Shown: positions 1-64,000 of the stretch, one piece after another | Numbering within the stretch: position 1 is the stretch's first letter | Layout of the letters: the number at the start of each line of letters is the position of its first letter | Translations under genes and position numbers: made by a program | Notes under the pieces: generated by a model | Database searches by the model: none | What the model was told of the DNA's origin: nothing | The model's input: only the letters and a program-made list of their open reading frames with translations | Assembly (NCBI RefSeq): GCF_024171405.1 | Contig: NZ_JALJZT010000002.1 | Location: 1,302,001-1,366,000, forward strand | Length of the DNA: 64,000 nt | Direction of reading: 5' to 3' | DNA from: Qipengyuania citrea | GTDB lineage: Bacteria; Pseudomonadota; Alphaproteobacteria; Sphingomonadales; Sphingomonadaceae

Positions 1-1256
1 TGGCCGCGTTCCTTGTCCGGGCCATCGCCGGGCCGATCCACCGCGTGATCGTCATGCCCGGGCTGCTTGACCGCACCATGGCCCGCGTCGTCGCCTGCGC
101 CGTGACCCCCGCCATGCGCGTCCCCGCGCGCGCCTTCGTAAAGCCCGGCGATGGTTGGATCGACAGTCGCGCTCTGCCCGTCGCGGCCATATTGCGCATA
201 GGTCAGCGAATGACGCGGCTCGCGGTCGTTGGCATAGACCACGTGGCAGCTCGCGCAGCCCGAATGGCGGTAATCGCCCGGCTGGTCGTTGGTCCCCATG
301 AACCACATGAAGGGATCGTTGAGGCGCGTCTTGTGAATGTTGAGCACGGGAATCGCAACGCGCAGGCCCGTGCCCGCACCGCGGTTGGACTGCTTGAGAT
401 CGGGCCGCCCGGGCTCCTCGAGCCGCTGGATCAGCCCGGTGGGATTGGGAATGCCAACCTCGGGAAATTGGCTGGCGACATTGCGCCCGCCGCGTTCGAA
501 CACGCGGAACACGTCACCCGGCGGGATCACATGCCAGGTCGGCAGCGGGTAGAGCGCCGCCAGCGCGCCGCGCGCCTCCTGATTGTCGGTCACACTGGCT
601 ACCGGCGCACCGGGGCTTTCGATCTTCGCGGGCTCGCCCTCGCGCGTGTACGCTTCGCCGAGGATGTAGCGTTTGAAGGGCAGGATGCCGTTATTGTAGG
701 ACGCGCCGCCCCACAGCATCGCGCCGGTCGCCATGATCGAGCGTTCGGAGGCCTCGATCGTCTCGATATGGCAGGCGCCGCAGGCTTCGCGCACCACGCG
801 ATAGTCGCTCGGGTTGACGAAGCGGATGAAGACCGGGTCTTCCTTATTGAGCAGGCCATAGCTGCGCTTGGGATTGGCCGACGAGGGCCAGTGCCAGCTT
901 TCGGGATATTTGGGCAGCACATGCGCCGCATCGCGCGCGGCAGTATAGGCGGGGTCGTCATGCGGCAGGTCGCTGTCGCCGAAGACTTCTGCATTGCCGC
1001 CGTGGCAATCGATGCAGCCCAGCCGCACGGCGGGCGTTTCGTGCATCGTCGATTGGTCGGTGCGGACATGGCAGGAAACGCAGCCCGCCGATTTCGCCGC
1101 CATCTGCGCCTCGGTCTGGACCCGCGGCGCAGGCGCGGCGGTGACGAGGCTGTAGTCGCGCTTGACGGGGTTTTCCTTCTCCGCCGCGCGCAGGCCCACG
1201 GCCCCGGCGAGAAGCATGACCGCAATAGCCAGCAGGAGGCGGGAAAGACTGCGCAT
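1..1256 (-). CDS. Multihaem c-type cytochrome, C-terminus beyond window
   Basis: The gene reads leftward off the window edge; about 418 N-terminal residues are visible. A hydrophobic segment at residues 5-24 is a Sec signal or membrane anchor. Four haem-attachment motifs are visible: CVSCH (59-63), CIDCH (81-85), CGACH (159-163) and CASCH (334-338). A His/Gly/Asp-rich stretch follows near the edge. The ATG overlaps the TGA of the upstream beta-barrel gene by one base (TGATG), so translation is probably coupled. It is the last visible gene of a four-gene operon with a second multihaem cytochrome, an outer-membrane barrel and a GlcG lipoprotein. The haem motifs and export signal make a periplasmic or surface electron carrier secure. 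The electron donor and acceptor are unknown, and I do not recognise a named family. Confidence 0.85.
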   Translation of the reverse strand, partial: MRSLSRLLLAIAVMLLAGAVGLRAAEKENPVKRDYSLVTAAPAPRVQTEAQMAAKSAGCVSCHVRTDQSTMHETPAVRLGCIDCHGGNAEVFGDSDLPHDDPAYTAARDAAHVLPKYPESWHWPSSANPKRSYGLLNKEDPVFIRFVNPSDYRVVREACGACHIETIEASERSIMATGAMLWGGASYNNGILPFKRYILGEAYTREGEPAKIESPGAPVASVTDNQEARGALAALYPLPTWHVIPPGDVFRVFERGGRNVASQFPEVGIPNPTGLIQRLEEPGRPDLKQSNRGAGTGLRVAIPVLNIHKTRLNDPFMWFMGTNDQPGDYRHSGCASCHVVYANDREPRHSLTYAQYGRDGQSATVDPTIAGLYEGARGDAHGGGHGAGDDAGHGAVKQPGHDDHAVDRPGDGPDKERG

Positions 1257-3106
1257 CAGTAGGTCAGCACTGCGTTGGCGAGCACCGAATAATAGGCACG
1301 CGGATTGCCGAGCGAGGTGAACAGGTCGTCGAAACCGTCACCGGAAATCAGCGTCGCCGCGGACAGGCGAAAAACAATGTTCTGCGTCGCCTTGGGCCGC
1401 CAGATCGCGGCGGCGGACAGGTCCCAGCCGATCGCCTTGGGGATCGAGCCTTCGTTGCGCAGCGCCTGCAGCGTGGCCGTGTTCTCGAACCACAGGTGGT
1501 TGGCATTGGCGGAAAGGCGAAACTCGGGCGTAATATCGAAATCGGCGCCGGCGCCCAGCAGCATCAGCCCGGGATTGTTGAAATTGGACTGCCCCTGTTC
1601 CTTCGAACTGCGCAGCGAATTGAGGATGCCATTGCGCCCGTTGACGCTGATCGCGCGGCCGCCGCCGGCAAAGGGGATCGTCTGGCGGATCCAATAGGAC
1701 GTATCGGCCCCGGCAAAGACGGGATTTTCGAAGATCGCGTCATAACCGGTCTCGACATCGTCATAGGGATCGTCGTCGCCGCTGCCATAAGCGGCGGACA
1801 GGCGGAAGCGGATCCAGTCGCGGTCGTAGCTCGCCTCGAGCGCGGCGAAATAGGCGCTGATGTCGGCGGGCCGGTCGGTGAAGAAGGAATTGCGGTCCTC
1901 GCCGAAGACATAATAGGCGCTGCCCGTCAGATTGATGCGCCCGATCCGGCCGTCGGCATTGTAGCCGAGGTAGAAGACATCGTAATCGCGCCCGCGCAGC
2001 GACCCCAGCAAGGCGGGGCGCACCGGGAAGCCATTGTCGTCGATCTGGACGTCTTCGGCTTCGCGATTGGCATTCCACACGAAGGTCAGCTGGCTTGTCA
2101 GCGCGGGGATCAGGAAATCCTGCCGGTACGCGTTGACGTAGAACACATAATCATCGCGCGGCGTCTGCAGCACCGCGTTGAGCCCGCTATTGGTGTCTTT
2201 CTCGAGCCGCCAGAAACCGCCGAAATTGTACTGGAAGCGGTTGTTGTCGCGCGTTCCGAAAAACCGCACGCCGAGCTGGTTGTCGTTGAACAGGAAGCCG
2301 CGGAAGTCGGCCTGGAAGGGCTGGATGCCGATCCGCACGCTATCGAAATCGTAGCGGTCGGAGACATTGCGGAAGTGATAGTCGAAGAAGGCTTCCTGCA
2401 CGCCGACGAAGTGGTCGAAACGATGCGAGGGCTTGCTCGGTTCGACGAACAGCACGCGCCGCTCGGGCACATCGACATAGTTGAGATTGGCCGCCAGCGT
2501 GACGCGGTATTCGACATCGGGCGGCTTGTAGGCGGTGCTGCCCTTGAGCAGCGCGGCGCCGACGATAAAGCTCTGCGACAGGACATAGCTGGTGTCCTTC
2601 CCGAAAACGTCGATGCTGTCGGGCCGCTCGGTCGTCTGCACTCCCACCGGGATTGGGAAGGTGCGCGGTTCGAACACCGTGTCGCTTATCGCATTGACGA
2701 TGAAGAACCAGTCGTCGCCGGTGATCGGCAGCCACGGCATCTTGTCCGGATTGATCGGCCGGTCGCCCTTGTAGGTGTTCTGGTTATAGGGGTCCCACCA
2801 GCGTTCGGTCACCAGGCCGAGACTTTCGACCAGCCGCCAGCGGTCGGGGATCGGGACCTGGTCGATCGGAAACGCCTCGGGCGGCGGCGCGCGCACCGCG
2901 CCCTCATTTGTCTGCGACACCGGATCGGGCAGCGGCCCGGTATAATCGGGACGGCGGCGACCATCGATGATCGCCGGGTCGACCGCGGCGGGTTCGCCCG
3001 GTTCGGGATTGACCGCCGGCGGCGCTTCGGCAGGCGCGGGCTCGGGCGGCAGTTCCGCCTGGGCAGCGAGCAACAAAGCCAGCGGGGTAAGCGCGACTGC
3101 TGTCAT
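1256..3106 (-). CDS. Outer-membrane beta-barrel protein of the cytochrome operon
   Basis: A 616-residue protein with a short signal peptide (residues 1-16, ending AAQA) and a Pro/Glu/Ala-rich segment to about residue 40. A long stretch of alternating hydrophobic and aromatic strands then ends in a C-terminal tyrosine (VLTY), as expected for outer-membrane barrels assembled by the BAM machinery. The start is the ATG in the TGATG overlap with the upstream GlcG gene; a longer frame starting 19 codons earlier would lie inside that gene and lacks its own signal. It sits between two multihaem cytochrome genes, which suggests a pore or scaffold for electron transfer or for a cytochrome substrate. 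No MtrB-type N-terminal CxxC was seen. The barrel assignment is fairly secure; the function is inferred from context. Confidence 0.75.
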   Translation of the reverse strand: MTAVALTPLALLLAAQAELPPEPAPAEAPPAVNPEPGEPAAVDPAIIDGRRRPDYTGPLPDPVSQTNEGAVRAPPPEAFPIDQVPIPDRWRLVESLGLVTERWWDPYNQNTYKGDRPINPDKMPWLPITGDDWFFIVNAISDTVFEPRTFPIPVGVQTTERPDSIDVFGKDTSYVLSQSFIVGAALLKGSTAYKPPDVEYRVTLAANLNYVDVPERRVLFVEPSKPSHRFDHFVGVQEAFFDYHFRNVSDRYDFDSVRIGIQPFQADFRGFLFNDNQLGVRFFGTRDNNRFQYNFGGFWRLEKDTNSGLNAVLQTPRDDYVFYVNAYRQDFLIPALTSQLTFVWNANREAEDVQIDDNGFPVRPALLGSLRGRDYDVFYLGYNADGRIGRINLTGSAYYVFGEDRNSFFTDRPADISAYFAALEASYDRDWIRFRLSAAYGSGDDDPYDDVETGYDAIFENPVFAGADTSYWIRQTIPFAGGGRAISVNGRNGILNSLRSSKEQGQSNFNNPGLMLLGAGADFDITPEFRLSANANHLWFENTATLQALRNEGSIPKAIGWDLSAAAIWRPKATQNIVFRLSAATLISGDGFDDLFTSLGNPRAYYSVLANAVLTY

Positions 3107-5085
3107 CACAGCCCCTCGCAGACATTCTGGCGGGGATCGTCGAGAAACGGCGCGAAGGGGCAATTGACGTAGCGCAGCCGCACATTGCGTCCGTTGACGT
3201 TGACCACGATCCGGTCGGCGCGGATCTCGAAGCGCGCATTGCCGATACCGCCCGTGCGCTGCCCGCCATTATGCAGGCCGAGGAAGCTGACCATGTCGTC
3301 CTGGTCGATTCCGTCACCCGAAACCCCGATACCGCCGACGAGCTGGTCCCCGCGATAGATCGGTACAGAACCGGGGAAGATCTGGATGCCATTGGCCAGC
3401 CGCTTCCCGCCGCCCGGCGCATCGGGTACCTGTGTGCAGGTGCGCGGCGTATCGGGACTGGCCCCGCCCGAAATCACGAAGCCGAGATGCTGGACGAGAT
3501 TGGGGACGATCAGCTCGGTCTGCAGCCCGGTCATGAACGGGCTGAACTGGCCCGGCAGTTCGACCGATAGCGGGCCGGCCACATCGCCCACCTCGCCATC
3601 GGGGAAATAGGGCCGCGACAGATTGCCGCCCGACCGATCGGCAAAGGCAAAGGTCCCGGTCAGCGCGTTGGCATCGCCGAGGAAGCTGCGCACCCGCTGG
3701 ACATAGCGAGCGGCTGCTGCCCCGGCGGCCTGCAACTGCGCCGCCGCAACGCGGTTCGAGAAGAAGGCCGCGGTGCGCGCCTTCTGCAGCGATACGTCGG
3801 TGCCGAAGATCGGCCCGTCGGGCGAACGCACAATGCCGAGCACCGCGCCATGCGTATCGACGACGCTGATGGTCGCCTGCATCCGGCTGTCGAGCGGGCG
3901 GCGGATCTGCGCACGCGCGCGGCTGAGGACGGTGAACGCCTCCTCCATCATCGCGCGCACTTCGGCGGCGCTCAGCGGATCGGCAATGCTTGCGGCGTCG
4001 GTCCCCGCGCGGATCGGGAAGCGCGGCGTCCCCGCCGCGTCGACCAGCACATAGGCATCGCGATTGGCAAACTCGCCCGCGGTGCTGCGGCGGATGCCCG
4101 AGGCATTGGTGCCATAGGCGGTCCCCGCGCGGATCGAGCCGTCATTGTAGCCGAACACCGGCACAAGCGTACCCGAGGGGCCGTTGACCGCGCCGAAACT
4201 GCGCTGCAGCGGTCCCAGCTCGCTGGCCGGGATATCGCTATAGCGCAGGCTGGTGCCGTCGACCGGGATGCGGTCCGCCTCGATTTCTCGCGGCGGGGTG
4301 AATCCCTGCGTGCCCGCAAGTGCCGCGAATTCCTCGGCGGCGCGATCCACATCGATCGTATCGGGATCGAAGCCGTAATCGCCGTCGCCCGCAACGCCGA
4401 TGCCGCCGACCACAACGCCGTCCTTGTACAGCGGGAAACCGCCCGGATCTGCGGCCAGCCCCAGCGGCGAGCGCTGCGGGCCGATCATCCCGTCGCTCAT
4501 CCGCGTGGAAAGGTCCGAACAGGGCAGCTGGCTGAACTGCACGCCGAACAGCGGCCCGCTTTCAAGCCCCACGGTCGAGGCGGCGGGCGGGAAATGCTCC
4601 TGCACGATCTGGCTGGCAGTGCGGGTCGAAAAGGCATTGCCCCCGCTCGAGAGATAGGCCCCGGTGATCGCCTTGGCGATGGCGGCGGTGGCGGTGGGCA
4701 CCTGGACGCCCTGCAGCCCGACCTCGTCACCCGGCGCGGCGCGCCCGGCGATCGTGCGCCGGCTGATGCGGGTGTTGCCGGGCGTGCCGGTCATGGCGAA
4801 GACGCCGAGGACATTGCCCACCCGGTCGACCACCGCCACGGTGGCGGGGAGGCCGCGTGCCTGCGCCTCGCCCACGGCTTGCGCGATGATCTGCTGGACA
4901 TCGCCGACCGACAGCGCGCGCTGCGCCGGATCGGTGAACAGCCGCCCCCCGGTGGTCGGCGTAGGACTGGGTGTCGGAGACGCCGTGCCGCCTCCGCCGC
5001 CGCCCGTCGATCCGCCATCGCCGCCGCAGGATGCCAGGACCAGAGCAAGGGCCCCCGTCAGGCAGCCAAGCGCGCGCCGCCGCAT
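3106..5085 (-). CDS. Lipoprotein with two GlcG/HbpS-like (DUF336) domains
   Basis: A 659-residue protein. The N-terminal signal ends in a lipobox (LASC, Cys about residue 20), followed by a Gly/Ser/Thr/Pro-rich linker to about residue 48. Two copies of a GlcG-type module follow, roughly 55-330 and 370-640, each with the family pattern of an opening helix (QQIIAQAVGEAQARG; RAMMEEAFTVLSRAR), a strand with VVDxxGxVLG, and a closing GGIGVxGDGxDxD loop. GlcG/HbpS proteins bind haem or small ligands, so a haem or redox-cofactor role beside multihaem cytochromes is plausible but inferred. The start (TAATG) overlaps the upstream cytochrome stop by one base and its stop overlaps the barrel start, so the genes are translationally coupled. 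The tandem arrangement is longer than the usual single-domain GlcG of about 140 residues. Confidence 0.75.
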   Translation of the reverse strand: MRRRALGCLTGALALVLASCGGDGGSTGGGGGGTASPTPSPTPTTGGRLFTDPAQRALSVGDVQQIIAQAVGEAQARGLPATVAVVDRVGNVLGVFAMTGTPGNTRISRRTIAGRAAPGDEVGLQGVQVPTATAAIAKAITGAYLSSGGNAFSTRTASQIVQEHFPPAASTVGLESGPLFGVQFSQLPCSDLSTRMSDGMIGPQRSPLGLAADPGGFPLYKDGVVVGGIGVAGDGDYGFDPDTIDVDRAAEEFAALAGTQGFTPPREIEADRIPVDGTSLRYSDIPASELGPLQRSFGAVNGPSGTLVPVFGYNDGSIRAGTAYGTNASGIRRSTAGEFANRDAYVLVDAAGTPRFPIRAGTDAASIADPLSAAEVRAMMEEAFTVLSRARAQIRRPLDSRMQATISVVDTHGAVLGIVRSPDGPIFGTDVSLQKARTAAFFSNRVAAAQLQAAGAAAARYVQRVRSFLGDANALTGTFAFADRSGGNLSRPYFPDGEVGDVAGPLSVELPGQFSPFMTGLQTELIVPNLVQHLGFVISGGASPDTPRTCTQVPDAPGGGKRLANGIQIFPGSVPIYRGDQLVGGIGVSGDGIDQDDMVSFLGLHNGGQRTGGIGNARFEIRADRIVVNVNGRNVRLRYVNCPFAPFLDDPRQNVCEGL

Positions 5086-6488
5086 TATCGCAGGCTCCCG
5101 ATCGCGGATGTCGCGCTGGCCAGCGCGCTGCGGAATGCGGCGGGACGATAGGTCTCCGGCGCGGCCACTGCGGCATAGGCACGGTTGATATTGGCGCGGA
5201 TCGCAGCCGCCGCGCCGACCGTCACGCGGCCTTCGCGGACCAGCGCATTGAGCAGCGTATCGACCGCCATCACCGCCTGGACCGACCCGGCGTAATCGGT
5301 AAAGCGCGGCGCGGTCGCCTGCGAGGCGATCGCCGCGATCACCTGATAGGCATCATTGCTGCCGAACGAGCGCGCGGCCAGCGCATTGGACAGCGCCTGC
5401 GCCCGCTCTCGCAAAGCAATCGCGGCCTGTTGCGCGCTGCCCCGGTCGCGGGCCATCGCGCGGTGGAATTCCACGCTCGCGTCACCGAAAGCCTCGCCAG
5501 CGCCGGGCGCCAGCGCCCGGCCCACTGCGGACAGCATGATGATGTTTTCATCGTTGAACGGCGCATTGCCGAAGGGGATCGGGCGGCCGGGATTGGTCTC
5601 GAAAGTCAGCCGCCGGGCGGGCCCGTCAGTGATCGCGCGGTGGCAGCTGTGGCAGTCGTAGAAATAGAATTCGGGGAACATCCCGCGCATGCCGAAGCCG
5701 GGCCGCGCGAACAGATCGGTCGCCCGCGCAACCGCTTCCGCCTGGCCCACCGCCCATAGCCGTACGCTGTCGCTGCGCCCCTTGCGGCGGGCATAGTCGG
5801 CATCTTCGGTGTGATGCTGCTGCAGCGAGGAGAAAAGATCGAGCTCGAACGAAATCCGCGGGTGGCCCGCAGCCATCATCGAATGGGTGACGAACTGGCC
5901 CGTATCAGTGCTGCCGTAATGGCAATCGAGACAGATTTTCGCGCGCACCTGCGGATCCTCGAGCGGCACCAGTCCCGCGCGCACATTGGAAGCATGGCTG
6001 GCGGCCTTCTCGTAATGGACCTGCAGCCAGCCCTCTGCCGCGCCATGGCAGCTTTCGCAGCCCACCCCGTCGCTGGTGTGGAAACGCGCGCCGCGGCGCG
6101 ATTGCGGGACATAGGTTGCATGGCAGCCGAGGCAGGCGGGCGCGGAGGTCGCCGCCCCCAGCCCCAATGTCTGCGCGATCTGGCGCCCGCGGCGGCTGGC
6201 GAGCACCGAATAGGCGCGGCTGTGCGCCCCGCTGGCCGAAGACGGGGCCTGCCAGGTCGCGATCTCGTCCTGCCGGACGACCGCACCATTGCCTTCGGAG
6301 CGGCCATGGCAGGTCGAGCCGGCACAGGTCGCCACGCCTTCGAAGTTTGCAGTCGAGGACTGGGCGTTGGCGGCGGAGGAATCGGGGCTCGCGGGCGCAA
6401 CAGCGGCCAGCGCAAGCAGCAGCGCGAGCGCAAACGCCCGCACGGCTCCGCCCCGTCCCCCTTGCCAGCGTGCTGCCCGGCGTTTCAT
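5085..6488 (-). CDS. Pentahaem c554-like cytochrome, first gene of operon
   Basis: A 467-residue exported protein. The signal peptide covers about residues 15-43. Five haem motifs are visible: an unusual CX4CH site (CAGSTCH, 55-61) and four CxxCH sites (CLGCH 119-123, CESCH 144-148, CLDCH 186-190, CHSCH 279-283). Several other histidines could act as distal ligands. The layout resembles cytochrome c554/c-prime-like multihaem proteins. The C-terminal third (about 300-467) is Ala-rich and helical without haem motifs. A Shine-Dalgarno GGGAGGG lies just before the ATG. It is the first gene of the tightly overlapping run continuing to the left edge. A role in periplasmic electron transfer is well supported; the redox partner is not known. 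Confidence 0.82.
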   Translation of the reverse strand: MKRRAARWQGGRGGAVRAFALALLLALAAVAPASPDSSAANAQSSTANFEGVATCAGSTCHGRSEGNGAVVRQDEIATWQAPSSASGAHSRAYSVLASRRGRQIAQTLGLGAATSAPACLGCHATYVPQSRRGARFHTSDGVGCESCHGAAEGWLQVHYEKAASHASNVRAGLVPLEDPQVRAKICLDCHYGSTDTGQFVTHSMMAAGHPRISFELDLFSSLQQHHTEDADYARRKGRSDSVRLWAVGQAEAVARATDLFARPGFGMRGMFPEFYFYDCHSCHRAITDGPARRLTFETNPGRPIPFGNAPFNDENIIMLSAVGRALAPGAGEAFGDASVEFHRAMARDRGSAQQAAIALRERAQALSNALAARSFGSNDAYQVIAAIASQATAPRFTDYAGSVQAVMAVDTLLNALVREGRVTVGAAAAIRANINRAYAAVAAPETYRPAAFRSALASATSAIGSLR

Positions 6489-6513
6489 CGGCCCTCCCCG
6501 ATTGCCCTAGTCT

Positions 6514-6537
6514 GCTGCTGCCGCCCCCCGCAGCAGC
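6514..6537 (-). repeat. GC-rich hairpin in the 5' leader of the cytochrome operon
   Basis: GCTGCTGC and GCAGCAGC form a perfect 8-bp stem around an 8-nt GC loop, 26 bases upstream of the cytochrome start. There is no U-run after it on the transcribed strand, so it is not a classical terminator. It may separate expression of the cyclase/FecR pair from the cytochrome operon. Confidence 0.4.
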
Positions 6538-6573
6538 CGCCATGCCCCGTACCGCGGGGCCACCGGTAGATAC

Positions 6574-7299
6574 CTAGCTCGCCAGTTTCTCGCTCAAGAG
6601 GTCAAGCTGGCCCATGCAGCCGAGATTGGCCAGCGCGACGGCCAGATCTTCGGGATCTTGCGGCGTTTCGTCCAGCGCAATGAATTCGAGGCGCTGCTTC
6701 GCCCCGCCCGCCGGACCCGACAGGTCATAGAGCCGGTTCTGCGCCAGCGGCAGTTCGTCGGCGCTGAGCGAAGCGGTGGCGGAGCCGTCCTCGAAGGTGA
6801 AATGGAGGTGGAAATCCGAAATCGCCGAACCCAGCACCCAGGTTTCCCCGCCTTCGATCGAGGGACGCCAGAAGGTAATGGCATCGCCTGCCGGGAGGCA
6901 GACCTTGCCCGGACGGCTGATGTCGATGTTCCACAGATTCGAATTGGTGGACGATCCGGTAGCCCCGCCGCGCACCGCCCCCGTCCGGACGCGGGCGCCC
7001 GACTGCTGGCGGGTCAGCATGGCAAAGGCGGTCCGCTTGCTCGCGCCGCGTGCCCCCACCCGGTGCGTGCCCGGACCCGAGATGACGCGTGTCCCGCTGC
7101 CGGTCAGCACAGTGATGCTGTCGCCGGTGCGGAGCGTAACGCTCGCCGCATCGTCGAGCTTCTTGCCTACCGGATAGGTTTCGGCAGACGGCCCGCTGGA
7201 CTTGACCACCACCCCGGCCTGCGCGGGTGTCGATCCAAGAAAACCGAGCGCTGCAAACGAGAGCGCGGCCCCTGCGAGTATGTTCTTAACCGAGGACAT
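6574..7299 (-). CDS. Exported FecR-like protein paired with CHASE2 cyclase
   Basis: A 241-residue protein with a clear Sec signal (residues 5-27, cleavage after AQA). A FecR-like strand-rich segment follows at about 45-85 (VTLRTGDSITVLTGSGTRV). The rest is of unknown fold. The chosen ATG is preceded by GGAGG at ideal spacing; an upstream in-frame ATG would give a 45-residue extension lying inside the cyclase gene and would bury the signal. The start overlaps the cyclase stop by 14 bases, so the two are co-expressed. In other bacteria FecR-domain periplasmic proteins are encoded beside CHASE2 cyclases, which suggests it supplies or modulates the periplasmic signal read by CHASE2. The FecR assignment is moderate. 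Confidence 0.65.
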   Translation of the reverse strand: MSSVKNILAGAALSFAALGFLGSTPAQAGVVVKSSGPSAETYPVGKKLDDAASVTLRTGDSITVLTGSGTRVISGPGTHRVGARGASKRTAFAMLTRQQSGARVRTGAVRGGATGSSTNSNLWNIDISRPGKVCLPAGDAITFWRPSIEGGETWVLGSAISDFHLHFTFEDGSATASLSADELPLAQNRLYDLSGPAGGAKQRLEFIALDETPQDPEDLAVALANLGCMGQLDLLSEKLAS

Positions 7300-9382
7300 A
7301 AGCCCCTCCATCATCCAGGTTCTGAATTCGATATAACAGGTTTTCCAGCGCCGTGTCAGCCGGATGACGGCTGACGACATCGGCGATGATCTCCGCTGCC
7401 CTAGCATCGTCCGTCCCGACCAGCTTGTATGCATCCGCCAGCAATGCCCGATCGGCAGCGGGGAAATCGGGTACCGGCTCCATCAGCTCGACGGCGCGCG
7501 CGCGTCCGCGCAGGACCACGCGGCCCATCGGACGCCACCAGTCGAGCCCCGCCCGGTCGGCGAATTCGCGGCTGGCCATGACGCTGGATGCCAGCGCCTT
7601 GTTGGCCGCCTCGAGCCGTGCGGCAGTGTTCATGCTGTCCCCCAGCGCGGTATACTGGATGCGGTTCTCGCCGCCGAAATTGCCGACCACCGCCTCGCCA
7701 AAATGCAGCCCCACGCGGGTTTTGCCGATCTTGGGTAGCCCGGCGTCCATTGCCGCGACTTCTTCGCGAAACGCCTCGCCCGCCTGCCAAAGCGCATAAC
7801 CGGCGCGGGCGGCGCGCTCGCCATCGTCGGGCCGCGCGATCGGCGCGCCCCAGAAGGCGACCACCGCATCGCCGACGAATTTGTCGATCACGCCGCCATG
7901 ATCGAGCACCACGTCCGACAGCATGTCGAGATAGCGGTTGAGCAGCTTGGCGACCATTTCCGGCTCGATCGCATGGCTCATCTTGGTGAAGCCCTCGAGG
8001 TCCGAGAACAGCACGAAGAGTTCCTTCTTCTCGCCATGGAGCGAGAGCAGCTGCGGGTTTTCGAGGATTTCCTGCGCCATTTCGCGCGGGAGGTATTTGC
8101 CCAGCGCGCCTTGCGCGAAATTCCGCTGCACCGCGCCGCTCGCGCGCGCGGCCGACACCACCGCGGTAAAGGCAATGATCCAGCCGAGCAGCCAGCCGGC
8201 AGCGGGCACGCCGAGCGTATCGACCCCCTGCCATTCCATCACGAAAGGCACGCCGATAAAGGTGCCGAACTGCGCCGCGAGCAGCAGGTAGATGCGCCAG
8301 CTACCCCATTCGAGCAGACCGGTGAGCACGGCAGTGGCGACCACCAGTATCGCCATCAACCATAGGGTGAGCCCCCCCACCTGCCCGCGCCGGTCGCCGT
8401 CGAGCATTTGCGCGATCATATCCGCATGGACGCGCAGCCCGGCGGGATTTTCGCCGATGACGCTGGAGAGGGTGGTCTGGACGCGGTCGTAATCGATGAT
8501 GTCGCCGCCGACGAGGATATAGCGCCCCTCGATCTGTTCGCGCAGCATGGCGCGCACCTCGGGAATTTCCATCAGCACTGGGTCGAGGAAATTGTCGATC
8601 TGGAGACGTCCGTACATCGGCTCGTTCTCGAACGCGGGATGGCGATAGCGGAGCGCCCCTTCGTAGCCTGGCAGCGCCAGCTCGCCCTCGCCCGCGGCAC
8701 GGAGCATGGCGCGGCCCAGCACCGGCGGCAGGTCGGGTTCGATGCTCGGCCATTTGCGCGTCACGCCATTGGTGTTGTCGAGCCGGATGCTGGCGGGGGT
8801 CGCATTCGACCCTTCGAGCTGGGCGAGGAACTCCTCGAGATAGACCTGCTGGTCGTAGACGATATCGGCTTCGTTGGTCGCGAAATTGGCATAGCCGACG
8901 AGCGTCGGGGTCTGCATGCCGCGCAAGGTGGCGAGCAGCTCGGCATCCTCGTCCTGCGGCTGGTCGAACAGAATATCGAGCCCGATCGCCTTGGGCTCCA
9001 TCCCGTCGATGATCTGCAGCGCGCGCGACAGCATCCCGCGATCGAGCGGCGAGCGTTTGCGCGCAGCGATCAGCGTCTGGTCGTCATAGACCACCATCGT
9101 AATGCGATCGTCCTGCTCGATCTTGTCCGCCAGGATGGAGCTGCGCCAGTCATAGAGCGCGCGTTCGGCGTCGCCCGTACCCGGCGTGGTGATGTCGACA
9201 TTCTCGGCGCCTTCGATACGCCATTCGTCGGGGACCACCTCGTGCGGGATGTTCCAGCTGTAGCGCGCGATCAGCAGCGCCATGAGCACCAGCACCGCGG
9301 TCAACACCAGACGACGCGGGCCGGCCTCGCGCACATTGCGCCAGCCACGGATCAGCAGATTGTCGTCCCTGTCCTCGCTCAA
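7286..9382 (-). CDS. CHASE2-domain adenylate/guanylate cyclase
   Basis: A 698-residue integral membrane signalling enzyme. After a cytoplasmic stub, one transmembrane helix (about 25-43) leads into a periplasmic CHASE2 sensor (about 45-330). A cluster of transmembrane helices (about 340-415) follows, then a class III nucleotide cyclase domain (about 450-640). The cyclase core shows LFVLFSDLEGFT with the first metal Asp, and VIDKFVGDAVVAFWG with the second. It should make cAMP or cGMP in response to a periplasmic cue. The start appears to be TTG (TTGAGCGAGGAC), preceded by GGGGAGG six bases upstream; the nearby ATG codons are out of frame. It is followed by an overlapping FecR-like gene. The choice between ATP and GTP cannot be settled by eye. 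Confidence 0.9.
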   Translation of the reverse strand: MSEDRDDNLLIRGWRNVREAGPRRLVLTAVLVLMALLIARYSWNIPHEVVPDEWRIEGAENVDITTPGTGDAERALYDWRSSILADKIEQDDRITMVVYDDQTLIAARKRSPLDRGMLSRALQIIDGMEPKAIGLDILFDQPQDEDAELLATLRGMQTPTLVGYANFATNEADIVYDQQVYLEEFLAQLEGSNATPASIRLDNTNGVTRKWPSIEPDLPPVLGRAMLRAAGEGELALPGYEGALRYRHPAFENEPMYGRLQIDNFLDPVLMEIPEVRAMLREQIEGRYILVGGDIIDYDRVQTTLSSVIGENPAGLRVHADMIAQMLDGDRRGQVGGLTLWLMAILVVATAVLTGLLEWGSWRIYLLLAAQFGTFIGVPFVMEWQGVDTLGVPAAGWLLGWIIAFTAVVSAARASGAVQRNFAQGALGKYLPREMAQEILENPQLLSLHGEKKELFVLFSDLEGFTKMSHAIEPEMVAKLLNRYLDMLSDVVLDHGGVIDKFVGDAVVAFWGAPIARPDDGERAARAGYALWQAGEAFREEVAAMDAGLPKIGKTRVGLHFGEAVVGNFGGENRIQYTALGDSMNTAARLEAANKALASSVMASREFADRAGLDWWRPMGRVVLRGRARAVELMEPVPDFPAADRALLADAYKLVGTDDARAAEIIADVVSRHPADTALENLLYRIQNLDDGGAYVLG

Positions 9383-9476
9383 CCCCCGCCTCCCCGCGGT
9401 CCATCGAACGACCCATTTTTATTGTGTTATCCGGCGGTTGTAGAGCAGTAACGCAATGCCGCAACCCCCGTTAGCG

Positions 9477-11111
9477 TCATGCCATATCGGGATCGTTCCA
9501 CGCCAGCACCGGCTTGCGCGCGGCCTGCGTTTCGTCGAGCCGGCGGCGCGGGGCGTAATGCGGCGCGGTCTTGAGCGTTTCGTCACCCGCCTTGGCCTGC
9601 TCGGCTACGCTGCGCAGTGCCATGATGAACTGGTCGAGCGCCGCCTTGCTCTCGGTCTCGGTCGGTTCGACCAGCATCGCGCCGTGCACCACCAGCGGGA
9701 AGTACATCGTCATCGGGTGATAGCCCTCGTCGATCAGCGCCTTGGCCAGGTCGAGCGTCGAGACGTCGTCGGCGAAGCCTTTGTCGCTGAACAGCGCTTC
9801 ATGCATGCACGGCCCGCTGTGGCCGAAGGGTGCATCGAGCACGTCTTCGAGGCTGCGCAGGATGTAATTGGCATTGAGCACGGCGTCTTCGGACACTTGC
9901 TTGAGACCATCGGCACCGTGGCTGAGGATATAGGCCAGCGCGCGGGTGAACATGCCCATCTGACCGTGGAACGCGGTCATGCGGCCGAAGTGTTGCAGCG
10001 GGCCGCCGAAGTGCTCCTGAGCGAATTCCTCTGCATCCTCTTCCTCGACAAGATGGACAACGCCGTCCTTAGTGCGCGCAGTGTAAGGCAGCGGGCCAAA
10101 GGGCGCGAGCGCTTCAGATAGTACCACGGGGCCCGAACCCGGGCCCCCGCCGCCGTGCGGTGTCGAGAAGGTCTTGTGCAAATTGATATGCATCGCATCA
10201 ACGCCGAGATCGCCAGGGCGAACCTTGCCGACGATCGCGTTGAAGTTCGCCCCGTCGCAATAGACGAAACCGCCGGCCTCATGGACCGCGTCGGAAATCG
10301 CCTTCATGTCGCGCTCGAACAGCCCGCAGGTGTTGGGGTTCGTGATCATCACGCCCGCGACATCGGGGCCGAGCCGCGCCTTCAGCGCCTCCAGATCCAC
10401 GCGGCCTTCGGGCGTGGCGGGGATGTCCTCGACCTTGTAGCCCGCGAAGGCGGCAGTGGCGGGGTTGGTGCCATGCGCGCTCTCGGGCACGAGGATGACC
10501 TCGCGCGCATCGCCCCGCGCCTCGAGCGCGGCGCGGATGCACAGGATGCCGCACAATTCGCCATGCGCGCCCGCCTTGGGGCTCATCGCGACGCCGTGCA
10601 TGCCGGTAAGCTTGACCAACCAATATGCGAGTTCGTTGACGACTTCGAGTGCACCGCGAACAGTGTCGACCGGCTGCAGCGGATGGACGTCGGCAAATCC
10701 GGGCATCCGCGCAATCTTCTCGTTCAGTCTGGGGTTGTGCTTCATGGTGCACGAACCCAGCGGGAAGAGACCGAGATCGATCGCATAGTTCTGACGCGAC
10801 AGGCGCGTATAGTGGCGCACGGTTTCGGGTTCGGAGAGACCAGGCAACCCAATGCGCTCGGTTCGCTCGAGACCTCCGAGACGCGACGGCGGGGCGGGGC
10901 TCGGCGGCGTCGGCTGCTCCACACCGGCAAGGCCTAGTTTGGTCGCGAATTCGAAATCTACGCCGGTTGTTTCAATATGACCGATTTCGAACAGCAGCGG
11001 TTCTTCGAGCATCAGCGCGCGATTGCCGGTGGCAGTGTCGGGACCGCTCATCGCATTGTGACCTTCGACGGGCGTGCCGGGCTTCCAGCCCGATGCATTG
11101 GGCGCGTTCAT
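9477..11111 (-). CDS. gcvPB: Glycine decarboxylase subunit 2 (PLP-binding P-protein)
   Basis: A 544-residue C-terminal half of the glycine cleavage P-protein. It decarboxylates glycine and passes aminomethyl to lipoyl-GcvH. The PLP-lysine motif is intact ([17 protein letters not shown]), as are the fold landmarks YDANxFNAI (here CDGANFNAI) and [15 protein letters not shown]. The start overlaps gcvPA by ATGA. It is about 20-30 residues longer than many homologues, at both the N-terminal linker and the C-terminal tail (AWNDPDMA). It is the last gene of the riboswitch-led gcvTHPAPB operon. Identification is secure. Confidence 0.96.
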
Positions 11112-12475
11112 GTCTGCACCTCCTCGAGTGCGGAGGCCAGTGTTTCGATGTCCTCCTCGGTGGTGGTTTCGGTAACCGCGACGAGCAGGCCGTTCGACAG
11201 GCTTCCGATGTCGGGGAAAAGGCGGCCCAGCGAAACGCCTGCCAAGATGTCCTGCCTAGTCAATTCGCGAACTATGCTGCGTGCATCGCCATCGAGCAGG
11301 ATCGTGAACTCGTTGAAAAATGCATCGTTCAACACTTCGACGCCCGGCACCTTGGCCAGGCGTTCGGCGGCGATGCAGGCGAGGCGATGGTTTTCCATAG
11401 CGAGGCGCCTCAAACCCTTCTCGCCGAGCAGCGTCATGTGGACATTGAACGCCAGCGCGCACAGCCCCGAATTGGTGCAGATGTTCGAGGTCGCTTTTTC
11501 GCGGCGGATGTGCTGTTCGCGGGTCGAGAGCGTCAGCACGAAGCCGCGCTTGCCCTCCGCATCGACCGTCTCGCCGCACAGGCGCCCGGGCATCATGCGG
11601 ACATGCTTTTCATCGCGCACCGCGAACAGGCCGAGATAGGGCCCGCCGAACTGCAGGCCCACGCCGATCGACTGGCCCTCGCCCACCACGATATCGGCGC
11701 CCAGCTCGCCGGGCGACTTGATCGCTCCCAGCGCCACCGGCTCGGTGTTGACCGCGATCAGCAGCGCGCCCTTCTCATGCGCCGCCTCGGCAATACGCGC
11801 GAGGTCGGGCAGGCGACCGAGGATGTCGGGGTATTGCACCACAACACAGCTCGTGTCCTCGTCGATCCGGGCGATCAGGCCGTCGTCGTCGGGCTTCGGC
11901 GTCAGGCTCGGAGGGGCACCGGCGATCTCGTCATCGGTGAACTTGGCCATCGTCCGCACAACTTCGGCGTAGTGCGGATGGAGAGCGCCCGAGAGCACGA
12001 CCTTGCGCTTCTTGCCGCGCGCCACACGGCCCGCCATCGCCACCGCTTCCCAGCAGGCGGTCGAGCCGTCGTACATCGAGGCGTTCGCCACCGCGCAGCC
12101 GTAGAGCCGCGCAACCTGCGTCTGGAATTCGAACAGCATCTGCAGCGTGCCCTGCGCGATTTCAGGCTGGTAGGGCGTGTAGGCGGTCAGGAACTCGCCG
12201 CGCTGGATGATGTGGTCGACGCTGGCCGGGATGTGATGCTTGTAGGCCCCTGCCCCGAGGAAGAACGCCGCATCGGCTGCGGCAAGGTTCTTCTTGCTCA
12301 GCCGCCGCATATGCTTTTCGACCGCCATTTCGCTGGCGTGCATCGGCAGGCCTTCGATCGGGCCGGAGAGCCGCGCCGCCTCGGGCACATCGGCAAACAG
12401 CGCATCGATATCGGGCGCTCCGATCGTGTCGAGCATGGCCGAACGGTCGGTATCGGTCAGGGGTAGGTAGCGCAT
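11108..12475 (-). CDS. gcvPA: Glycine decarboxylase subunit 1
   Basis: A 455-residue N-terminal subunit of the two-protein glycine decarboxylase, which pairs with GcvPB. It carries the fold of the P-protein N-half ([15 protein letters not shown] at the start, [48 protein letters not shown]) but no PLP lysine, as expected. AAGGA sits six bases before the ATG. The stop overlaps the gcvPB start (ATGA), so the two subunits are translated in step. It lies 35 bases downstream of gcvH. Confidence 0.96.
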
Positions 12476-12510
12476 CGTGGTTCCTTCACGCCCCGCGGGG
12501 CATCAGCGGA

Positions 12511-12882
12511 TCAAAGCCCGTCGCAGAAGCTCTTGTAGGCGGCCAGGTCCATCAGACCGTCGAACTCCGACTTGTCGCCGATGGTCATCTTGAAGAACCA
12601 GCCGTCTTCTTCCGGAGCGGTGTTGACCAGCGCGGGGTCGTCTTCGAGCGCGTCGTTGGTTTCCATGACCTCGCCGCTGATCGGCGCGTAGACATCGCTC
12701 GCCGCCTTGACGCTTTCGACCACGGCGGCATCCTTGCCCTTCTCGATCACGCTGCCGACATCGGGCAGTTCGACGAAGACGATGTCGCCCAGCTGGCCTT
12801 GTGCGTAATCGGTGATCCCGACGGTGGCGGTGTCGCCCTCGACGTCGATCCATTCATGTTCATCGGTAAAATAGCGGGCCAT
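12511..12882 (-). CDS. gcvH: Glycine cleavage system H protein
   Basis: A 123-residue lipoyl carrier that shuttles the aminomethyl group between GcvPAB and GcvT. The opening RYFTDEHEW and the lipoylation motif [13 protein letters not shown], with the modified Lys at about residue 59, are canonical. I chose the ATG that gives [11 protein letters not shown]. An ATG nine bases upstream (MIEMARYF) overlaps the gcvT stop by ATGA and sits closer to the GAGGG ribosome site, so it is also possible. The length is typical for the family. Confidence 0.95.
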
Positions 12883-12887
12883 TTCGA

Positions 12888-14063
12888 TCATTTCCCTCTG
12901 TGGTAGCGATGGGGGACGAAGGGGAGCGAGGCGACCGTGGCGGGGAGCCTCTTCTTCCGCACCTCGACTTCGAGTTCGGTGCCTTCGGCGGCAAGCGCGG
13001 TCTCGACATAACCCATGGCGATGGGCCGTTCGAGCGTGGGGGAGAAGCCGCCGCTGGTGATGCGGCCGACCTGCGTATCGCCCGAATAGACGAGCGCGCC
13101 TTCGCGGGCGGGCATCCGGCCGTCGATGGCGAGGCCGACGCGTTTCTGAGCGGGTCCCTCGGCGAACGCCTTCATCACGGGTTCGTGACCCATCCAGCCG
13201 CCTTCCTCGCGCCGGCGCTTGGTCAGCGCGAAACCGAGATCGGCTGAGACGGGGTCGGTTTCGGTGGTGATATCGTGGCCGTAGAGCGGCAGGCCCGCCT
13301 CGAGCCGCAGGCTGTCGCGTGCGCCCAGACCGATCGGGCGCACTTCGATTTCGGCGCACAGGCGATCGGCGAGGCTTTCGGCGAATTCGGCGGGGACCGA
13401 GATTTCGAACCCGTCCTCACCGGTATAGCCCGAACGCGTGATCCGCAGCGGCCATTCGCCGAAGTCGTGGACCACGCTTTCCATGAAGACCATGTCGTCG
13501 ATGACATTGCGCATCACGCGGTTGAGCGCGGTCGCGGCATTGGGCCCCTGCAGCGCGATCAGCGCGTGCTCGTCCATATGGGTGAGCGTGACATCGTCAT
13601 CGAGATGTTCGCGCAGATGGGCGATGTCGTCCCATTTCATCGCGCCATTGACCACGAGGTAATAGGCCGGTTCGCCCCAGCGTCCCTCGGTGCCCGCTTC
13701 CTCGTCGCCTTCGATCCACGGCGTCGCATTGGTGACCATGAGGTCGTCGAGGATGCCGCCGTTCTCGCCGATCAGCAGCGAATAGCGCACCTTGCCAGGC
13801 TTGAGCGATGCGATCGCCCCGGGGAGCAGTTTTTCGAGTTCCGCGGCGGCCTTGTCGCCGGTGACCATCAGCTGGCCCATATGGCTGACGTCGAACAGGC
13901 CCGCCTGGCTGCGGGTCCAGCCGTGTTCGATAACGATGCCTTCGTACTGGATCGGCATATGGTAGCCCGCAAAGGGCACCATCCGCGCGCCCTTGCGGCG
14001 ATGCCACGCATCGAGCGGCAGCGTTTCGGTTTCGGCGATCATGTCTTCGGTGTCGTCGCTCAA
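12888..14063 (-). CDS. gcvT: Glycine cleavage system T protein (aminomethyltransferase)
   Basis: A protein of about 391 residues that transfers the methylene from GcvH-bound aminomethyl to tetrahydrofolate, releasing ammonia. Family landmarks are present: [32 protein letters not shown] and a C-terminal OB-like domain ([12 protein letters not shown]). I place the start at TTG 14063, giving MSDDTEDM, because GAGGG lies seven bases before it. The next ATG (14042) has no ribosome site, and the open frame further upstream runs into the riboswitch. First gene of the gcv operon, under the tandem glycine riboswitch. Confidence 0.93.
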
Positions 14064-14116
14064 GTCCCGTCCCTCACAAGCATGGGGCGCGCCCTCGCGG
14101 TGCGCCGAAAACCATG

Positions 14117-14310
14117 CCCCCTCTGTCGGGAAACCTGAGAGACTGGCGCACATATGGGTGCGCTTACCCCTTCGGTGGCCACGCGCAGGCGCGCGGCGCT
14201 TTCCAGAGTGCCGATGGAGCGCACGGTCCGTTTAGCCTGAGAGTTTCCGGGGCGGTTGCTCCTTCGGCGCCGGATGGACGTCGCCATCCGGGCTCTCCCG
14301 TGCGCGCCTG
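14117..14310 (-). promoter_or_regulatory. Tandem glycine riboswitch upstream of gcvT
   Basis: Two glycine aptamers lie in series on the transcript in the 304-base gap between metH and gcvT. Aptamer 1 (about 14225-14310) opens with CGGGAGAG, carries CGCCGAAGGAGCAA and closes with AACTCTCAGG. Aptamer 2 (about 14117-14215) carries CACCGAAGGGGTAAGC and GTCTCTCAGG. These are the conserved glycine-riboswitch core sequences and the usual double-aptamer layout. It should switch on glycine breakdown when glycine is abundant. The segment after the second aptamer runs about 50 bases to the TTG start of gcvT and includes the ribosome site, so translational control is possible. The promoter must lie at the end of metH. 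Confidence 0.93.
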
Positions 14311-14367
14311 CCGCAGAATCGCTCCTGCCGCCGACCTGTGCTGCACTGCGATATTACCGCAGCGCGG

Positions 14368-16971
<2,604 letters not shown>

Positions 16972-16974
16972 CGC

Positions 16975-17502
16975 TCAGTCCCGGTCGAGTTCGCGTGCGA
17001 GCACGACATCATCGTAAAGTGTGCCGCCGACATCGAAGCGGCGCGTCGCGATCTTCCTGAACCCCTGTTTGGTATAGAAGGCGATGGCGCGGCGGTTGTC
17101 GTCCTTTACGCCGAGCAGCAGACGCTGATGCCCCCGCGCACCGGCCTTGGCCGCATCGAACAGGTCGCGCGCGATGCCGCTGCCGTGGAACCGCGACAGA
17201 AGGTAGATCTTCTTCAGCTCGATATCGCCGTCGCGCGCGGCATCGAGTTCGGGCCGGTTGAGCAGGGCGTAGCCGACCGGGGCATCGTCGACTTCCGCCA
17301 GCCAGGCCCGCGCGCCTGTGTCCAGGAGCCGGGCGATATAGGCGGGTGCATGCTGCGTCTCGCAATGCGCCACCAGCGCATCGCCCGCGATCATTCCGGC
17401 GAAGGTTTCGAGGAAGGTGGCATTGGCGATCAACGACAGCCGCCCAGCATCAGCGACGCCTGCGGTGCGGATGACCGCGCGGTTCGCAAGCGGATCGCTC
17501 AT
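16975..17502 (-). CDS. GNAT-family N-acetyltransferase
   Basis: A 175-residue GNAT protein. The acetyl-CoA binding region is seen as [20 protein letters not shown] (about 100-119), followed by [21 protein letters not shown]. The substrate is unknown. It overlaps the upstream homocysteine-domain gene by ATGA and ends three bases before metH, so it is locked into the methionine operon and separates the two parts of methionine synthase. Confidence 0.85.
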
Positions 17503-18539
17503 GCCGCCACCGTAAACGGCTCGAGCCCCGCGAGACGCATGTCTGGCTTCGTGCTCGGCGGGACACGCGGTGCCAGCCCTTCGACCGCTGCCGCCATCGC
17601 GGCGATATGCGCCGGGGTCGAGCCACAGCAGCCGCCCAGCGCGTTGATGCGGCCGTTCTCTGCCCAGACCCGGGTCAGCGCGGCGGTGGTTTCGGGCAGT
17701 TCGTCATATTCGCCCAGATCATTGGGCAGGCCGGCATTGGGATAGGTCATCAGATAGGTGTCGGCGATATCGGACAGCAGCTGGACATGCGGGCGCAGCT
17801 GTTCGGCGCCGAAGCTGCAATTGAGCCCGATGGTCAGCGGCTTGGCATGCCGCACCGTGTACCAGAACGCCTCGACCGTATGGCCCGACAGATTGCGCCC
17901 CGACAAGTCGGTCAGCGTCAGCGAGATCATCAGCGGGAGATCGCGGCCAAGCTCGCGCTCGAGCTGTTTCACCGCCATGATCGCGGCCTTGCAATTGAGC
18001 GTGTCGAACACGGTTTCGATAAGGATGAAATCGGCCCCGCCCTCGACCAGCGCGCGGCACTGGTCGACATAGACCGCGACGATTTCGTCGAAGGTAACTT
18101 CGCGAAAACCCGGGTCCTCGACATCGGGCGACAGCGACAGCGTCTTGTTGGTCGGCCCCACCGCCCCCGCGACAAAGCGCGGTATGCCATCGGTGCGCGC
18201 GTCGATCGCCTCGCGGATGATACGCGCTGCGGCGACATTGATCTCATGGACCAGGTCCTCTGCCCCGTAATCCGCCTGGCTGATCCGGTTGGCGTTGAAG
18301 GTGTTGGTGGCGAGGATATGCGCGCCTGCATCGATATAGCTGTCGCAGATCGCCCGGATCACCTGCGGCTGGGTCAGGTTGACGAGGTCGTTATTGCCCT
18401 TCTGGTCCTGCTCCAGCGCGGTGCCCGCAGCATAGTCTTCCGGCCTTAGCCCGGCCTGCTGGATTGCGGTGCCATAGGGACCGTCCTTGATCAGGATCCG
18501 CTGCGCCGCGGCAGCCTCGAATTGCTCGCGCTTGGTCAT
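17499..18539 (-). CDS. metH1: Methionine synthase, homocysteine-binding domain protein
   Basis: A 346-residue homocysteine S-methyltransferase barrel, equivalent to the N-terminal module of full-length MetH. The zinc ligands that bind homocysteine are present as NCSFG and the GGCCGS pair near residue 310. The start is [14 protein letters not shown] after [14 protein letters not shown]. The ATG overlaps the metF stop by ATGA; a longer open frame upstream lies inside metF and is rejected. It should form methionine with the B12/folate protein encoded two genes downstream. Confidence 0.93.
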
Positions 18540-19462
18540 GGCTTCGCTTTCGGACGCAGGCCGAGCATGTGGCAGATCGCATAACTCAGCTCGGCGCGGT
18601 TGAGAGTGTAGAAATGGAACTGGCGCACCCCGCCCGCATAGAGGCGGCGGCACATTTCGGCGGCGATGGTCGCGCTGACCAGCTGGCGCGCGGCGGGCTG
18701 GTCGTCGAGCCCTTCGAACAGCCCTTCCATCCAGTGCGGGATCGCGGTGCCGCATAGCCCCGACATCCGCTGGACCGCGGCGAAGCTCATCACCGGCATG
18801 ATCCCGGGCACGATCTCGCCCTCGATCCCGGCGGCGGCGGCCTTGTCGCGAAACTCGAAGAAGCATTGCGGATCGAAAAAGAACTGCGTGATCGCGCGGG
18901 TCGCGCCGGCATCGAACTTGGCCTTGAGATTGGCGATGTCGGCCTGCGCATCGGGGGAATCGGGATGAACCTCGGGATAGGCGGCGACCGAAATCTCGAA
19001 ATCGGCGATCTGCTTCAGTCCGGCGATCAGCTCGACCGCATTGGCATAGCCGCCCGGGTGCGGCGTGTAGCGCGAATGGCCGTCGGGCGCGTCACCGCGC
19101 AGCGCGACGATGTGGCGGATGCCTTCCTCCCAATAGTGCCGCGCGACCGCATCGACCTGTTCGCGCGTTGCATCGACACAGGTCAGATGCGCAGCGGCGG
19201 GGATATGCGCTTCGTTCTGGATGCGCACGACCTGTTCATGCGTGCGTTCGCGCGTCGAACCGCCTGCTCCATAGGTGACGCTGGCGAAGCGCGGTCCAAG
19301 CGGGGCGAGCGTTTCGACGCTGTGCCACAGCGTTTCGTTCATCTTGTCGTTCTTGGGCGGGAAGAATTCGAAGCTCACCTCGACGTCGCCGGGCAGGCCG
19401 GAGAACAGCGGGGCGTCGAGCGCGCGCTGGGCTTCGCGCATCTGGTCCATCGTCGGGCTCAT
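18536..19462 (-). CDS. metF: 5,10-methylenetetrahydrofolate reductase
   Basis: A 308-residue FAD/NAD(P)H-dependent barrel that reduces 5,10-methylene-THF to 5-methyl-THF, the methyl donor for MetH. The N-terminal VSFEFFPPKND with its catalytic Glu, FASVTYGAGGS and HLTCVDATREQ are typical. ATGA overlaps join it to the regulator gene upstream and the homocysteine-domain gene downstream. It links the methylene-THF produced by the neighbouring gcv operon to methionine formation. Confidence 0.95.
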   Translation of the reverse strand: MSPTMDQMREAQRALDAPLFSGLPGDVEVSFEFFPPKNDKMNETLWHSVETLAPLGPRFASVTYGAGGSTRERTHEQVVRIQNEAHIPAAAHLTCVDATREQVDAVARHYWEEGIRHIVALRGDAPDGHSRYTPHPGGYANAVELIAGLKQIADFEISVAAYPEVHPDSPDAQADIANLKAKFDAGATRAITQFFFDPQCFFEFRDKAAAAGIEGEIVPGIMPVMSFAAVQRMSGLCGTAIPHWMEGLFEGLDDQPAARQLVSATIAAEMCRRLYAGGVRQFHFYTLNRAELSYAICHMLGLRPKAKP

Positions 19463-20430
19463 GATGCGGCCTTCCTGTTTGCGGCGCGCCGCTGCGCAAT
19501 CCAGATCTTCACCACCAGTTCTCCATCCTCCAGCGCCATCGGGGCCGCTGGCTCGAACCCTGCTTCGTCGAGCAGGCTGGCCATCTGGCCATCTTCGAAG
19601 CCCAGCCGCGCATGCGCATGGCGATCGCGCAACTCCTCGCGCTGGTGCGCGGCGAAATCGACGATCGCGATCCGTCCTTCGGGGCGCGTCACACGCGCCG
19701 CCTCGGCCAGCGCCGCGCCCGGGTTCTGCGCGAAATGCAGGACCTGATGGAACAGCACCGTGTCGAAACTTTCCGCGGCAAACGAAAGCGAAGCGAAATC
19801 GCCCTGCACCAGTTCGACCCGTTCGGTCGGCAGGTGCTGCAGTTTGGCGCGCGCCACCCGCAGCATCGCGAGGCTCTTGTCGAGCGCTACGATCCGCTCG
19901 GCGCGTTCGGCGAAAAGTTCGGCCATACGGCCCGTGCCGGTCCCGATATCGAGCAGGCGTCCGAGCGACCTCGTGCCCAGAGCTTTGCCCAGCGCTGCCT
20001 CCACCGCCTCGTCAGAGGAATGCAGGCGGCGCAGTTCGTCCCAATCGTGCGCGTGGTCGGAAAAATACACCTGCGCTTCGCTTTCGCGATGCTGGCGGAT
20101 CGCTGCAAGCTTGCGGCGGTCCTGCTCGCATTGCTCGGCAAATGGCGCGTCGGTCGCTTCGGCTTCGACCAGCAGATCGGCAACTGCCGCGCATAGCGGA
20201 GGCGCCTCGCTGGCATTCGCACAAGCGCGCAGGAAGACCCAGCTGCCTTCGCGGCGGCGTTCGGCCAGACCCGCGTCGCACAGGATGCCGATATGCCGCG
20301 ATACGCGGGGCTGGCTCTGCCCCAGCACCTGCGCCACTTCGCCCACAGCCAGTTCCATCGAACCCAGCAGGCGCATGATCCTGAGACGGGTAGGGTCGGC
20401 CAAGGCCCGGAAGAGAGTATCGGTGCGCAT
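19459..20430 (-). CDS. ArsR-type regulator fused to SAM-dependent methyltransferase (SahR-like)
   Basis: A 323-residue two-domain protein. Residues 1-95 form an ArsR winged helix (LADPTRLRIMRLL, QSQPRVSRHIGIL) without the metal-binding Cys pair of ArsR/SmtB sensors. Residues about 150-310 form a class I methyltransferase fold (LLDIGTGTGRMAEL; VLDKS-like VALDKS). Its position as first gene of the metF-metH operon and the adjacent palindrome match the SahR type of regulator, which responds to S-adenosylhomocysteine in proteobacteria. It is likely autoregulatory and a repressor of the methionine genes. Whether the methyltransferase domain is catalytic or only a ligand sensor is not visible. Confidence 0.85.
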   Translation of the reverse strand: MRTDTLFRALADPTRLRIMRLLGSMELAVGEVAQVLGQSQPRVSRHIGILCDAGLAERRREGSWVFLRACANASEAPPLCAAVADLLVEAEATDAPFAEQCEQDRRKLAAIRQHRESEAQVYFSDHAHDWDELRRLHSSDEAVEAALGKALGTRSLGRLLDIGTGTGRMAELFAERAERIVALDKSLAMLRVARAKLQHLPTERVELVQGDFASLSFAAESFDTVLFHQVLHFAQNPGAALAEAARVTRPEGRIAIVDFAAHQREELRDRHAHARLGFEDGQMASLLDEAGFEPAAPMALEDGELVVKIWIAQRRAANRKAAS

Positions 20431-20439
20431 TGCAGGATG

Positions 20440-20461
20440 GATATAAAGATATTTTTATATC
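20440..20461. promoter_or_regulatory. Operator palindrome of the SahR-like regulator
   Basis: A 22-bp near-perfect inverted repeat with arms GATATAAAGAT and ATTTTTATATC (one mismatch over 11 pairs), starting 10 bases before the regulator start codon. It is strikingly AT-rich in GC-rich DNA and resembles the palindromes reported for SahR-type regulators upstream of met genes. Binding here would block the operon promoter or translation start region. Confidence 0.75.
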
Positions 20462-20561
20462 TGTAAATCACCTCCCTTCACAAGTGGCTTGCGGCGCGAC
20501 CCACAAGGCGAAGAACCTACCAAAACAAGATGTTTACCTATTTGTGGGACACGGGCCTGCC

Positions 20562-22589
20562 ATGGCACGCCGCCCCACCGATTACGCCGCCGAACGCGAG
20601 CGTTTCGTCGAAGACCTGCTCGCCATCATGTCGGTGGAGGAGAAGGTCGGGCAATTGGCGCTCGAACGCGCGCCCGATCCAGCCGATACCGACGCAATCG
20701 ATCGCGTGCGCGACCAGCTCCGCCGGGGCCAGTTGAGCGGTCTCGTGGGTCCCGGCTCGCCCGCCGAGTTTGCCACTCTCCAGAGTATGGCCATCGAAGA
20801 AACCCGCTTGGGCATTCCCCTGCTCTACGCCGCCACCCCCGGTCGCGGCGAAGCGGTCATCATGCCCAGCCCCTTCGCGCTGGCCGCAAGCTGGGCGCCC
20901 GAGGTGGTCGAGCGCGCCGCGCGCATCGTTGCCGCCGAGGCGCGGGATAGAGGCAAGAACTGGCTGCTCGGGCCCTCCGTCGCGCTGAGCACATCGCATA
21001 CCGACGAGGATCTTTCCGCGAGCTGGGGCGCATCGGGGCTGCTGGCCCGGTGCCTGGCATCGGCCAGCGTGCGCGGGCTGCAGTTCGAGGATCAGGACGG
21101 CGGCAGCATGCTCGCCTGCCTGCGCGTGGATAACCCCTCGTGGACGGGTCGCCGCGGCGCGCACTTGCCCGCGGACCAGCTGCGCCTCGTCGCAGGTGTG
21201 CTGCGCGAATCGCCCCCGGCCAGTATCGCGCTTGGCCGGATTGCCTCTTCGCTCGACAACGGCGACCAGTCGACCAGTGCGACCTTTGCCATTGGCGGGC
21301 CTGGCGGTTTCGAAGGGATCGACCTCGCCGAATGGACGGAAATCGCCAAGGCGGCGGGACAGGATCTGACCGGCGCACCCTATGCCGACATCTCTGTCGC
21401 CGCAGTGGTGGCAGCGGTTGCAGACGGGCGCGTGACGCCGCTGCAGCTCGACGATGCCGTGCGCAAGGTGCTGGGCGCGAAATACGACCTTGGCCTGTTC
21501 CGCAGCGCGGGACCGGAAGAAACCGAAACGCCGAAGCGGTCGGCGGCGGGAGCGCGAACCGTTGCGCTCGATGCCGCGCGCCACGCGATCATCCTGCTCC
21601 GCAACGACCCTGCGCTGCTTCCGCTGAGCATCGATTCGGGCGAAATCCTCGTCGTCGGCCAAGCTGCCGGTGACCGGTCGCTGCCCACCGGCGGATTGCC
21701 GCAGGAAGGGGCGAGCCTGATCGACGGGTTCGACACCCGTGAACTGGCGCACAATTTCGTACCCGGGCTGGCCTTGCGCCGGGATCAGGCAGGATCGTCA
21801 TCGGGTGATCTGATCGATGCGGACCATATGGCGATCGGCATGGCCAGCGAAGCCGCCCGCCGTGCGGGGACGGTCATTGTCACGCTCGGCGAAACCAGCA
21901 CACTGACCGCAGCGCAGCAGACGCTGCTCGAGGCGCTCTATGCGGTCAATCGGAGCATCGTGCTGATCACGCTCGGAGCGCGCCCGCTCGATCCCGATAT
22001 CAGCGGCGCGAAACTGCCCTGCATTATCCACGCGGGTCAGCTGGGCAGTATGTCGGGCCATGCCATCACCGATGTCCTGACCGGCGAATTCGCGCCCTGC
22101 GGCCGCCTGCCGATACCGCTGGTCGACCGCGGGCGGGTGGGCCTGACCTTCGGGCACGGGCTCAATTATTCCGAATTCGGGCTCGGCCAGACCACGACCG
22201 AACTGGGGCACGACCGGCTCATTGTGAGTACCCTTCTGCACAATGTCGGGGGCCATGAGGGCACCGAAACCGTCCAGCTTTACCTGCGCCGCCCCGGCGG
22301 ACGCGGTCAGGGGCGAACCGAACTGGCCGATTTCCAGCGAGTCTCGCTCGGCGGCGGGGAAACCCGCCAGATACTGTTCGAAATCGGCGGCAACCAACTT
22401 GGCCGGTTCGAACGCGACGGACGCTTCGTGATCGATCCGGGCACCTATGAAGTCTCGGTCGGGCTGAGCGAGGACCGCGCCCACGCGATCGAGATCGCAG
22501 TTCCCCAAGCGGTCGCCGATGCGATGGGCAAGGCGCGCGCCTCCGAACCGTTGCCGGCCCTGTTCGGCAAACTGCGCAGCGTCGGTTAG
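20562..22589 (+). CDS. GH3-like protein with lost catalytic motifs (probable pseudoenzyme)
   Basis: A 675-residue protein with the order of a glycoside hydrolase family 3 beta-glucosidase: N-terminal barrel (MSVEEKVGQL onward, to about 300), a second alpha/beta domain (about 330-520, HAIILLRNDPALLPL) and a C-terminal fibronectin-III-like domain (FGHGLNYSEF, YLRRPGG). The active-site motifs are replaced. The usual SDW nucleophile segment reads AEW (256-258), the KHF motif is absent (LACLRVDNP instead), and the DxxHG and substrate-binding Asp motifs are also gone. No signal peptide is seen, so it is probably cytoplasmic. The open frame is long and intact, so it is not decaying; a non-hydrolytic role is inferred. 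The start has no strong ribosome site. Confidence 0.75.
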   Translation: MARRPTDYAAERERFVEDLLAIMSVEEKVGQLALERAPDPADTDAIDRVRDQLRRGQLSGLVGPGSPAEFATLQSMAIEETRLGIPLLYAATPGRGEAVIMPSPFALAASWAPEVVERAARIVAAEARDRGKNWLLGPSVALSTSHTDEDLSASWGASGLLARCLASASVRGLQFEDQDGGSMLACLRVDNPSWTGRRGAHLPADQLRLVAGVLRESPPASIALGRIASSLDNGDQSTSATFAIGGPGGFEGIDLAEWTEIAKAAGQDLTGAPYADISVAAVVAAVADGRVTPLQLDDAVRKVLGAKYDLGLFRSAGPEETETPKRSAAGARTVALDAARHAIILLRNDPALLPLSIDSGEILVVGQAAGDRSLPTGGLPQEGASLIDGFDTRELAHNFVPGLALRRDQAGSSSGDLIDADHMAIGMASEAARRAGTVIVTLGETSTLTAAQQTLLEALYAVNRSIVLITLGARPLDPDISGAKLPCIIHAGQLGSMSGHAITDVLTGEFAPCGRLPIPLVDRGRVGLTFGHGLNYSEFGLGQTTTELGHDRLIVSTLLHNVGGHEGTETVQLYLRRPGGRGQGRTELADFQRVSLGGGETRQILFEIGGNQLGRFERDGRFVIDPGTYEVSVGLSEDRAHAIEIAVPQAVADAMGKARASEPLPALFGKLRSVG

Positions 22590-22653
22590 CCGCCTTCCCC
22601 AAAGCGCCAAGAATTCCGTTTCGGCTTCGCCCGCCAGCGTGTAGGGCACCGCC

Positions 22654-23631
22654 ATGCGCGACGCTTTCGGCCGCCAGATCGACTATATTCGCCTGTCGGT
22701 GACCGACCGCTGCAATCTGCGTTGCACCTATTGCATGGCGGAAGACATGCAGTTCCTCCCCCGCCGCGACCTGCTGACATTCGAGGAAATCGAGGCGCTT
22801 GCGCGGCATCTGGTCGCGCGCGGCGTCCGCCGCATCAGGCTGACCGGCGGCGAACCCCTGGTGCGCAAGGGCATCATGGATCTGGTCGGCAGACTGGCGC
22901 GGCTGCGCGGGGACGGTCTCCAGGAACTCACTCTCACCACCAATGGCACCCGCCTGCCCGACATGGCGCAGGATTTGTACGATGCGGGCTTGCGGCGGAT
23001 CAATGTCAGCTTGGACACACTCGACCGTGAACGCTTCGCCCAGCTGACGCGGCGCGACGAGTTCGACCGGGTTATTAGCGGGATCGAGGCGGCCCGCGCA
23101 GCGGGTCTCGGGATCCGCATCAATGCCGTGGCGATGCGCGGTCTTAACGATGACGAACTGCCCGCGCTGCTCGGCTGGTGCAGCGAGCGCGGGTTGGACC
23201 TAGGCCTGATCGAGGCGATGCCGCTGGGCGAAGTGTCGCTCGACCGGCAATCGACGCATTTGCCGCTCGACGACGTCCGCGCCGAGATCGAACGCAGTTT
23301 CACGCTCGTCCCCTCGCTCCACCGCACGGGCGGACCGGCACGCTATTTCGATGTCGCGGATACCGGCACCCGGCTGGGCCTCATTACGCCACTGAGCGAC
23401 AATTTCTGCGCGGGCTGCAATCGCATCAGGATCGGCGCAACGGGGACGGTCTATGGCTGCCTCGGGCACGACCAGAAGGTCGAACTGCGCGATATTATCC
23501 GCGCCGGCGGCGAAGAGGCGCTCGACGCGGCGCTCGACCGGCTGCTCGCGGGCAAGCCGCTGCGCCATGCCTTCGACGTTGACCAGCGCGAACCCGCGCT
23601 CGCCCGCCATATGAGCGTGACTGGCGGATAG
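22654..23631 (+). CDS. moaA: GTP 3',8-cyclase (molybdenum cofactor biosynthesis)
   Basis: A 325-residue radical SAM enzyme that converts GTP to 3',8-cyclo-GTP, the first step of molybdopterin synthesis. The N-terminal cluster motif CNLRCTYC and the C-terminal cluster ligands CAGCNRIR with a later Cys (YGCLGHD) are all present. RLTGGEPLVRKG and TTNGTRL are typical. The family usually ends in a GG pair, and here the protein ends VTGG. No other moa gene is visible in the window. Confidence 0.96.
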   Translation: MRDAFGRQIDYIRLSVTDRCNLRCTYCMAEDMQFLPRRDLLTFEEIEALARHLVARGVRRIRLTGGEPLVRKGIMDLVGRLARLRGDGLQELTLTTNGTRLPDMAQDLYDAGLRRINVSLDTLDRERFAQLTRRDEFDRVISGIEAARAAGLGIRINAVAMRGLNDDELPALLGWCSERGLDLGLIEAMPLGEVSLDRQSTHLPLDDVRAEIERSFTLVPSLHRTGGPARYFDVADTGTRLGLITPLSDNFCAGCNRIRIGATGTVYGCLGHDQKVELRDIIRAGGEEALDAALDRLLAGKPLRHAFDVDQREPALARHMSVTGG

Positions 23632-23703
23632 GTGAGGCCCGCGGTCCGGACCCCCGCGATTCCCGCGTAGGCAAAATCGCTTCGCCGCGTTAGGAACCCT
23701 GCA

Positions 23704-24501
23704 ATGACACGATCGCCCTGGTACAGCCGCCTCGCCCTTGTCCTAGCGCTTCTGCTGCCGGTCTATTTCGCGGTCGCCGCGCTGGGCACCAAGTTCGGGC
23801 TGTGGAGCTGGCAGACGGGGCTGCTGACGATGACGATCAAGGCGGGACCAATCCTGCTCGGCATCGTCGCACTGGTGGCGTTGGTGGCGCTGGTCGCCAC
23901 GCTGCTGCGCAAACCGCGCCGCGGCTGGCTGCTTGCGTTGATCGCGCTGCTTGTGCCGCTCGGGATTTTTGCTGCGCTGGGCTATGTTCGCGGCCAGGCC
24001 GCGGATATTCCGCCGATCCACGACATCGCCACCGATGTCGCCAATCCGCCCGCCTTCTCGCAAGCGGCAGTCGATCGCCGCAATGCGAGCAATGCCAATC
24101 CGCTCAACGACTACACCACCCCGCTCGGCGAACTGGATATGTGGGCGCAAACCGAAGCGCCGCTCGCGAACCAGTCGCATGCGCAGGTCATCACGCAAGC
24201 CTATCCCGATCTCGTATCGCTCCCCATCGGCACGGCCGACCGCGCGGCAGCTGTCGCGGCCGTAGCGGAGGCAATGGAGGAACTGGGCTTCGCGGATGTC
24301 ACGGCCAATGCTGCAGCCGGGCGCGTCGAAGGCGTCGCGGAGACCTTCTGGTTCGGGTTCAAGGACGACATGGTGGTGCGCGTTGCCGATGGCGAGATCG
24401 ATTTCCGTTCGGTCTCGCGCGTCGGAATGAGCGATCTGGGCGCCAATGCGGCGCGGATCGCGAAGTTGCGCGACGCGGTCACCGCGCGCCTCAATCCCTG
24501 A
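23704..24501 (+). CDS. DUF1499 membrane protein
   Basis: A 265-residue protein with about three transmembrane helices in residues 8-98 and a C-terminal DUF1499 domain (about 105-260) marked by IHDIATDVANPPAF, FWFGFKDDMVVRV and the closing FRSVSRVGMSDLGANAARI. The function is not known. AGGAAC precedes the ATG. The gene overlaps the 3' end of the convergent phosphatidyltransferase gene by 11 bases. Confidence 0.85.
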   Translation: MTRSPWYSRLALVLALLLPVYFAVAALGTKFGLWSWQTGLLTMTIKAGPILLGIVALVALVALVATLLRKPRRGWLLALIALLVPLGIFAALGYVRGQAADIPPIHDIATDVANPPAFSQAAVDRRNASNANPLNDYTTPLGELDMWAQTEAPLANQSHAQVITQAYPDLVSLPIGTADRAAAVAAVAEAMEELGFADVTANAAAGRVEGVAETFWFGFKDDMVVRVADGEIDFRSVSRVGMSDLGANAARIAKLRDAVTARLNP

Positions 24502-25096
24502 ATTGCATCACCGCCAATGCGCTGCGCTGGAACACGGTCAGCACGCATAGTCCGGCGTAGCCATAGGCAATCGGCACGAACCATGCCGGGAACAGCGCAA
24601 AGGCGATGAACACCGCGATCGTTTCCGCGCCTTCGGCAAGTCCGGTGGAATAGAAGAAGCTCTTGCGGCCATGCGCGCGGGTTTCTTCGCCGCGCTCAGC
24701 CGCGACAACCGCAAAGGCCAGGAAGCTGACCCCGGTCAGCACGAACGCAGCGACCAGCACCAAGGCGGCTTGCGTGTTGGCGGGATCGAAAAACCCAAAG
24801 GCCATCGGAACCGACACGTAGAAGGCGAAATCCGCGACGATATCGAAATAGCCGCCCAGCGCGGTGGGTCCGTGGGCGCGCGCGACGGCACCGTCGAGCC
24901 CATCGAGCAGCCGGTTGGCGATGATCAACACCAGCCCGATTGGAAGCTGACCAAGGGCAATCGCGCCAGCGCCCGCCAACCCGAGCACGAGACCGAGGAA
25001 CGTCAGCATGTTTGCCGTCACGCCGCCCGTCGCCAGCGCACGTCCGATGCGATTCAGCGGCGGGTCGATCAGCGGGCGCAGCTTGGCGTCGAACAT
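24491..25096 (-). CDS. CDP-alcohol phosphatidyltransferase family protein
   Basis: A 201-residue polytopic membrane enzyme. The signature DGxxAR-x8-Gx3Dx3D is intact as LDGLDGAVARAHGPTALGGYFDIVADF, split here as LDGLDGAVAR and GGYFDIVADF (about 64-90). It transfers a CDP-linked head or acyl-glycerol group in phospholipid synthesis; the acceptor alcohol cannot be told from sequence. AAGGAGG lies seven bases before the ATG. It is the last gene of the run beginning at the flavin oxidoreductase fusion, with a 19-base gap from the transporter. Confidence 0.88.
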   Translation of the reverse strand: MFDAKLRPLIDPPLNRIGRALATGGVTANMLTFLGLVLGLAGAGAIALGQLPIGLVLIIANRLLDGLDGAVARAHGPTALGGYFDIVADFAFYVSVPMAFGFFDPANTQAALVLVAAFVLTGVSFLAFAVVAAERGEETRAHGRKSFFYSTGLAEGAETIAVFIAFALFPAWFVPIAYGYAGLCVLTVFQRSALAVMQFRD

Positions 25097-25115
25097 CGGT
25101 CGGCCTCCTTCCAGC

Positions 25116-26399
25116 TCATACCCAGGTGATCAGCCCGATCCAGGCACCGGTCATCGCCGTCGCCATATTCCCCGCGATCCAACTGCGGACGCCCAGTCCC
25201 GCCACTTCGCCGCGCCGCTCGGGGCATAACGTGCCGATCGTCGAAACCAGCAGCCCGATGCTGGCGAGATTGGCGACGCCGCACAGCGCATAGGTCACGA
25301 TCAGCAGGCTGCGCGGTGCGAAAGTGCCGCCCGGCAAAGCGGCGAGTTCGAGATAAGCGACATATTCGTTGAGGATCGCCTTGGTGCCCATCAGGCTGCC
25401 CGCGGCCTGTGCCTCGCCCCACGGCACACCGATCAGCCACATCAGCGGGGCGAACAGCCACCCGAACCCGCGCTTGAGCGTCAGCGGATCGCCGTCGACC
25501 AACGGCAAGAGCGCGAGCACTTGGTCGGCCAGCGAAACCAGCGCAAAAACCACGATGATCACCGCGATTACCGCGAGGAACAGCTGCATCCCGTCCATCG
25601 TCCCCTTGATAATCGCATCGATGCTGGATTCGTAGCGCAACCCGGGCACCTTGAGCGCGGCCTCCCCCTCGTTCTCTCCGTCGACCGCAGCCTCACCCGG
25701 CACCATCAGCTTCGCGATCAGCAGTGCTGCTGGAAGCGAGATGAGCGAGGCCGAGATCATATGCCCCACCGCATCGGGCACGGTCCGCGAGAGCGTGGTG
25801 GCATAAAGGATCAGGATCGCCCCGCTGATCGTCGCCATCGCAAGCACCATAACCTGGAACAGGTCCGCGCGGCTCATCCGGGCGAAATAGGCGCGCACCA
25901 CCAGCGGGCTCTCGACCACGCCGAGAAACATGTTCGCACCGCCCGACAGACCCACGACGCCGCTGACCCGGAGCGTTCGGCGCAGGAGGAAGGACAGGCC
26001 ATTCACCAGCCAGCGCAATACGCCCCAGTGCCACAGCAAGGCGGCAAGCGCGGAGAAGACGATCACCAGCGGCAGGATCTGGAAGGCGATCACGACCGGG
26101 GCGGCTACGCCTTCCTTGAGCGCGAAAGGCAGCGGGGCACCGCCGAGATAACCGAACATGTAGGACGAGCCGTCGAGCGTCGCGCGCTCGATCGCAGCCA
26201 CGACCTCATTGGCGAGCGTGACCGCATCCCAGACGATCGGCACACGCACGATCAGCAGAGCGAGGAACGCCTGCAAGGCAACCGCGCCTGCGATCCACCC
26301 CCATGACGGGCGGCCCCGGCGGTCTTCGGACAGGCACCAGGCAAGCAGGATCAGCAAGGCGATGCCGATCAGGCCGCGAAACTGGTCGAAAATCTCCAC
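25116..26399 (-). CDS. Concentrative nucleoside transporter (CNT/NupC family)
   Basis: A 427-residue inner-membrane nucleoside:cation symporter. Family signatures are seen at GLSGGANMFLGVVESPLVVRAY (middle, here quoted as GGANMFLGVVESPLVVRAY) and the C-terminal GTKAILNEYVAYLEL and CGVANLASIG. There are about ten hydrophobic segments. The start is GTG, with GAGGGG five bases upstream. It lies between DoxX and the phosphatidyltransferase with gaps of about 20 bases. Confidence 0.93.
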   Translation of the reverse strand: MEIFDQFRGLIGIALLILLAWCLSEDRRGRPSWGWIAGAVALQAFLALLIVRVPIVWDAVTLANEVVAAIERATLDGSSYMFGYLGGAPLPFALKEGVAAPVVIAFQILPLVIVFSALAALLWHWGVLRWLVNGLSFLLRRTLRVSGVVGLSGGANMFLGVVESPLVVRAYFARMSRADLFQVMVLAMATISGAILILYATTLSRTVPDAVGHMISASLISLPAALLIAKLMVPGEAAVDGENEGEAALKVPGLRYESSIDAIIKGTMDGMQLFLAVIAVIIVVFALVSLADQVLALLPLVDGDPLTLKRGFGWLFAPLMWLIGVPWGEAQAAGSLMGTKAILNEYVAYLELAALPGGTFAPRSLLIVTYALCGVANLASIGLLVSTIGTLCPERRGEVAGLGVRSWIAGNMATAMTGAWIGLITWV

Positions 26400-26419
26400 T
26401 GCCGCCCCTCGCTGGCCGT

Positions 26420-26851
26420 TCAGCCCTTTCGCTTGACCAGACTGTCCAGCGCCAGCGTGTCATGTTCGCGAAACGCGATCAGCGCAAGCGCGGCGCCCGC
26501 CACGGTGATCGATGGGAAGAACAGCAGGTTTGCTTCCTCGGGACTGGCGAACAAATACCGTCCGAAGGGATCGAGAAAGTGGCGCCAGATCGGGAAGGCG
26601 CCGCCAACGAGGATGATGGCAGCACCGACCAGCGCCACGCGCCGGAACAGGCCGAGGACGACCAATGCGCCGATCACCACCTCGGCGCTGGCGAAGGCGA
26701 GCTGGATATTGCTCGCCGCGCCGACCCCGCCGTAATACTTCTCTGCAAGCTTGGTGCCCATGCCGTCGCCGAACAGCCTGACGCTGCCCCACAGGACCAG
26801 CAGCATGCCGGTTCCGACACGCATGATGAGCAGGGATATCTTGCCGAGCAT
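26420..26851 (-). CDS. DoxX-like membrane protein
   Basis: A 143-residue protein with four transmembrane helices, the DoxX/SURF4-like pattern (GTGMLLVLWGSVRLFGDG, LAFASAEVVIGALVVLGLF). DoxX proteins associate with quinone or thiol redox systems. The neighbour upstream is a flavin disulfide oxidoreductase fusion, which fits a redox setting, but the substrate is unknown. GGAG sits before the ATG. Confidence 0.8.
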   Translation of the reverse strand: MLGKISLLIMRVGTGMLLVLWGSVRLFGDGMGTKLAEKYYGGVGAASNIQLAFASAEVVIGALVVLGLFRRVALVGAAIILVGGAFPIWRHFLDPFGRYLFASPEEANLLFFPSITVAGAALALIAFREHDTLALDSLVKRKG

Positions 26852-26878
26852 GGTATTCTCCAGTCCGCTTGGACGCGC

Positions 26879-29047
26879 TTAACCGCGGCGCCAATTGTGA
26901 TACTTCTCGACCAGCGCGAGCAGTGGCTCGGGCTTGTGCGCCTTCTTCCATTCGCCCGCGGCGAATTTGTTCGCCTCCGCCATGGTCGGATAGGAATGGA
27001 TCGTGCCAAGGATCTTGTTGAGCCCCAGTCCGTGCTTCATCGCGAGCACATATTCGGCCAGCAATTCGCCCGCATGCGCGCCGACGATAGTCGCACCGAG
27101 GATGGTATCCTTGCCGGGCGGGGTGAGCACCTTCACGAAGCCGCGCGTTTCGCTTTCGGCAATGGCGCGGTCGAGATCGTCGAGATCGTAGCGGGTGACT
27201 TCGTAAGCGATGCCCTGCTCTTCCGCCTCGGTCTCGTTGATGCCGACCCGCGCGATCTCCGGATCGAGGAAGGTGACCGCGGGGATGACGCGGTAGTCCG
27301 CCTTGAACCGCTTGAACTGACCGAACAGCGCGTTGACGCTGGCGAACCAAGCCTGGTGGCTGGCCGTATGCGTGAACTGGAACGGACCCGCCACATCGCC
27401 GGCGGCGTAGATATTGGGAAACTTGGTTGCGAGGAATTCGTCTGTGACCACCGTCTTGGCCGTGTCGATGCCTGTGACCACCGTCTTGGCCGTGTCGATG
27501 CCGATGTCTTCAAGACCGTAGCCGGTAAGCCGGGCGGCGCGCCCGACGGCAACGATCAGGCAGTCGAAATCGATACCGACTTGCACCCCCTGGCCATCGG
27601 CAAAAAGGGTCCCGTCCGCGACCCTGATCGCACGGTGATCAGTCAGTACAGACACGCCCGACGCCTCCAGCGAGATCTTCGCGGCAGCGGACACCTCGGG
27701 ATCTTCGCGGCCCAGCACACGGTCTGCCATTTCGACCTGTGTCACGCTTGATCCCAGCCGGGCCAGCGCCTGTGACAGCTCGCAGCCGATCGGCCCACCG
27801 CCCAGCACTGCGATGCGGGCAGGCACGCGGTCCATCTGCACGAAGGCATCCCACATGGTGTCGCTGGTCAGATACCCGCTTCCCTCCAGCCCCGCGATCT
27901 GGGGGACGAAGGGTTCGGCGCCCGCGGCAATCACGATGGCGCGCGTGGTCAGGCGCTGCGTCGCCCCGTCCTTGCGTGCAATCTCCACCGTCCACGGATC
28001 GACGACCTTGGCATAGCCTTCGACCACATCGACCCCGAGGCCGGTATAGCGTTCAACGCTGTCATGCGGCTCGATGGTCTTTATCGCACGCATCACCCTG
28101 GCGATGGTTTGCCGGAAAGGAACCTCGGGTTCGGATGGCTCGAGGCCGTAACGATCCGCGTGGCGCATCTGTTCGGCGACCTTGGCGCTCTTGATCAGCG
28201 CCTTGGACGGCACGCAGCCGGTGTTGAGACAGTCGCCCCCCATCCTGTTCGCTTCGACCAGGGTCACCTTCGCCTTGACCGTCGCGGCGATCAACGAGGA
28301 CACAAGGCCGGCCGACCCGGCACCGATCACCACCAGATTGCGGTCGAAGCTCTTCGGCCTGGCAAAGCCGGCATAGACCTTGCGGCGCTTGATCCAGCCG
28401 ATGATCGCCTTGGCAATCCAGGGGGCGATACCGAGCAGGGCGAAGGAGGCCAGCACGGCGGGCGAAGCGATGCCTGCCAGACTGTCGATCTGCGCCAGCT
28501 GCGTGCCCGCATTCACATAAACGATCGTGCCCAGCAGCATGCCTACCTGGCTCACCCAGGCGTATGTGCGAGCCCTGATCCGCGTCAGCCCCATGACCAG
28601 GTTGACGACGAAGAACGGAAACAGCGGGATCATGCGGATGGTGAAGAGATAGAATGCGCCGTCGCGTTCGAGTCCCTGGTTCACTGTCTTGAGCCGCGCG
28701 CCGAAACGCTGTTCGATCGTATCGCGCAGGACATAGCGCGAAGCGAGAAAGGCCAGTACGGCGCCCAATGTCGAGGCGAAGGAGACCACGATAGTGCCGA
28801 CCACGACCCCGAACAGCGCGCCTGCCGCCAGCGTCATCACCGCTGCACCGGGCAAGGAGGCCGCGGCCACTGCGACATAGGTCAGGAAGAACAGCGCGAT
28901 GACCTGCAGCGGATTGCGCTCGTAATAGCCGCCGACCTCGCCTGCGACCTGCTTGATGCCGTCGACGGTAAGATAGTCGCCTAGCCCGAAGAAGAAGTAG
29001 GCCGCGACCAACACGGCAAGGGCCAGAATGATGAGAATCTTTTTCAT
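26879..29047 (-). CDS. TVP38/TMEM64 membrane domain fused to flavin disulfide oxidoreductase
   Basis: A 722-residue fusion. Residues 1-225 form a TVP38/TMEM64 (SNARE-associated, DedA-like) membrane domain with about five helices and the motif FYLFTIRMIPLFPFFVVN. Residues about 240-720 form a mercuric-reductase/dihydrolipoamide-dehydrogenase-like enzyme: FAD site VIGAGSAGLVSS, redox disulfide GGDCLNTGCVPSK, NAD site VLGGGPIGCE, and dimerisation domain with SYPTMAEAN. The C-terminal His-x4-Glu of lipoamide dehydrogenase is replaced (HSYPTMAEAN), as in the MerA-like relatives fused to TVP38. A perfect 10-residue duplication (GIDTAKTVVT twice) lies before EFLATKFPNIYAAGD. The electron acceptor is unknown. 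Confidence 0.9.
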   Translation of the reverse strand: MKKILIILALAVLVAAYFFFGLGDYLTVDGIKQVAGEVGGYYERNPLQVIALFFLTYVAVAAASLPGAAVMTLAAGALFGVVVGTIVVSFASTLGAVLAFLASRYVLRDTIEQRFGARLKTVNQGLERDGAFYLFTIRMIPLFPFFVVNLVMGLTRIRARTYAWVSQVGMLLGTIVYVNAGTQLAQIDSLAGIASPAVLASFALLGIAPWIAKAIIGWIKRRKVYAGFARPKSFDRNLVVIGAGSAGLVSSLIAATVKAKVTLVEANRMGGDCLNTGCVPSKALIKSAKVAEQMRHADRYGLEPSEPEVPFRQTIARVMRAIKTIEPHDSVERYTGLGVDVVEGYAKVVDPWTVEIARKDGATQRLTTRAIVIAAGAEPFVPQIAGLEGSGYLTSDTMWDAFVQMDRVPARIAVLGGGPIGCELSQALARLGSSVTQVEMADRVLGREDPEVSAAAKISLEASGVSVLTDHRAIRVADGTLFADGQGVQVGIDFDCLIVAVGRAARLTGYGLEDIGIDTAKTVVTGIDTAKTVVTDEFLATKFPNIYAAGDVAGPFQFTHTASHQAWFASVNALFGQFKRFKADYRVIPAVTFLDPEIARVGINETEAEEQGIAYEVTRYDLDDLDRAIAESETRGFVKVLTPPGKDTILGATIVGAHAGELLAEYVLAMKHGLGLNKILGTIHSYPTMAEANKFAAGEWKKAHKPEPLLALVEKYHNWRRG
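27442..27501. repeat. Perfect 30-bp tandem duplication inside the oxidoreductase gene
   Basis: Two identical 30-bp units (27442-27471 and 27472-27501) add ten residues in frame, giving GIDTAKTVVT twice on the minus strand. There is no divergence between the copies, which points to a recent slippage or duplication. Confidence 0.95.
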
Positions 29048-29092
29048 GGGTTCTTTCTGTCGCTCGCCTGTTCGTCGCCGTGGGCGAGCGGG

Positions 29093-30214
29093 TTACACCG
29101 GATCGGTCGGTTTGGCGAAAGATGTCACCCAGCGCCGGTCGATCCAGCGCTTCAACGCGGCTGCCCAGCGCCCCTGCACAGCAAACGGGCCATAGCTTGC
29201 GATCGCTTTTCCCGATCCGGTCGAGAGAAGATAGAGGCTGGCGGGCCGGGGGCGGTAGCTGCGCAGTCCCCCCTTACCGGCGACGAGGCAGCGCAAATTG
29301 GCAGCGAGGACCGGGCCCGTATGGACGGCATGGACGCCCGAACGCGGCACCCGGCGGTCCTGTCTCGCCGCGACATCGCCCGCCGCAAGGATATGCGGAT
29401 GCGACAGCGAGCGCTGGTAGCGGTCGACCGCGATGTATCCGTCGTTGTCGACTGCGAGCCCGCTCTCTTTCGGCCATCGCGGGGCCGCCGCGCCCAGCGA
29501 GGCGACGATGAGGTCGACCGGCTCAATGCTGCGCCCCCCGGCGGTGAGCGCGCCGGCCTCGATCCGCGCATCCTCTTCGATCGAAAGGATATCCTGTCGC
29601 GCCAGCTCACGCCGCGCCAGCACGGTGGTCCGGCGTCCGAGATTATCAAGCAGGCCAGCCCGCCCGGCTACCAGCGTGATACGCGCGTTCCCACCGGCGA
29701 AACGCCGGCGCAGGGCGAAGGCCAGTTCCACCCCGCCCGCACCGCCGCCAGCCACCACTATGTGCCTGGGTATATCGCGCGTAATGCTCTGCCACTCGGT
29801 CAACCGCGCAAGGAAGCTGCCGATCGGCCGGACGTCGACGATCCGTGGATCCATGCCGAGAACAGCCTTGGCTCGCCCCACGCCGCCGACATCGATCGAA
29901 CAGATGTCGAAACCGACCGATCGGCCATTGCCCGTGGCGATCGTCCGCTGCTCCGGATCGATCGCGGCGCAGCGGTCGAGGATCAGTTCGACCCCCGCCC
30001 GCCTGGTAAGCGCCACGAGATCGATGCGTCCATGTTCATCATCATATTCGCCCGCAACCGTTCCCGGGACCATACCCGAATACCGCGTGTAGCGATGTGG
30101 CGAAATCAATGTTGTGCGCGCCTCGGGACCGCCGCGGCGCACCCAATCGGCCAACACCCCGAGATGCGCATGCCCGCCACCGATGAGCATGAGTTTGGGT
30201 CCGGCCGTCCGCAT
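29093..30214 (-). CDS. FAD-dependent NADH dehydrogenase-like oxidoreductase (SelD-N-domain type)
   Basis: A 373-residue pyridine-nucleotide flavoprotein. The N-terminal FAD site reads LMLIGGGHAHLGVL and the second nucleotide site HIVVAGGGAGGVELA (about 152-166); the closing FAD motif is HILAAGDVA. The opening GGGHAH and YSGMVPG resemble the oxidoreductase domain found fused to SelD and in NDH-2-like proteins. There is no redox CxxC pair. It lies 45 bases upstream of the TVP38 fusion and reads the same way. A ribosome site GGAGGGG sits very close to the ATG, so the ATG of LMLIGGG eight codons later is an alternative start. Confidence 0.8.
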   Translation of the reverse strand: MRTAGPKLMLIGGGHAHLGVLADWVRRGGPEARTTLISPHRYTRYSGMVPGTVAGEYDDEHGRIDLVALTRRAGVELILDRCAAIDPEQRTIATGNGRSVGFDICSIDVGGVGRAKAVLGMDPRIVDVRPIGSFLARLTEWQSITRDIPRHIVVAGGGAGGVELAFALRRRFAGGNARITLVAGRAGLLDNLGRRTTVLARRELARQDILSIEEDARIEAGALTAGGRSIEPVDLIVASLGAAAPRWPKESGLAVDNDGYIAVDRYQRSLSHPHILAAGDVAARQDRRVPRSGVHAVHTGPVLAANLRCLVAGKGGLRSYRPRPASLYLLSTGSGKAIASYGPFAVQGRWAAALKRWIDRRWVTSFAKPTDPV

Positions 30215-30351
30215 CCCCTCCGTGGGTGTGGCGGCTCGGTATAGAAGTCAATCGGATTGGGAACCGTGGCCTTCACCTATGCGCCGAGGATGCTCGTCAC
30301 CGATCCGATCAAGTAGTTTCCTGCGGCTTAACCACAAGACACCTCCTGAGC

Positions 30352-30367
30352 GCGTCGTTGACAACGC
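30352..30367. promoter_or_regulatory. Possible promoter or operator before the LacI gene
   Basis: GCGTCGTTGACAACGC contains CGTTG/CAACG arms and overlaps a TTGACA -35-like hexamer, 27 bases before the lacI ATG. The half-site GTTGACA matches the operators at 36225, 36287 and 41602. It could be an autoregulatory site, or only a -35 box; no good -10 was seen. Confidence 0.35.
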
Positions 30368-30393
30368 AAGACAATCGGGCCACGGAATTGCCG

Positions 30394-31416
30394 ATGGCCC
30401 GCGGAGCAAAGCGATCGACGATCGTCGATGTCGCCAAATTGGCGGAAGTGTCGCCGAAAAGCGTGTCGCGCGTTTTCAACGACGAACCGCATATCACGCC
30501 CGCGCTGCGCAAGAAGGTGCTGCGCGCGGCCAAGGAACTCAACTACCACCCCAATGTGATGGCGCAGGGCCTCGTGCGCCAGCAATCCTATCTCATTGGA
30601 CTCGTCTATGAAAAGCCGAGCCCCAGCTATGTCGTCGAATTGCAGCGCGGCGCGCTCGAGCGGCTGCATGGGGAGCGGTATCGGCTGATCGTGCTGCCGG
30701 TCGAATCCGTCGCCGACCATCCGCAGGACGTTGTCCGTACCATCCGCTCCGCCGCGCTGGACGGCGTCATCCTCGCGCCGCCCGCGTCCGACCATGCCGA
30801 GGTTCTCGACGGGCTCACGCAGGCGCGCATTCCGTTCGCGCGGATCACCCCGCAGTCGCACGAGGGCTTGGGACTGGCGACGACGATGGACGATATTGCC
30901 GCAGCCCGCGAGATTGCGGATCATGTGCTTGGCTACGGCCATCGCCGGATCGCGATCATCAAGGGCGATCCCGACCACCCGGTAAGCGCACAGCGGCTGA
31001 TCGCCTATCGTGCGGCCTTCGATGCAGCGGGCGTGGACTACCTGCCCGAGCTCATCGAAACGGGCGATTGGAGTTTTGAGTCGGGTTATGAAGCGACCAA
31101 GCGGATCCTCTCGCGCAAGCTGCGCCCGACCGCCATTCTCGCCGAGAATGACGACATGGCGGTCGGCGCGATGTCGGCCGCGCGCGAGCTGGGGTTCGAT
31201 GTCCCCGCCGATCTCAGTGTGGTTGGCTTCGATGATTCCGAGATTGCCCGCGTCGTCTGGCCGCGGCTAACGACAGTGCGGCAGCCGGTCGTCGAAATGG
31301 CGCATACCGCTGCGGACATGCTGCTGCGCCAACTGGCGGGCGAGGACCCGGGGCCCACCGTCATCCATACCCACCGGCTGATCGAACGGCTGACCGTCGG
31401 TCCTCCGCCGGCTTAG
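30394..31416 (+). CDS. LacI-family transcriptional regulator of the glycan locus
   Basis: A 340-residue regulator. The N-terminal LacI helix-turn-helix (STIVDVAKLAEVSPKSVSRV, residues 8-27, with hinge helix NYHPNVMAQGL) is followed by a periplasmic-binding-protein-like sugar domain (about 60-335; GHRRIAIIKGD, ENDDMAVGAM, VVGFDDSEIA). The ATG giving MARGAKRST was chosen because the reading frame upstream has no LacI character. It most likely represses the TonB receptor, GH3 and FHS transporter genes through the shared TGTCAASGTTGWCA sites and is released by a glucoside. Confidence 0.93.
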   Translation: MARGAKRSTIVDVAKLAEVSPKSVSRVFNDEPHITPALRKKVLRAAKELNYHPNVMAQGLVRQQSYLIGLVYEKPSPSYVVELQRGALERLHGERYRLIVLPVESVADHPQDVVRTIRSAALDGVILAPPASDHAEVLDGLTQARIPFARITPQSHEGLGLATTMDDIAAAREIADHVLGYGHRRIAIIKGDPDHPVSAQRLIAYRAAFDAAGVDYLPELIETGDWSFESGYEATKRILSRKLRPTAILAENDDMAVGAMSAARELGFDVPADLSVVGFDDSEIARVVWPRLTTVRQPVVEMAHTAADMLLRQLAGEDPGPTVIHTHRLIERLTVGPPPA

Positions 31417-31452
31417 ACGCGATCACAGTGCCCGTTGTAGGCCCGTCAGCCT

Positions 31453-33027
31453 CTAACGGTTGGCCCAGCCTGCTCCGGCACCGAAATTGGGGCGCCGCGT
31501 CTCCTTCGGATCGAGCAGTCGGTCGAGGATCGCATCATGCGTCGGCGCCGCTGCGCGAAAGGCGCCCATCGCGTCGCGCAATTGCACGATCACCTTTCGC
31601 ACCTCCTCGAACGGCGCGACATCGACTAGCGGGTCGATCGCCGCCGGGCGCAAGCCCATACCGGCGGCGACATAGAACCAGCTGATATCGGAGAAGAGTT
31701 CGCGGTGCTTCGACATGATCCGCCCGGTGCGCTCGAACAGCGCGATCTTCTCTACCAGCGTATCGGGCAGCTCGATATTGCGGACATGGTCCCAGAAGGG
31801 CTCGCCCTCGCGCTGGTTGGGATAGTAATGCAGCAGCAGGAAATCGCGGATGTGCGCGTATTCGCGTTCGACATCGCGGTTGTAGCTGTCGATCAGCACC
31901 GGGTCGAAGCTGCGGTCGGGAAACAGGTCGAGCAGGCGATTGAGCCCGGTGTGGATGAGATGGATGCTGGTGGATTCGAGCGGTTCGAGAAACCCCGCCG
32001 ACAGGCCGAGCGCGAGGCAGTTGCCGATCCACACGCGTTTGCGCAGCCCCGGGGTGAAACGCAACACGCGCGGATTGGCAATCGGCGGACCGCCCAGACC
32101 CTCGCGAAGTTCTTCGGCTGCGTCGTCATCCCTGATGAAGTCGCTGCAATAGACGAGGCCATTGCCCGTCCGGTGCTGGAGCGGAATACGCCACTGCCAC
32201 CCCGCCGATCGCGCGGTGGCTACCGTATAGGGCGCGCGAACCGATTGCGCAGCGGTCGGTGCGGCGACCGCACGGTCGCAGGGTAGCCAGCGGCGCCAGT
32301 CATCGAAGCCCGCCTCCAGCGCCTCTTCGATCAGCAGCCCGCGAAAGCCCGAACAATCGATGTAGAAATCGGCCGAGAGCGATTCCCCATTGTCGAAATG
32401 GACCGCGGCAATGTGCTCGCCCTCGCCGCGTTCGGCACGCAGTATCCGGCGGTCGAGCCGCTCGACTCCCGCCGCCTCGGCATGTTCGCGCAAGAAGGCG
32501 GCCACCAGACCGGCATCGAAATGCAGCGCATAGGCCACTGCGCCGCCCGGCCAGTTGCCATCCGGCGAAGGGAAAGCGAACTTGTCGTCATCCGCCAGCG
32601 CGACCGATGGACAAAAATCCGCCAGTCCCTCGTCATGCCCCTCGGCGAGGTTCTTCCAGTAGTAGTGATGGAATGGTCGCTGGTTGATGGTGACACCCAG
32701 ATTGCCAAACGGATGCCAGTAGCTGTGCCCGCGGTGCAGCCAGTCGCGAAACTGGATACCCAGCTTGAAAGTCGCTTGGCAGCGGCGGATGAAGGCAACC
32801 TCGTCCGCGCCGATATTGCGCAGGAAATCGAAGATCGGCGGGATCGTCGCCTCGCCCACCCCAACGGTCGGGATATCGGACGATTCGACCAGCGTGATGC
32901 GGCAGCCGCTGCCCTGCAGTACGCGCGAGAGCAATGCAGCGGCAGACCAGCCCGCGGTGCCGCCGCCGACGATGCAGATCGATCGCAGGGCCTGCGGCGA
33001 GGCCTCGCCCGTATGCGTGTGATTCAT
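31453..33027 (-). CDS. Tryptophan-halogenase-like flavoprotein of a TonB-receptor locus
   Basis: A 524-residue flavin-dependent halogenase homologue. The FAD site GGGTAGW (21-27), the catalytic-lysine region CQATFKLGIQF (Lys 88, equivalent to the PrnA lysine) and the halogenase WxWxIP motif (WQWRIP, 277-282) are all intact, so activity as a flavin enzyme is plausible. The ATG was chosen because GGGAG lies eight bases upstream; a GTG five codons earlier overlaps that site. Members of this family occur beside TonB receptors in sugar-utilisation loci of sphingomonads, caulobacters and xanthomonads, where their substrate is not established. It follows the receptor gene after a terminator-like hairpin. 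Confidence 0.9.
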   Translation of the reverse strand: MNHTHTGEASPQALRSICIVGGGTAGWSAAALLSRVLQGSGCRITLVESSDIPTVGVGEATIPPIFDFLRNIGADEVAFIRRCQATFKLGIQFRDWLHRGHSYWHPFGNLGVTINQRPFHHYYWKNLAEGHDEGLADFCPSVALADDDKFAFPSPDGNWPGGAVAYALHFDAGLVAAFLREHAEAAGVERLDRRILRAERGEGEHIAAVHFDNGESLSADFYIDCSGFRGLLIEEALEAGFDDWRRWLPCDRAVAAPTAAQSVRAPYTVATARSAGWQWRIPLQHRTGNGLVYCSDFIRDDDAAEELREGLGGPPIANPRVLRFTPGLRKRVWIGNCLALGLSAGFLEPLESTSIHLIHTGLNRLLDLFPDRSFDPVLIDSYNRDVEREYAHIRDFLLLHYYPNQREGEPFWDHVRNIELPDTLVEKIALFERTGRIMSKHRELFSDISWFYVAAGMGLRPAAIDPLVDVAPFEEVRKVIVQLRDAMGAFRAAAPTHDAILDRLLDPKETRRPNFGAGAGWANR

Positions 33028-33060
33028 CACCCGGTCTCCCACATGCGTCGTCGGAAAATC

Positions 33061-33092
33061 GATGGCGGCCCGTACCGATCGGGGCCGCCATC
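33061..33092 (-). terminator. Hairpin between TonB receptor and halogenase-like gene
   Basis: Perfect 11-bp arms (GATGGCGGCCC and GGGCCGCCATC) with a 10-nt loop, followed on the transcribed strand by GATTTTCC. It lies 20 bases after the receptor stop and 33 before the halogenase start, so it can act as an attenuating intrinsic terminator within one operon. Confidence 0.7.
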
Positions 33093-33112
33093 AGTTCCGG
33101 GAGGGACCGAAA

Positions 33113-36109
33113 TCAGAAGTTGAATTTCACCCCGCCATAGATCCGCCTTGAACCGGATTCGAAGCGGAAGGGCAATTCGGGAAATTGCAGGTACACGCTG
33201 GTATCCGCCTTGGTGATATTGATCGCCTCGGCAAAGACCTCGAAATTGTCGGTCAGCTGGTAGCTGATCTGCCCATCGAGCTGGCCGAAGGATTTCTGGT
33301 AGATCCCCAGCGTCCGCGTAACCGACCCGTCGGCGAAACCGAAATTGCCCAGGTACTGCTTCGAACGCCAGCTATAGGATGCGCGCGCGGCGAACCCGTA
33401 GCGTTCGAAATAGACCTGCCCGTTCGCCGAATGCTTCGACACGCCCGGCAGCGGGAGGTTGTCGGTGAAGTCGGTGCTGAAATCGGTTTCGGTGTCCGAG
33501 AAGGTGTAGTTCGCGGTGAAGCCCAGGCCGAAGTCGAAGGCATATTGCGCCGCCAGTTCGAAGCCCTTCACGCGGCCGCCCGAGCCATTGGCTGGCTGCG
33601 ACACCGGTCCGAGCCGTCCGCCGGCCTGATCGTTGACGAAAACGGCAACCGTTTCGTTGACGATGAAGCTGTCGACCTCCTTCCAGAACAGGCCAGCCGA
33701 GAGCAGTCCCTGGCTGCCGAAATAGTGCTCGAAGCCGAGGTCGAACTGATACGCCCGGAACGGATCGAGTTCGGCATTGCCGCGCGCGCCATTGGTGAAC
33801 TTGAACAGATCGTCGGCGGGATCGCGGGTGAAGTCGGTCGAGAAGCCCTGACCCAGCGAAACCAGCGGTTGGCGGGCGACCACGCGTGCTGCGGAGAAGC
33901 GAACCTTGCTGTTCTCGCTCACGTCGAACACCGCGTTCGCGCTCGGCAGGAAGTCGGTGTAGCTGCGCATCACCGTATTGGTGGTGAAATCGCGCAGCAC
34001 GCCGTTCCAGCTATCGGTGCCCCAATAGCTCGGATCGGCATTGGCCGGCTGATTCTGGTCGATGGTCAGGTCGGTGTTGACGATGCGCAGGCCCACATTG
34101 ACGTGGTACGGATCGTCGACCCCGCCCAGATCGGCCATGATGTAACCCGACTTGGTTTCTTCCTTCACCCGATAGGTCTGCAGCGGGTCTTCGAAGAAGC
34201 TGAACGGCGTGTCGGGATAGAGCGCCTGGATCCATTCGAGCGCATTGGTCATCCGCGACCGGTCGGCGACGAGCACCGTATCGCCTTCGATCCTGCCACC
34301 ACCGGCAAAATTCGTGATCGCCTCGACGCGTTCGGGATTGCTCAGGAAGGTTTCATAAGGCGTGAACACTGCGGGCGAATCCCCGAAGCGGCTGCATCCG
34401 GCAAACGCCGCAGGCTTGTTGACCTCGGGCAGATCGCAGATCTTGAAGCCGATCGCCCCGTCCTGGAAGTAGCTATAGGGCGTCCAGTTGTAGGAGAAGC
34501 CGTCGACCCGTTCGGATTCGGGGATCGCGGTGGCGTCGAGTTCGCCCTTGCCGCTCAGATCGGCAAGATAGCGCCCCGATGCGAAGTCCACCGTGCGCTG
34601 GCCATAACGGAAGCCCGCGCTGATCGTGACGGTATTGGTATAATCGTTGTCGACATCATAGGCGAAGTCCGCGCGAAGCGAGTGACCTTCGATGTCGGAA
34701 CGGTCGCCAAACGCCCAATGCGACTTGAAGAAGCCGAAATCGGGATTGTTGAACAGGTCCTGCGGGCCTCCCGGCGCGATGCCGAAACTGGGAAACTCGC
34801 CATTGCGATAGGTGAAGTCGAAAGTCGGCGGCGCAGCCGAATTGGGTGTGAAGCCAGGCTGCGGTCCCGAAGTGCCCGGCCCGCGCACGCCATAGGCGGT
34901 GTAGCGCACGTCGTTATTGGCGACCTCGCGCTTCATGCTCGACGAGGAGTAATTCGCCATCATCGAGACGCGGAAATTGGTATCGTTGTCCCAGTCGAGG
35001 CCGAATTGCACATTGTCCGACTTGATGTTCGACACATCGACGAAGGAGATCGCCTCGGCCGATTGCGCGCGTACCGTACCTTCGGTCAGCACGCCGTTGC
35101 CATCGATCGAATAGTCTCCGACGAGACCCTGCGATTCGCCCTGTCCGAAGGGGAATTTGACCGAGGCCTCGCGCGTGTCGATCTTCAGGTCCGAGTGGAA
35201 ATATTGCGCGCTGACCTCGAGCTCGTCGGTCGCGCGGTAATTGATGCCGATCGAAGCACCCCACCGGCGGCGATACTGGTCGCGGTCGGTGACGTAGCGA
35301 TATTCAGGTGCATAATAATTGGTCGGCACGGTCGCGGTGTCGCGGCGTCCTTCGTCAAAGGCCCAGTTGCCGCGATTGTCGCCGCCCAGCACGTTGACGT
35401 GATTGTTCGTCTTTTCGTAGCTGAAAGTGGCAATGACCCCGAGGCGGTCGTTGAAATTGTAGCCGAGGACTGCGGCGCCCGCCGGCTCCCAACCCGAAAT
35501 CTCGCTGCCCTTGCTGCCCTTGACGTTGCCGGCCAGCGTGAAGCCTTGCTTGAGGTCGAGCGGATTGCGCGTCTTGAGGTTGACGATCCCGCCAAGCCCG
35601 CCTTCGAGCAGTGATGCATTGGGCGATTTGAAGACCTCGATCCCCCCGATCAGTTCCGAAGGCACGCCTTCGAGACTGTCGTTGCGGTTATAATTGCCTT
35701 CGCCGACCTTGTAGACCTCGAGGCCGCTGACGAAGAGCTCGCCGTTCAATAGCGTGACGTTCTGGTCGAGGCCGCGGATGCGGACTTTCGAACCCTGCCC
35801 GTTTTCACGGTCGATCTGGATACCCGGCAGGCGCTGGAGCGATTCCGCGACATTCTGGTCGGGGAATTTGCCGATGTCTTCCGCAGTGACCGATTCGATG
35901 ATGAGATTCGAATCGCGCTTGGCATTCAGCGCGTTTTCGAGCGATGCGCGAAAGCCGGTGACGATGATGACGTTGTCCGTCTCGTCGGCGGCCTCGGGCC
36001 CGGTGTCGGTCACATCCTGCGCCAAGGCTGGCGCTGCGGTTGCTCCCATTGCAAATATCGACGCGGCGGCCATCAAGGCCGCACGGTTGCGCAAAATCCC
36101 GCTGTTCAT
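33113..36109 (-). CDS. TonB-dependent receptor for glycan uptake
   Basis: A 998-residue outer-membrane receptor. Signal peptide at residues 1-30 (ending ALAQ), TonB box-like VIIVTGF (about 47-53), plug domain (about 60-200; LPGIQIDRENGQGSKVRIRG, quoted here as LQRLPGIQIDRENGQ) and a 22-strand barrel ending in the aromatic KFNF. The long form of about 1000 residues is typical of sphingomonad and caulobacter sugar receptors. Two LacI-type operators lie in the divergent region upstream. It imports an oligosaccharide that the divergent GH3 enzyme probably trims. Confidence 0.95.
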   Translation of the reverse strand: MNSGILRNRAALMAAASIFAMGATAAPALAQDVTDTGPEAADETDNVIIVTGFRASLENALNAKRDSNLIIESVTAEDIGKFPDQNVAESLQRLPGIQIDRENGQGSKVRIRGLDQNVTLLNGELFVSGLEVYKVGEGNYNRNDSLEGVPSELIGGIEVFKSPNASLLEGGLGGIVNLKTRNPLDLKQGFTLAGNVKGSKGSEISGWEPAGAAVLGYNFNDRLGVIATFSYEKTNNHVNVLGGDNRGNWAFDEGRRDTATVPTNYYAPEYRYVTDRDQYRRRWGASIGINYRATDELEVSAQYFHSDLKIDTREASVKFPFGQGESQGLVGDYSIDGNGVLTEGTVRAQSAEAISFVDVSNIKSDNVQFGLDWDNDTNFRVSMMANYSSSSMKREVANNDVRYTAYGVRGPGTSGPQPGFTPNSAAPPTFDFTYRNGEFPSFGIAPGGPQDLFNNPDFGFFKSHWAFGDRSDIEGHSLRADFAYDVDNDYTNTVTISAGFRYGQRTVDFASGRYLADLSGKGELDATAIPESERVDGFSYNWTPYSYFQDGAIGFKICDLPEVNKPAAFAGCSRFGDSPAVFTPYETFLSNPERVEAITNFAGGGRIEGDTVLVADRSRMTNALEWIQALYPDTPFSFFEDPLQTYRVKEETKSGYIMADLGGVDDPYHVNVGLRIVNTDLTIDQNQPANADPSYWGTDSWNGVLRDFTTNTVMRSYTDFLPSANAVFDVSENSKVRFSAARVVARQPLVSLGQGFSTDFTRDPADDLFKFTNGARGNAELDPFRAYQFDLGFEHYFGSQGLLSAGLFWKEVDSFIVNETVAVFVNDQAGGRLGPVSQPANGSGGRVKGFELAAQYAFDFGLGFTANYTFSDTETDFSTDFTDNLPLPGVSKHSANGQVYFERYGFAARASYSWRSKQYLGNFGFADGSVTRTLGIYQKSFGQLDGQISYQLTDNFEVFAEAINITKADTSVYLQFPELPFRFESGSRRIYGGVKFNF

Positions 36110-36224
36110 CTCTCTCTATCCCTCCCAAGCCGCATCTTTGCGTGCGGACTTTCGTACGTATCGGCAGCTTGACCCACGACTCGCGGGGCAGCTTTCCGTT
36201 CGCGACTTACTGGTTGCATATTTC

Positions 36225-36238
36225 TGTCAACGTTGTCA
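36225..36238. promoter_or_regulatory. LacI-type operator 1 between TonB receptor and GH3 genes
   Basis: TGTCAACGTTGTCA, a palindrome with one mismatched pair, in the 245-base divergent region. The flanking TTTC matches the other two sites. Confidence 0.75.
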
Positions 36239-36286
36239 AACATCGCCTCACATTTGGACTGAAGCCGGGCGTCTGTGTGACTTTTC

Positions 36287-36300
36287 TGTCAAGGTTGTCA
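36287..36300. promoter_or_regulatory. LacI-type operator 2 before the GH3 gene
   Basis: TGTCAAGGTTGTCA within CTTTTCTGTCAAGG, 62 bases (about six helical turns) from operator 1 and 55 bases before the GH3 start. Looping between the two sites is possible. Confidence 0.7.
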
Positions 36301-36354
36301 GAGGCGACCCGGCCTCGAGTGTACCGGCCAGAGCCGGATGATGGGACGGGGTTT

Positions 36355-38898
36355 ATGCTTTCGAAAACAATCTTTTCTGGCGCCGCCACGGCGGCGTTCG
36401 CAGTGTCGGCACTGTCGGCCCAAGCGGCGATCGACGAATCGATAACGGCTCCTGCATCGGAAGCCATCGTCCACCCGGAGCAATGGCCCGAAGTCGCCTT
36501 TCCCACGGTGCTGACCGAAGAAGGCGAAGCGCATGTTCAGGCGCTACTCGCGCAGATGACGCTGGAGCAGAAGGTCGGTCAGATCATCCAGGCCGATATC
36601 GCCAGCGTGACTCCTGAAGAGGTTCGCGAATACCGGCTCGGATCGGTGCTCAACGGCGGCAATTCGGGGCCCGGAGGCGATGACCTTGCCCCGGCGGAAG
36701 AATGGCTGGCGTTGGCGGACGCCTTCTACGCCGCTTCGATGGATACCGCACCGGGCGAACCCGCGATCCCGATCGTCTGGGGCACCGATGCAGTGCACGG
36801 CCATAGCAATATCGTCGGCGCGACGATCTTCCCGCACAATGTCGGGCTCGGCGCGGCGCGCGATCCCGATCTGATCGAGCGGATCGGGCAGGTTACTGCG
36901 GTCGAGATCCGCGTCACCGGGCAGGAATGGACCTTCGCCCCGACCGTCGCGGTGCCGCAGGATTACCGCTGGGGCCGCGCCTATGAAGGCTATTCCTCGG
37001 ACCCCGCGCTGGTTGCCTCCTATGTCGGCAGCATGATCCGCGGCCTGCAGGGACCGCCATCGACCAAGCCGATCCTTTCGGGCCCGCACGTCGCGGCCAG
37101 CACCAAGCACTTCCTTGCCGATGGCGCCACCACCGACGGCAAGGACCAGGGCGATGCCGCCATTTCCGAAATCGAGCTGCGGCTGATCCATGGCGCGCCC
37201 TATCTGCCGGCGATGGAAAACGGGGTTGCCACCGTGATGACCAGCTTCTCGAGCTGGAACGGCGTCAAGCTTTCGGGGCACCGCGGGTTGGTGACCGACG
37301 TTCTCAAGGGGCGCATGAATTTCGGCGGCCTGGTGGTCACCGACTGGAATGCGCATGGTCAGGTGGCAGGCTGCAGCAACGCCAGTTGCCCCAAGGCCGT
37401 CGATGCCGGAATCGACATGTTCATGGCGCCCGACAGCTGGCGCAGCCTCTACAACAGTACGCTGGCCGAGGCGCGCGACGGGACGATCTCGATGGCGCGG
37501 CTCGACGACGCGGTTGCCCGCGTTCTCCGCGTCAAACAGCGCCTCGGACTGTTCGAGGCGGGCAAGCCTTCCGCGCGTGCGCTGTCGGGAAAGTACGAGC
37601 TGCTCGGTGCCGACGAACACCGCGCGGTGGCCCGCGAGGCGGTGCGCAAATCATTGGTGATGCTCAAGAACAACGGCGTGCTGCCGGCCAAGCCGGACGG
37701 GCACATCCTTGTTGCAGGTGATGGGGCCGACGATATCGCGCGCCAATCGGGCGGCTGGACGCTGAGCTGGCAGGGAACCGGCATGGACAACAGCCAGTTC
37801 CCCGGCGCGACTTCGCTGTGGCGCGGGATCGAACAGGCGGTGGAGGCCAGCGGCGGCAGCGCCGAACTGGCGCCCAATGGCGAGTACGAGCAGCGACCCG
37901 ATGTCGCGATCGTCGTGTTCGGTGAAACGCCCTATGCCGAATTCCAGGGCGACATCGCCTCGCTCCAGCTGCGCCCCGAGCTGCGCCGTCCGATCGAGAC
38001 CATGCGCAGGCTGAAGGCGGAAGGAATTCCAACCGTGGCGGTGATGATCACCGGTCGCCCGCTCTATGTGAACGAAGCACTGAACAGTGCCGACGCCTTC
38101 GTGGTTGCCTGGCTTCCGGGGTCGGAGGGCGCCGGGGTTGCCGATATGCTGTTCGCCGGGTTGGACGGCGAACCCGCTTTCGAATTCCAGGGACGGCTGC
38201 CGACCGCCTGGCCCGCGACCGCGCAGCACGGCGGGCCCACGCTGTTCCCCTTCGGCTACGGCCTCCGCTATGCCGAAGGCGCGCGGGCATGGACGACGCT
38301 GGCGGAAGACAATGGCGTCGATGACGATGGCAGCGGCGGCGGGGTCTTCTTCGACAAGGGCGTACCGGCTTCGTCGTGGTCGCTCACCGTCGCGCGCGCC
38401 GATGGCAGCGATTCGCTTCGCGTGACGACCGTCCCCGCGACCGCGCTGTCGGGGCGTGCGCGGATATCGGCCACCGACCATGACGTGCAGGAAGGCGCGC
38501 GCAGCTTCGCCATTGATGCGCATCCGGCAGGAGCCGCGGTCGAACTCGGGACTCATGACGCGGTCGACCTGTCGCGCGAGACCAATGGCGATGTGCTGCT
38601 GCTGACGACGGTCCGGCTCGACGCACCGCTTGCCGCGCCGCTGCGCATGTCGGTCCTCTGCGAAGGAGCATCGTGCGGCGCGGATGTCCCGATTGCCGAA
38701 TTCGGTGCGCTGCCCGTAGGGCAGTGGCAGACGGTAGGCGTGCTGCTTAAATGCTTCCGGGCGGCGGGCGCGGATATGACGCGGATCACCGCGCCATTCC
38801 GTCTGACAACCAGCGACGCGGCGCAGTTCAGCCTCGCGCGGATCGCGCTCGGCAGCCTGTCCGAAGCCGATGTGATCGCGCAATGCCCGACCGAGTAA
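36355..38898 (+). CDS. Secreted GH3 exo-beta-glucosidase/glucan exohydrolase
   Basis: An 847-residue exported glycoside hydrolase. Signal peptide at residues 1-23. The GH3 barrel has KHF (251-253), IVWGTDAVHGHSNIVGAT and the nucleophile Asp 330 in VVTDWNAHGQ. The second GH3 domain (about 430-640) contains the family's ARLDDAVARVLRVK and LVMLKNNGVLPA. A C-terminal jelly-roll module of about 190 residues resembles that of marine exo-1,3/1,4-beta-glucanases. GGGG lies before the ATG; the reading frame extending upstream covers the operators and is rejected. Probable substrates are beta-1,3 or beta-1,4 gluco-oligosaccharides; the linkage is inferred. Confidence 0.93.
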   Translation: MLSKTIFSGAATAAFAVSALSAQAAIDESITAPASEAIVHPEQWPEVAFPTVLTEEGEAHVQALLAQMTLEQKVGQIIQADIASVTPEEVREYRLGSVLNGGNSGPGGDDLAPAEEWLALADAFYAASMDTAPGEPAIPIVWGTDAVHGHSNIVGATIFPHNVGLGAARDPDLIERIGQVTAVEIRVTGQEWTFAPTVAVPQDYRWGRAYEGYSSDPALVASYVGSMIRGLQGPPSTKPILSGPHVAASTKHFLADGATTDGKDQGDAAISEIELRLIHGAPYLPAMENGVATVMTSFSSWNGVKLSGHRGLVTDVLKGRMNFGGLVVTDWNAHGQVAGCSNASCPKAVDAGIDMFMAPDSWRSLYNSTLAEARDGTISMARLDDAVARVLRVKQRLGLFEAGKPSARALSGKYELLGADEHRAVAREAVRKSLVMLKNNGVLPAKPDGHILVAGDGADDIARQSGGWTLSWQGTGMDNSQFPGATSLWRGIEQAVEASGGSAELAPNGEYEQRPDVAIVVFGETPYAEFQGDIASLQLRPELRRPIETMRRLKAEGIPTVAVMITGRPLYVNEALNSADAFVVAWLPGSEGAGVADMLFAGLDGEPAFEFQGRLPTAWPATAQHGGPTLFPFGYGLRYAEGARAWTTLAEDNGVDDDGSGGGVFFDKGVPASSWSLTVARADGSDSLRVTTVPATALSGRARISATDHDVQEGARSFAIDAHPAGAAVELGTHDAVDLSRETNGDVLLLTTVRLDAPLAAPLRMSVLCEGASCGADVPIAEFGALPVGQWQTVGVLLKCFRAAGADMTRITAPFRLTTSDAAQFSLARIALGSLSEADVIAQCPTE

Positions 38899-38944
38899 GG
38901 ACGGCGGCAAGGTGCGCGCCTTGCTGCGCGGGGCACCAGCGCGA

Positions 38945-40144
38945 TTAGTCGGCCGGGCTTGCGGGGCGCTCACGCACCGCCAGGATCATCACTGCCCCGG
39001 CAAGCGTCAGCACGGCAAAGGCGAGCATCACAAGCGTGAAGTCCTCGGGCGTGGCCAGCTGCCACACGATCAGCGTTCCGATCATCGAGGGCAGCGTGTT
39101 GGCCAGATTGACCAGCCCCAGATCGCGGCCCCGGCGATCGGGTTTGGGCAGCAATTGCATTGCGAAGGTCGCATGCAGGCTCAGAAAGACTGCCGTCCCC
39201 GCAGCGAAGACGCAGAAGGCTATCGCTCCCAGCCAGGCATCTGCCGCCGCGGCCATTCCGAGCAGGCCCATCGCCCCGACCGCTGCCGAGACAAACAGGA
39301 ACGGGCGGCGCACACCCGAACGGTCGGACCACCGCCCGGCGATCACTGCTACCGGCAGGGGGATGATGTAGGAGACCATCAGCAGCGTCCCCACCCCCGC
39401 GGCAACATCGAGATCGTCCGTCACGAGCGTCTGGAAGTAATAGAGCAGATATAGTCCCAGCGTGGCGCAGGCCAGCTGGACCAGCAGGCGCGAGCCCGAG
39501 GCGATGAGGAGATCGCGCCGGTCCCAGCTTTGCACCGGTTCCGGCATAGGGTCGAAGCGGCGCGCGCGCAGCGCCAGCAGTGGTAGCAGCAGCCCCACCG
39601 CAGCCACCGGAACCAGCGCGAAGCGCGCCATATCGGACAGTGCGGGCACCGCCAGAAGCATGACCGCGAAGGTCGCCGCGACCGGATTGCCGAGCGAGAG
39701 AAGCCCGCCCGCCAAGCCCTTCTGGCTGCTCGGAACTTCCTCCGCGATGATCGCGAACAGCGGGGCGAGCACCGCATAGATCGCCGCCTGCGCCAGCGCA
39801 ATGGCGATCAGCAATTGCGCCGGTGTTCGGGCCAGCGCCAGTGCTGGATAGGAAAGCGCCAGCGCGCACAGGCCGATCACGACCCACCGCCGCCGCCCGC
39901 CGCCCGCCTCGACCGATCGATCGCTCAGCCAGCCGAAGAGGATATTGGCCACGCTCGCGGCGACACCGCCGATCAGTACCGCAGCGGTGAGCAAGTCGAT
40001 CTTCGCCGATTTGTCCAGCGCCTCGACCTGGAGCGGCAGCAGCAGCGTTACCAGCGGCATATAGGCCACCACACCGCCGGCATGCGCCAGCGCGACCGCG
40101 GCCAGCAGGGGATTGGTCCGTATCTTGGGCAAGGGCCGCTCCAT
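38945..40144 (-). CDS. MFS transporter of the glycan locus
   Basis: A protein of about 399 residues with twelve transmembrane helices and the MFS loop motifs LFGWLSDRSVEAGGGRRR and AGRWSDRSGVRRP. The substrate is probably a mono- or oligosaccharide, from context. I chose the internal ATG (MERPLPKIRTNP); an ATG eight codons upstream is possible, and neither has a strong ribosome site. Its 3' end converges on the GH3 gene, and it follows the FHS transporter by 57 bases. Confidence 0.85.
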   Translation of the reverse strand: MERPLPKIRTNPLLAAVALAHAGGVVAYMPLVTLLLPLQVEALDKSAKIDLLTAAVLIGGVAASVANILFGWLSDRSVEAGGGRRRWVVIGLCALALSYPALALARTPAQLLIAIALAQAAIYAVLAPLFAIIAEEVPSSQKGLAGGLLSLGNPVAATFAVMLLAVPALSDMARFALVPVAAVGLLLPLLALRARRFDPMPEPVQSWDRRDLLIASGSRLLVQLACATLGLYLLYYFQTLVTDDLDVAAGVGTLLMVSYIIPLPVAVIAGRWSDRSGVRRPFLFVSAAVGAMGLLGMAAAADAWLGAIAFCVFAAGTAVFLSLHATFAMQLLPKPDRRGRDLGLVNLANTLPSMIGTLIVWQLATPEDFTLVMLAFAVLTLAGAVMILAVRERPASPAD

Positions 40145-40201
40145 CTCGCGGCAACCTGCCCCCCGCATCGGCGGAAGGCAATGCGCCCGGCGTTGCGCGG
40201 G

Positions 40202-41533
40202 TTAAGCGGTCGCAGGCCGCCGTGCGTAGAAGCCGAACACCGCGATTATCGCATAGCAGGATGCGGGCAACACAAGCGACAGCGCAAGGCTGCCCGTCAG
40301 GTCGGCGAGCGCGCCCGTGGCCAGCGGGACCACCGCCCCGCCGAAGATCGCCACATTGATGATCCCCGAACCGTCAGCCGCGCGGCTGCCCAACCGCTCG
40401 CAGGCAAGCGAGAAGATGGTCGGGAACATGATCGAATTCATCAACCCGATCGCCAGCAGGCTGTAGGCGGCCAGCGTGCCGCTGCTGTTGGTCGAGATCG
40501 CGATCAGCGTGATTGCGCCGATCGCCACCGCGGTCAGGATCAGGCCCGGGCTCACCATGCGCAGCAGCGCGGAGCCGATGAAGCGCCCGACCATCGCGCC
40601 GCCCCAATACAGGCTGACCATCCAGCCGACGATGTTTTCGGGTTGGCCGAGCACGTCGTCGAGCATCAGGTAATTGATGACGATCGAGCCGATCGCCACT
40701 TCGGCGCCGACATAGAGGAAGATCGACAGCGCGCCAAAGCCGAACCGCGGCCGCTTGAGCAGGTCGAAGCCCGCGAGCCCGCTCGAGGGTTCGTGCTTTT
40801 CGCCCTCCAGCCGGTTCCGGAACAGCCACACTGCGCCCGCCACCACGGTGATCGCGATCGCGATGCCGAGATAGGTCTTCACGATCATCGCCGATTCCGC
40901 GGTGCGATAGGCCGCCAGCGCGGCGCCTTCGAAATCTTCGGCGGAAACATCGGCCAGCGTGCCGAGGATCAGTCCCGCACCGACCAGCGGAAAGAGGAAG
41001 GTGCCGAAGGAATTGAATGCCTGCGCAAAAGTGAGGCGGCTGTGCGCGGTCTTCTGCGGGCCGAGCAGGCTGATCAGCGGATTGGCCACCACCTGCACGA
41101 TCACCACCCCGCTGGCGAGAATGAACAGCGCCAGCAGGAACAATGGATAGGTCGCAGTGGTGCTGGCGGGGATGAACAGCAGACAGCCCAGTGTCATCGT
41201 CAGCAGTCCCGCCACCGCGCCGCGCATATAGCCGATCCGCTTGACCAGCTTCGCGCCGGGAATGCCGATCACCAGATAGGCGGCGAAGAAGCAGAACTGG
41301 ACCAGCATCGCCTGCGTGTAATTGAGCGTGAACAGCTCTTTCAGCTTGGGGATCAGGACATCGTTGAGGCTGGTGATCCCGCCGAAGATGAAGAACAGCG
41401 CGAAGACGAAGGGCGGCAGGCTTGGCGCATGCACATGGCCCTCTGCCTCGTCACCCACGGGATCGCTTGAAGAATAATGCTTCGCGGCTTCCGCCGCGGC
41501 CCCCGTTGCCGTCACCACGTATCGTTCTCCCAT
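40202..41533 (-). CDS. FHS-type hexose:proton symporter (FucP/GluP-like)
   Basis: A 443-residue MFS carrier of the fucose/glucose/galactose (FHS) family: GGITSLNDVLIPKLKELF, FFAAYLVIGIPGAKLVKRIG, VVIVQVVANPLISLLGP and AQAFNSFGTFLFPL are diagnostic. It imports the monosaccharide released by the GH3 enzyme, probably glucose. A perfect LacI-type palindrome lies about 70 bases before the start, so it should be controlled with the TonB receptor. Confidence 0.92.
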   Translation of the reverse strand: MGERYVVTATGAAAEAAKHYSSSDPVGDEAEGHVHAPSLPPFVFALFFIFGGITSLNDVLIPKLKELFTLNYTQAMLVQFCFFAAYLVIGIPGAKLVKRIGYMRGAVAGLLTMTLGCLLFIPASTTATYPLFLLALFILASGVVIVQVVANPLISLLGPQKTAHSRLTFAQAFNSFGTFLFPLVGAGLILGTLADVSAEDFEGAALAAYRTAESAMIVKTYLGIAIAITVVAGAVWLFRNRLEGEKHEPSSGLAGFDLLKRPRFGFGALSIFLYVGAEVAIGSIVINYLMLDDVLGQPENIVGWMVSLYWGGAMVGRFIGSALLRMVSPGLILTAVAIGAITLIAISTNSSGTLAAYSLLAIGLMNSIMFPTIFSLACERLGSRAADGSGIINVAIFGGAVVPLATGALADLTGSLALSLVLPASCYAIIAVFGFYARRPATA

Positions 41534-41601
41534 TTCGCCGCCCGCATCCCACTGTAAGGTGCGGGCTAGCGCGGGCGGAAATTAGGAGCGCAGCGCTTTT
41601 C

Positions 41602-41615
41602 TGTCAACGTTGACA
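41602..41615. promoter_or_regulatory. Perfect LacI-type operator before the FHS transporter
   Basis: TGTCAACGTTGACA is fully palindromic, within CTTTTCTGTCAACGTTGACA. The same extended sequence recurs before the TonB receptor and GH3 genes, which defines a shared regulon. Confidence 0.85.
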
Positions 41616-41693
41616 AAAAATAGGCCCGAGTTGGTGGCGAGGCGATTTGCGCAAGGGCCTGCCGCCGCGCAGCAAGGGTTGAAAACCGTTTGA

Positions 41694-41742
41694 GACAGGC
41701 CCCGCGAAGCAGGCAAGTGCACTTCGCGTATCGGAGCCTGTC
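41694..41742. repeat. Nested inverted repeat upstream of the sensor kinase
   Basis: Outer arms GACAGGC/GCCTGTC (7 bp) enclose inner arms GCGAAG/CTTCGC (6 bp). The structure could be a terminator, a small RNA fold or a protein-binding site; the sequence does not say which. Confidence 0.4.
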
Positions 41743-41871
41743 CGAAGAACGATGGCCGAATAGATGGGCTGCGTGACGAACGTCCCGAATGGCGGCGATA
41801 TTCAGCGCCGCAGCCGCGCCCGTTTCTTAACGGCGTTGTGCCGCATGCAAGAATAAGCGAGAACCCGAGCG

Positions 41872-44800
41872 ATGTCGCTCTCGCTCAGAGGCTTGTTCAT
41901 CGCGCTGCCGATCGTTGCGCTGGTCATCGGTGCCATGGCCTGGAGCATCTATGTCGGCAGCATCGACGACGATCGCGCCAATGCGCTGCGCGAACTCGAC
42001 ATCGCCAATGCCGCCGCTGCCGATACGCTCCGCCGCGAGATCTCGCTGATCGCCGAGACCGAGGAGAAGGCGGTCGCCACCATGGCGCGCAAGCTGGAGC
42101 AGCGCAGTCCGACCACCATCGGCGATATCTTCGTCCCTGCGGCAGACGGAGCCTTCCATAGCCGCGACGATTTGTGGGACGGCCGCGCCTCCGCAGGAGC
42201 GATCCAGCTGCGCGGCATTGGCGGCTTCCTCGCCCCGCCCGAACCGGACGACGACCGCCGCGCGACCGTCCTCGCCGCCTTCGACACGCTGCGGCAGATG
42301 ACCAATGGCCTGCCGAGCGATGTCGAAAGCCTCTATTTCTTCTCGCCCGCCAACGACCTGCTGATCTACGCGCCGCAGCGCCCCGACGAATTGTCCTTCT
42401 ATCGCACAGCCCCGGCCGATTTCGATTTCCAGGATGCTGAATTCAGCCGGATTACCTCGCCGGCAGAAAATCCCGCCGGGATGCTGCGCTGCACCAGCCT
42501 GCAACGCCCGCTGTATGACGAGACGGGCGACAATTGGACCACCGGGTGCATGCTGCCCATCCGCGTCGATGATCGGCATGTCGGCGCCTGGGGTATCAGC
42601 ATCCCGCTGGACCAGTTTACCCGGCGGCTGACGCCCCCGCCCGAGGACGCCTTCACCATCATCGTCAGTCGGGACGGAAAGTTGATCCATCACTCGGGCG
42701 TAGCCGGGGACGACAGCCGGCGGCTCGAGGCGAATGTCGACCTCGCGACTTCGGAAGAGCCCCTCCTGCGCGCCATCTGGGATTATGTAAACGCGGGGAT
42801 CGACGACCAGACGGTCTTCGCGCAGCCGCTCGATGCCTATGTCTCGGCGCGCGAGTTGCAGGCGCCCGACTGGTACGTGCTGACCGTGCTGCCAGAACAG
42901 GCGTTGAGCGCGCGCGCATGGTCGCTGGCGCAGCGGGTCATCCTTATCGCGCTGACCGGGGCGCTTGCGCTCGGCCTGGTGCTGTCGGCGATCTTCCACC
43001 GGACCGTCGCCTCGCGGATCGCCCGGCTCGCGACGCGGATCGACCGGGTCTCGGCCACCGAGGGTGTGGCGCTGGATGCGGGGACCAGGGACGAGATCCG
43101 CCAGCTCGAGCATGCCTTCGAAAAGATGGAAGATCGGCTGGCCACGGCGCGCTCGCGCGAGCAGCATTCGTTCGACGTGCTGGTCAATGCGGCGGAACGC
43201 TATGCGATGGTGCTGTTCGACGACCAGGGGCAGCTGATCCGGGCGAGCAAGGGCGCGCTCGACCTGTTCGGCGAAAAGGAACTGGTCAAGCTGCTCAGCG
43301 AATGGGGCCTGTCGGCCGAGTCCGCGCCTGCGACCGGCCATCCGGCGGGGCCGGGCCCGCAACCGCGGATCATCGCGCGCAAGCTGGCCGACGGGCGCGA
43401 AGTCTGGCTCGAGGAAATCCTGATCTCGCTCGAGGATCATCTCGGCGCGCCCTTCGGAACGGCGTATATCGGGCATGACATTACCGAAAAGCACACCGCA
43501 CAGCGCGCGATAGAAGAAAACCTGCTCTATCTCGAGCTGGCGCACTCGAGCGCGCAGGCGGGGCATTTCGCACTCGATCCGCACACCATGGAACTGTCGC
43601 TTTCGGGCTGGCTGCGGGAAAAGCTGGGCGTTGAGACGCCAACCATCCCGCTGGCCGAGCTTGCCGCGCTGATCGATGAGAGCAAGCGCGACGAAACCAT
43701 GGCGGAAATCGCCGCGGCGATCGAAGCACGAACCGAATTTTCCTTCGAAACGCTGGCGATCGGTGCCGAGGGAGACCGTTTGCCGATCGTCGTGCGCGGG
43801 ACGGCGGTGTTCCAGGATGCCGACAATACCGAAGAGCTGGCTGGCTTCTACGGGATCGCACAGGATATCACCGAGCAGAAGAAAGCCGCCGAGGCGCTGT
43901 TGCGCGCGCGCGACGAGGCCCGCGCCGAAGCGCGATCCAAAACCGACATCCTCGCGGTCATCTCGCACGAAATCCGCACGCCGATTTCGGGTATTCTCGG
44001 ATTGATCGACCAGATCCGCCGCGAACGGTCCGAAAGTGAGCGCAGCCGCGCGCTGACGCTGGTGGAGGATTCGTCCGAAGCGCTGCTCAAGACGCTCGAT
44101 GCGACGCTCCAGCGGACCCGCTCCGAGCGCGAACAATCGGTCTCACAGGACGAGGAGTTCAGCCCCGCCGCGCTGGTCGAGCGCGTGGCCGAGTTGTTTC
44201 GCCCGCTGGCCCGCCGCAAGGGCCTCGCCATCGATGTGCTGGCGGGTTCCGAGGGCCGGGCGTGCGGCCAGCCGGCGCGTATCCAGCAGGTGCTCGCCAA
44301 CTTCGTTTCCAATGCGATCAAGTTTACACCGATCGGCAAGGTGACCCTCTCGTTCAACGCGCCCGAACCCGGGTCCGATCTCTGGACATTCTGCGTCGAG
44401 GACACGGGCGGCGGGATCGATCCCGAGCGGATGAAGACGATCTTCGAGCCATTCTCCGGCAGCGCGCCCGACACGCTCGGCCGGTCCTCCGGCAGCGGGC
44501 TGGGCCTGTCGATCACGCGCGATCTCGCCCAGCAGATGGGCGGCACGGTTGCGGCCGAAAGTTCGGCAAGCGGCGGGACGCGGATGACGCTGACGCTGCC
44601 CCTGCAGACCGTCGGGCCTGGCAAGGAACAAGCCCCCGCCCGCGGCACTATCGCGATCAGGCTGGCGCGCGCTTCGCTCGCCGTGCGCGTCGAAGTCATC
44701 GCGCATGCGGAGGGCTTCGCCGTTCTCGACCCGGCTTCGGACGATCCCGGGGCTACCGCCGATATCGTGGTCAGCGACGATGCGGAATTCGTCGCGCAAT

Positions 44801-44931
44801 GCGGTGCCGAATGGAGCATCCAGCTCGTCGAAGCGGCGGAGAGCGCGCGCGACGGCAAGCATATGGTGGCCAGCGAAGCGGATCTGCTCGACATGCTCCC
44901 CCGCATCCTCGACGAGGTCGCCGATGGATAA
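41872..44931 (+). CDS. Hybrid sensor histidine kinase with extracytoplasmic sensor and degenerate receiver
   Basis: A 1019-residue kinase. Transmembrane helices at about 8-28 and 355-377 flank a Cache-like periplasmic sensor. A HAMP-like linker, two PAS-like segments (about 440-550 and 560-670), a HisKA domain with phospho-His 699 (VISHEIRTP) and a HATPase domain follow (N box FVSNAIKFTP; G boxes EDTGGGIDP and SSGSGLGLSI). The last 100 residues look like a receiver fold but have lost the phospho-acceptor Asp and Lys pattern (pseudo-receiver). The stop overlaps the next kinase-like gene by eight bases. The ligand is unknown. It probably feeds a phosphorelay with the next protein, which carries the intact receiver and Hpt. 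Confidence 0.88.
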   Translation: MSLSLRGLFIALPIVALVIGAMAWSIYVGSIDDDRANALRELDIANAAAADTLRREISLIAETEEKAVATMARKLEQRSPTTIGDIFVPAADGAFHSRDDLWDGRASAGAIQLRGIGGFLAPPEPDDDRRATVLAAFDTLRQMTNGLPSDVESLYFFSPANDLLIYAPQRPDELSFYRTAPADFDFQDAEFSRITSPAENPAGMLRCTSLQRPLYDETGDNWTTGCMLPIRVDDRHVGAWGISIPLDQFTRRLTPPPEDAFTIIVSRDGKLIHHSGVAGDDSRRLEANVDLATSEEPLLRAIWDYVNAGIDDQTVFAQPLDAYVSARELQAPDWYVLTVLPEQALSARAWSLAQRVILIALTGALALGLVLSAIFHRTVASRIARLATRIDRVSATEGVALDAGTRDEIRQLEHAFEKMEDRLATARSREQHSFDVLVNAAERYAMVLFDDQGQLIRASKGALDLFGEKELVKLLSEWGLSAESAPATGHPAGPGPQPRIIARKLADGREVWLEEILISLEDHLGAPFGTAYIGHDITEKHTAQRAIEENLLYLELAHSSAQAGHFALDPHTMELSLSGWLREKLGVETPTIPLAELAALIDESKRDETMAEIAAAIEARTEFSFETLAIGAEGDRLPIVVRGTAVFQDADNTEELAGFYGIAQDITEQKKAAEALLRARDEARAEARSKTDILAVISHEIRTPISGILGLIDQIRRERSESERSRALTLVEDSSEALLKTLDATLQRTRSEREQSVSQDEEFSPAALVERVAELFRPLARRKGLAIDVLAGSEGRACGQPARIQQVLANFVSNAIKFTPIGKVTLSFNAPEPGSDLWTFCVEDTGGGIDPERMKTIFEPFSGSAPDTLGRSSGSGLGLSITRDLAQQMGGTVAAESSASGGTRMTLTLPLQTVGPGKEQAPARGTIAIRLARASLAVRVEVIAHAEGFAVLDPASDDPGATADIVVSDDAEFVAQCGAEWSIQLVEAAESARDGKHMVASEADLLDMLPRILDEVADG

Positions 44932-46585
44932 GATGGACGACATCCCCGCCGAGCGCCGCGCCGAGATCCTGGCCACGCGGCTGGAGCGTAGCGAACGCGC
45001 GCTAAGGGGTGCCGAAGCCGCGCTCGAAAAGCGGATGAAGGAGCTGTTTCGCGCCAATCAGGACCTCAGCCTGCGTCAGAGCGAACTGGCGCGAAAGCTC
45101 GAGATCGAAAGCGCGCTCCTGCTTGGCGCCCTGTCGACCATCCGGATGGCCACGCTGTATGGCGAACGCGAGCGCGGGTTCACCATGTCCGAAAGTGCCG
45201 GGCCGATCCTAGGGCTGGCCGATGGCGAGGAACCCACGATCGAGAAGCTCGCCGCGACGCTCCATCCGCTCGATCGCGACCGGATCATGCGTGTGGGGCT
45301 TGCGTTCTTCAGCGAGGCCGAGCCGGGGGTGGCGCATGCCTATGAACATCGCATCGTCCGGCAGGACACGGGGGAGACCCGCTGGCTCAGATGGTCGATC
45401 ACGCGCGAGACCGGCACCGAGGATCGTCCCGGCCATCTGATGGCGACGATGCGCGACATCACCGAGGAACGTCAGAACGAGCGCGGTGTGCGGGCGCTGC
45501 AATTGCGAGCCGAGCGAAGGGTGCGCGAGCTTGCGCACCTCCAGCTGGAGCTAGCCGGTGCGAAGGATCGGGTGGAAGAGGCGCTCAGCGCGCGCAACCG
45601 GTTCATTTCCGAAATGGCGCATGCCATTCGCACCCCGCTTGCGGCGTTGAGCGGCGGGCTCGAATTGCTGCGCTCGAAGGTCCGCGAGGGCGGCGAGAAA
45701 GATCTGTCGGTCGCGCGCGAGGCAGCGGAGCAGCTCGGCGAACTCGCCTCCCGGCTGATCGAGGAAGCGGCCTCGGATGGCGAGGCGGAACCGGTCGCCT
45801 ATGCCAGCGGGGTCGGCACGCCCACACCGGAAACCGCATCGGCGCTGCCCGACCAGCCGCGCATCCTGCTGGCCGAGGATACCGAGAGCAATCGCTATGT
45901 CGCCGAGCGCATGCTCGCCGATCTGGGCTGCCTCGTCACCTCGGTAGAAAACGGCGCCGCCGCAGTCGAGGCGATCAGGCGCCAGAGTTTCGATCTCGTC
46001 CTGATGGATGTGATGATGCCGATCATGAATGGCGAGCAGGCCACGCAGGCGATCCGCGGGCTCAGCGGGCCGGCCGCACGCACCCCGATCATCGGAGTGA
46101 CCGCGCATAGCCTGCAGTCGGAGCGCGAGCGTCTGCTGTCGGCCGGGATGACCGCCTGCATGGCGAAGCCGGTCAAGAAGGAAGCGCTTGAAACCGCGAT
46201 CCGCACCGCGCTGATCTCGGGCCGCGACGTTCGCCAGAACCAGGCGCGGTTCGATCACGACCTCTTCCGCCGGACCTTCACCGATCTGCCCGACGCCTAT
46301 CGCGATCGGATGCGCGATGCCGCGAAGAAGGACATCACCAAATATGCGGGCGAAGTGCTCACCGCGGTCGAGGCCGATGACGAGGAGGACCTGTCCCGCG
46401 CGGCGCATGCGCTGACCGGGGTATCGCTCAATATCGGGGCGGTCGGGATCGTCGAAGAGCTTACGCATTACCGCGAGGCGCGCGCGCTAGGCGAGGCGTC
46501 GATCGAAGCCTTCCGCGAAGCGGTCGCCGCCTGCCTCCTGGCCGTCGACGACCTCTACGAAGCGCTGATCGCGGGGGATAAGTAG
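44924..46585 (+). CDS. PAS-HisKA-receiver-Hpt protein lacking an ATPase domain
   Basis: A 553-residue phosphorelay protein. An N-terminal coiled coil (about 10-65) is followed by a PAS domain (about 75-185), a HisKA dimerisation helix with His 233 (MAHAIRTPLA), a receiver (about 295-415) with Asp 362 (LVLMDVMMP) and Lys in MAKPVKK, and an Hpt domain with His 495 (AAHALTGVS). There is no HATPase_c domain between HisKA and receiver: only about 60 residues separate them. It therefore cannot autophosphorylate and must receive phosphate from another kinase, most simply the overlapping upstream gene product. The ATG in the 8-bp overlap was chosen; an ATG three codons later is possible. Confidence 0.88.
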   Translation: MDKMDDIPAERRAEILATRLERSERALRGAEAALEKRMKELFRANQDLSLRQSELARKLEIESALLLGALSTIRMATLYGERERGFTMSESAGPILGLADGEEPTIEKLAATLHPLDRDRIMRVGLAFFSEAEPGVAHAYEHRIVRQDTGETRWLRWSITRETGTEDRPGHLMATMRDITEERQNERGVRALQLRAERRVRELAHLQLELAGAKDRVEEALSARNRFISEMAHAIRTPLAALSGGLELLRSKVREGGEKDLSVAREAAEQLGELASRLIEEAASDGEAEPVAYASGVGTPTPETASALPDQPRILLAEDTESNRYVAERMLADLGCLVTSVENGAAAVEAIRRQSFDLVLMDVMMPIMNGEQATQAIRGLSGPAARTPIIGVTAHSLQSERERLLSAGMTACMAKPVKKEALETAIRTALISGRDVRQNQARFDHDLFRRTFTDLPDAYRDRMRDAAKKDITKYAGEVLTAVEADDEEDLSRAAHALTGVSLNIGAVGIVEELTHYREARALGEASIEAFREAVAACLLAVDDLYEALIAGDK

Positions 46586-46737
46586 GCCCCACGTCCACCG
46601 GTCATTGCGGGCACGGAGGAATACTCCGAGGAATTTATTGTCCCCGGAGCGGCGAACGCCATGCAAGGATGCTCCATCCATCTGAATTGAAGATGTTTTT
46701 CCGGCGCGGAAGACGGTGACGCTTGTCGATCATGGCG

Positions 46738-46796
46738 TTTCGCAATTTGCGGCAGTAGTCATGCAATTTGCAAGTCGCATCCTCGCAAATTGCGAA
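46738..46796 (+). promoter_or_regulatory. Triple activator-site array for sigma54 promoter 1
   Basis: Three palindromes, CGCAATTTGCG (46741-46751), TGCAATTTGCA (46762-46772) and TCGCAAATTGCGA (46783-46795), have centres 21 and 22 bases apart, so they lie on one face of the helix. They sit 60, 82 and 103 bases before the -24 GG. This is the expected place for enhancer sites of an NtrC-type activator. Confidence 0.8.
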
Positions 46797-46846
46797 ACGC
46801 TACTTGAGCGAAGCTCCAGAACCGCGGAACTGCGTCGTTTTTAGGT

Positions 46847-46863
46847 TTGGCACGGACCTTGAA
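46847..46863 (+). promoter_or_regulatory. Sigma54 (-24/-12) promoter of the glycosyltransferase operon
   Basis: TTGGCACGGACCTTGAA matches TGGCAC-N5-TTGCW except for one base in the -12 element. The start site is expected near 46873. Confidence 0.75.
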
Positions 46864-47126
46864 TACGTCTTGGTAACCATATGCCGAGGCCCCCATCCCT
46901 TCTTTTCGCCATTCCCTTCACCCGTTCGCCGCCTCGCAGACCAGCCACGGCGTCTCCGCGCGCAATCCGTGCGTATCGAAGTCACGCGGCGATCTGCTGC
47001 GCGGCATTCGGGAAACGCTCGCCGGGTACCTGCTGAGCGCAGCCGTCGCCGCACTCGCGGCCAGCGCCGTCCGGGCGCGCGCGCCCGGCGCGATTGTCGC
47101 CTGATCCAACACCAAGGAAACCAGCC

Positions 47127-48113
47127 ATGACCTCCCCCCGCATGTCTGTCGTGATGCCCGTCTCCAATGTCGAGGCCTATATCGCAGAAGCCATTGAGTC
47201 GGTCCTCGGCCAGACCTTCGAGGACTTCGAACTGATCGTCGTCGGCGACGGTGGGCAGGACGGGTCGATGGATCTGGCGCGCAGCTTCGACGATCCGCGT
47301 ATCCGCATCGTTTCGCAGGAAAATCGCGGCCTCGCCGGCGCGCGCAATACCGGCATCGCCGAAACGCAGGCGCCCTATATCGCGCTGCTGGATCCCGATG
47401 ACCGCTGGCACGAGGACAAGCTGAAGCTGCACTTCGACCACCTGCAAGCAAACCCGCATATCGGGGTGAGCTATGCCGGCTCGCGGATGATCGACGAGCG
47501 CGGCGCGGTCATCTCGGCTGCGATGCGGCCCAAGCTGACCGATGTCGCCGCCGGCGACATTCTGTGCCGCAATCCGATCGGCAATTGCAGCGCGCCGGTC
47601 CTGCGCCGGACAGCGCTCGACCGCGCGGCATTTCCCCACCCGCAGGAGCGGAACCGGGCCTGCTGGTTCGACGAAAGCTTCCGCCAGTCGGAAGATATCG
47701 AACTGTGGGTGCGTCTCGCTTCGCTGCATGGCGTCAGCTTCGAAGGCATCGAAGGGCTGCTGACCGATTGCCGGATCATCGGCGGCGCGCTTTCCGCCAA
47801 TGTCGTCAAGCAGTACCTCAGCTGGTCGCGCATGATCGATATCGCGCGTGACAATGACCCCGAGCTGGTCGCCAGGCACGGCGATGCGGCACGCGCCTAC
47901 CAGCTGCGCTACCTTGCGCGTCGGTCGGTCCAGCTCGGCAATGCGGATCTGGCCAACGATCTGATCAGCCGCGCCGCCAGCCTCGCCCCGCGAATCTTTC
48001 TCGAGGAACCGGTCAAGTCGACGGTGACCTGGGGCGCTATCAAGCTCGCCCGGCTGACCGGCCCCGAACGCTTCCGCCGCCTCGCGCGCCCCTATCTCAA
48101 GGCGACGGCATGA
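47127..48113 (+). CDS. Family 2 glycosyltransferase
   Basis: A 328-residue GT-A glycosyltransferase. The opening MSVVMPVSNVEAYIAEAIES, the acceptor loop SVLGQTFEDFEL, the DxD-like LDPDDRW (about 83-89) and the catalytic-base region SEDIELWVR are typical. It adds a nucleotide-sugar-derived residue to an unknown polysaccharide or lipid. AAGGA precedes the ATG by eight bases. The stop overlaps the next glycosyltransferase gene by four bases. Placed under sigma54 promoter 1, it probably contributes to a surface or holdfast polysaccharide (inference). Confidence 0.92.
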   Translation: MTSPRMSVVMPVSNVEAYIAEAIESVLGQTFEDFELIVVGDGGQDGSMDLARSFDDPRIRIVSQENRGLAGARNTGIAETQAPYIALLDPDDRWHEDKLKLHFDHLQANPHIGVSYAGSRMIDERGAVISAAMRPKLTDVAAGDILCRNPIGNCSAPVLRRTALDRAAFPHPQERNRACWFDESFRQSEDIELWVRLASLHGVSFEGIEGLLTDCRIIGGALSANVVKQYLSWSRMIDIARDNDPELVARHGDAARAYQLRYLARRSVQLGNADLANDLISRAASLAPRIFLEEPVKSTVTWGAIKLARLTGPERFRRLARPYLKATA

Positions 48114-49141
48114 TCCGGATTACCCATCTCCTCGACGATGTCGGCACGGGCGGGGTCGCCCGCGCGCTATCGCTGTTCGACGACCCGCGCATGATGCGCG
48201 AGGCCGAGTCGCGAACCATCCGCATGGGCCGCGGACCGGCCGGCGCCGTGCGGCTCGATAGCGAGCTCATCGTCATCCATGTGCCGCCCTCATGGGGCCG
48301 GCTGCCCTATCTGGCGGCGCTCAGGCTCAAGAACCCGCATGCCCGGATTATTCAGGTCGAATATTCCTACACTCGCGCTTTCGAAGCGGAGGCGGTGTCC
48401 TCCCCGGGGCGGTTCCGCACGCTGCTGCAGACTGCCGCACGGCCGGTCGATGAAGTGATTGCCATGTCGGGCGCGCAGCGCCGGTGGCTTGCCGAGGCAG
48501 GCGTTCCTTCTAGAAAGCTGCACACGATCCATCCGTGGAGCGGCCGCGAAGATCTGTACAAGGTTCCCGATCTCGAGCCGCCCGGCGGCCCGCTTCGCCT
48601 GCTCGCCTATGGGCGGCTGGCCCCGGAGAAGAACTTCGCCGCACTGATCGAAGCCATGGGCTCTTTCCGTGCCGACGAGGTCACGCTGACGCTGGCCGGT
48701 TTGGGCCCCGAAGTGAAACGGCTGGTGGAACTCGCCAGTGAGCGTGACAACGTCCGGCTGCTACCTGCCACCAATGCGATCGACGCTCGGCTTGCGGCCT
48801 GTTCCGCGGTGGTCGTTCCGTCGCGCTACGAAGCCTCTGGCCTGGTCGCAACCGAAGCCCGCATGGCGGCCCGCCCGGTGCTGGTCGCCGATATCGACGG
48901 CCTGCCCGAACAGGTTCGCAGCGGCGGCGGGGTTGCCGCACCAATGCGCAATGCCGCCGAGATCGCCTGCGCAATCATCCGGCTTAAAGGTGCGGACTTG
49001 CCTACGATGGGCCGGGCCGCACGCGCCGGGGTCATGCAGCAGCACGATGAGATCATCACGGGTTGGCAGGCGGTTTTACGCCGTGCCGAACCCCTTCGAA
49101 AGAAAGCCGGTGTGCAACCGGCCATGGCTGCCAGCGCCTGA
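48110..49141 (+). CDS. Family 4 glycosyltransferase
   Basis: A 343-residue GT-B glycosyltransferase of the GT4 type. The C-terminal donor-binding half has LLAYGRLAPEKNFAALIEAM and VVVPSRYEASGLVATEAR with the two conserved Glu. The N-terminal domain is short. The start overlaps the GT2 stop (ATGA). Both enzymes probably act in the same polysaccharide pathway. The sugar and acceptor are unknown. Confidence 0.92.
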   Translation: MIRITHLLDDVGTGGVARALSLFDDPRMMREAESRTIRMGRGPAGAVRLDSELIVIHVPPSWGRLPYLAALRLKNPHARIIQVEYSYTRAFEAEAVSSPGRFRTLLQTAARPVDEVIAMSGAQRRWLAEAGVPSRKLHTIHPWSGREDLYKVPDLEPPGGPLRLLAYGRLAPEKNFAALIEAMGSFRADEVTLTLAGLGPEVKRLVELASERDNVRLLPATNAIDARLAACSAVVVPSRYEASGLVATEARMAARPVLVADIDGLPEQVRSGGGVAAPMRNAAEIACAIIRLKGADLPTMGRAARAGVMQQHDEIITGWQAVLRRAEPLRKKAGVQPAMAASA

Positions 49142-49382
49142 ATTGCGACCCCAGGCGCCGCAGGGCCGCCTCGTTCCCTCCGCTATGCGGATGGGGGCGG
49201 GGCGGTTTCCCTTTGGGGGCGACGCAAAAGGCCATGCGCGGCGCGCAGCCGGCTGAGATGGGCGCGGGGCTCGTCGAACAAGGGTGGCCTGGAACCGGCA
49301 CCCCGCGCCGGTCACGGCAAGATACTGATAATCTGACAGCTTCTCCGACGGGCTACAGTTTCGGCGGTTGGCACGATGCGCG

Positions 49383-49440
49383 TTTCGCAATCTGCAGTGC
49401 GTGCCTGCCGCATTTTGCGAAGCTGGAGGTGCGGAATGCA
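49383..49440 (+). promoter_or_regulatory. Activator-site array for sigma54 promoter 2
   Basis: Sites at CGCAATCTGCA (49386-49396), CGCATTTTGCG (49409-49419) and a weak TGCGGAATGCA (49430-49440) have centres 23 and 21 bases apart. Their distances to the -24 GG are 105, 82 and 61, almost the same as in array 1. Confidence 0.7.
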
Positions 49441-49493
49441 GTCGGCCGCCGAGGCGCTGCCATTAAACCGTTGTTTCTGAATCTTTTTAGATT

Positions 49494-49510
49494 TTGGCAC
49501 GGGTCGTGAA
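49494..49510 (+). promoter_or_regulatory. Sigma54 (-24/-12) promoter of the hfa-like operon
   Basis: TTGGCACGGGTCGTGAA shares TTGGCACGG and the closing TGAA with promoter 1. The -12 element is GTGAA instead of TTGCA. The start is expected near 49522. Confidence 0.7.
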
Positions 49511-49546
49511 AAGCAGAGTCCCGAACACTTCGAATGGGGACAACAC

Positions 49547-49879
49547 ATGCTACTTCTAGTTCTCGCAAACGCAGCAGCTCTGGCAGGCGAGCAGCCATCC
49601 GACACCGGCCGCCCGCAGAGCGCGCCGATGTCCTTCGAGCGCGATGCCAACCACAACCGCGTCATCATCTCGGGCTCCGCTTCACAGGGCAGCAGGCTGA
49701 TGGCCAATCCCGCTCGGCGGCACCGCCAGGATAGCCGTGCGATTGCGATCGCCAACATGGTCAACGTCACGGTTCACGGCAGTAACAACACGGTTGTCGT
49801 GAACGCGCGTCAAGCCAGCTCGGGCAATCAGAAGGCCGTTGTCGCGGCCAGCCCTTCCTCGCTCGGACAGGGAGGGTAA
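49547..49879 (+). CDS. hfaA: HfaA-like small exported adhesion protein
   Basis: A 110-residue protein with a very short N-terminal hydrophobic signal (MLLLVLANAAALAG). A curlin-like stretch near the end reads MVNVTVHGSNNTVVVNARQ, like the NVxVxGSxNTVVVNxxQ pattern of holdfast-anchor HfaA and curli minor subunits. GGGGA sits six bases before the ATG. In Caulobacter HfaA, HfaB and HfaD anchor the holdfast polysaccharide to the outer membrane, and the same order (small amyloid-like protein, CsgG-like lipoprotein, repeat protein) is seen here. The name rests on context and this short motif, so confidence is moderate. Confidence 0.65.
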   Translation: MLLLVLANAAALAGEQPSDTGRPQSAPMSFERDANHNRVIISGSASQGSRLMANPARRHRQDSRAIAIANMVNVTVHGSNNTVVVNARQASSGNQKAVVAASPSSLGQGG

Positions 49880-49883
49880 GGTT

Positions 49884-50765
49884 ATGATCGGGGGAAAGAA
49901 ACTCGTTCATCGGGCTATCGCTCTGGCAGCGACCGGCCTGACCCTGGGGGGATGCGCAAGCTTTGCCGACACGCCGCCCCAGCGGATCACGCCCCTCAGC
50001 GGCGCGCGCGTTACCGATGGTGACACCGCCTATTCGGGCATTCTGCGCTGCATGGCTTCGCACACGAGCGGTATCGCACAGCCGCGGATCGCAGTGGGGG
50101 AAGTTGCCGATTACACCGGTCGGCTTGACGGGCTGAACGGCTCGGTCGCTCCCCAGGGGGCAGCGCTCATGGTGATTTCCGCTCTGGCCAAGGCAGGCTT
50201 CCCGCTTGCCGAGAGACTGGACCTGCGGATTGCCTTGCAGGAACTCGATTATGCCAACAGCAAGCTGCTCGGCCCTGACGGCCAGCCGACCGATGACTAT
50301 CGGCGGATCTATTCGGGGTCGATTGCGGAAGCCGATCTGATCGTCCTGGGCGGCATCACCGAACTGGATTTCAACATCCGCAGCGATGTGGCCGAGGCCT
50401 CGATCGGGCCGGTGGGCGGCGGAGCCCGTTCCTATGTCATGTCGGTCGGTGTGGACCTGCGCCTGATCGATGCGCGCAGTCTGCGTGTCGTCAACGTAGC
50501 CAGCCTGCAGAAACAGATCCGCGGCCGCGAAATCCGCGCCGGAATCTTCGAATTCATCGGCAACACCACCCTGGATCTCGGCGTCGGACGCCGCCGCCAG
50601 GAGCCGGTGCATGGAGCGATCAGGGCGATCATCGAAAAGGCGGTGATTGACCTGATGCGCGAACAAAGGGGCGCCGACGCGCCCCGCTGTCCAACCAACG
50701 TTCAATCGGTGAGCTACGCCGTAGAACAAGCGGCGAGCCCGCAAACTCAATTTGAAGGAGACTGA
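49884..50765 (+). CDS. hfaB: HfaB/CsgG-family outer-membrane secretion lipoprotein
   Basis: A 293-residue lipoprotein. The signal ends with the lipobox LGGC (Cys about residue 24). The CsgG-like domain follows (IAVGEVADYTGRLD, MVISALAKAGFPLAERLDL, VLGGITELDFN, LRLIDARSLRVVN), matching curli-type secretion channels. It should form the outer-membrane pore that exports the neighbouring HfaA- and HfaD-like proteins. GGGAGG precedes the ATG, four bases after the hfaA-like stop; the reading frame extending upstream lies within that gene and is rejected. Confidence 0.8.
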   Translation: MIGGKKLVHRAIALAATGLTLGGCASFADTPPQRITPLSGARVTDGDTAYSGILRCMASHTSGIAQPRIAVGEVADYTGRLDGLNGSVAPQGAALMVISALAKAGFPLAERLDLRIALQELDYANSKLLGPDGQPTDDYRRIYSGSIAEADLIVLGGITELDFNIRSDVAEASIGPVGGGARSYVMSVGVDLRLIDARSLRVVNVASLQKQIRGREIRAGIFEFIGNTTLDLGVGRRRQEPVHGAIRAIIEKAVIDLMREQRGADAPRCPTNVQSVSYAVEQAASPQTQFEGD

Positions 50766-50767
50766 AA

Positions 50768-51796
50768 ATGACGAAGTTTTACCTGATGACTACGGCGGGC
50801 CTGCTCGCCATGGCCGCAGCCCCTGCAACCGCACAGGTCGCGCTGCCGACCGAACCCGACCCGCTGGTTGCAGTCGATGTCGATCTTTCGACGGGCGCGC
50901 TCCTCGGTGACCAGTCGGTTCTCGATGCCGTCGTCGAAGTTGGCGGCGGCGAGCTGCTCGACGTCTATCTCGGCCTGCTCGAAGGCTCGACCGGCGGGAC
51001 CAACTTCCAGCTGCTCGACGGATCCATCCTGACTGCCCTCGAGACGCTTGGCGGCCCGGAACTGGTCAGCGCGTTCGAAAGTCTCGTCGGCACCACGGCC
51101 CGGACCGCCGATTATGTCACGGACCAGTCCAATTCCGCCACTCAGGATTCAATCCTCAGCGCTACGGCAAACTCGGTTGCCAGCGTGAATGCAACCGCGG
51201 CGAGCATCGGCAACAGCTATGCGCTCGATGCGGCTGCGAATGTCGTGGCGGATCTGGCCCAGATCAATCAAGGCTACGGCACCAGTTCGGTTGCGACCGT
51301 CTATAACGCCGTCAGCGAAGTGACCGAAACCGCCGCTTCGATCGGGAACACCGGATCGTTCAACGCCGACGGCGCGCTCCTCGACCTGTCGATCGATCAG
51401 AACAATCTTGGCGGTCAGACTTCGAATCTGGTTACCATCCAGAACATGGTCGCCGAGGCCACGAGCACGGCAGCATCGATCGGCAATTCCCTGGCCGTGG
51501 AAATGCCCGGCGGCAGCAAGCTGACCGCAACCCAGAGCAATTCCGGTACGATGATCGCCGATCTGACGGGCATGATCGCATCTACCGTCGATTACACCGC
51601 GACCGCGGCGTCGATCGGCAACAGCTACGCCCTGACCAGCCTCGACAGCGGTATTGCCGGCAATGTTTCCAGCTCGCTGAACCAGTGGAACGGCGCCGGT
51701 CAGATCGCCAAGGTCACTGCCAACATTGCGGCCAGCACGAACGCCGCCGCGACCGCGGCCGCTATCGGCAACAGTGTCAGCATCAACGTCGAATAG
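50768..51796 (+). CDS. hfaD: HfaD-like exported repeat protein (probable amyloid or anchor)
   Basis: A 342-residue protein with a Sec signal (residues 1-22, ending TAQ). From about 115 it carries five repeats of 45-50 residues. Each has a QxN element (Gln 120, 165, 211, 256, 306) and a TAASIGNS-like element (143, 188, 234, 279, 329). Gln/Asn at fixed spacing is typical of curli-like amyloid strands. AAGGAG lies seven bases before the ATG, two bases after the CsgG-like gene. It is probably the fibre or outer-surface anchor exported through the HfaB-like pore. The amyloid character is inferred from the repeat pattern. Confidence 0.65.
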   Translation: MTKFYLMTTAGLLAMAAAPATAQVALPTEPDPLVAVDVDLSTGALLGDQSVLDAVVEVGGGELLDVYLGLLEGSTGGTNFQLLDGSILTALETLGGPELVSAFESLVGTTARTADYVTDQSNSATQDSILSATANSVASVNATAASIGNSYALDAAANVVADLAQINQGYGTSSVATVYNAVSEVTETAASIGNTGSFNADGALLDLSIDQNNLGGQTSNLVTIQNMVAEATSTAASIGNSLAVEMPGGSKLTATQSNSGTMIADLTGMIASTVDYTATAASIGNSYALTSLDSGIAGNVSSSLNQWNGAGQIAKVTANIAASTNAAATAAAIGNSVSINVE

Positions 51797-51806
51797 CTTC
51801 CCCCCG

Positions 51807-51840
51807 GGTGGCCCGCACTGCAAGCGCAGTGCGGGCCACC
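51807..51840 (+). terminator. Strong hairpin terminator of the hfa-like operon
   Basis: Perfect 15-bp GC-rich arms (GGTGGCCCGCACTGC and its complement) close an AAGC loop ten bases after the HfaD-like stop. There is no clear T-run, but the stem is very stable. Confidence 0.8.
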
Positions 51841-51970
51841 AAACTTCATGGATTACCCAGTCAGCCAAGAGGCTGTCATGAACTCGGCACCCGCCACAGC
51901 GCAAAGCGCCGCGAGCATCAAGCGATGCGCTGCATTGCGAACCCTCCAAAACAGCCAGATCGCCAAAGCA

Positions 51971-52028
51971 TCGTTGCAATATGCGAGAGTGACTTTTGCA
52001 AATTGCAAGGAAATGCTGCATATTACGG
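51971..52028 (+). promoter_or_regulatory. Activator-site array for sigma54 promoter 3
   Basis: Sites TGCAATATGCG (51975-51985), TGCAAATTGCA (51997-52007, the most perfect copy) and TGCATATTACG (52017-52027) have centres 22 and 20 bases apart. They lie 92, 70 and 50 bases before the -24 GG, one helical turn closer than in arrays 1 and 2. Confidence 0.75.
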
Positions 52029-52069
52029 AAATCATGACGCCGTTATCGCCCGATACGCCTGTCCTCATT

Positions 52070-52086
52070 CCGGCACAGCCTTTGCA
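52070..52086 (+). promoter_or_regulatory. Sigma54 (-24/-12) promoter of the H-NOX/regulator operon
   Basis: CCGGCACAGCCTTTGCA has GGCAC and a perfect TTGCA at the right spacing. The start is expected near 52098, about 29 bases before the H-NOX start. Confidence 0.75.
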
Positions 52087-52126
52087 TCGATGCACTCACA
52101 TCGCAGCACAGCATTCGGAGATTACG

Positions 52127-52660
52127 GTGAAAGGCATTATCTTTTCGGAACTGGTCGGTTTTCTCGACCGCGCCGGCGGGCCCGAACTCGCCGAGAAAGT
52201 GTTGGCCGATGCCGACCTGCCGCATGGCGGCGCCTATACGCGTGTCGGCCAGTATCCATGGCAGGAAGCCGTGCGCGTCGTCGAAGCCGCCTCGCGCGCG
52301 ACGGGGGCCGAATTCGCCGATCTGTGCCACCAGTTCGGCGCGTATCTCTTCGAGCGCTTCACCGTGCTCTATGGCGATATCGTCGGCCGCTATGCCAGCG
52401 CAGAGGAACTGCTGTCGCATGTCGGCGATCACATCCACGAAGAGGTCAGGATCCTCTATCCCGATGCGCAGCCGCCGCAGGTTACCGTCCATGACGAAGG
52501 CGACGTATTGCGCGTGGAATATGCCTCGCACCGCCCCTTTGCGCATATCGCCCATGGGCTGGTGGCCGGCGCGATGACCCATTTCGGCGACCACCGCGCG
52601 CTCAACTGGGTCGGCGCAAATGACGAAGGCTCGCGCGCCGAATTCGCACTTACGGGATAA
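52127..52660 (+). CDS. H-NOX haem-based nitric-oxide sensor
   Basis: A 177-residue haem NO/O2-binding domain protein. It opens MKGIIFSELVGFL, the standard H-NOX start, from a GTG with GGAG six bases upstream; the longer frame upstream covers the promoter and is rejected. The proximal haem ligand is His 104 in the segment HIHEEVRILYP, and the haem-propionate motif YxSxR is intact (Tyr 132, Ser 134, Arg 136). Stand-alone bacterial H-NOX proteins bind NO and regulate a partner kinase or cyclase. Its neighbour two bases downstream is a sigma54-dependent response regulator, and the same palindromes precede surface-polysaccharide and adhesin operons. A role in NO-controlled attachment is therefore likely but inferred. 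Confidence 0.9.
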   Translation: MKGIIFSELVGFLDRAGGPELAEKVLADADLPHGGAYTRVGQYPWQEAVRVVEAASRATGAEFADLCHQFGAYLFERFTVLYGDIVGRYASAEELLSHVGDHIHEEVRILYPDAQPPQVTVHDEGDVLRVEYASHRPFAHIAHGLVAGAMTHFGDHRALNWVGANDEGSRAEFALTG

Positions 52661-52662
52661 AT

Positions 52663-54078
52663 ATGTCGAAACCCGCCATTCTGATCATCGAGGACAGCGC
52701 CTCGCTCGCCCTCGGCTTTGCCGCCCAATTGGAAGAGGCAGGGTACGAAGTGGCGCTTGCCGCCACGCTTGCCGAAGCGCGCGATGCGCTGGCGAACACG
52801 CGGTATTCGGCTGCGCTGCTCGACCTGCAGCTGCCCGACGGGGATGGTCTCTCGCTGCTCGAGCAACGCGACGAGACGTCACCCGCCTTTGTCGTCATCA
52901 CTGCCGATGGTTCGCTGTCGCGCGCGATCGCCGCTATGCGGCTCGGGGCCTTCGATTTCCTCGTCAAGCCGGTTGCGGGGACCCGCCTGCTGGCGACGAT
53001 CCGGGCCGCGGTCGAACAATCGAAAACCGCGCCGGCCAAGGCCGTCATCAAGCCGGTCGAGGACGGCACACGCTTCCATGGCTTTATCGGCCAGTCGCCC
53101 GTCATGCGCGCAGTGTTCCGCACGATCGAACAGGTCGCCGATTCGCGCGCGAGCGTCTTCGTCACCGGCGAGAGTGGGACGGGCAAGGAAGTGACTGCCG
53201 AGGCGCTGCACGCGGAATCGCGCCGCCGGAACAAGGCTTTCGTCGCGATCAATTGCGGTGCGATTCCGGAAAATCTGCTCGAGAGCGAACTGTTCGGCCA
53301 TGTCAAAGGCGCCTTCACCGGAGCGATCGAGAACCGGATCGGCGCTGCCAAGGCCGCCGATGGCGGAACGCTGTTCCTCGACGAGATTTGCGAGATGGAG
53401 CTCAAGCTCCAGGTCAAATTGCTGCGGTTCATCCAGACCGGGATGATCCAGCGGGTCGGATCGGCCCAGGCCGAACCGGTCGATGTCCGCATCGTCTGCG
53501 CCACCAATCGCGATCCCTTGCGCGAAGTCGCCGAGGGGCGCTTTCGCGAAGACCTGCTCTATCGCCTCAATGTCATCCCGATCCACCTACCGCCGTTACG
53601 GGAGCGCGGCGACGACATCGTTCTGCTGGCGGACCGGCTGACCGAATCGATCGCCCAGGAAGAACGCCGCCCCGGACTCCAACTCAGCGCGGCGAGCCGG
53701 GCGAAAATTCGCGCCCACTCCTGGCCTGGCAATGTGCGCGAGCTGCAGAACGCCCTGCGGCGGTCGGTGGTGATCGGCGAAGGCGACGAGATCGACATCT
53801 CGGTGCCGACGGGTCATTCTGCAATCCCGGAGGCCTTGCCTCCTGCCTCGTTTGAGCCGGCCTCTTCCGAGTTTGCGAGCACGCCCGCGCAGCCATCGGT
53901 CTCCCCGTCGACCGAGCTGGCCTTCGATGGCATGACTTTGGCCCAGATCGAGCACCTCGCGATCGAGGCGGCACTGAAGCGACACGGCGGCAATGTAACC
54001 CGCGCCGCCAAGGAATTGGCGGTCAATCCCTCAACCATCTACCGGAAACTGGAAAAGCAGCGCACCCAAACCGGTTAG
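52663..54078 (+). CDS. Sigma54-dependent response regulator (NtrC family)
   Basis: A 471-residue activator. Receiver at 1-115 with phospho-acceptor Asp 54 and Lys 102, sigma54-interacting AAA+ domain at about 140-375 with Walker A GESGTGKE (169-176), GAFTGA (216-221) and Walker B GGTLFLDE (234-241), then a Fis-type helix-turn-helix at about 425-465 (GNVTRAAKELAVNPSTIYRK). It lies two bases after the H-NOX gene. It is the obvious candidate to bind the TTGCAAwTTGCAA-like arrays at the three sigma54 promoters nearby, including its own. Phosphate could come from the Hpt protein encoded about 8 kb upstream (inference). Confidence 0.95.
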   Translation: MSKPAILIIEDSASLALGFAAQLEEAGYEVALAATLAEARDALANTRYSAALLDLQLPDGDGLSLLEQRDETSPAFVVITADGSLSRAIAAMRLGAFDFLVKPVAGTRLLATIRAAVEQSKTAPAKAVIKPVEDGTRFHGFIGQSPVMRAVFRTIEQVADSRASVFVTGESGTGKEVTAEALHAESRRRNKAFVAINCGAIPENLLESELFGHVKGAFTGAIENRIGAAKAADGGTLFLDEICEMELKLQVKLLRFIQTGMIQRVGSAQAEPVDVRIVCATNRDPLREVAEGRFREDLLYRLNVIPIHLPPLRERGDDIVLLADRLTESIAQEERRPGLQLSAASRAKIRAHSWPGNVRELQNALRRSVVIGEGDEIDISVPTGHSAIPEALPPASFEPASSEFASTPAQPSVSPSTELAFDGMTLAQIEHLAIEAALKRHGGNVTRAAKELAVNPSTIYRKLEKQRTQTG

Positions 54079-54099
54079 GCGCATCGCCTGATCCCCGCG

Positions 54100-54360
54100 T
54101 CAGGGCGGTGAGGCGCTGGCGATCATATCCATGATGTTGCGTGCCGCCTCGCGCTCGGCCGGGTCCTCGAACGCGACATCCAGATCGGGAGCGGCGTCGA
54201 GCATGTAGAGTAGCGTCCACAGCGCAAAGCGTCGCCCGCTGTCGCGCTCGAGCCCGAAATCGACGCGCATGCGATCGATCCCGGCGGGCAGTGCGACCGG
54301 ATCGACTTGGGCCAGATCGGGTGTGCCGAAATAGCGCTGCAACAGATCCTGCATCTCCAT
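54100..54360 (-). CDS. Small conserved-looking hypothetical protein
   Basis: An 86-residue acidic, soluble, mostly helical protein (start MEMQDLLQRYFGT; ends MIASASPP). Codon use resembles neighbouring genes. There is no signal or recognised domain. It ends 21 bases from the convergent regulator gene and is divergent from the ABC-F gene, with 91 bases between their starts. Confidence 0.6.
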   Translation of the reverse strand: MEMQDLLQRYFGTPDLAQVDPVALPAGIDRMRVDFGLERDSGRRFALWTLLYMLDAAPDLDVAFEDPAEREAARNIMDMIASASPP

Positions 54361-54451
54361 TTCCCCGCGCTAGCGCACCGGGCGCGGGCTGCATACTCCC
54401 TGCCCCCTAATTCCTTTGGGCACAGCGCAATTGGCTGTTAAGGGGCCGCGC

Positions 54452-56305
54452 ATGCTTACCATCGACGGTGTCACAGTGCGGCTTGGCGGCCGGACCATTC
54501 TCGAACGCGCCAGTGCGACGGTGCCGGTGGGCGCGCGCGTCGGGCTGATCGGCCGCAATGGCGCGGGCAAATCGACGCTGATGAAGGCGCTGATCGGCGA
54601 GATCGAACCCGATGACGGGGACATTACCAAGCCGTCGCGCGCGCGGATCGGCTATATCGCGCAGGAAGCGCCCAGCGGCACGATGACGCCCGAGGAGGTC
54701 GTGCTGGCGTCGGCCACCGAACGCGCCGAACTGCTGGCCGAGCTGGAAACCTGCACCGACATGGACCGGATGGGCGATGTGCATGACCGCCTGCTGGCAA
54801 TCGATGCCTACAGCGCGCCTGCCCGTGCGGCCAAGATCCTCAACGGTCTGGGCTTCGACGAAGAGATGCAGCAGCGCCCGGTCGAAAGCTTTTCCGGCGG
54901 GTGGAAAATGCGCATCGCGCTGGGCGCGCTGCTGTTCTCCGAACCCGAGATCCTGCTGCTGGACGAACCGTCCAACCACCTCGATCTGGAAGCGACGCTG
55001 TGGCTCGAGAATTTCCTCCGCTCCTATCCCGCGACTTTGGTGGTCATCAGCCATGAGCGCGACCTGCTCAACAAGGTGGTCGATCACATCCTGCACCTGC
55101 AGGGCGGCCAGCTGACGCTGTACTCGGGCGGCTACGATGCATTCGAGAAGCAGCGCGCCGAACGCGCCGCGCAACTGGCGGCGGCAAAGGCCTCGCAGGA
55201 TGCGCAGCGCGCGCGGCTGCAGGATTACGTCGCGCGCAACAGCGCGCGTGCCTCCACCGCCAAGCAGGCGCAATCGCGCGCCAAGATGCTGGCGCGGATG
55301 CAGCCGATTGCGGCGCTGATGGAAGACCCCACGCTGAGCTTCGACTTTCCCGATCCCGAAGAGCTGCGTTCACCGATGATCACGCTCGAGCAGGCGGCAG
55401 TGGGCTACGGCGAAGCGCCGCCCATCCTGCGGCGACTCAATTTCCGCATCGAGGCGGACGACCGCATCGCGCTGCTTGGCCGCAACGGCAATGGCAAGAC
55501 CACGCTGGCGCGGCTCCTCGCATCGCAACTTGCGCCCGCAGAGGGCGAGGTCAACGCGCCCGGGCGGCTGAAAGTGGGCTATTTCACGCAGTATCAGGTC
55601 GAGGAACTGGCCGGCGAAGACACGCCGCTCGACCTCATGAACCGGGCGATGGAAGGCGCGGCGCAGGGCGCAGTACGCGCGCAGTTGGGCCGTTTCGGCT
55701 TTTCGGGTTCGCGCGCGCAGACGCGGGTGGACAAATTGTCCGGCGGGGAACGGGCGCGGCTGGCACTAGCGCTGATCACGCGCGATGCGCCGCACCTCCT
55801 GATCCTCGACGAACCGACCAACCATCTCGATGTCGATGCGCGCGAGGCGCTGATCCAGGCGCTCAACGACTATTCGGGCGCGGTCATCCTGATCAGCCAT
55901 GACCGCCATATGGTCGAACTGACCGCCGACCGCCTGGTGCTGGTCGATGAAGGCACGGCGCGCGAATATGCCGGCAGCATGCAGGATTACATCGACTTCG
56001 TCTTGGGCCGCAAACCGAAGGAAAATCGCCGCGGCGGGGCAGGCAAGAAACGCGGGTCCAATGGCGCGGACACGGCGGCGCAGGCGCGCTCGGCGAAGGC
56101 GGAGCTGACCAAGGCGGAAGAGGCGATGGCGCGGCTCACCGCCGAGCTGGAAAAGCTCGACCGGCTGATCCTCGACCACACGCAGGATGGCGCGAAGATG
56201 CAGGACCTGCTCACCGCGCGCGCCGAGGCCGCAGACACGCTGGCCGCGACCGAGGAGAAATGGCTGGCCGCCGGTGCCGCGCTAGAGGCTGCGGAACACG
56301 GCTAG
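54452..56305 (+). CDS. ABC-F family ATPase (Uup/EttA type)
   Basis: A 617-residue cytosolic protein with two ABC ATPase domains: Walker A GRNGAGKS and GRNGNGKT, signatures FSGGW and LSGGE, Walker B LLLDEPSNHLD and LILDEPTNHLD. The linker between them (about 230-300) is charged and helical, and the C-terminal tail (about 530-617) is a coiled coil. No membrane domain is present. ABC-F proteins act on the ribosome. AAGGGG lies six bases before the ATG giving MLTIDGV. Confidence 0.94.
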   Translation: MLTIDGVTVRLGGRTILERASATVPVGARVGLIGRNGAGKSTLMKALIGEIEPDDGDITKPSRARIGYIAQEAPSGTMTPEEVVLASATERAELLAELETCTDMDRMGDVHDRLLAIDAYSAPARAAKILNGLGFDEEMQQRPVESFSGGWKMRIALGALLFSEPEILLLDEPSNHLDLEATLWLENFLRSYPATLVVISHERDLLNKVVDHILHLQGGQLTLYSGGYDAFEKQRAERAAQLAAAKASQDAQRARLQDYVARNSARASTAKQAQSRAKMLARMQPIAALMEDPTLSFDFPDPEELRSPMITLEQAAVGYGEAPPILRRLNFRIEADDRIALLGRNGNGKTTLARLLASQLAPAEGEVNAPGRLKVGYFTQYQVEELAGEDTPLDLMNRAMEGAAQGAVRAQLGRFGFSGSRAQTRVDKLSGGERARLALALITRDAPHLLILDEPTNHLDVDAREALIQALNDYSGAVILISHDRHMVELTADRLVLVDEGTAREYAGSMQDYIDFVLGRKPKENRRGGAGKKRGSNGADTAAQARSAKAELTKAEEAMARLTAELEKLDRLILDHTQDGAKMQDLLTARAEAADTLAATEEKWLAAGAALEAAEHG

Positions 56306-56355
56306 GTTGCCGTTTCCGGTGCCGAAAACAGTCTCTCAGCTCTCTTCGCTACCGT

Positions 56356-57681
56356 TCAAACGGCCCAGGGCCCCGTGATCGCCAGCGTGCGGGTGGGCGA
56401 ATAGGCGTTGACGAAGAACCATTTGCCGTCGGGCGAGAAACACCCGCCAGCCAGTTCGGTCTGCATCCGCAGGCGGCCAAACGTATAGGCCCGGCCATCG
56501 GGCGTGATGCCGCGCAAATGGTTGTCCACGACATCGGTATACTGGTCTTCGCAGACGATCAGGTGGCCGTTGGGGCCGACGGTGAGGTTGTCGCCGTAAT
56601 TGAGCTGGTCCTCGCGCTCGCTCTCGAAGAACAGTTCGATCGTGTCATTGCTTCCGCCCCGCCCCGGGACGAGCTTGAAGATCTGGCCGAGCTTGCGCTG
56701 TCCGCCATTGGTGGAGCAGATGAACAGTTCATCCATGCCCATGTGGATACCTTCGCCCCGGGCGATCAGCGCGGCGCCGCGCGCGGCCGAGCGGTGGCGC
56801 AAATCATCCGCGGGCGCTTCGACATCGTCGCAATCGATCCAGCGGACCGGATAGCTCGCGCCGACAGGCATATCGGGCGCCGACCAATTGCGCGTATCCG
56901 CAAGGCCATCGACGACCATGGCCTGCAGCTGGCCGCCGTCGTGCAGACGTCCGGGCGTCTTGGGAATAAACCGGTAAAGCACGCTGTCGCCGCGATCCTC
57001 GGTCAGGTAGACGACACCTGTCGCCGGATCGACGCAGGCGGCTTCGTGGTTGAACCGGCCCATCGCCTTCAGCGGCACCGCGTCGACCAGCCCCGTCGCC
57101 GTGGCGGGTACTTCGAACACCCAGCCATGGTCGAGCGCGAGCCCGTCGCCATAGCGCTGTCCCGGGCCGGTCGGCGCTTCTTCGCAGGTCAGCCAGCTGC
57201 CCCATGGGGTAATGCCCCCCGAACAATTGCGGATCGTGCCCGCCAGCGTGCGGAATTCGCGTTTCACTTCGAGCGTGCGCGCATCGAGCACCAGATTGGT
57301 CGTGCCGCCGGGGACGATCGATCCGTTGTGTGTGCCATAGCCATGGGCGAGCGGGCCGCCCGCACCATCGCCCGGGACGAGTTCATGATTGCGGATAAGG
57401 ACGATCTCATCGCCGCCAAGCGACAGGCAGCCCATGCCATCCGCCTTGTCGGGTACCGCCCCGCCATCGGCCATGGCATCGCCCAGGCTCGACAGCAGCC
57501 GGTAGGTAAACCCGCGGGTCAGGTCGAGCATTCCCGCCGGATCGGATACCAGCGGCCCGTAATCCGCAAAAGCGGCGGGCGCCGTCATCGCCGAACCGGT
57601 CCGGCCCGCGCACCCGTTCAGCAGCAATCCGCTGAAGGCCGCGCCGGTCGCGCCCATGAATCCTCGACGATTGATCTGCAC
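56356..57681 (-). CDS. PhoX-like Tat-exported protein
   Basis: A 441-residue PhoX/DUF839 protein. A twin-arginine signal (NRRGFMG, residues 4-10) is followed by a lipobox-like LLNGC, so it may be a Tat-exported lipoprotein. The beta-propeller has RNHELVPGD, GGTTNLVLDART, SWLTCEEAPTGPG and RFNHEAACVDPATGVVYLTEDRGDS (in part, RFNHEAACVDP), with the Asp/Glu calcium and active-site ligands of PhoX phosphatases apparently kept. It is probably a phosphatase of the periplasm or outer membrane. No Pho box was recognised upstream. Confidence 0.88.
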   Translation of the reverse strand: MQINRRGFMGATGAAFSGLLLNGCAGRTGSAMTAPAAFADYGPLVSDPAGMLDLTRGFTYRLLSSLGDAMADGGAVPDKADGMGCLSLGGDEIVLIRNHELVPGDGAGGPLAHGYGTHNGSIVPGGTTNLVLDARTLEVKREFRTLAGTIRNCSGGITPWGSWLTCEEAPTGPGQRYGDGLALDHGWVFEVPATATGLVDAVPLKAMGRFNHEAACVDPATGVVYLTEDRGDSVLYRFIPKTPGRLHDGGQLQAMVVDGLADTRNWSAPDMPVGASYPVRWIDCDDVEAPADDLRHRSAARGAALIARGEGIHMGMDELFICSTNGGQRKLGQIFKLVPGRGGSNDTIELFFESEREDQLNYGDNLTVGPNGHLIVCEDQYTDVVDNHLRGITPDGRAYTFGRLRMQTELAGGCFSPDGKWFFVNAYSPTRTLAITGPWAV

Positions 57682-57774
57682 TTCGCTTCTCCTCGCAAGC
57701 CCCGGGCACCACGCTGCACTGGTGCCAAGCCCGTGCCCGGCCCCTATGCTGGATTAGCGACAGTTCGGTGGCAA

Positions 57775-57811
57775 GCGTCTTGAGACCGGCGCATCGCCAG
57801 CCCCAAGACGC
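57775..57811. terminator. Hairpin between the autotransporter and PhoX-like genes
   Basis: GCGTCTTG/CAAGACGC arms enclose a second small stem GGCG/CGCC. It follows the autotransporter stop by 25 bases; no T-run is seen. Confidence 0.45.
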
Positions 57812-57835
57812 CCGCCCCTCCCCGAGGTCAAACGA

Positions 57836-60283
57836 TCAGAACTCGCCCGCCACGCCGACCCGCGCGGCGGTATTCTTGCCGCCGCTGTAGGAAACGCCCA
57901 TCGTGACCGCGAGCGGCGTGTCCGAATTGACCCGCGCCGCCACCGATGCGCCCAGGCCCAGCTCTCCGCGATAGACCGAGGCGTTGGCCGCATAGCTGAC
58001 CCGGCCCACTTCGGAGGGCATCGGCGCCGGGGTCAGCGCCACCGCTGCGGCGATCCCGCGGTTGGTCTCGCGCCGCTCGACGGCGGCCAGGTCGAACAGC
58101 GTATCGACCCGCCCTTCGAGCGAACCGATCCGCCCGGCCGTGCTTTGCAGCAAGCCGATATCGAGCGTGCTGACGCCCAAATTGCCCGCGGCATCGGTGG
58201 TCACCAGCGACACCGGCCCGGACTGGCGGGCAGCGCTTTCGGCCGAATTCAGCCCGGCGAAAGTATAGGTGCTGTCGCTGCCGCCCAAGGCCACCTGTCC
58301 GTCCATCGTCGCAACCGCGCCATTGCCGATCGCGACCGCGCCCGCGCCATTGGCGGAGGCTGCGTTGCCCAGCGCGATCGCGCCATTGCCCACCGCGCTG
58401 TTCAGATTGCCGATGGCAACCGCGCCGGTGCCGGTCGCGGTGTTGTCCGCGCCCAGCGCCACCGCGCCGGTCCCCGTCGCCACATTGGGATCACCGATGG
58501 CCACGGCGCCATTGCCCGACGCGATATTGCCCGCCCCGATCGAGACCGCCTGGCCGTCGATGGCCTGGGCATTCGACCCGATCGCCACCGACCGGTCGCC
58601 GCTGGCGAGGCTGCCGGGACCCATGGCAAGCGCATCGGTGCCGGTGGCGGACGCCGCCGGGCCGGTGCTGTTGCTGTCGAAGAACGCCAGCTCGGCACTG
58701 TTCGCCTCGGCGCGGGCCAGGGCGGTATTGGCATCGGATTGCGCCTGCTGCGCCTCGGTGCGCGCCAGATTGGCGGTTGCCTGCGCATCGACCGCATTCT
58801 CGAAGGCGGCATCGGCCCGCGCCTGGGCCGCTGTCGCACCCGAACCCGCTTCGTCGGCAGCCCGCTGGGCCGCGCGGGCTTCGGCGCGCGCCGTGTCGGC
58901 AATGCTCTGCGCGGTGGCCGCATTGTCGAAAGCGGCATCGGCGCGATCCTGCGCGGTTGCCGCTTCGGCGCGGGCGGTGTCGGCCGTGGTCTGCGCCGTC
59001 GCGGCATTGGCCAGGGCGGTGTTTGCAGTTCCCTGCGCGGCAGCGGCGTTGGTAAGCGCGGTATCGGCAGTCGCCTGCGCGGTCGCCGCATTGGCCAGCG
59101 CTGTATCCGCCGTCCCTTGCGCGGTAGCGGCATTGGTGAGCGCCGTATCGGCAGTCGTCTGCGCCGTCGCGGCACTCGTCACCGCGCTATCGGCAGTCGC
59201 CTGTGCCGTGTCAGCAGTCGTTTGGGCGGTCGCGGCATCGGCAAGTGCCGTATTCCCCGTGGCCTGGGCCGAAGCGGCAGCGGCCACCGCGCTGTCGGCG
59301 GTTGCTTGCGCCTAAGCAGCAGCGGTCACCGCGCTGTCGGCGGTCGCCTGCGCCGCTTCCGCCGCAGTCTGCGCGGTCGCGGCATCCGCGAGCGCGGCAT
59401 CCCCGGTAGCCTGGGCAGCCGCCGCATTGGTCACTGCGGTATTCGCCGTCGTCTGTGCTGCGGCGGCCGCTGTCGCCACGCTGTCGAGCTGGCCCTTGTT
59501 GACCGCATCGGTCGCCTGCGTTCCGGCGGCAAGGTTGACGATCTGCCGCTCGCTGCCGGTGCTTCCGACAGAGACCGTATCGGCCCGGTTGGCGACCGAG
59601 CCCCTGCCCAGCGCAACCGCATTGGCCGCACTGGCCTGCGCGCGCGCGCCCACGGCAATGGCGCTGGTAAAATCGGCCAGCGCATCATTCCCGATTGCGA
59701 TGGCATCATTGGCCGACGCCAACGCGCCAGCACGATCGCTGTCGGTACCATCGGTCCCGATCGCGATCGAGCGGTCACCGCTCGCTGTCGCAAAGTTGCC
59801 GGTGGCGGTGCTGTACTTGCCGCTCGCTGTCGCAAAGGCGCCGGTGGCGGTGCTGTACTCGCCGCTGGCCGAGCTGTCCCCCCCGGTCGCAGTGCTGTAG
59901 TAACCGCTGGCGCTGCTGTACGCTCCGGTGGCGGTGCTACTTGTATCACCTGCAGCGCTATAGGCACCTGTGGCGGTGGCGCCATCTCTACCATTGGCGG
60001 TAGCGAAAACGCCCGTAGCGGTGCTGTCCAAACCCGTAGCGGCACTCCGGTTTCCCGTGGCGGTGCTACCCGCTTCGGTCGCCGTCGCGTCAACGCCGCA
60101 GGCGAGAGAGGACAGGCCTTCGGACGATGCGTCGCCGTCATCGTCGGTGGCCGTATCGATGGTGCCATTGTCGTTCCTGTCGAGAAAACAGGTTTCGGCC
60201 ATGGCCGGACTTGAGATGGCGATCGCGCCGACGCTGGTCGCGACGAACAGGCTGCGCCGAAGCGCCTTTGTTGAAATAGACAT
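57836..60283 (-). pseudogene. Trimeric autotransporter adhesin with one in-frame stop
   Basis: The whole frame covers 815 codons but codon 324 is TAG (59312-59314); reading continues in the same frame on both sides. The first part has a signal peptide (to about residue 28, ending AMA) and a head rich in YadA-like repeats (TATGxYSxA, AIGxDAxA). The part after the stop is a long Ala/Thr coiled-coil stalk with repeats like AATAQTTADTA, then a second head (AVAIGNxxxA), and ends in a YadA-type trimeric membrane anchor (final GVAGEF). A Ser or Thr codon is expected at the stop (TCG to TAG). Without readthrough the product lacks its anchor. GGGAGGGGG precedes the ATG. It could also be a sequencing error. 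Confidence 0.85.
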
Positions 60284-60716
60284 GAATTTCCCCCTCCCAA
60301 ATAGTCAAGCAATCGGTCGGCAGCGGCTGGGGACCGCTTCCGGGCATGGACAAGCGCTTGGCAACGCACCTCGTCGCCGCGCCGGTTGGCCGGCGGTGAC
60401 GGTGACATTGGTGCAGGCGGGGCTGCCTTGCCGGGGCCCGCAGTCCCGGCGCGTTACGCGACCGCCACCGGCTGGCACACGCGACGACGGCGGCGACCCA
60501 CAGCGCGGTGCGCGGTTTCCGCCCCCTCGTTTACGTCATCTTCCCCAATCCCCGAAACCTTTGAAAACAGGGTCAAGCGGCTAAATAGTACGGTGCGAGT
60601 TCAGCAATTTCGGACCATTTCAGGCAAGAGGGATTCCGGTGAATGGCAAGCATGGCATCTGAATGGAGTGAAAACCTGATCGAGCTCGAAGGGGGCCGCG
60701 GCGATTCGGCAGCGAG
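60284..60716. other. Divergent region between autotransporter and GAF-LytTR gene
   Basis: A 433-base stretch with no supported gene. It contains the autotransporter ribosome site and the promoters of both genes. No LytTR-type direct repeat or known operator was recognised by eye. Confidence 0.5.
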
Positions 60717-61619
60717 GTGGACATCTGGCAGCTTGCCGAATTGCCCGAATATCTCGATCCGCCGTGTTGGGCGGTCATTGCCGCGCGGCTGCTGCTGTCG
60801 CTTCCGTTCGAGGAGGCGGTTCCGCAGGTCCTCGAATATATCGGCGAGGCCGCCAGGGCCGATCGGACGTGGGTGATGCGGTTCAATGACGATGTCACAC
60901 TGCTGCGCAATTCGAACGAATGGTGCCGCGATGGCGTGTCGTCCCATGTGGCGGATCTGCAGAATGTGCCGGTCACCATGATGGGGGAGATCCTCGCCCC
61001 GCCGCGCGAGGGGCGCAGTGTCGCGATCAACGATGTCGCGATGCTGCCGCGCAGCCTGCGCAGCCTGCAGGTCGAATTCAGGCACCAGCAGATCCAGAGC
61101 ACGCTGACCGTCCCGGTCCATAATGATGACGGGCGGCTGATTGCGTGTATCGGACTCGATGCCGCGCGCAGCCGGCGCCGCTGGACGATCGACGAGGTCC
61201 ACGCGCTGATCCAGATCGCCGCATTGATGGGCGTGGCGAACACCGAAGGCGCCCCCAGACGCAAGCCGAAGGGCGAGGAATTCTCGGTTCCGATCTATCT
61301 CAAATCGGGCAGGTCGGCCCGCGGCGTTCCGGTTGCGTCGATCGCCTCCGTTCGCGCCGACCGGGACGGGTCGCTGGTCGGCCTGCGGGACGGTGCGCAG
61401 CTGGCCGACGACCGCCCGCTGCGCTGGTGGCAGTCGGTCCTGCCCGACCAGGATTTCCTGCGAATCCATCGTTCGGCGCTCGTGAATATCCGGCTGGTCG
61501 ACCTCCTGCGCCGCCGCGCGGGTGGTCAGGATCTGGAATTGCTCGTCAAGGGCTGCCCCGCGCCGGTCCCGGTCTCCCGCACCTCGACCGCCGAACTGCG
61601 CCGCCGCCTGGGCGCGTGA
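60717..61619 (+). CDS. GAF-LytTR transcriptional regulator
   Basis: A 300-residue regulator. An N-terminal GAF domain (about 20-175; TWVMRFNDDVTLLRNSNEW, TVPVHNDDGRLIACIGLD) is followed by a LytTR DNA-binding domain (about 195-298; VPVASIASVRADRD, FLRIHRSALVNI). There is no receiver, so it probably senses a small molecule directly. The start is a GTG; no ATG is available after the in-frame TGA upstream. It is divergent from the autotransporter adhesin, which is a likely target (inference). Confidence 0.82.
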   Translation: MDIWQLAELPEYLDPPCWAVIAARLLLSLPFEEAVPQVLEYIGEAARADRTWVMRFNDDVTLLRNSNEWCRDGVSSHVADLQNVPVTMMGEILAPPREGRSVAINDVAMLPRSLRSLQVEFRHQQIQSTLTVPVHNDDGRLIACIGLDAARSRRRWTIDEVHALIQIAALMGVANTEGAPRRKPKGEEFSVPIYLKSGRSARGVPVASIASVRADRDGSLVGLRDGAQLADDRPLRWWQSVLPDQDFLRIHRSALVNIRLVDLLRRRAGGQDLELLVKGCPAPVPVSRTSTAELRRRLGA

Positions 61620-61658
61620 CCAGGAGCGGAAGCAGGAAGTCTGGCAGGCGGATACCCC

Positions 61659-63047
61659 TCAGAACGAATATTTGGTCGAGACCTGGACCTTCTGGAGATT
61701 GCCCGACTGGCCGTCTTCGGTGGTCCGCTCGGCATACATGTATTCGATCCCGATATCGATCGGACGCACGGGCGAGTAGATGAGGTTTGCCAATACGTTC
61801 CAGCTTTCGTCCGTGACCGCGCCCGAGGTCAGCAGGACCGGGTTGTCGGCCTTGAAATAGGACCCCGCGACACTCGAACGCAGCTGGTCCGACCATTGGT
61901 GGCGAAAGGCGCCGAAGCCCGAATAGGTGAAGATCGGGTCGAGATCGCCATTGGCATCGACCGCGGCATCGTTGACGATGTTGAGCCCGATGTAGCGGCC
62001 CAGGCCGTCGCCGGCCGTCCCCATGAACCGGAAATCGTCGCGCTCGCCCAGCTGGACCTTGCCCGAGACGCTCAGGCCATAGCCCAGCGCGCTGTCCGAA
62101 CCGCTCCCGAAGTCATCGTCTGCGATACGCAGGTTCCTGAGGATGCCCGCTGCCGTGAGAGAGCCCCAGTCGCCGGTGAAATTGTAGCGCGCCACTATGT
62201 CGGGAATGGTATCGTCGCCGGGCAGCACGCGCGCGCCATTGCTCGCAGTCACGGTTGTTTCGGGCTGCTCCGCCGCCAACATGAAGCCGCCGGCGGTATA
62301 GCGGATCATCGGCTGGCGGACGAACACCGTGCCCGGCGTAGTCCCGATGAAGTCCAAGCTGTCCGGCAATGCGCCGACATTCTGGAAGGTCGACCATGCC
62401 TGGCCGAACAGCCAATTGTCATAAGTGATGAACGCTTGCCGCAGGCGCGGCTGGTAGCTGTTCGAAATCCGCTCATCGCCATCCGGGGTGACCATGAAGT
62501 CGAGCTCGATCTGCGAGCCGAGCGTATGCTCGCCCCCGACATCGGTCGCGGTCTTGAACACGAGGCGGCTCTGGCGGGCGTTAAAATCGGTGTCCCAGCC
62601 CGATGCCTCCCCGCCCACCGGAATGGCGCCGGGAATGAGGAAATCGCGCACGATACTGCTTGACCCGACCTGCCCGGCACTGGTGCGCTGGGTGATCGCA
62701 TCGAGCTTCACATAGCCGGCGTAGGAAACGCGCGTGTTGCCGACCCGGAAACCCTTGCCGTCCTGCTTCTGCGATTCGTCGATCTGCGCCGCGAGTGCTT
62801 CCTGGCGCTCATGAAGATCACGGGTTTCGGCCAGCGCCTGCTGCGTCTGGATAACGGTTTCGGCTTGCCGGGCATCCAGTTCGCCGTCCTTGGCATCAAG
62901 CCGCTCGACCAGCTGTGTGACCAGCCGTTCGAGCCGGTCCAGCCGCGCCTCGACATCCTCGTCCTGTGCCGCCGCCGGTGCCGCCGCAAGGCAGGTCCCG
63001 GCAAGAAGTCCTGCGCGGATGAATTTTCCGAATGCGCTGCCACCCAT
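61659..63047 (-). CDS. DcaP-like trimeric porin
   Basis: A 462-residue outer-membrane porin. Signal peptide (residues 1-27, ending AAAQ), periplasmic coiled coil (about 30-95, rich in RLDRLERLV), then a beta-barrel (about 100-462) beginning GNTRVSYAGYVKLDAI and ending in the aromatic VSTKYSF. DcaP-type porins take up dicarboxylates and small anionic solutes. It is divergent from acetyl-CoA synthetase, so acetate or related acids are plausible substrates (inference). GGGAGG precedes the ATG. Confidence 0.88.
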   Translation of the reverse strand: MGGSAFGKFIRAGLLAGTCLAAAPAAAQDEDVEARLDRLERLVTQLVERLDAKDGELDARQAETVIQTQQALAETRDLHERQEALAAQIDESQKQDGKGFRVGNTRVSYAGYVKLDAITQRTSAGQVGSSSIVRDFLIPGAIPVGGEASGWDTDFNARQSRLVFKTATDVGGEHTLGSQIELDFMVTPDGDERISNSYQPRLRQAFITYDNWLFGQAWSTFQNVGALPDSLDFIGTTPGTVFVRQPMIRYTAGGFMLAAEQPETTVTASNGARVLPGDDTIPDIVARYNFTGDWGSLTAAGILRNLRIADDDFGSGSDSALGYGLSVSGKVQLGERDDFRFMGTAGDGLGRYIGLNIVNDAAVDANGDLDPIFTYSGFGAFRHQWSDQLRSSVAGSYFKADNPVLLTSGAVTDESWNVLANLIYSPVRPIDIGIEYMYAERTTEDGQSGNLQKVQVSTKYSF

Positions 63048-63191
63048 GTTTGCCTCCCTCAGATATTATCAGGAGGATGATGCGCGCATCGGGCCGGACA
63101 GATAAATCGGCAGATGGTCGTAAGACCTTGGTCTGACAGCGCGTATGGTACCGGGGCTGCTATCCGGGTCGGCAGACAAGGGAGATAGTCC

Positions 63192-64000
63192 ATGCTCGAT
63201 GTTGTCCGCCGTCTTGGCAATGCCGAAGCAAGCCGGTGCACGCTCGAACAGTTCGACAGCCTGTACGAGCGGTCGATCGAGGACAGCGACGGCTTCTGGC
63301 TCGAACAGGCAAAGCGGCTGGACTGGTTCCAAGAGCCGTCCAGGGCGGGAGAATGGTCCTACGACCCGGTGGAGATCGCCTGGTTCGCCGATGGGAAACT
63401 GAACCTGTGCCACAATGCAGTGGACCGCCATCTGGATCGGCGCGGTGACGATACTGCGATCATCTTCGAACCCGACGACCCGCAAGGCGACAGTCGCACG
63501 CTGACCTATCGCCAGCTCCACGCCGAAGTCGTTGGCATGGCCAACGCGCTCAAGGCGATCGGAGTAACACGGGGCGACCGCGTTACCATCTACATGCCGA
63601 TGATCGTCGAAGGGGTCCTTGCCCTGCTGGCCTGCGCACGCATTGGCGCGGTCCACTCGGTGGTCTTCGGCGGCTTTTCGCCCGAAGCGCTGGCCGGACG
63701 CATCGAAGGGTGTGGTAGCCGCTTCGTGGTCACTGCCGACGAAGGCCTGCGCGGTGGCAAGCGCGTACCGCTGAAGGCGAATGTCGACGCCGCGATCGCC
63801 GAGCCCGACCACGATGCGCCGATCGACGGCATGCTGGTGGTGCGTCATACGGGCGCGGACATTCCGATGACCGCAGGCCGCGATCACTGGTATCACGAGG
63901 TCGCCAACGGTACCGACTGCCCGTGCGAGCCGATGGACGCGGAAGACCCGCTGTTCATCCTCTATACCTCGGGTTCGACCGGCAAGCCCAAGGGCGTCGT
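63192..64000 (+). CDS. acs: Acetyl-CoA synthetase, 3' end beyond window
   Basis: About 269 N-terminal residues of an AMP-forming acyl-CoA synthetase. The N-terminal extension (LYERSIEDSDGFWLEQAKRL, WFADGKLNLCHNAVDRHL) and VHSVVFGGFSPEALAGRI are characteristic of Acs. The ATP-binding P-loop YTSGSTGKPKG is the last motif before the window edge. It activates acetate or propionate to the CoA ester. GGGAG lies seven bases before the ATG. It is divergent from the DcaP-like porin. Confidence 0.93.
   Translation, partial: MLDVVRRLGNAEASRCTLEQFDSLYERSIEDSDGFWLEQAKRLDWFQEPSRAGEWSYDPVEIAWFADGKLNLCHNAVDRHLDRRGDDTAIIFEPDDPQGDSRTLTYRQLHAEVVGMANALKAIGVTRGDRVTIYMPMIVEGVLALLACARIGAVHSVVFGGFSPEALAGRIEGCGSRFVVTADEGLRGGKRVPLKANVDAAIAEPDHDAPIDGMLVVRHTGADIPMTAGRDHWYHEVANGTDCPCEPMDAEDPLFILYTSGSTGKPKGV

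Follow-up and report, generated by a model that had tools for sequence, protein, structure and literature searches.

An H-NOX-linked, LuxO/SypG-like sigma54 attachment regulon predicted in Qipengyuania citrea of the Sphingomonadales

The stretch of Qipengyuania citrea DNA analysed here, a window of 64,000 nucleotides, holds three sigma54-type promoters (P1, P2 and P3), each preceded by an array of phased palindromic boxes, and this configuration is confirmed as real. The reading we prefer, to which we give a probability of roughly 0.8, is that the locus is an H-NOX-linked two-component attachment regulon of LuxO/SypG-like sigma54 type in Sphingomonadales, with the three promoters opened by the activator that the locus itself encodes. 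In this marine-type alphaproteobacterium, one activator next to a nitric oxide (NO) sensor appears to switch three attachment or regulator gene sets, and its control code, as far as the sequence can tell, appears to resemble closely the quorum-sensing and biofilm code of vibrios. A LuxO/SypG-like, H-NOX-linked attachment circuit, using an operator much like that of Vibrio, would thereby be placed in an order of Alphaproteobacteria, and nitric oxide would be connected in a testable way with the attachment of marine sphingomonads.

The three promoters lie on the plus strand, and the boxes, being palindromes, are given without strand. P1 (TTGGCACGGACCTTGAA, 46847..46863) stands 5' of two glycosyltransferase genes; its box 1 TCGCAATTTGCGG (46740..46752, centre 46746) and box 2 ATGCAATTTGCAA (46761..46773, centre 46767) each differ by one mismatch from the motif TYGCAAWTTGCRA, and box 3 TCGCAAATTGCGA (46783..46795, centre 46789) has none. 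P2 (TTGGCACGGGTCGTGAA, 49494..49510) stands 5' of hfaABD-like genes; box 1 TCGCAATCTGCAG (49385..49397, centre 49391) and box 2 CCGCATTTTGCGA (49408..49420, centre 49414) have two mismatches each, and the weak box 3 TGCGGAATGCA (49429..49441, centre 49435), with the core GGTGCGGAATGC, has more than three. P3 (CCGGCACAGCCTTTGCA, 52070..52086) stands 5' of the H-NOX and regulator genes, with box 1 TTGCAATATGCGA (51974..51986, centre 51980; one mismatch), box 2 TTGCAAATTGCAA (51996..52008, centre 52002; none) and a weak box 3 CTGCATATTACGG (52016..52028, centre 52022; more than three). The third boxes of P2 and P3 were placed by reading the sequence, not by motif match. The initial annotation had described three -24/-12 elements with three upstream palindromes each, and its coordinates check out, 46847, 49494 and 52070 being the first bases of the promoter 17-mers, not the first G of the GG. 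Counted from that G (46849, 49496 and 52072), the boxes lie 103/82/60 bp upstream in P1, 105/82/61 in P2 and 92/70/50 in P3, which reproduces the distances given there. The perfect form TTGCAAATTGCAA is found in P3 box 2 only, and in most of the other boxes variants with TCGC or GCGA occur. P1 and P2 have TGAA in place of TGCA at the -12, that of P2 reading GTGAA; TTGAA is seen again at export-side and flippase-side promoters of relatives. Folding P1 as DNA shows only a possible pairing of its box 1 with its box 3. Inspection by eye also raised the idea that the remains of a divergent export promoter lie above P3, which we do not assert.

That the palindromes are due to chance, or belong to a dispersed repeat unrelated to control, is hardly credible. 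When a promoter of at most 3 mismatches was looked for with at least 2 boxes (at most 2 mismatches) 40-125 bp above it, the real window gave exactly P1-P3, and the configuration never appeared in 60 resamples of the window under a first-order Markov model. With one mismatch at most, the motif occurs at 12 places in the genome, and it speaks for a repeat that seven of them lie outside P1-P3; on the other side, the remaining five fall within P1 and P3, and the arrangement is seen again in relatives. P2 is missed by such strict-motif genome scans, and an anchored scan and profiles trained on relatives were used instead. The anchored pattern (TTGC, 48-78 bases, GGCACRNNNNKTG) gave 20 match rows, equal to 18 distinct sites, among which only P1-P3 have an upstream box with 3 mismatches or fewer. 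The two profiles, R1 and R2, were trained on relatives only and recover P1 (R2 E 4.9e-12, R1 E 1.5e-9), P2 (R2 E 7.7e-7, R1 E 8.3e-4) and P3 (R1 E 7e-16). No further place in the genome reached E<0.01 among the best 150 of 540 candidates for R1 and the best 150 of 335 for R2, a scoring depth at which weak additional sites may be missed.

P2 is the weakest of the three promoters, with the poorest boxes, a poor third box and the lowest profile scores. It may be argued from this that P1 and P3 are real and P2 is decayed or fortuitous, with hfaABD outside the regulon, a view which otherwise overlaps our own and which we hold to be unlikely. It gains something from the rest of the family, where strong HfaB loci occur in 7 other genomes and box-plus-promoter was found at none of the 7 loci read (a second copy in G085 was left out), so that hfa genes are not as a rule under box control. 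One of these family loci, in L096, has a lone palindrome of 2 mismatches. Against it, the model trained without P2 recovers P2 at E 7.7e-7. A strong HfaB is present in 3 of 60 genus genomes, namely our own, G317 and G336; boxes are present in all three, P2 is retained in every one of these genomes with this hfa set, and the GGTGCGGAATGC core of P2 box 3 is identical throughout. At P3 box 3, G317 shows no change and G336 shows two.

The genes downstream of P2, all on the plus strand, follow the order A-B-D with a CsgG-family B that is typical of a holdfast anchor, and all three proteins miss the curated NCBIfam cut-offs: the HfaA-like protein (49547..49879) scores 37.5 bits against a cut-off of 50 for NF037934, the HfaB-like one (49839..50765 as listed) 237.3 against 300 for NF037935, with 72.5 bits for PF03783, and the HfaD-like one (50768..51796) 31 against 100 for NF037936. 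By eye, a start of the HfaB-like gene near 49884 is likelier than the listed 49839. A homolog search for HfaD, in which the best 8000 candidates by common words were scored, returned at least 9 proteins and no function among them. Of the label "hfa/curli-like" given to this operon at first, the hfa part stands and "curli-like" is sharpened to hfaABD-like.

The regulator (52663..54078, plus strand) has a REC domain, an AAA domain with GAFTGA and a Fis-type HTH, as a sigma54 activator should, and rpoN is present in single copy (one match, E 5e-68). LuxO is its top NCBIfam model with 503.7 bits (runner-up 390.5), below the curated cut-off of 800 for the LuxO equivalog NF041946, and LuxO 5ep0 is its best solved-structure match. 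Ten of 11 residues required for DNA binding by V. cholerae LuxO are identical in it, the one change being I to V. The description as an NtrC-type activator is narrowed to LuxO/SypG-like. The Vibrio LuxO operator is given as TTGCAWWWTGCAA in PMC10162802, and palindromes like it stand upstream of the sigma54 promoters here; in most boxes the second position and the last but one are C/G variants. From comparison with LuxO, the regulator is predicted to recognise a LuxO/SypG-like operator.

The genome encodes seven strong sigma54-activator domains, the linked regulator counted, and it could be asked whether one of the others acts at P1-P3, which we regard as very improbable. Three of the six others could be scored at the same 11 residues and have 4, 6 and 3 identical, thus lacking most LuxO-type recognition residues; the other three were not scorable. 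The distribution of boxes in the genus also points to the linked regulator. R2 sites at E<=0.001 occur in 12 of 60 genus genomes, in 11 of them at the H-NOX/regulator locus, and the twelfth (G324) has a promoter without boxes, so that each of the 11 box-bearing genomes has its boxes at that locus; every genus box site checked falls there. For G078 and G239, of the same genus and without H-NOX, R1 yields no match at E<=1, and these two box-free genomes are the only ones in which H-NOX absence was directly sighted. Comparative evidence supports the single autoregulated regulon that the initial annotation proposed: the one rpoN, the GAFTGA and HTH of the regulator, these genus sites and the profiles.

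H-NOX adjoins the regulator in 53 loci; boxes with promoter accompany them in 45, facing both ways in 40, and in eight the configuration is missing at the thresholds used. It is seen in 0 of 9 H-NOX loci without regulator, a weak control which covers 7 or 8 distant taxa and includes one contig ending too soon. The arrays of congeners flank an exopolysaccharide locus; in our species and one close relative that locus lacks its export genes and holds hfaABD-like holdfast-anchor genes under the same predicted control. These arrays also bear on the idea that the regulator acts at the boxes mainly as a repressor and that phosphorylation lifts the repression, by analogy with HnoC of Shewanella, itself part of an H-NOX network, whose phosphorylation frees the genes under its control from repression (PMC8738867). 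We consider it quite unlikely, for the boxes are placed about 50-105 bp above the -24, in enhancer position and not over the promoter, the GAFTGA is intact, and sigma54 elements go with the arrays in those 45 loci.

Box positions in related arrays track the DNA helix statistically, with a period of about 10.8 bp. Conservation of phasing in related genomes, anticipated at the outset, holds in this statistical sense and fails in two close relatives: in G317, of the same species, the upper two P1 boxes are displaced 6-7 bp towards the promoter (97/75/60), roughly half a helical turn, and in G336 the P2 boxes are at 108/85. The related arrays, being many and including these two natural exceptions, are well suited to testing how the number and phase of enhancers determine sigma54 activation.

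The other genes also lie on the plus strand. A sensor histidine kinase (41872..44931; Pfam HisKA and HATPase_c, with HAMP and PAS below cut-offs) is matched in relatives, and it is followed by a relay protein (44924..46585) in which HisKA and REC exceed their cut-offs, Hpt and PAS fall short of theirs, and no HATPase_c was found by Pfam. Downstream of P1 are a family 2 glycosyltransferase (47127..48113), whose best match is the second GT2 of the relatives' locus, and a family 4 glycosyltransferase (48110..49141; Pfam), also matched there. The H-NOX haem NO/O2 sensor (52127..52660; PF07700, HNOB, 93.5 bits) has the haem histidine and the YxSxR motif, H102, H104 and Y132-x-S134-x-R136 being invariant in 15 of 15 aligned proteins.

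In the mechanism we propose, the kinase and relay would phosphorylate the activator, in a relay order that is presumed, with H-NOX as the NO input; NO would probably lower activity, on the model of HnoX acting on HahK in Vibrio fischeri. The phosphorylated activator may bind the boxes as dimers, and three boxes two helical turns apart would suit three dimers, that is one hexamer. By DNA looping it would then open the three promoters, the predicted outputs being the two glycosyltransferases from P1, an hfaABD-like surface anchor from P2, and H-NOX with the activator from P3. As P3 would drive the activator's own gene, this would amount to feedback, probably of positive sign. More tentatively, and at somewhat less than even odds, a three-dimer phased enhancer nucleating one hexamer and driving two divergent sigma54 promoters could be the ancestral modular switch of an NO-linked attachment locus in Sphingomonadales, into which lineages plug polysaccharide export, hfaABD-like genes (here) or exported cadherin/Ig-like proteins (G180).

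The comparisons with Vibrio, H-NOX and Hfa systems draw on PMC10162802, PMC11407668, PMC12369376, PMC8738867 and PMC6707917; no literature joining Erythrobacter with H-NOX was found in a search mostly outside subscription journals, which leaves its absence unproven. Caulobacter HfaABD, which anchors adhesive polysaccharide (PMC6707917), shares the A-B-D order and family resemblance with the genes here, whereas here all three proteins are below NCBIfam cut-offs and the genes alone, not a stalk or holdfast, are in evidence; such box and sigma54 control is not seen for the Caulobacter genes in the accessible part of that source. The LuxO quorum-sensing regulon of Vibrio with its Qrr RNAs shares sigma54 dependence with the regulon predicted here, its operator resembles the palindrome of P1-P3, and H-NOX/HqsK can feed LuxU there; the predicted targets here are protein-coding operons, and two boxes are described for LuxO in place of three. 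The HnoX-HahK-SypF and SypG system of Vibrio fischeri likewise has a sigma54 activator, whose operator may overlap that of LuxO, and an H-NOX signal passed on by a hybrid kinase and Hpt. Its activator governs a locus for making and exporting polysaccharide; a comparable role may be predicted from relatives, which have such gene content together with boxes, and in the window two glycosyltransferases only remain. The H-NOX gene adjoins the activator gene here but the kinase gene in Vibrio fischeri. The present system further differs in being alphaproteobacterial, in the divergent promoters of relatives with common box arrays, and in having hfaABD-like genes as a predicted target in this lineage.

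The three sigma54 promoters and nine palindromes reported in the initial annotation were found in place on re-reading of the window (C2:1302001-1366000 of a 3.2-Mb genome), with -24/-12 elements at 46847 (P1), 49494 (P2) and 52070 (P3) and TTGCAAwTTGCAA-like boxes lying 103/82/60, 105/82/61 and 92/70/50 bp, respectively, from the first G of the -24 GG. All boxes of P1 are good, and the third box is weak in both P2 and P3. Here a configuration means a -24/-12 element with ≤3 mismatches that is preceded, at a distance of 40-125 bp, by two or more boxes with ≤2 mismatches each. The window contains exactly three, namely P1, P2 and P3, and none of 60 Markov resamples of the window contained one at the same thresholds. 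P1 precedes GT2 and GT4 glycosyltransferase genes, P2 an HfaA-HfaB-HfaD-like trio, and P3 the genes of H-NOX (52127-52660) and of a REC-AAA-HTH regulator (52663-54078), whose coding sequence begins 3 bases past the H-NOX gene end. About 250 bp (46864-47126) separate P1 from the glycosyltransferase start, a place occupied in relatives by a flippase and a first GT2 gene.

Upstream of P1 are encoded a sensor kinase (41872-44931) and a second, relay protein (44924-46585), in which HisKA and REC exceed their cut-offs, Hpt stays below (20.7 vs 24.6 bits) and the domain search found no ATPase (HATPase) domain; a congener copy (L057) likewise has HisKA and REC without HATPase_c. Because no box at ≤3 mismatches occurs in 41301-41912 above the kinase gene, the kinase genes seem not to be members of the regulon. 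Elsewhere in the window, two neighbouring minus-strand ORFs (57836-60283) carry many repeated A-I-G-N-like motifs similar, by eye, to trimeric autotransporter heads.

Two promoter-plus-box profiles, R1 from 16 H-NOX-face sites and R2 from 15 export- and flippase-face sites, all taken from relatives and none from the own genome, were searched in ten genomes, some of them sources of training sites. P1, P2 and P3 were all recovered in the own genome, with no further site below E 0.01 (the next, at 0.017, matched over the promoter alone). Two genomes in which no H-NOX was found, G078 and G239, had no R1 match at E≤1 and no R2 match below 0.02. G180 yielded two additional box-plus-sigma54 sites (L249 4397-4528 and L250 4522-4658), adjoining genes whose products, judged by eye, are probably exported; one of these products has Big_9/cadherin-like (Ig/cadherin-like) domains. 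The own genome also has two good sigma54 elements without boxes, about 1.1 kb apart and pointing away from each other (G000:C2:2797752-2798989; L093, L094).

H-NOX was found in 46 of 298 family genomes. In a first set of 20 of these loci, both glycosyltransferases lie between the kinase region and H-NOX in 16, and a full-length regulator match adjoins H-NOX in 18 (exceptions L060, L074). Gene content, read further in L056 and L065 and by tblastn in congener loci L293-L297 and in G345, shows a flippase faced by a reversed initiating transferase and, opposing H-NOX, polymerase-like, chain-length and export genes that are likewise reversed; in L296 the first gene block is inverted. In L056 the export protein passes Poly_export, the family matches of the chain-length protein all fall short of their cut-offs, and the polymerase-like protein, without a family match, is labelled by position. 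Box arrays accompanied by sigma54 elements in both orientations are frequent in each of the two divergent gaps.

A second, partly overlapping set comprised 62 named H-NOX loci, 53 of them with the regulator adjacent (two only Alphaproteobacteria by title, the rest with Sphingomonadales names). Among these 53, a boxed promoter faces H-NOX in 45, faces the opposite way in 41, and both occur in 40; the eight missing the H-NOX-facing one are L142, L153, L158, L160, L165, L168, L178 and L179. No configuration was found in the nine regulator-less loci, but these come from distant taxa, apart from L138, where the contig stops too early. Within 1,100,537 bases there were 49 additional configurations, 42 of them 8.3-9.3 kb upstream, the position of the transferase/flippase gap in the loci read. 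In G243 an additional divergent box array (L251 2470-2596) lies 3' of the regulator, adjoining a PAP2-family gene.

Over 354 box distances at 135 promoters of the 62 loci, a periodicity of 10.8 bp was obtained (R 0.53); at 10.9 bp R was 0.527, and shifting whole clusters at random by up to 5 bp, 5000 times, gave at most 0.21, a comparison that overstates significance because promoters of related genomes are not independent. Most boxes in the named loci are spaced 19-23 bp apart, and distances are often about 50/70/91, also 60/82/104, on the H-NOX face and about 61/83/104 on the opposite face, so that the one-turn shift noticed earlier at P3 corresponds to a difference between faces seen in relatives. 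The conserved phasing looked for in related genomes holds statistically, as a periodicity near 10.8 bp, but not at P1 of G317 (97/75/60) or P2 of G336 (108/85).

Strong HfaB matches occur in three of 60 genus genomes, the own, G317 (99%) and G336 (95%), and all three keep P1, P2 and P3. The hfa match is absent from the locus in six congener loci bearing polysaccharide genes (L056, L293-L297), and the two Poly_export matches of the own genome show no similarity, at E 1e-4, to the export protein of L056. P1 is most similar to the L056 flippase promoter (z 8.2), P2 is nearest to P1 (z 6.0), and P3, among three L056 promoters tried, best matches that of H-NOX (z 4.7). Leaving aside the order of events, we infer from these sequence comparisons that export genes were lost from the locus and that hfaABD was recruited under an export/flippase-type promoter.

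The best NCBIfam model for the regulator is LuxO (503.7 bits, below its cut-off of 800; runner-up 390.5), and the best solved-structure match is LuxO 5ep0 (E 1.6e-112). Of eleven HTH residues required for DNA binding by V. cholerae LuxO (PMC11407668), ten are identical in the regulator and the remaining one changes from I to V, compared with 4, 6 and 3 kept in the three scorable of six other strong activators of the genome. The regulator reading frames of L058, L074 and L185 look broken or truncated, as does the H-NOX frame in L074.

The observation behind the initial annotation is real, and its proposal of a single regulon holds up to the extent that sequence can tell: on that basis the locus is a predicted LuxO/SypG-like, H-NOX-linked sigma54 regulon. 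HnoX of V. fischeri inhibits HahK, which acts on SypG via the SypF Hpt or LuxU (PMC12369376), H-NOX of V. harveyi and V. parahaemolyticus reaches LuxU through a kinase (PMC8738867), and HfaABD anchors the Caulobacter holdfast (PMC6707917). By analogy, our guess is that NO would reduce activator phosphorylation and attachment-gene expression here. The overall kind of system is already known; what is new is a variant of it, which in relatives includes a shared box array, an unusual feature.
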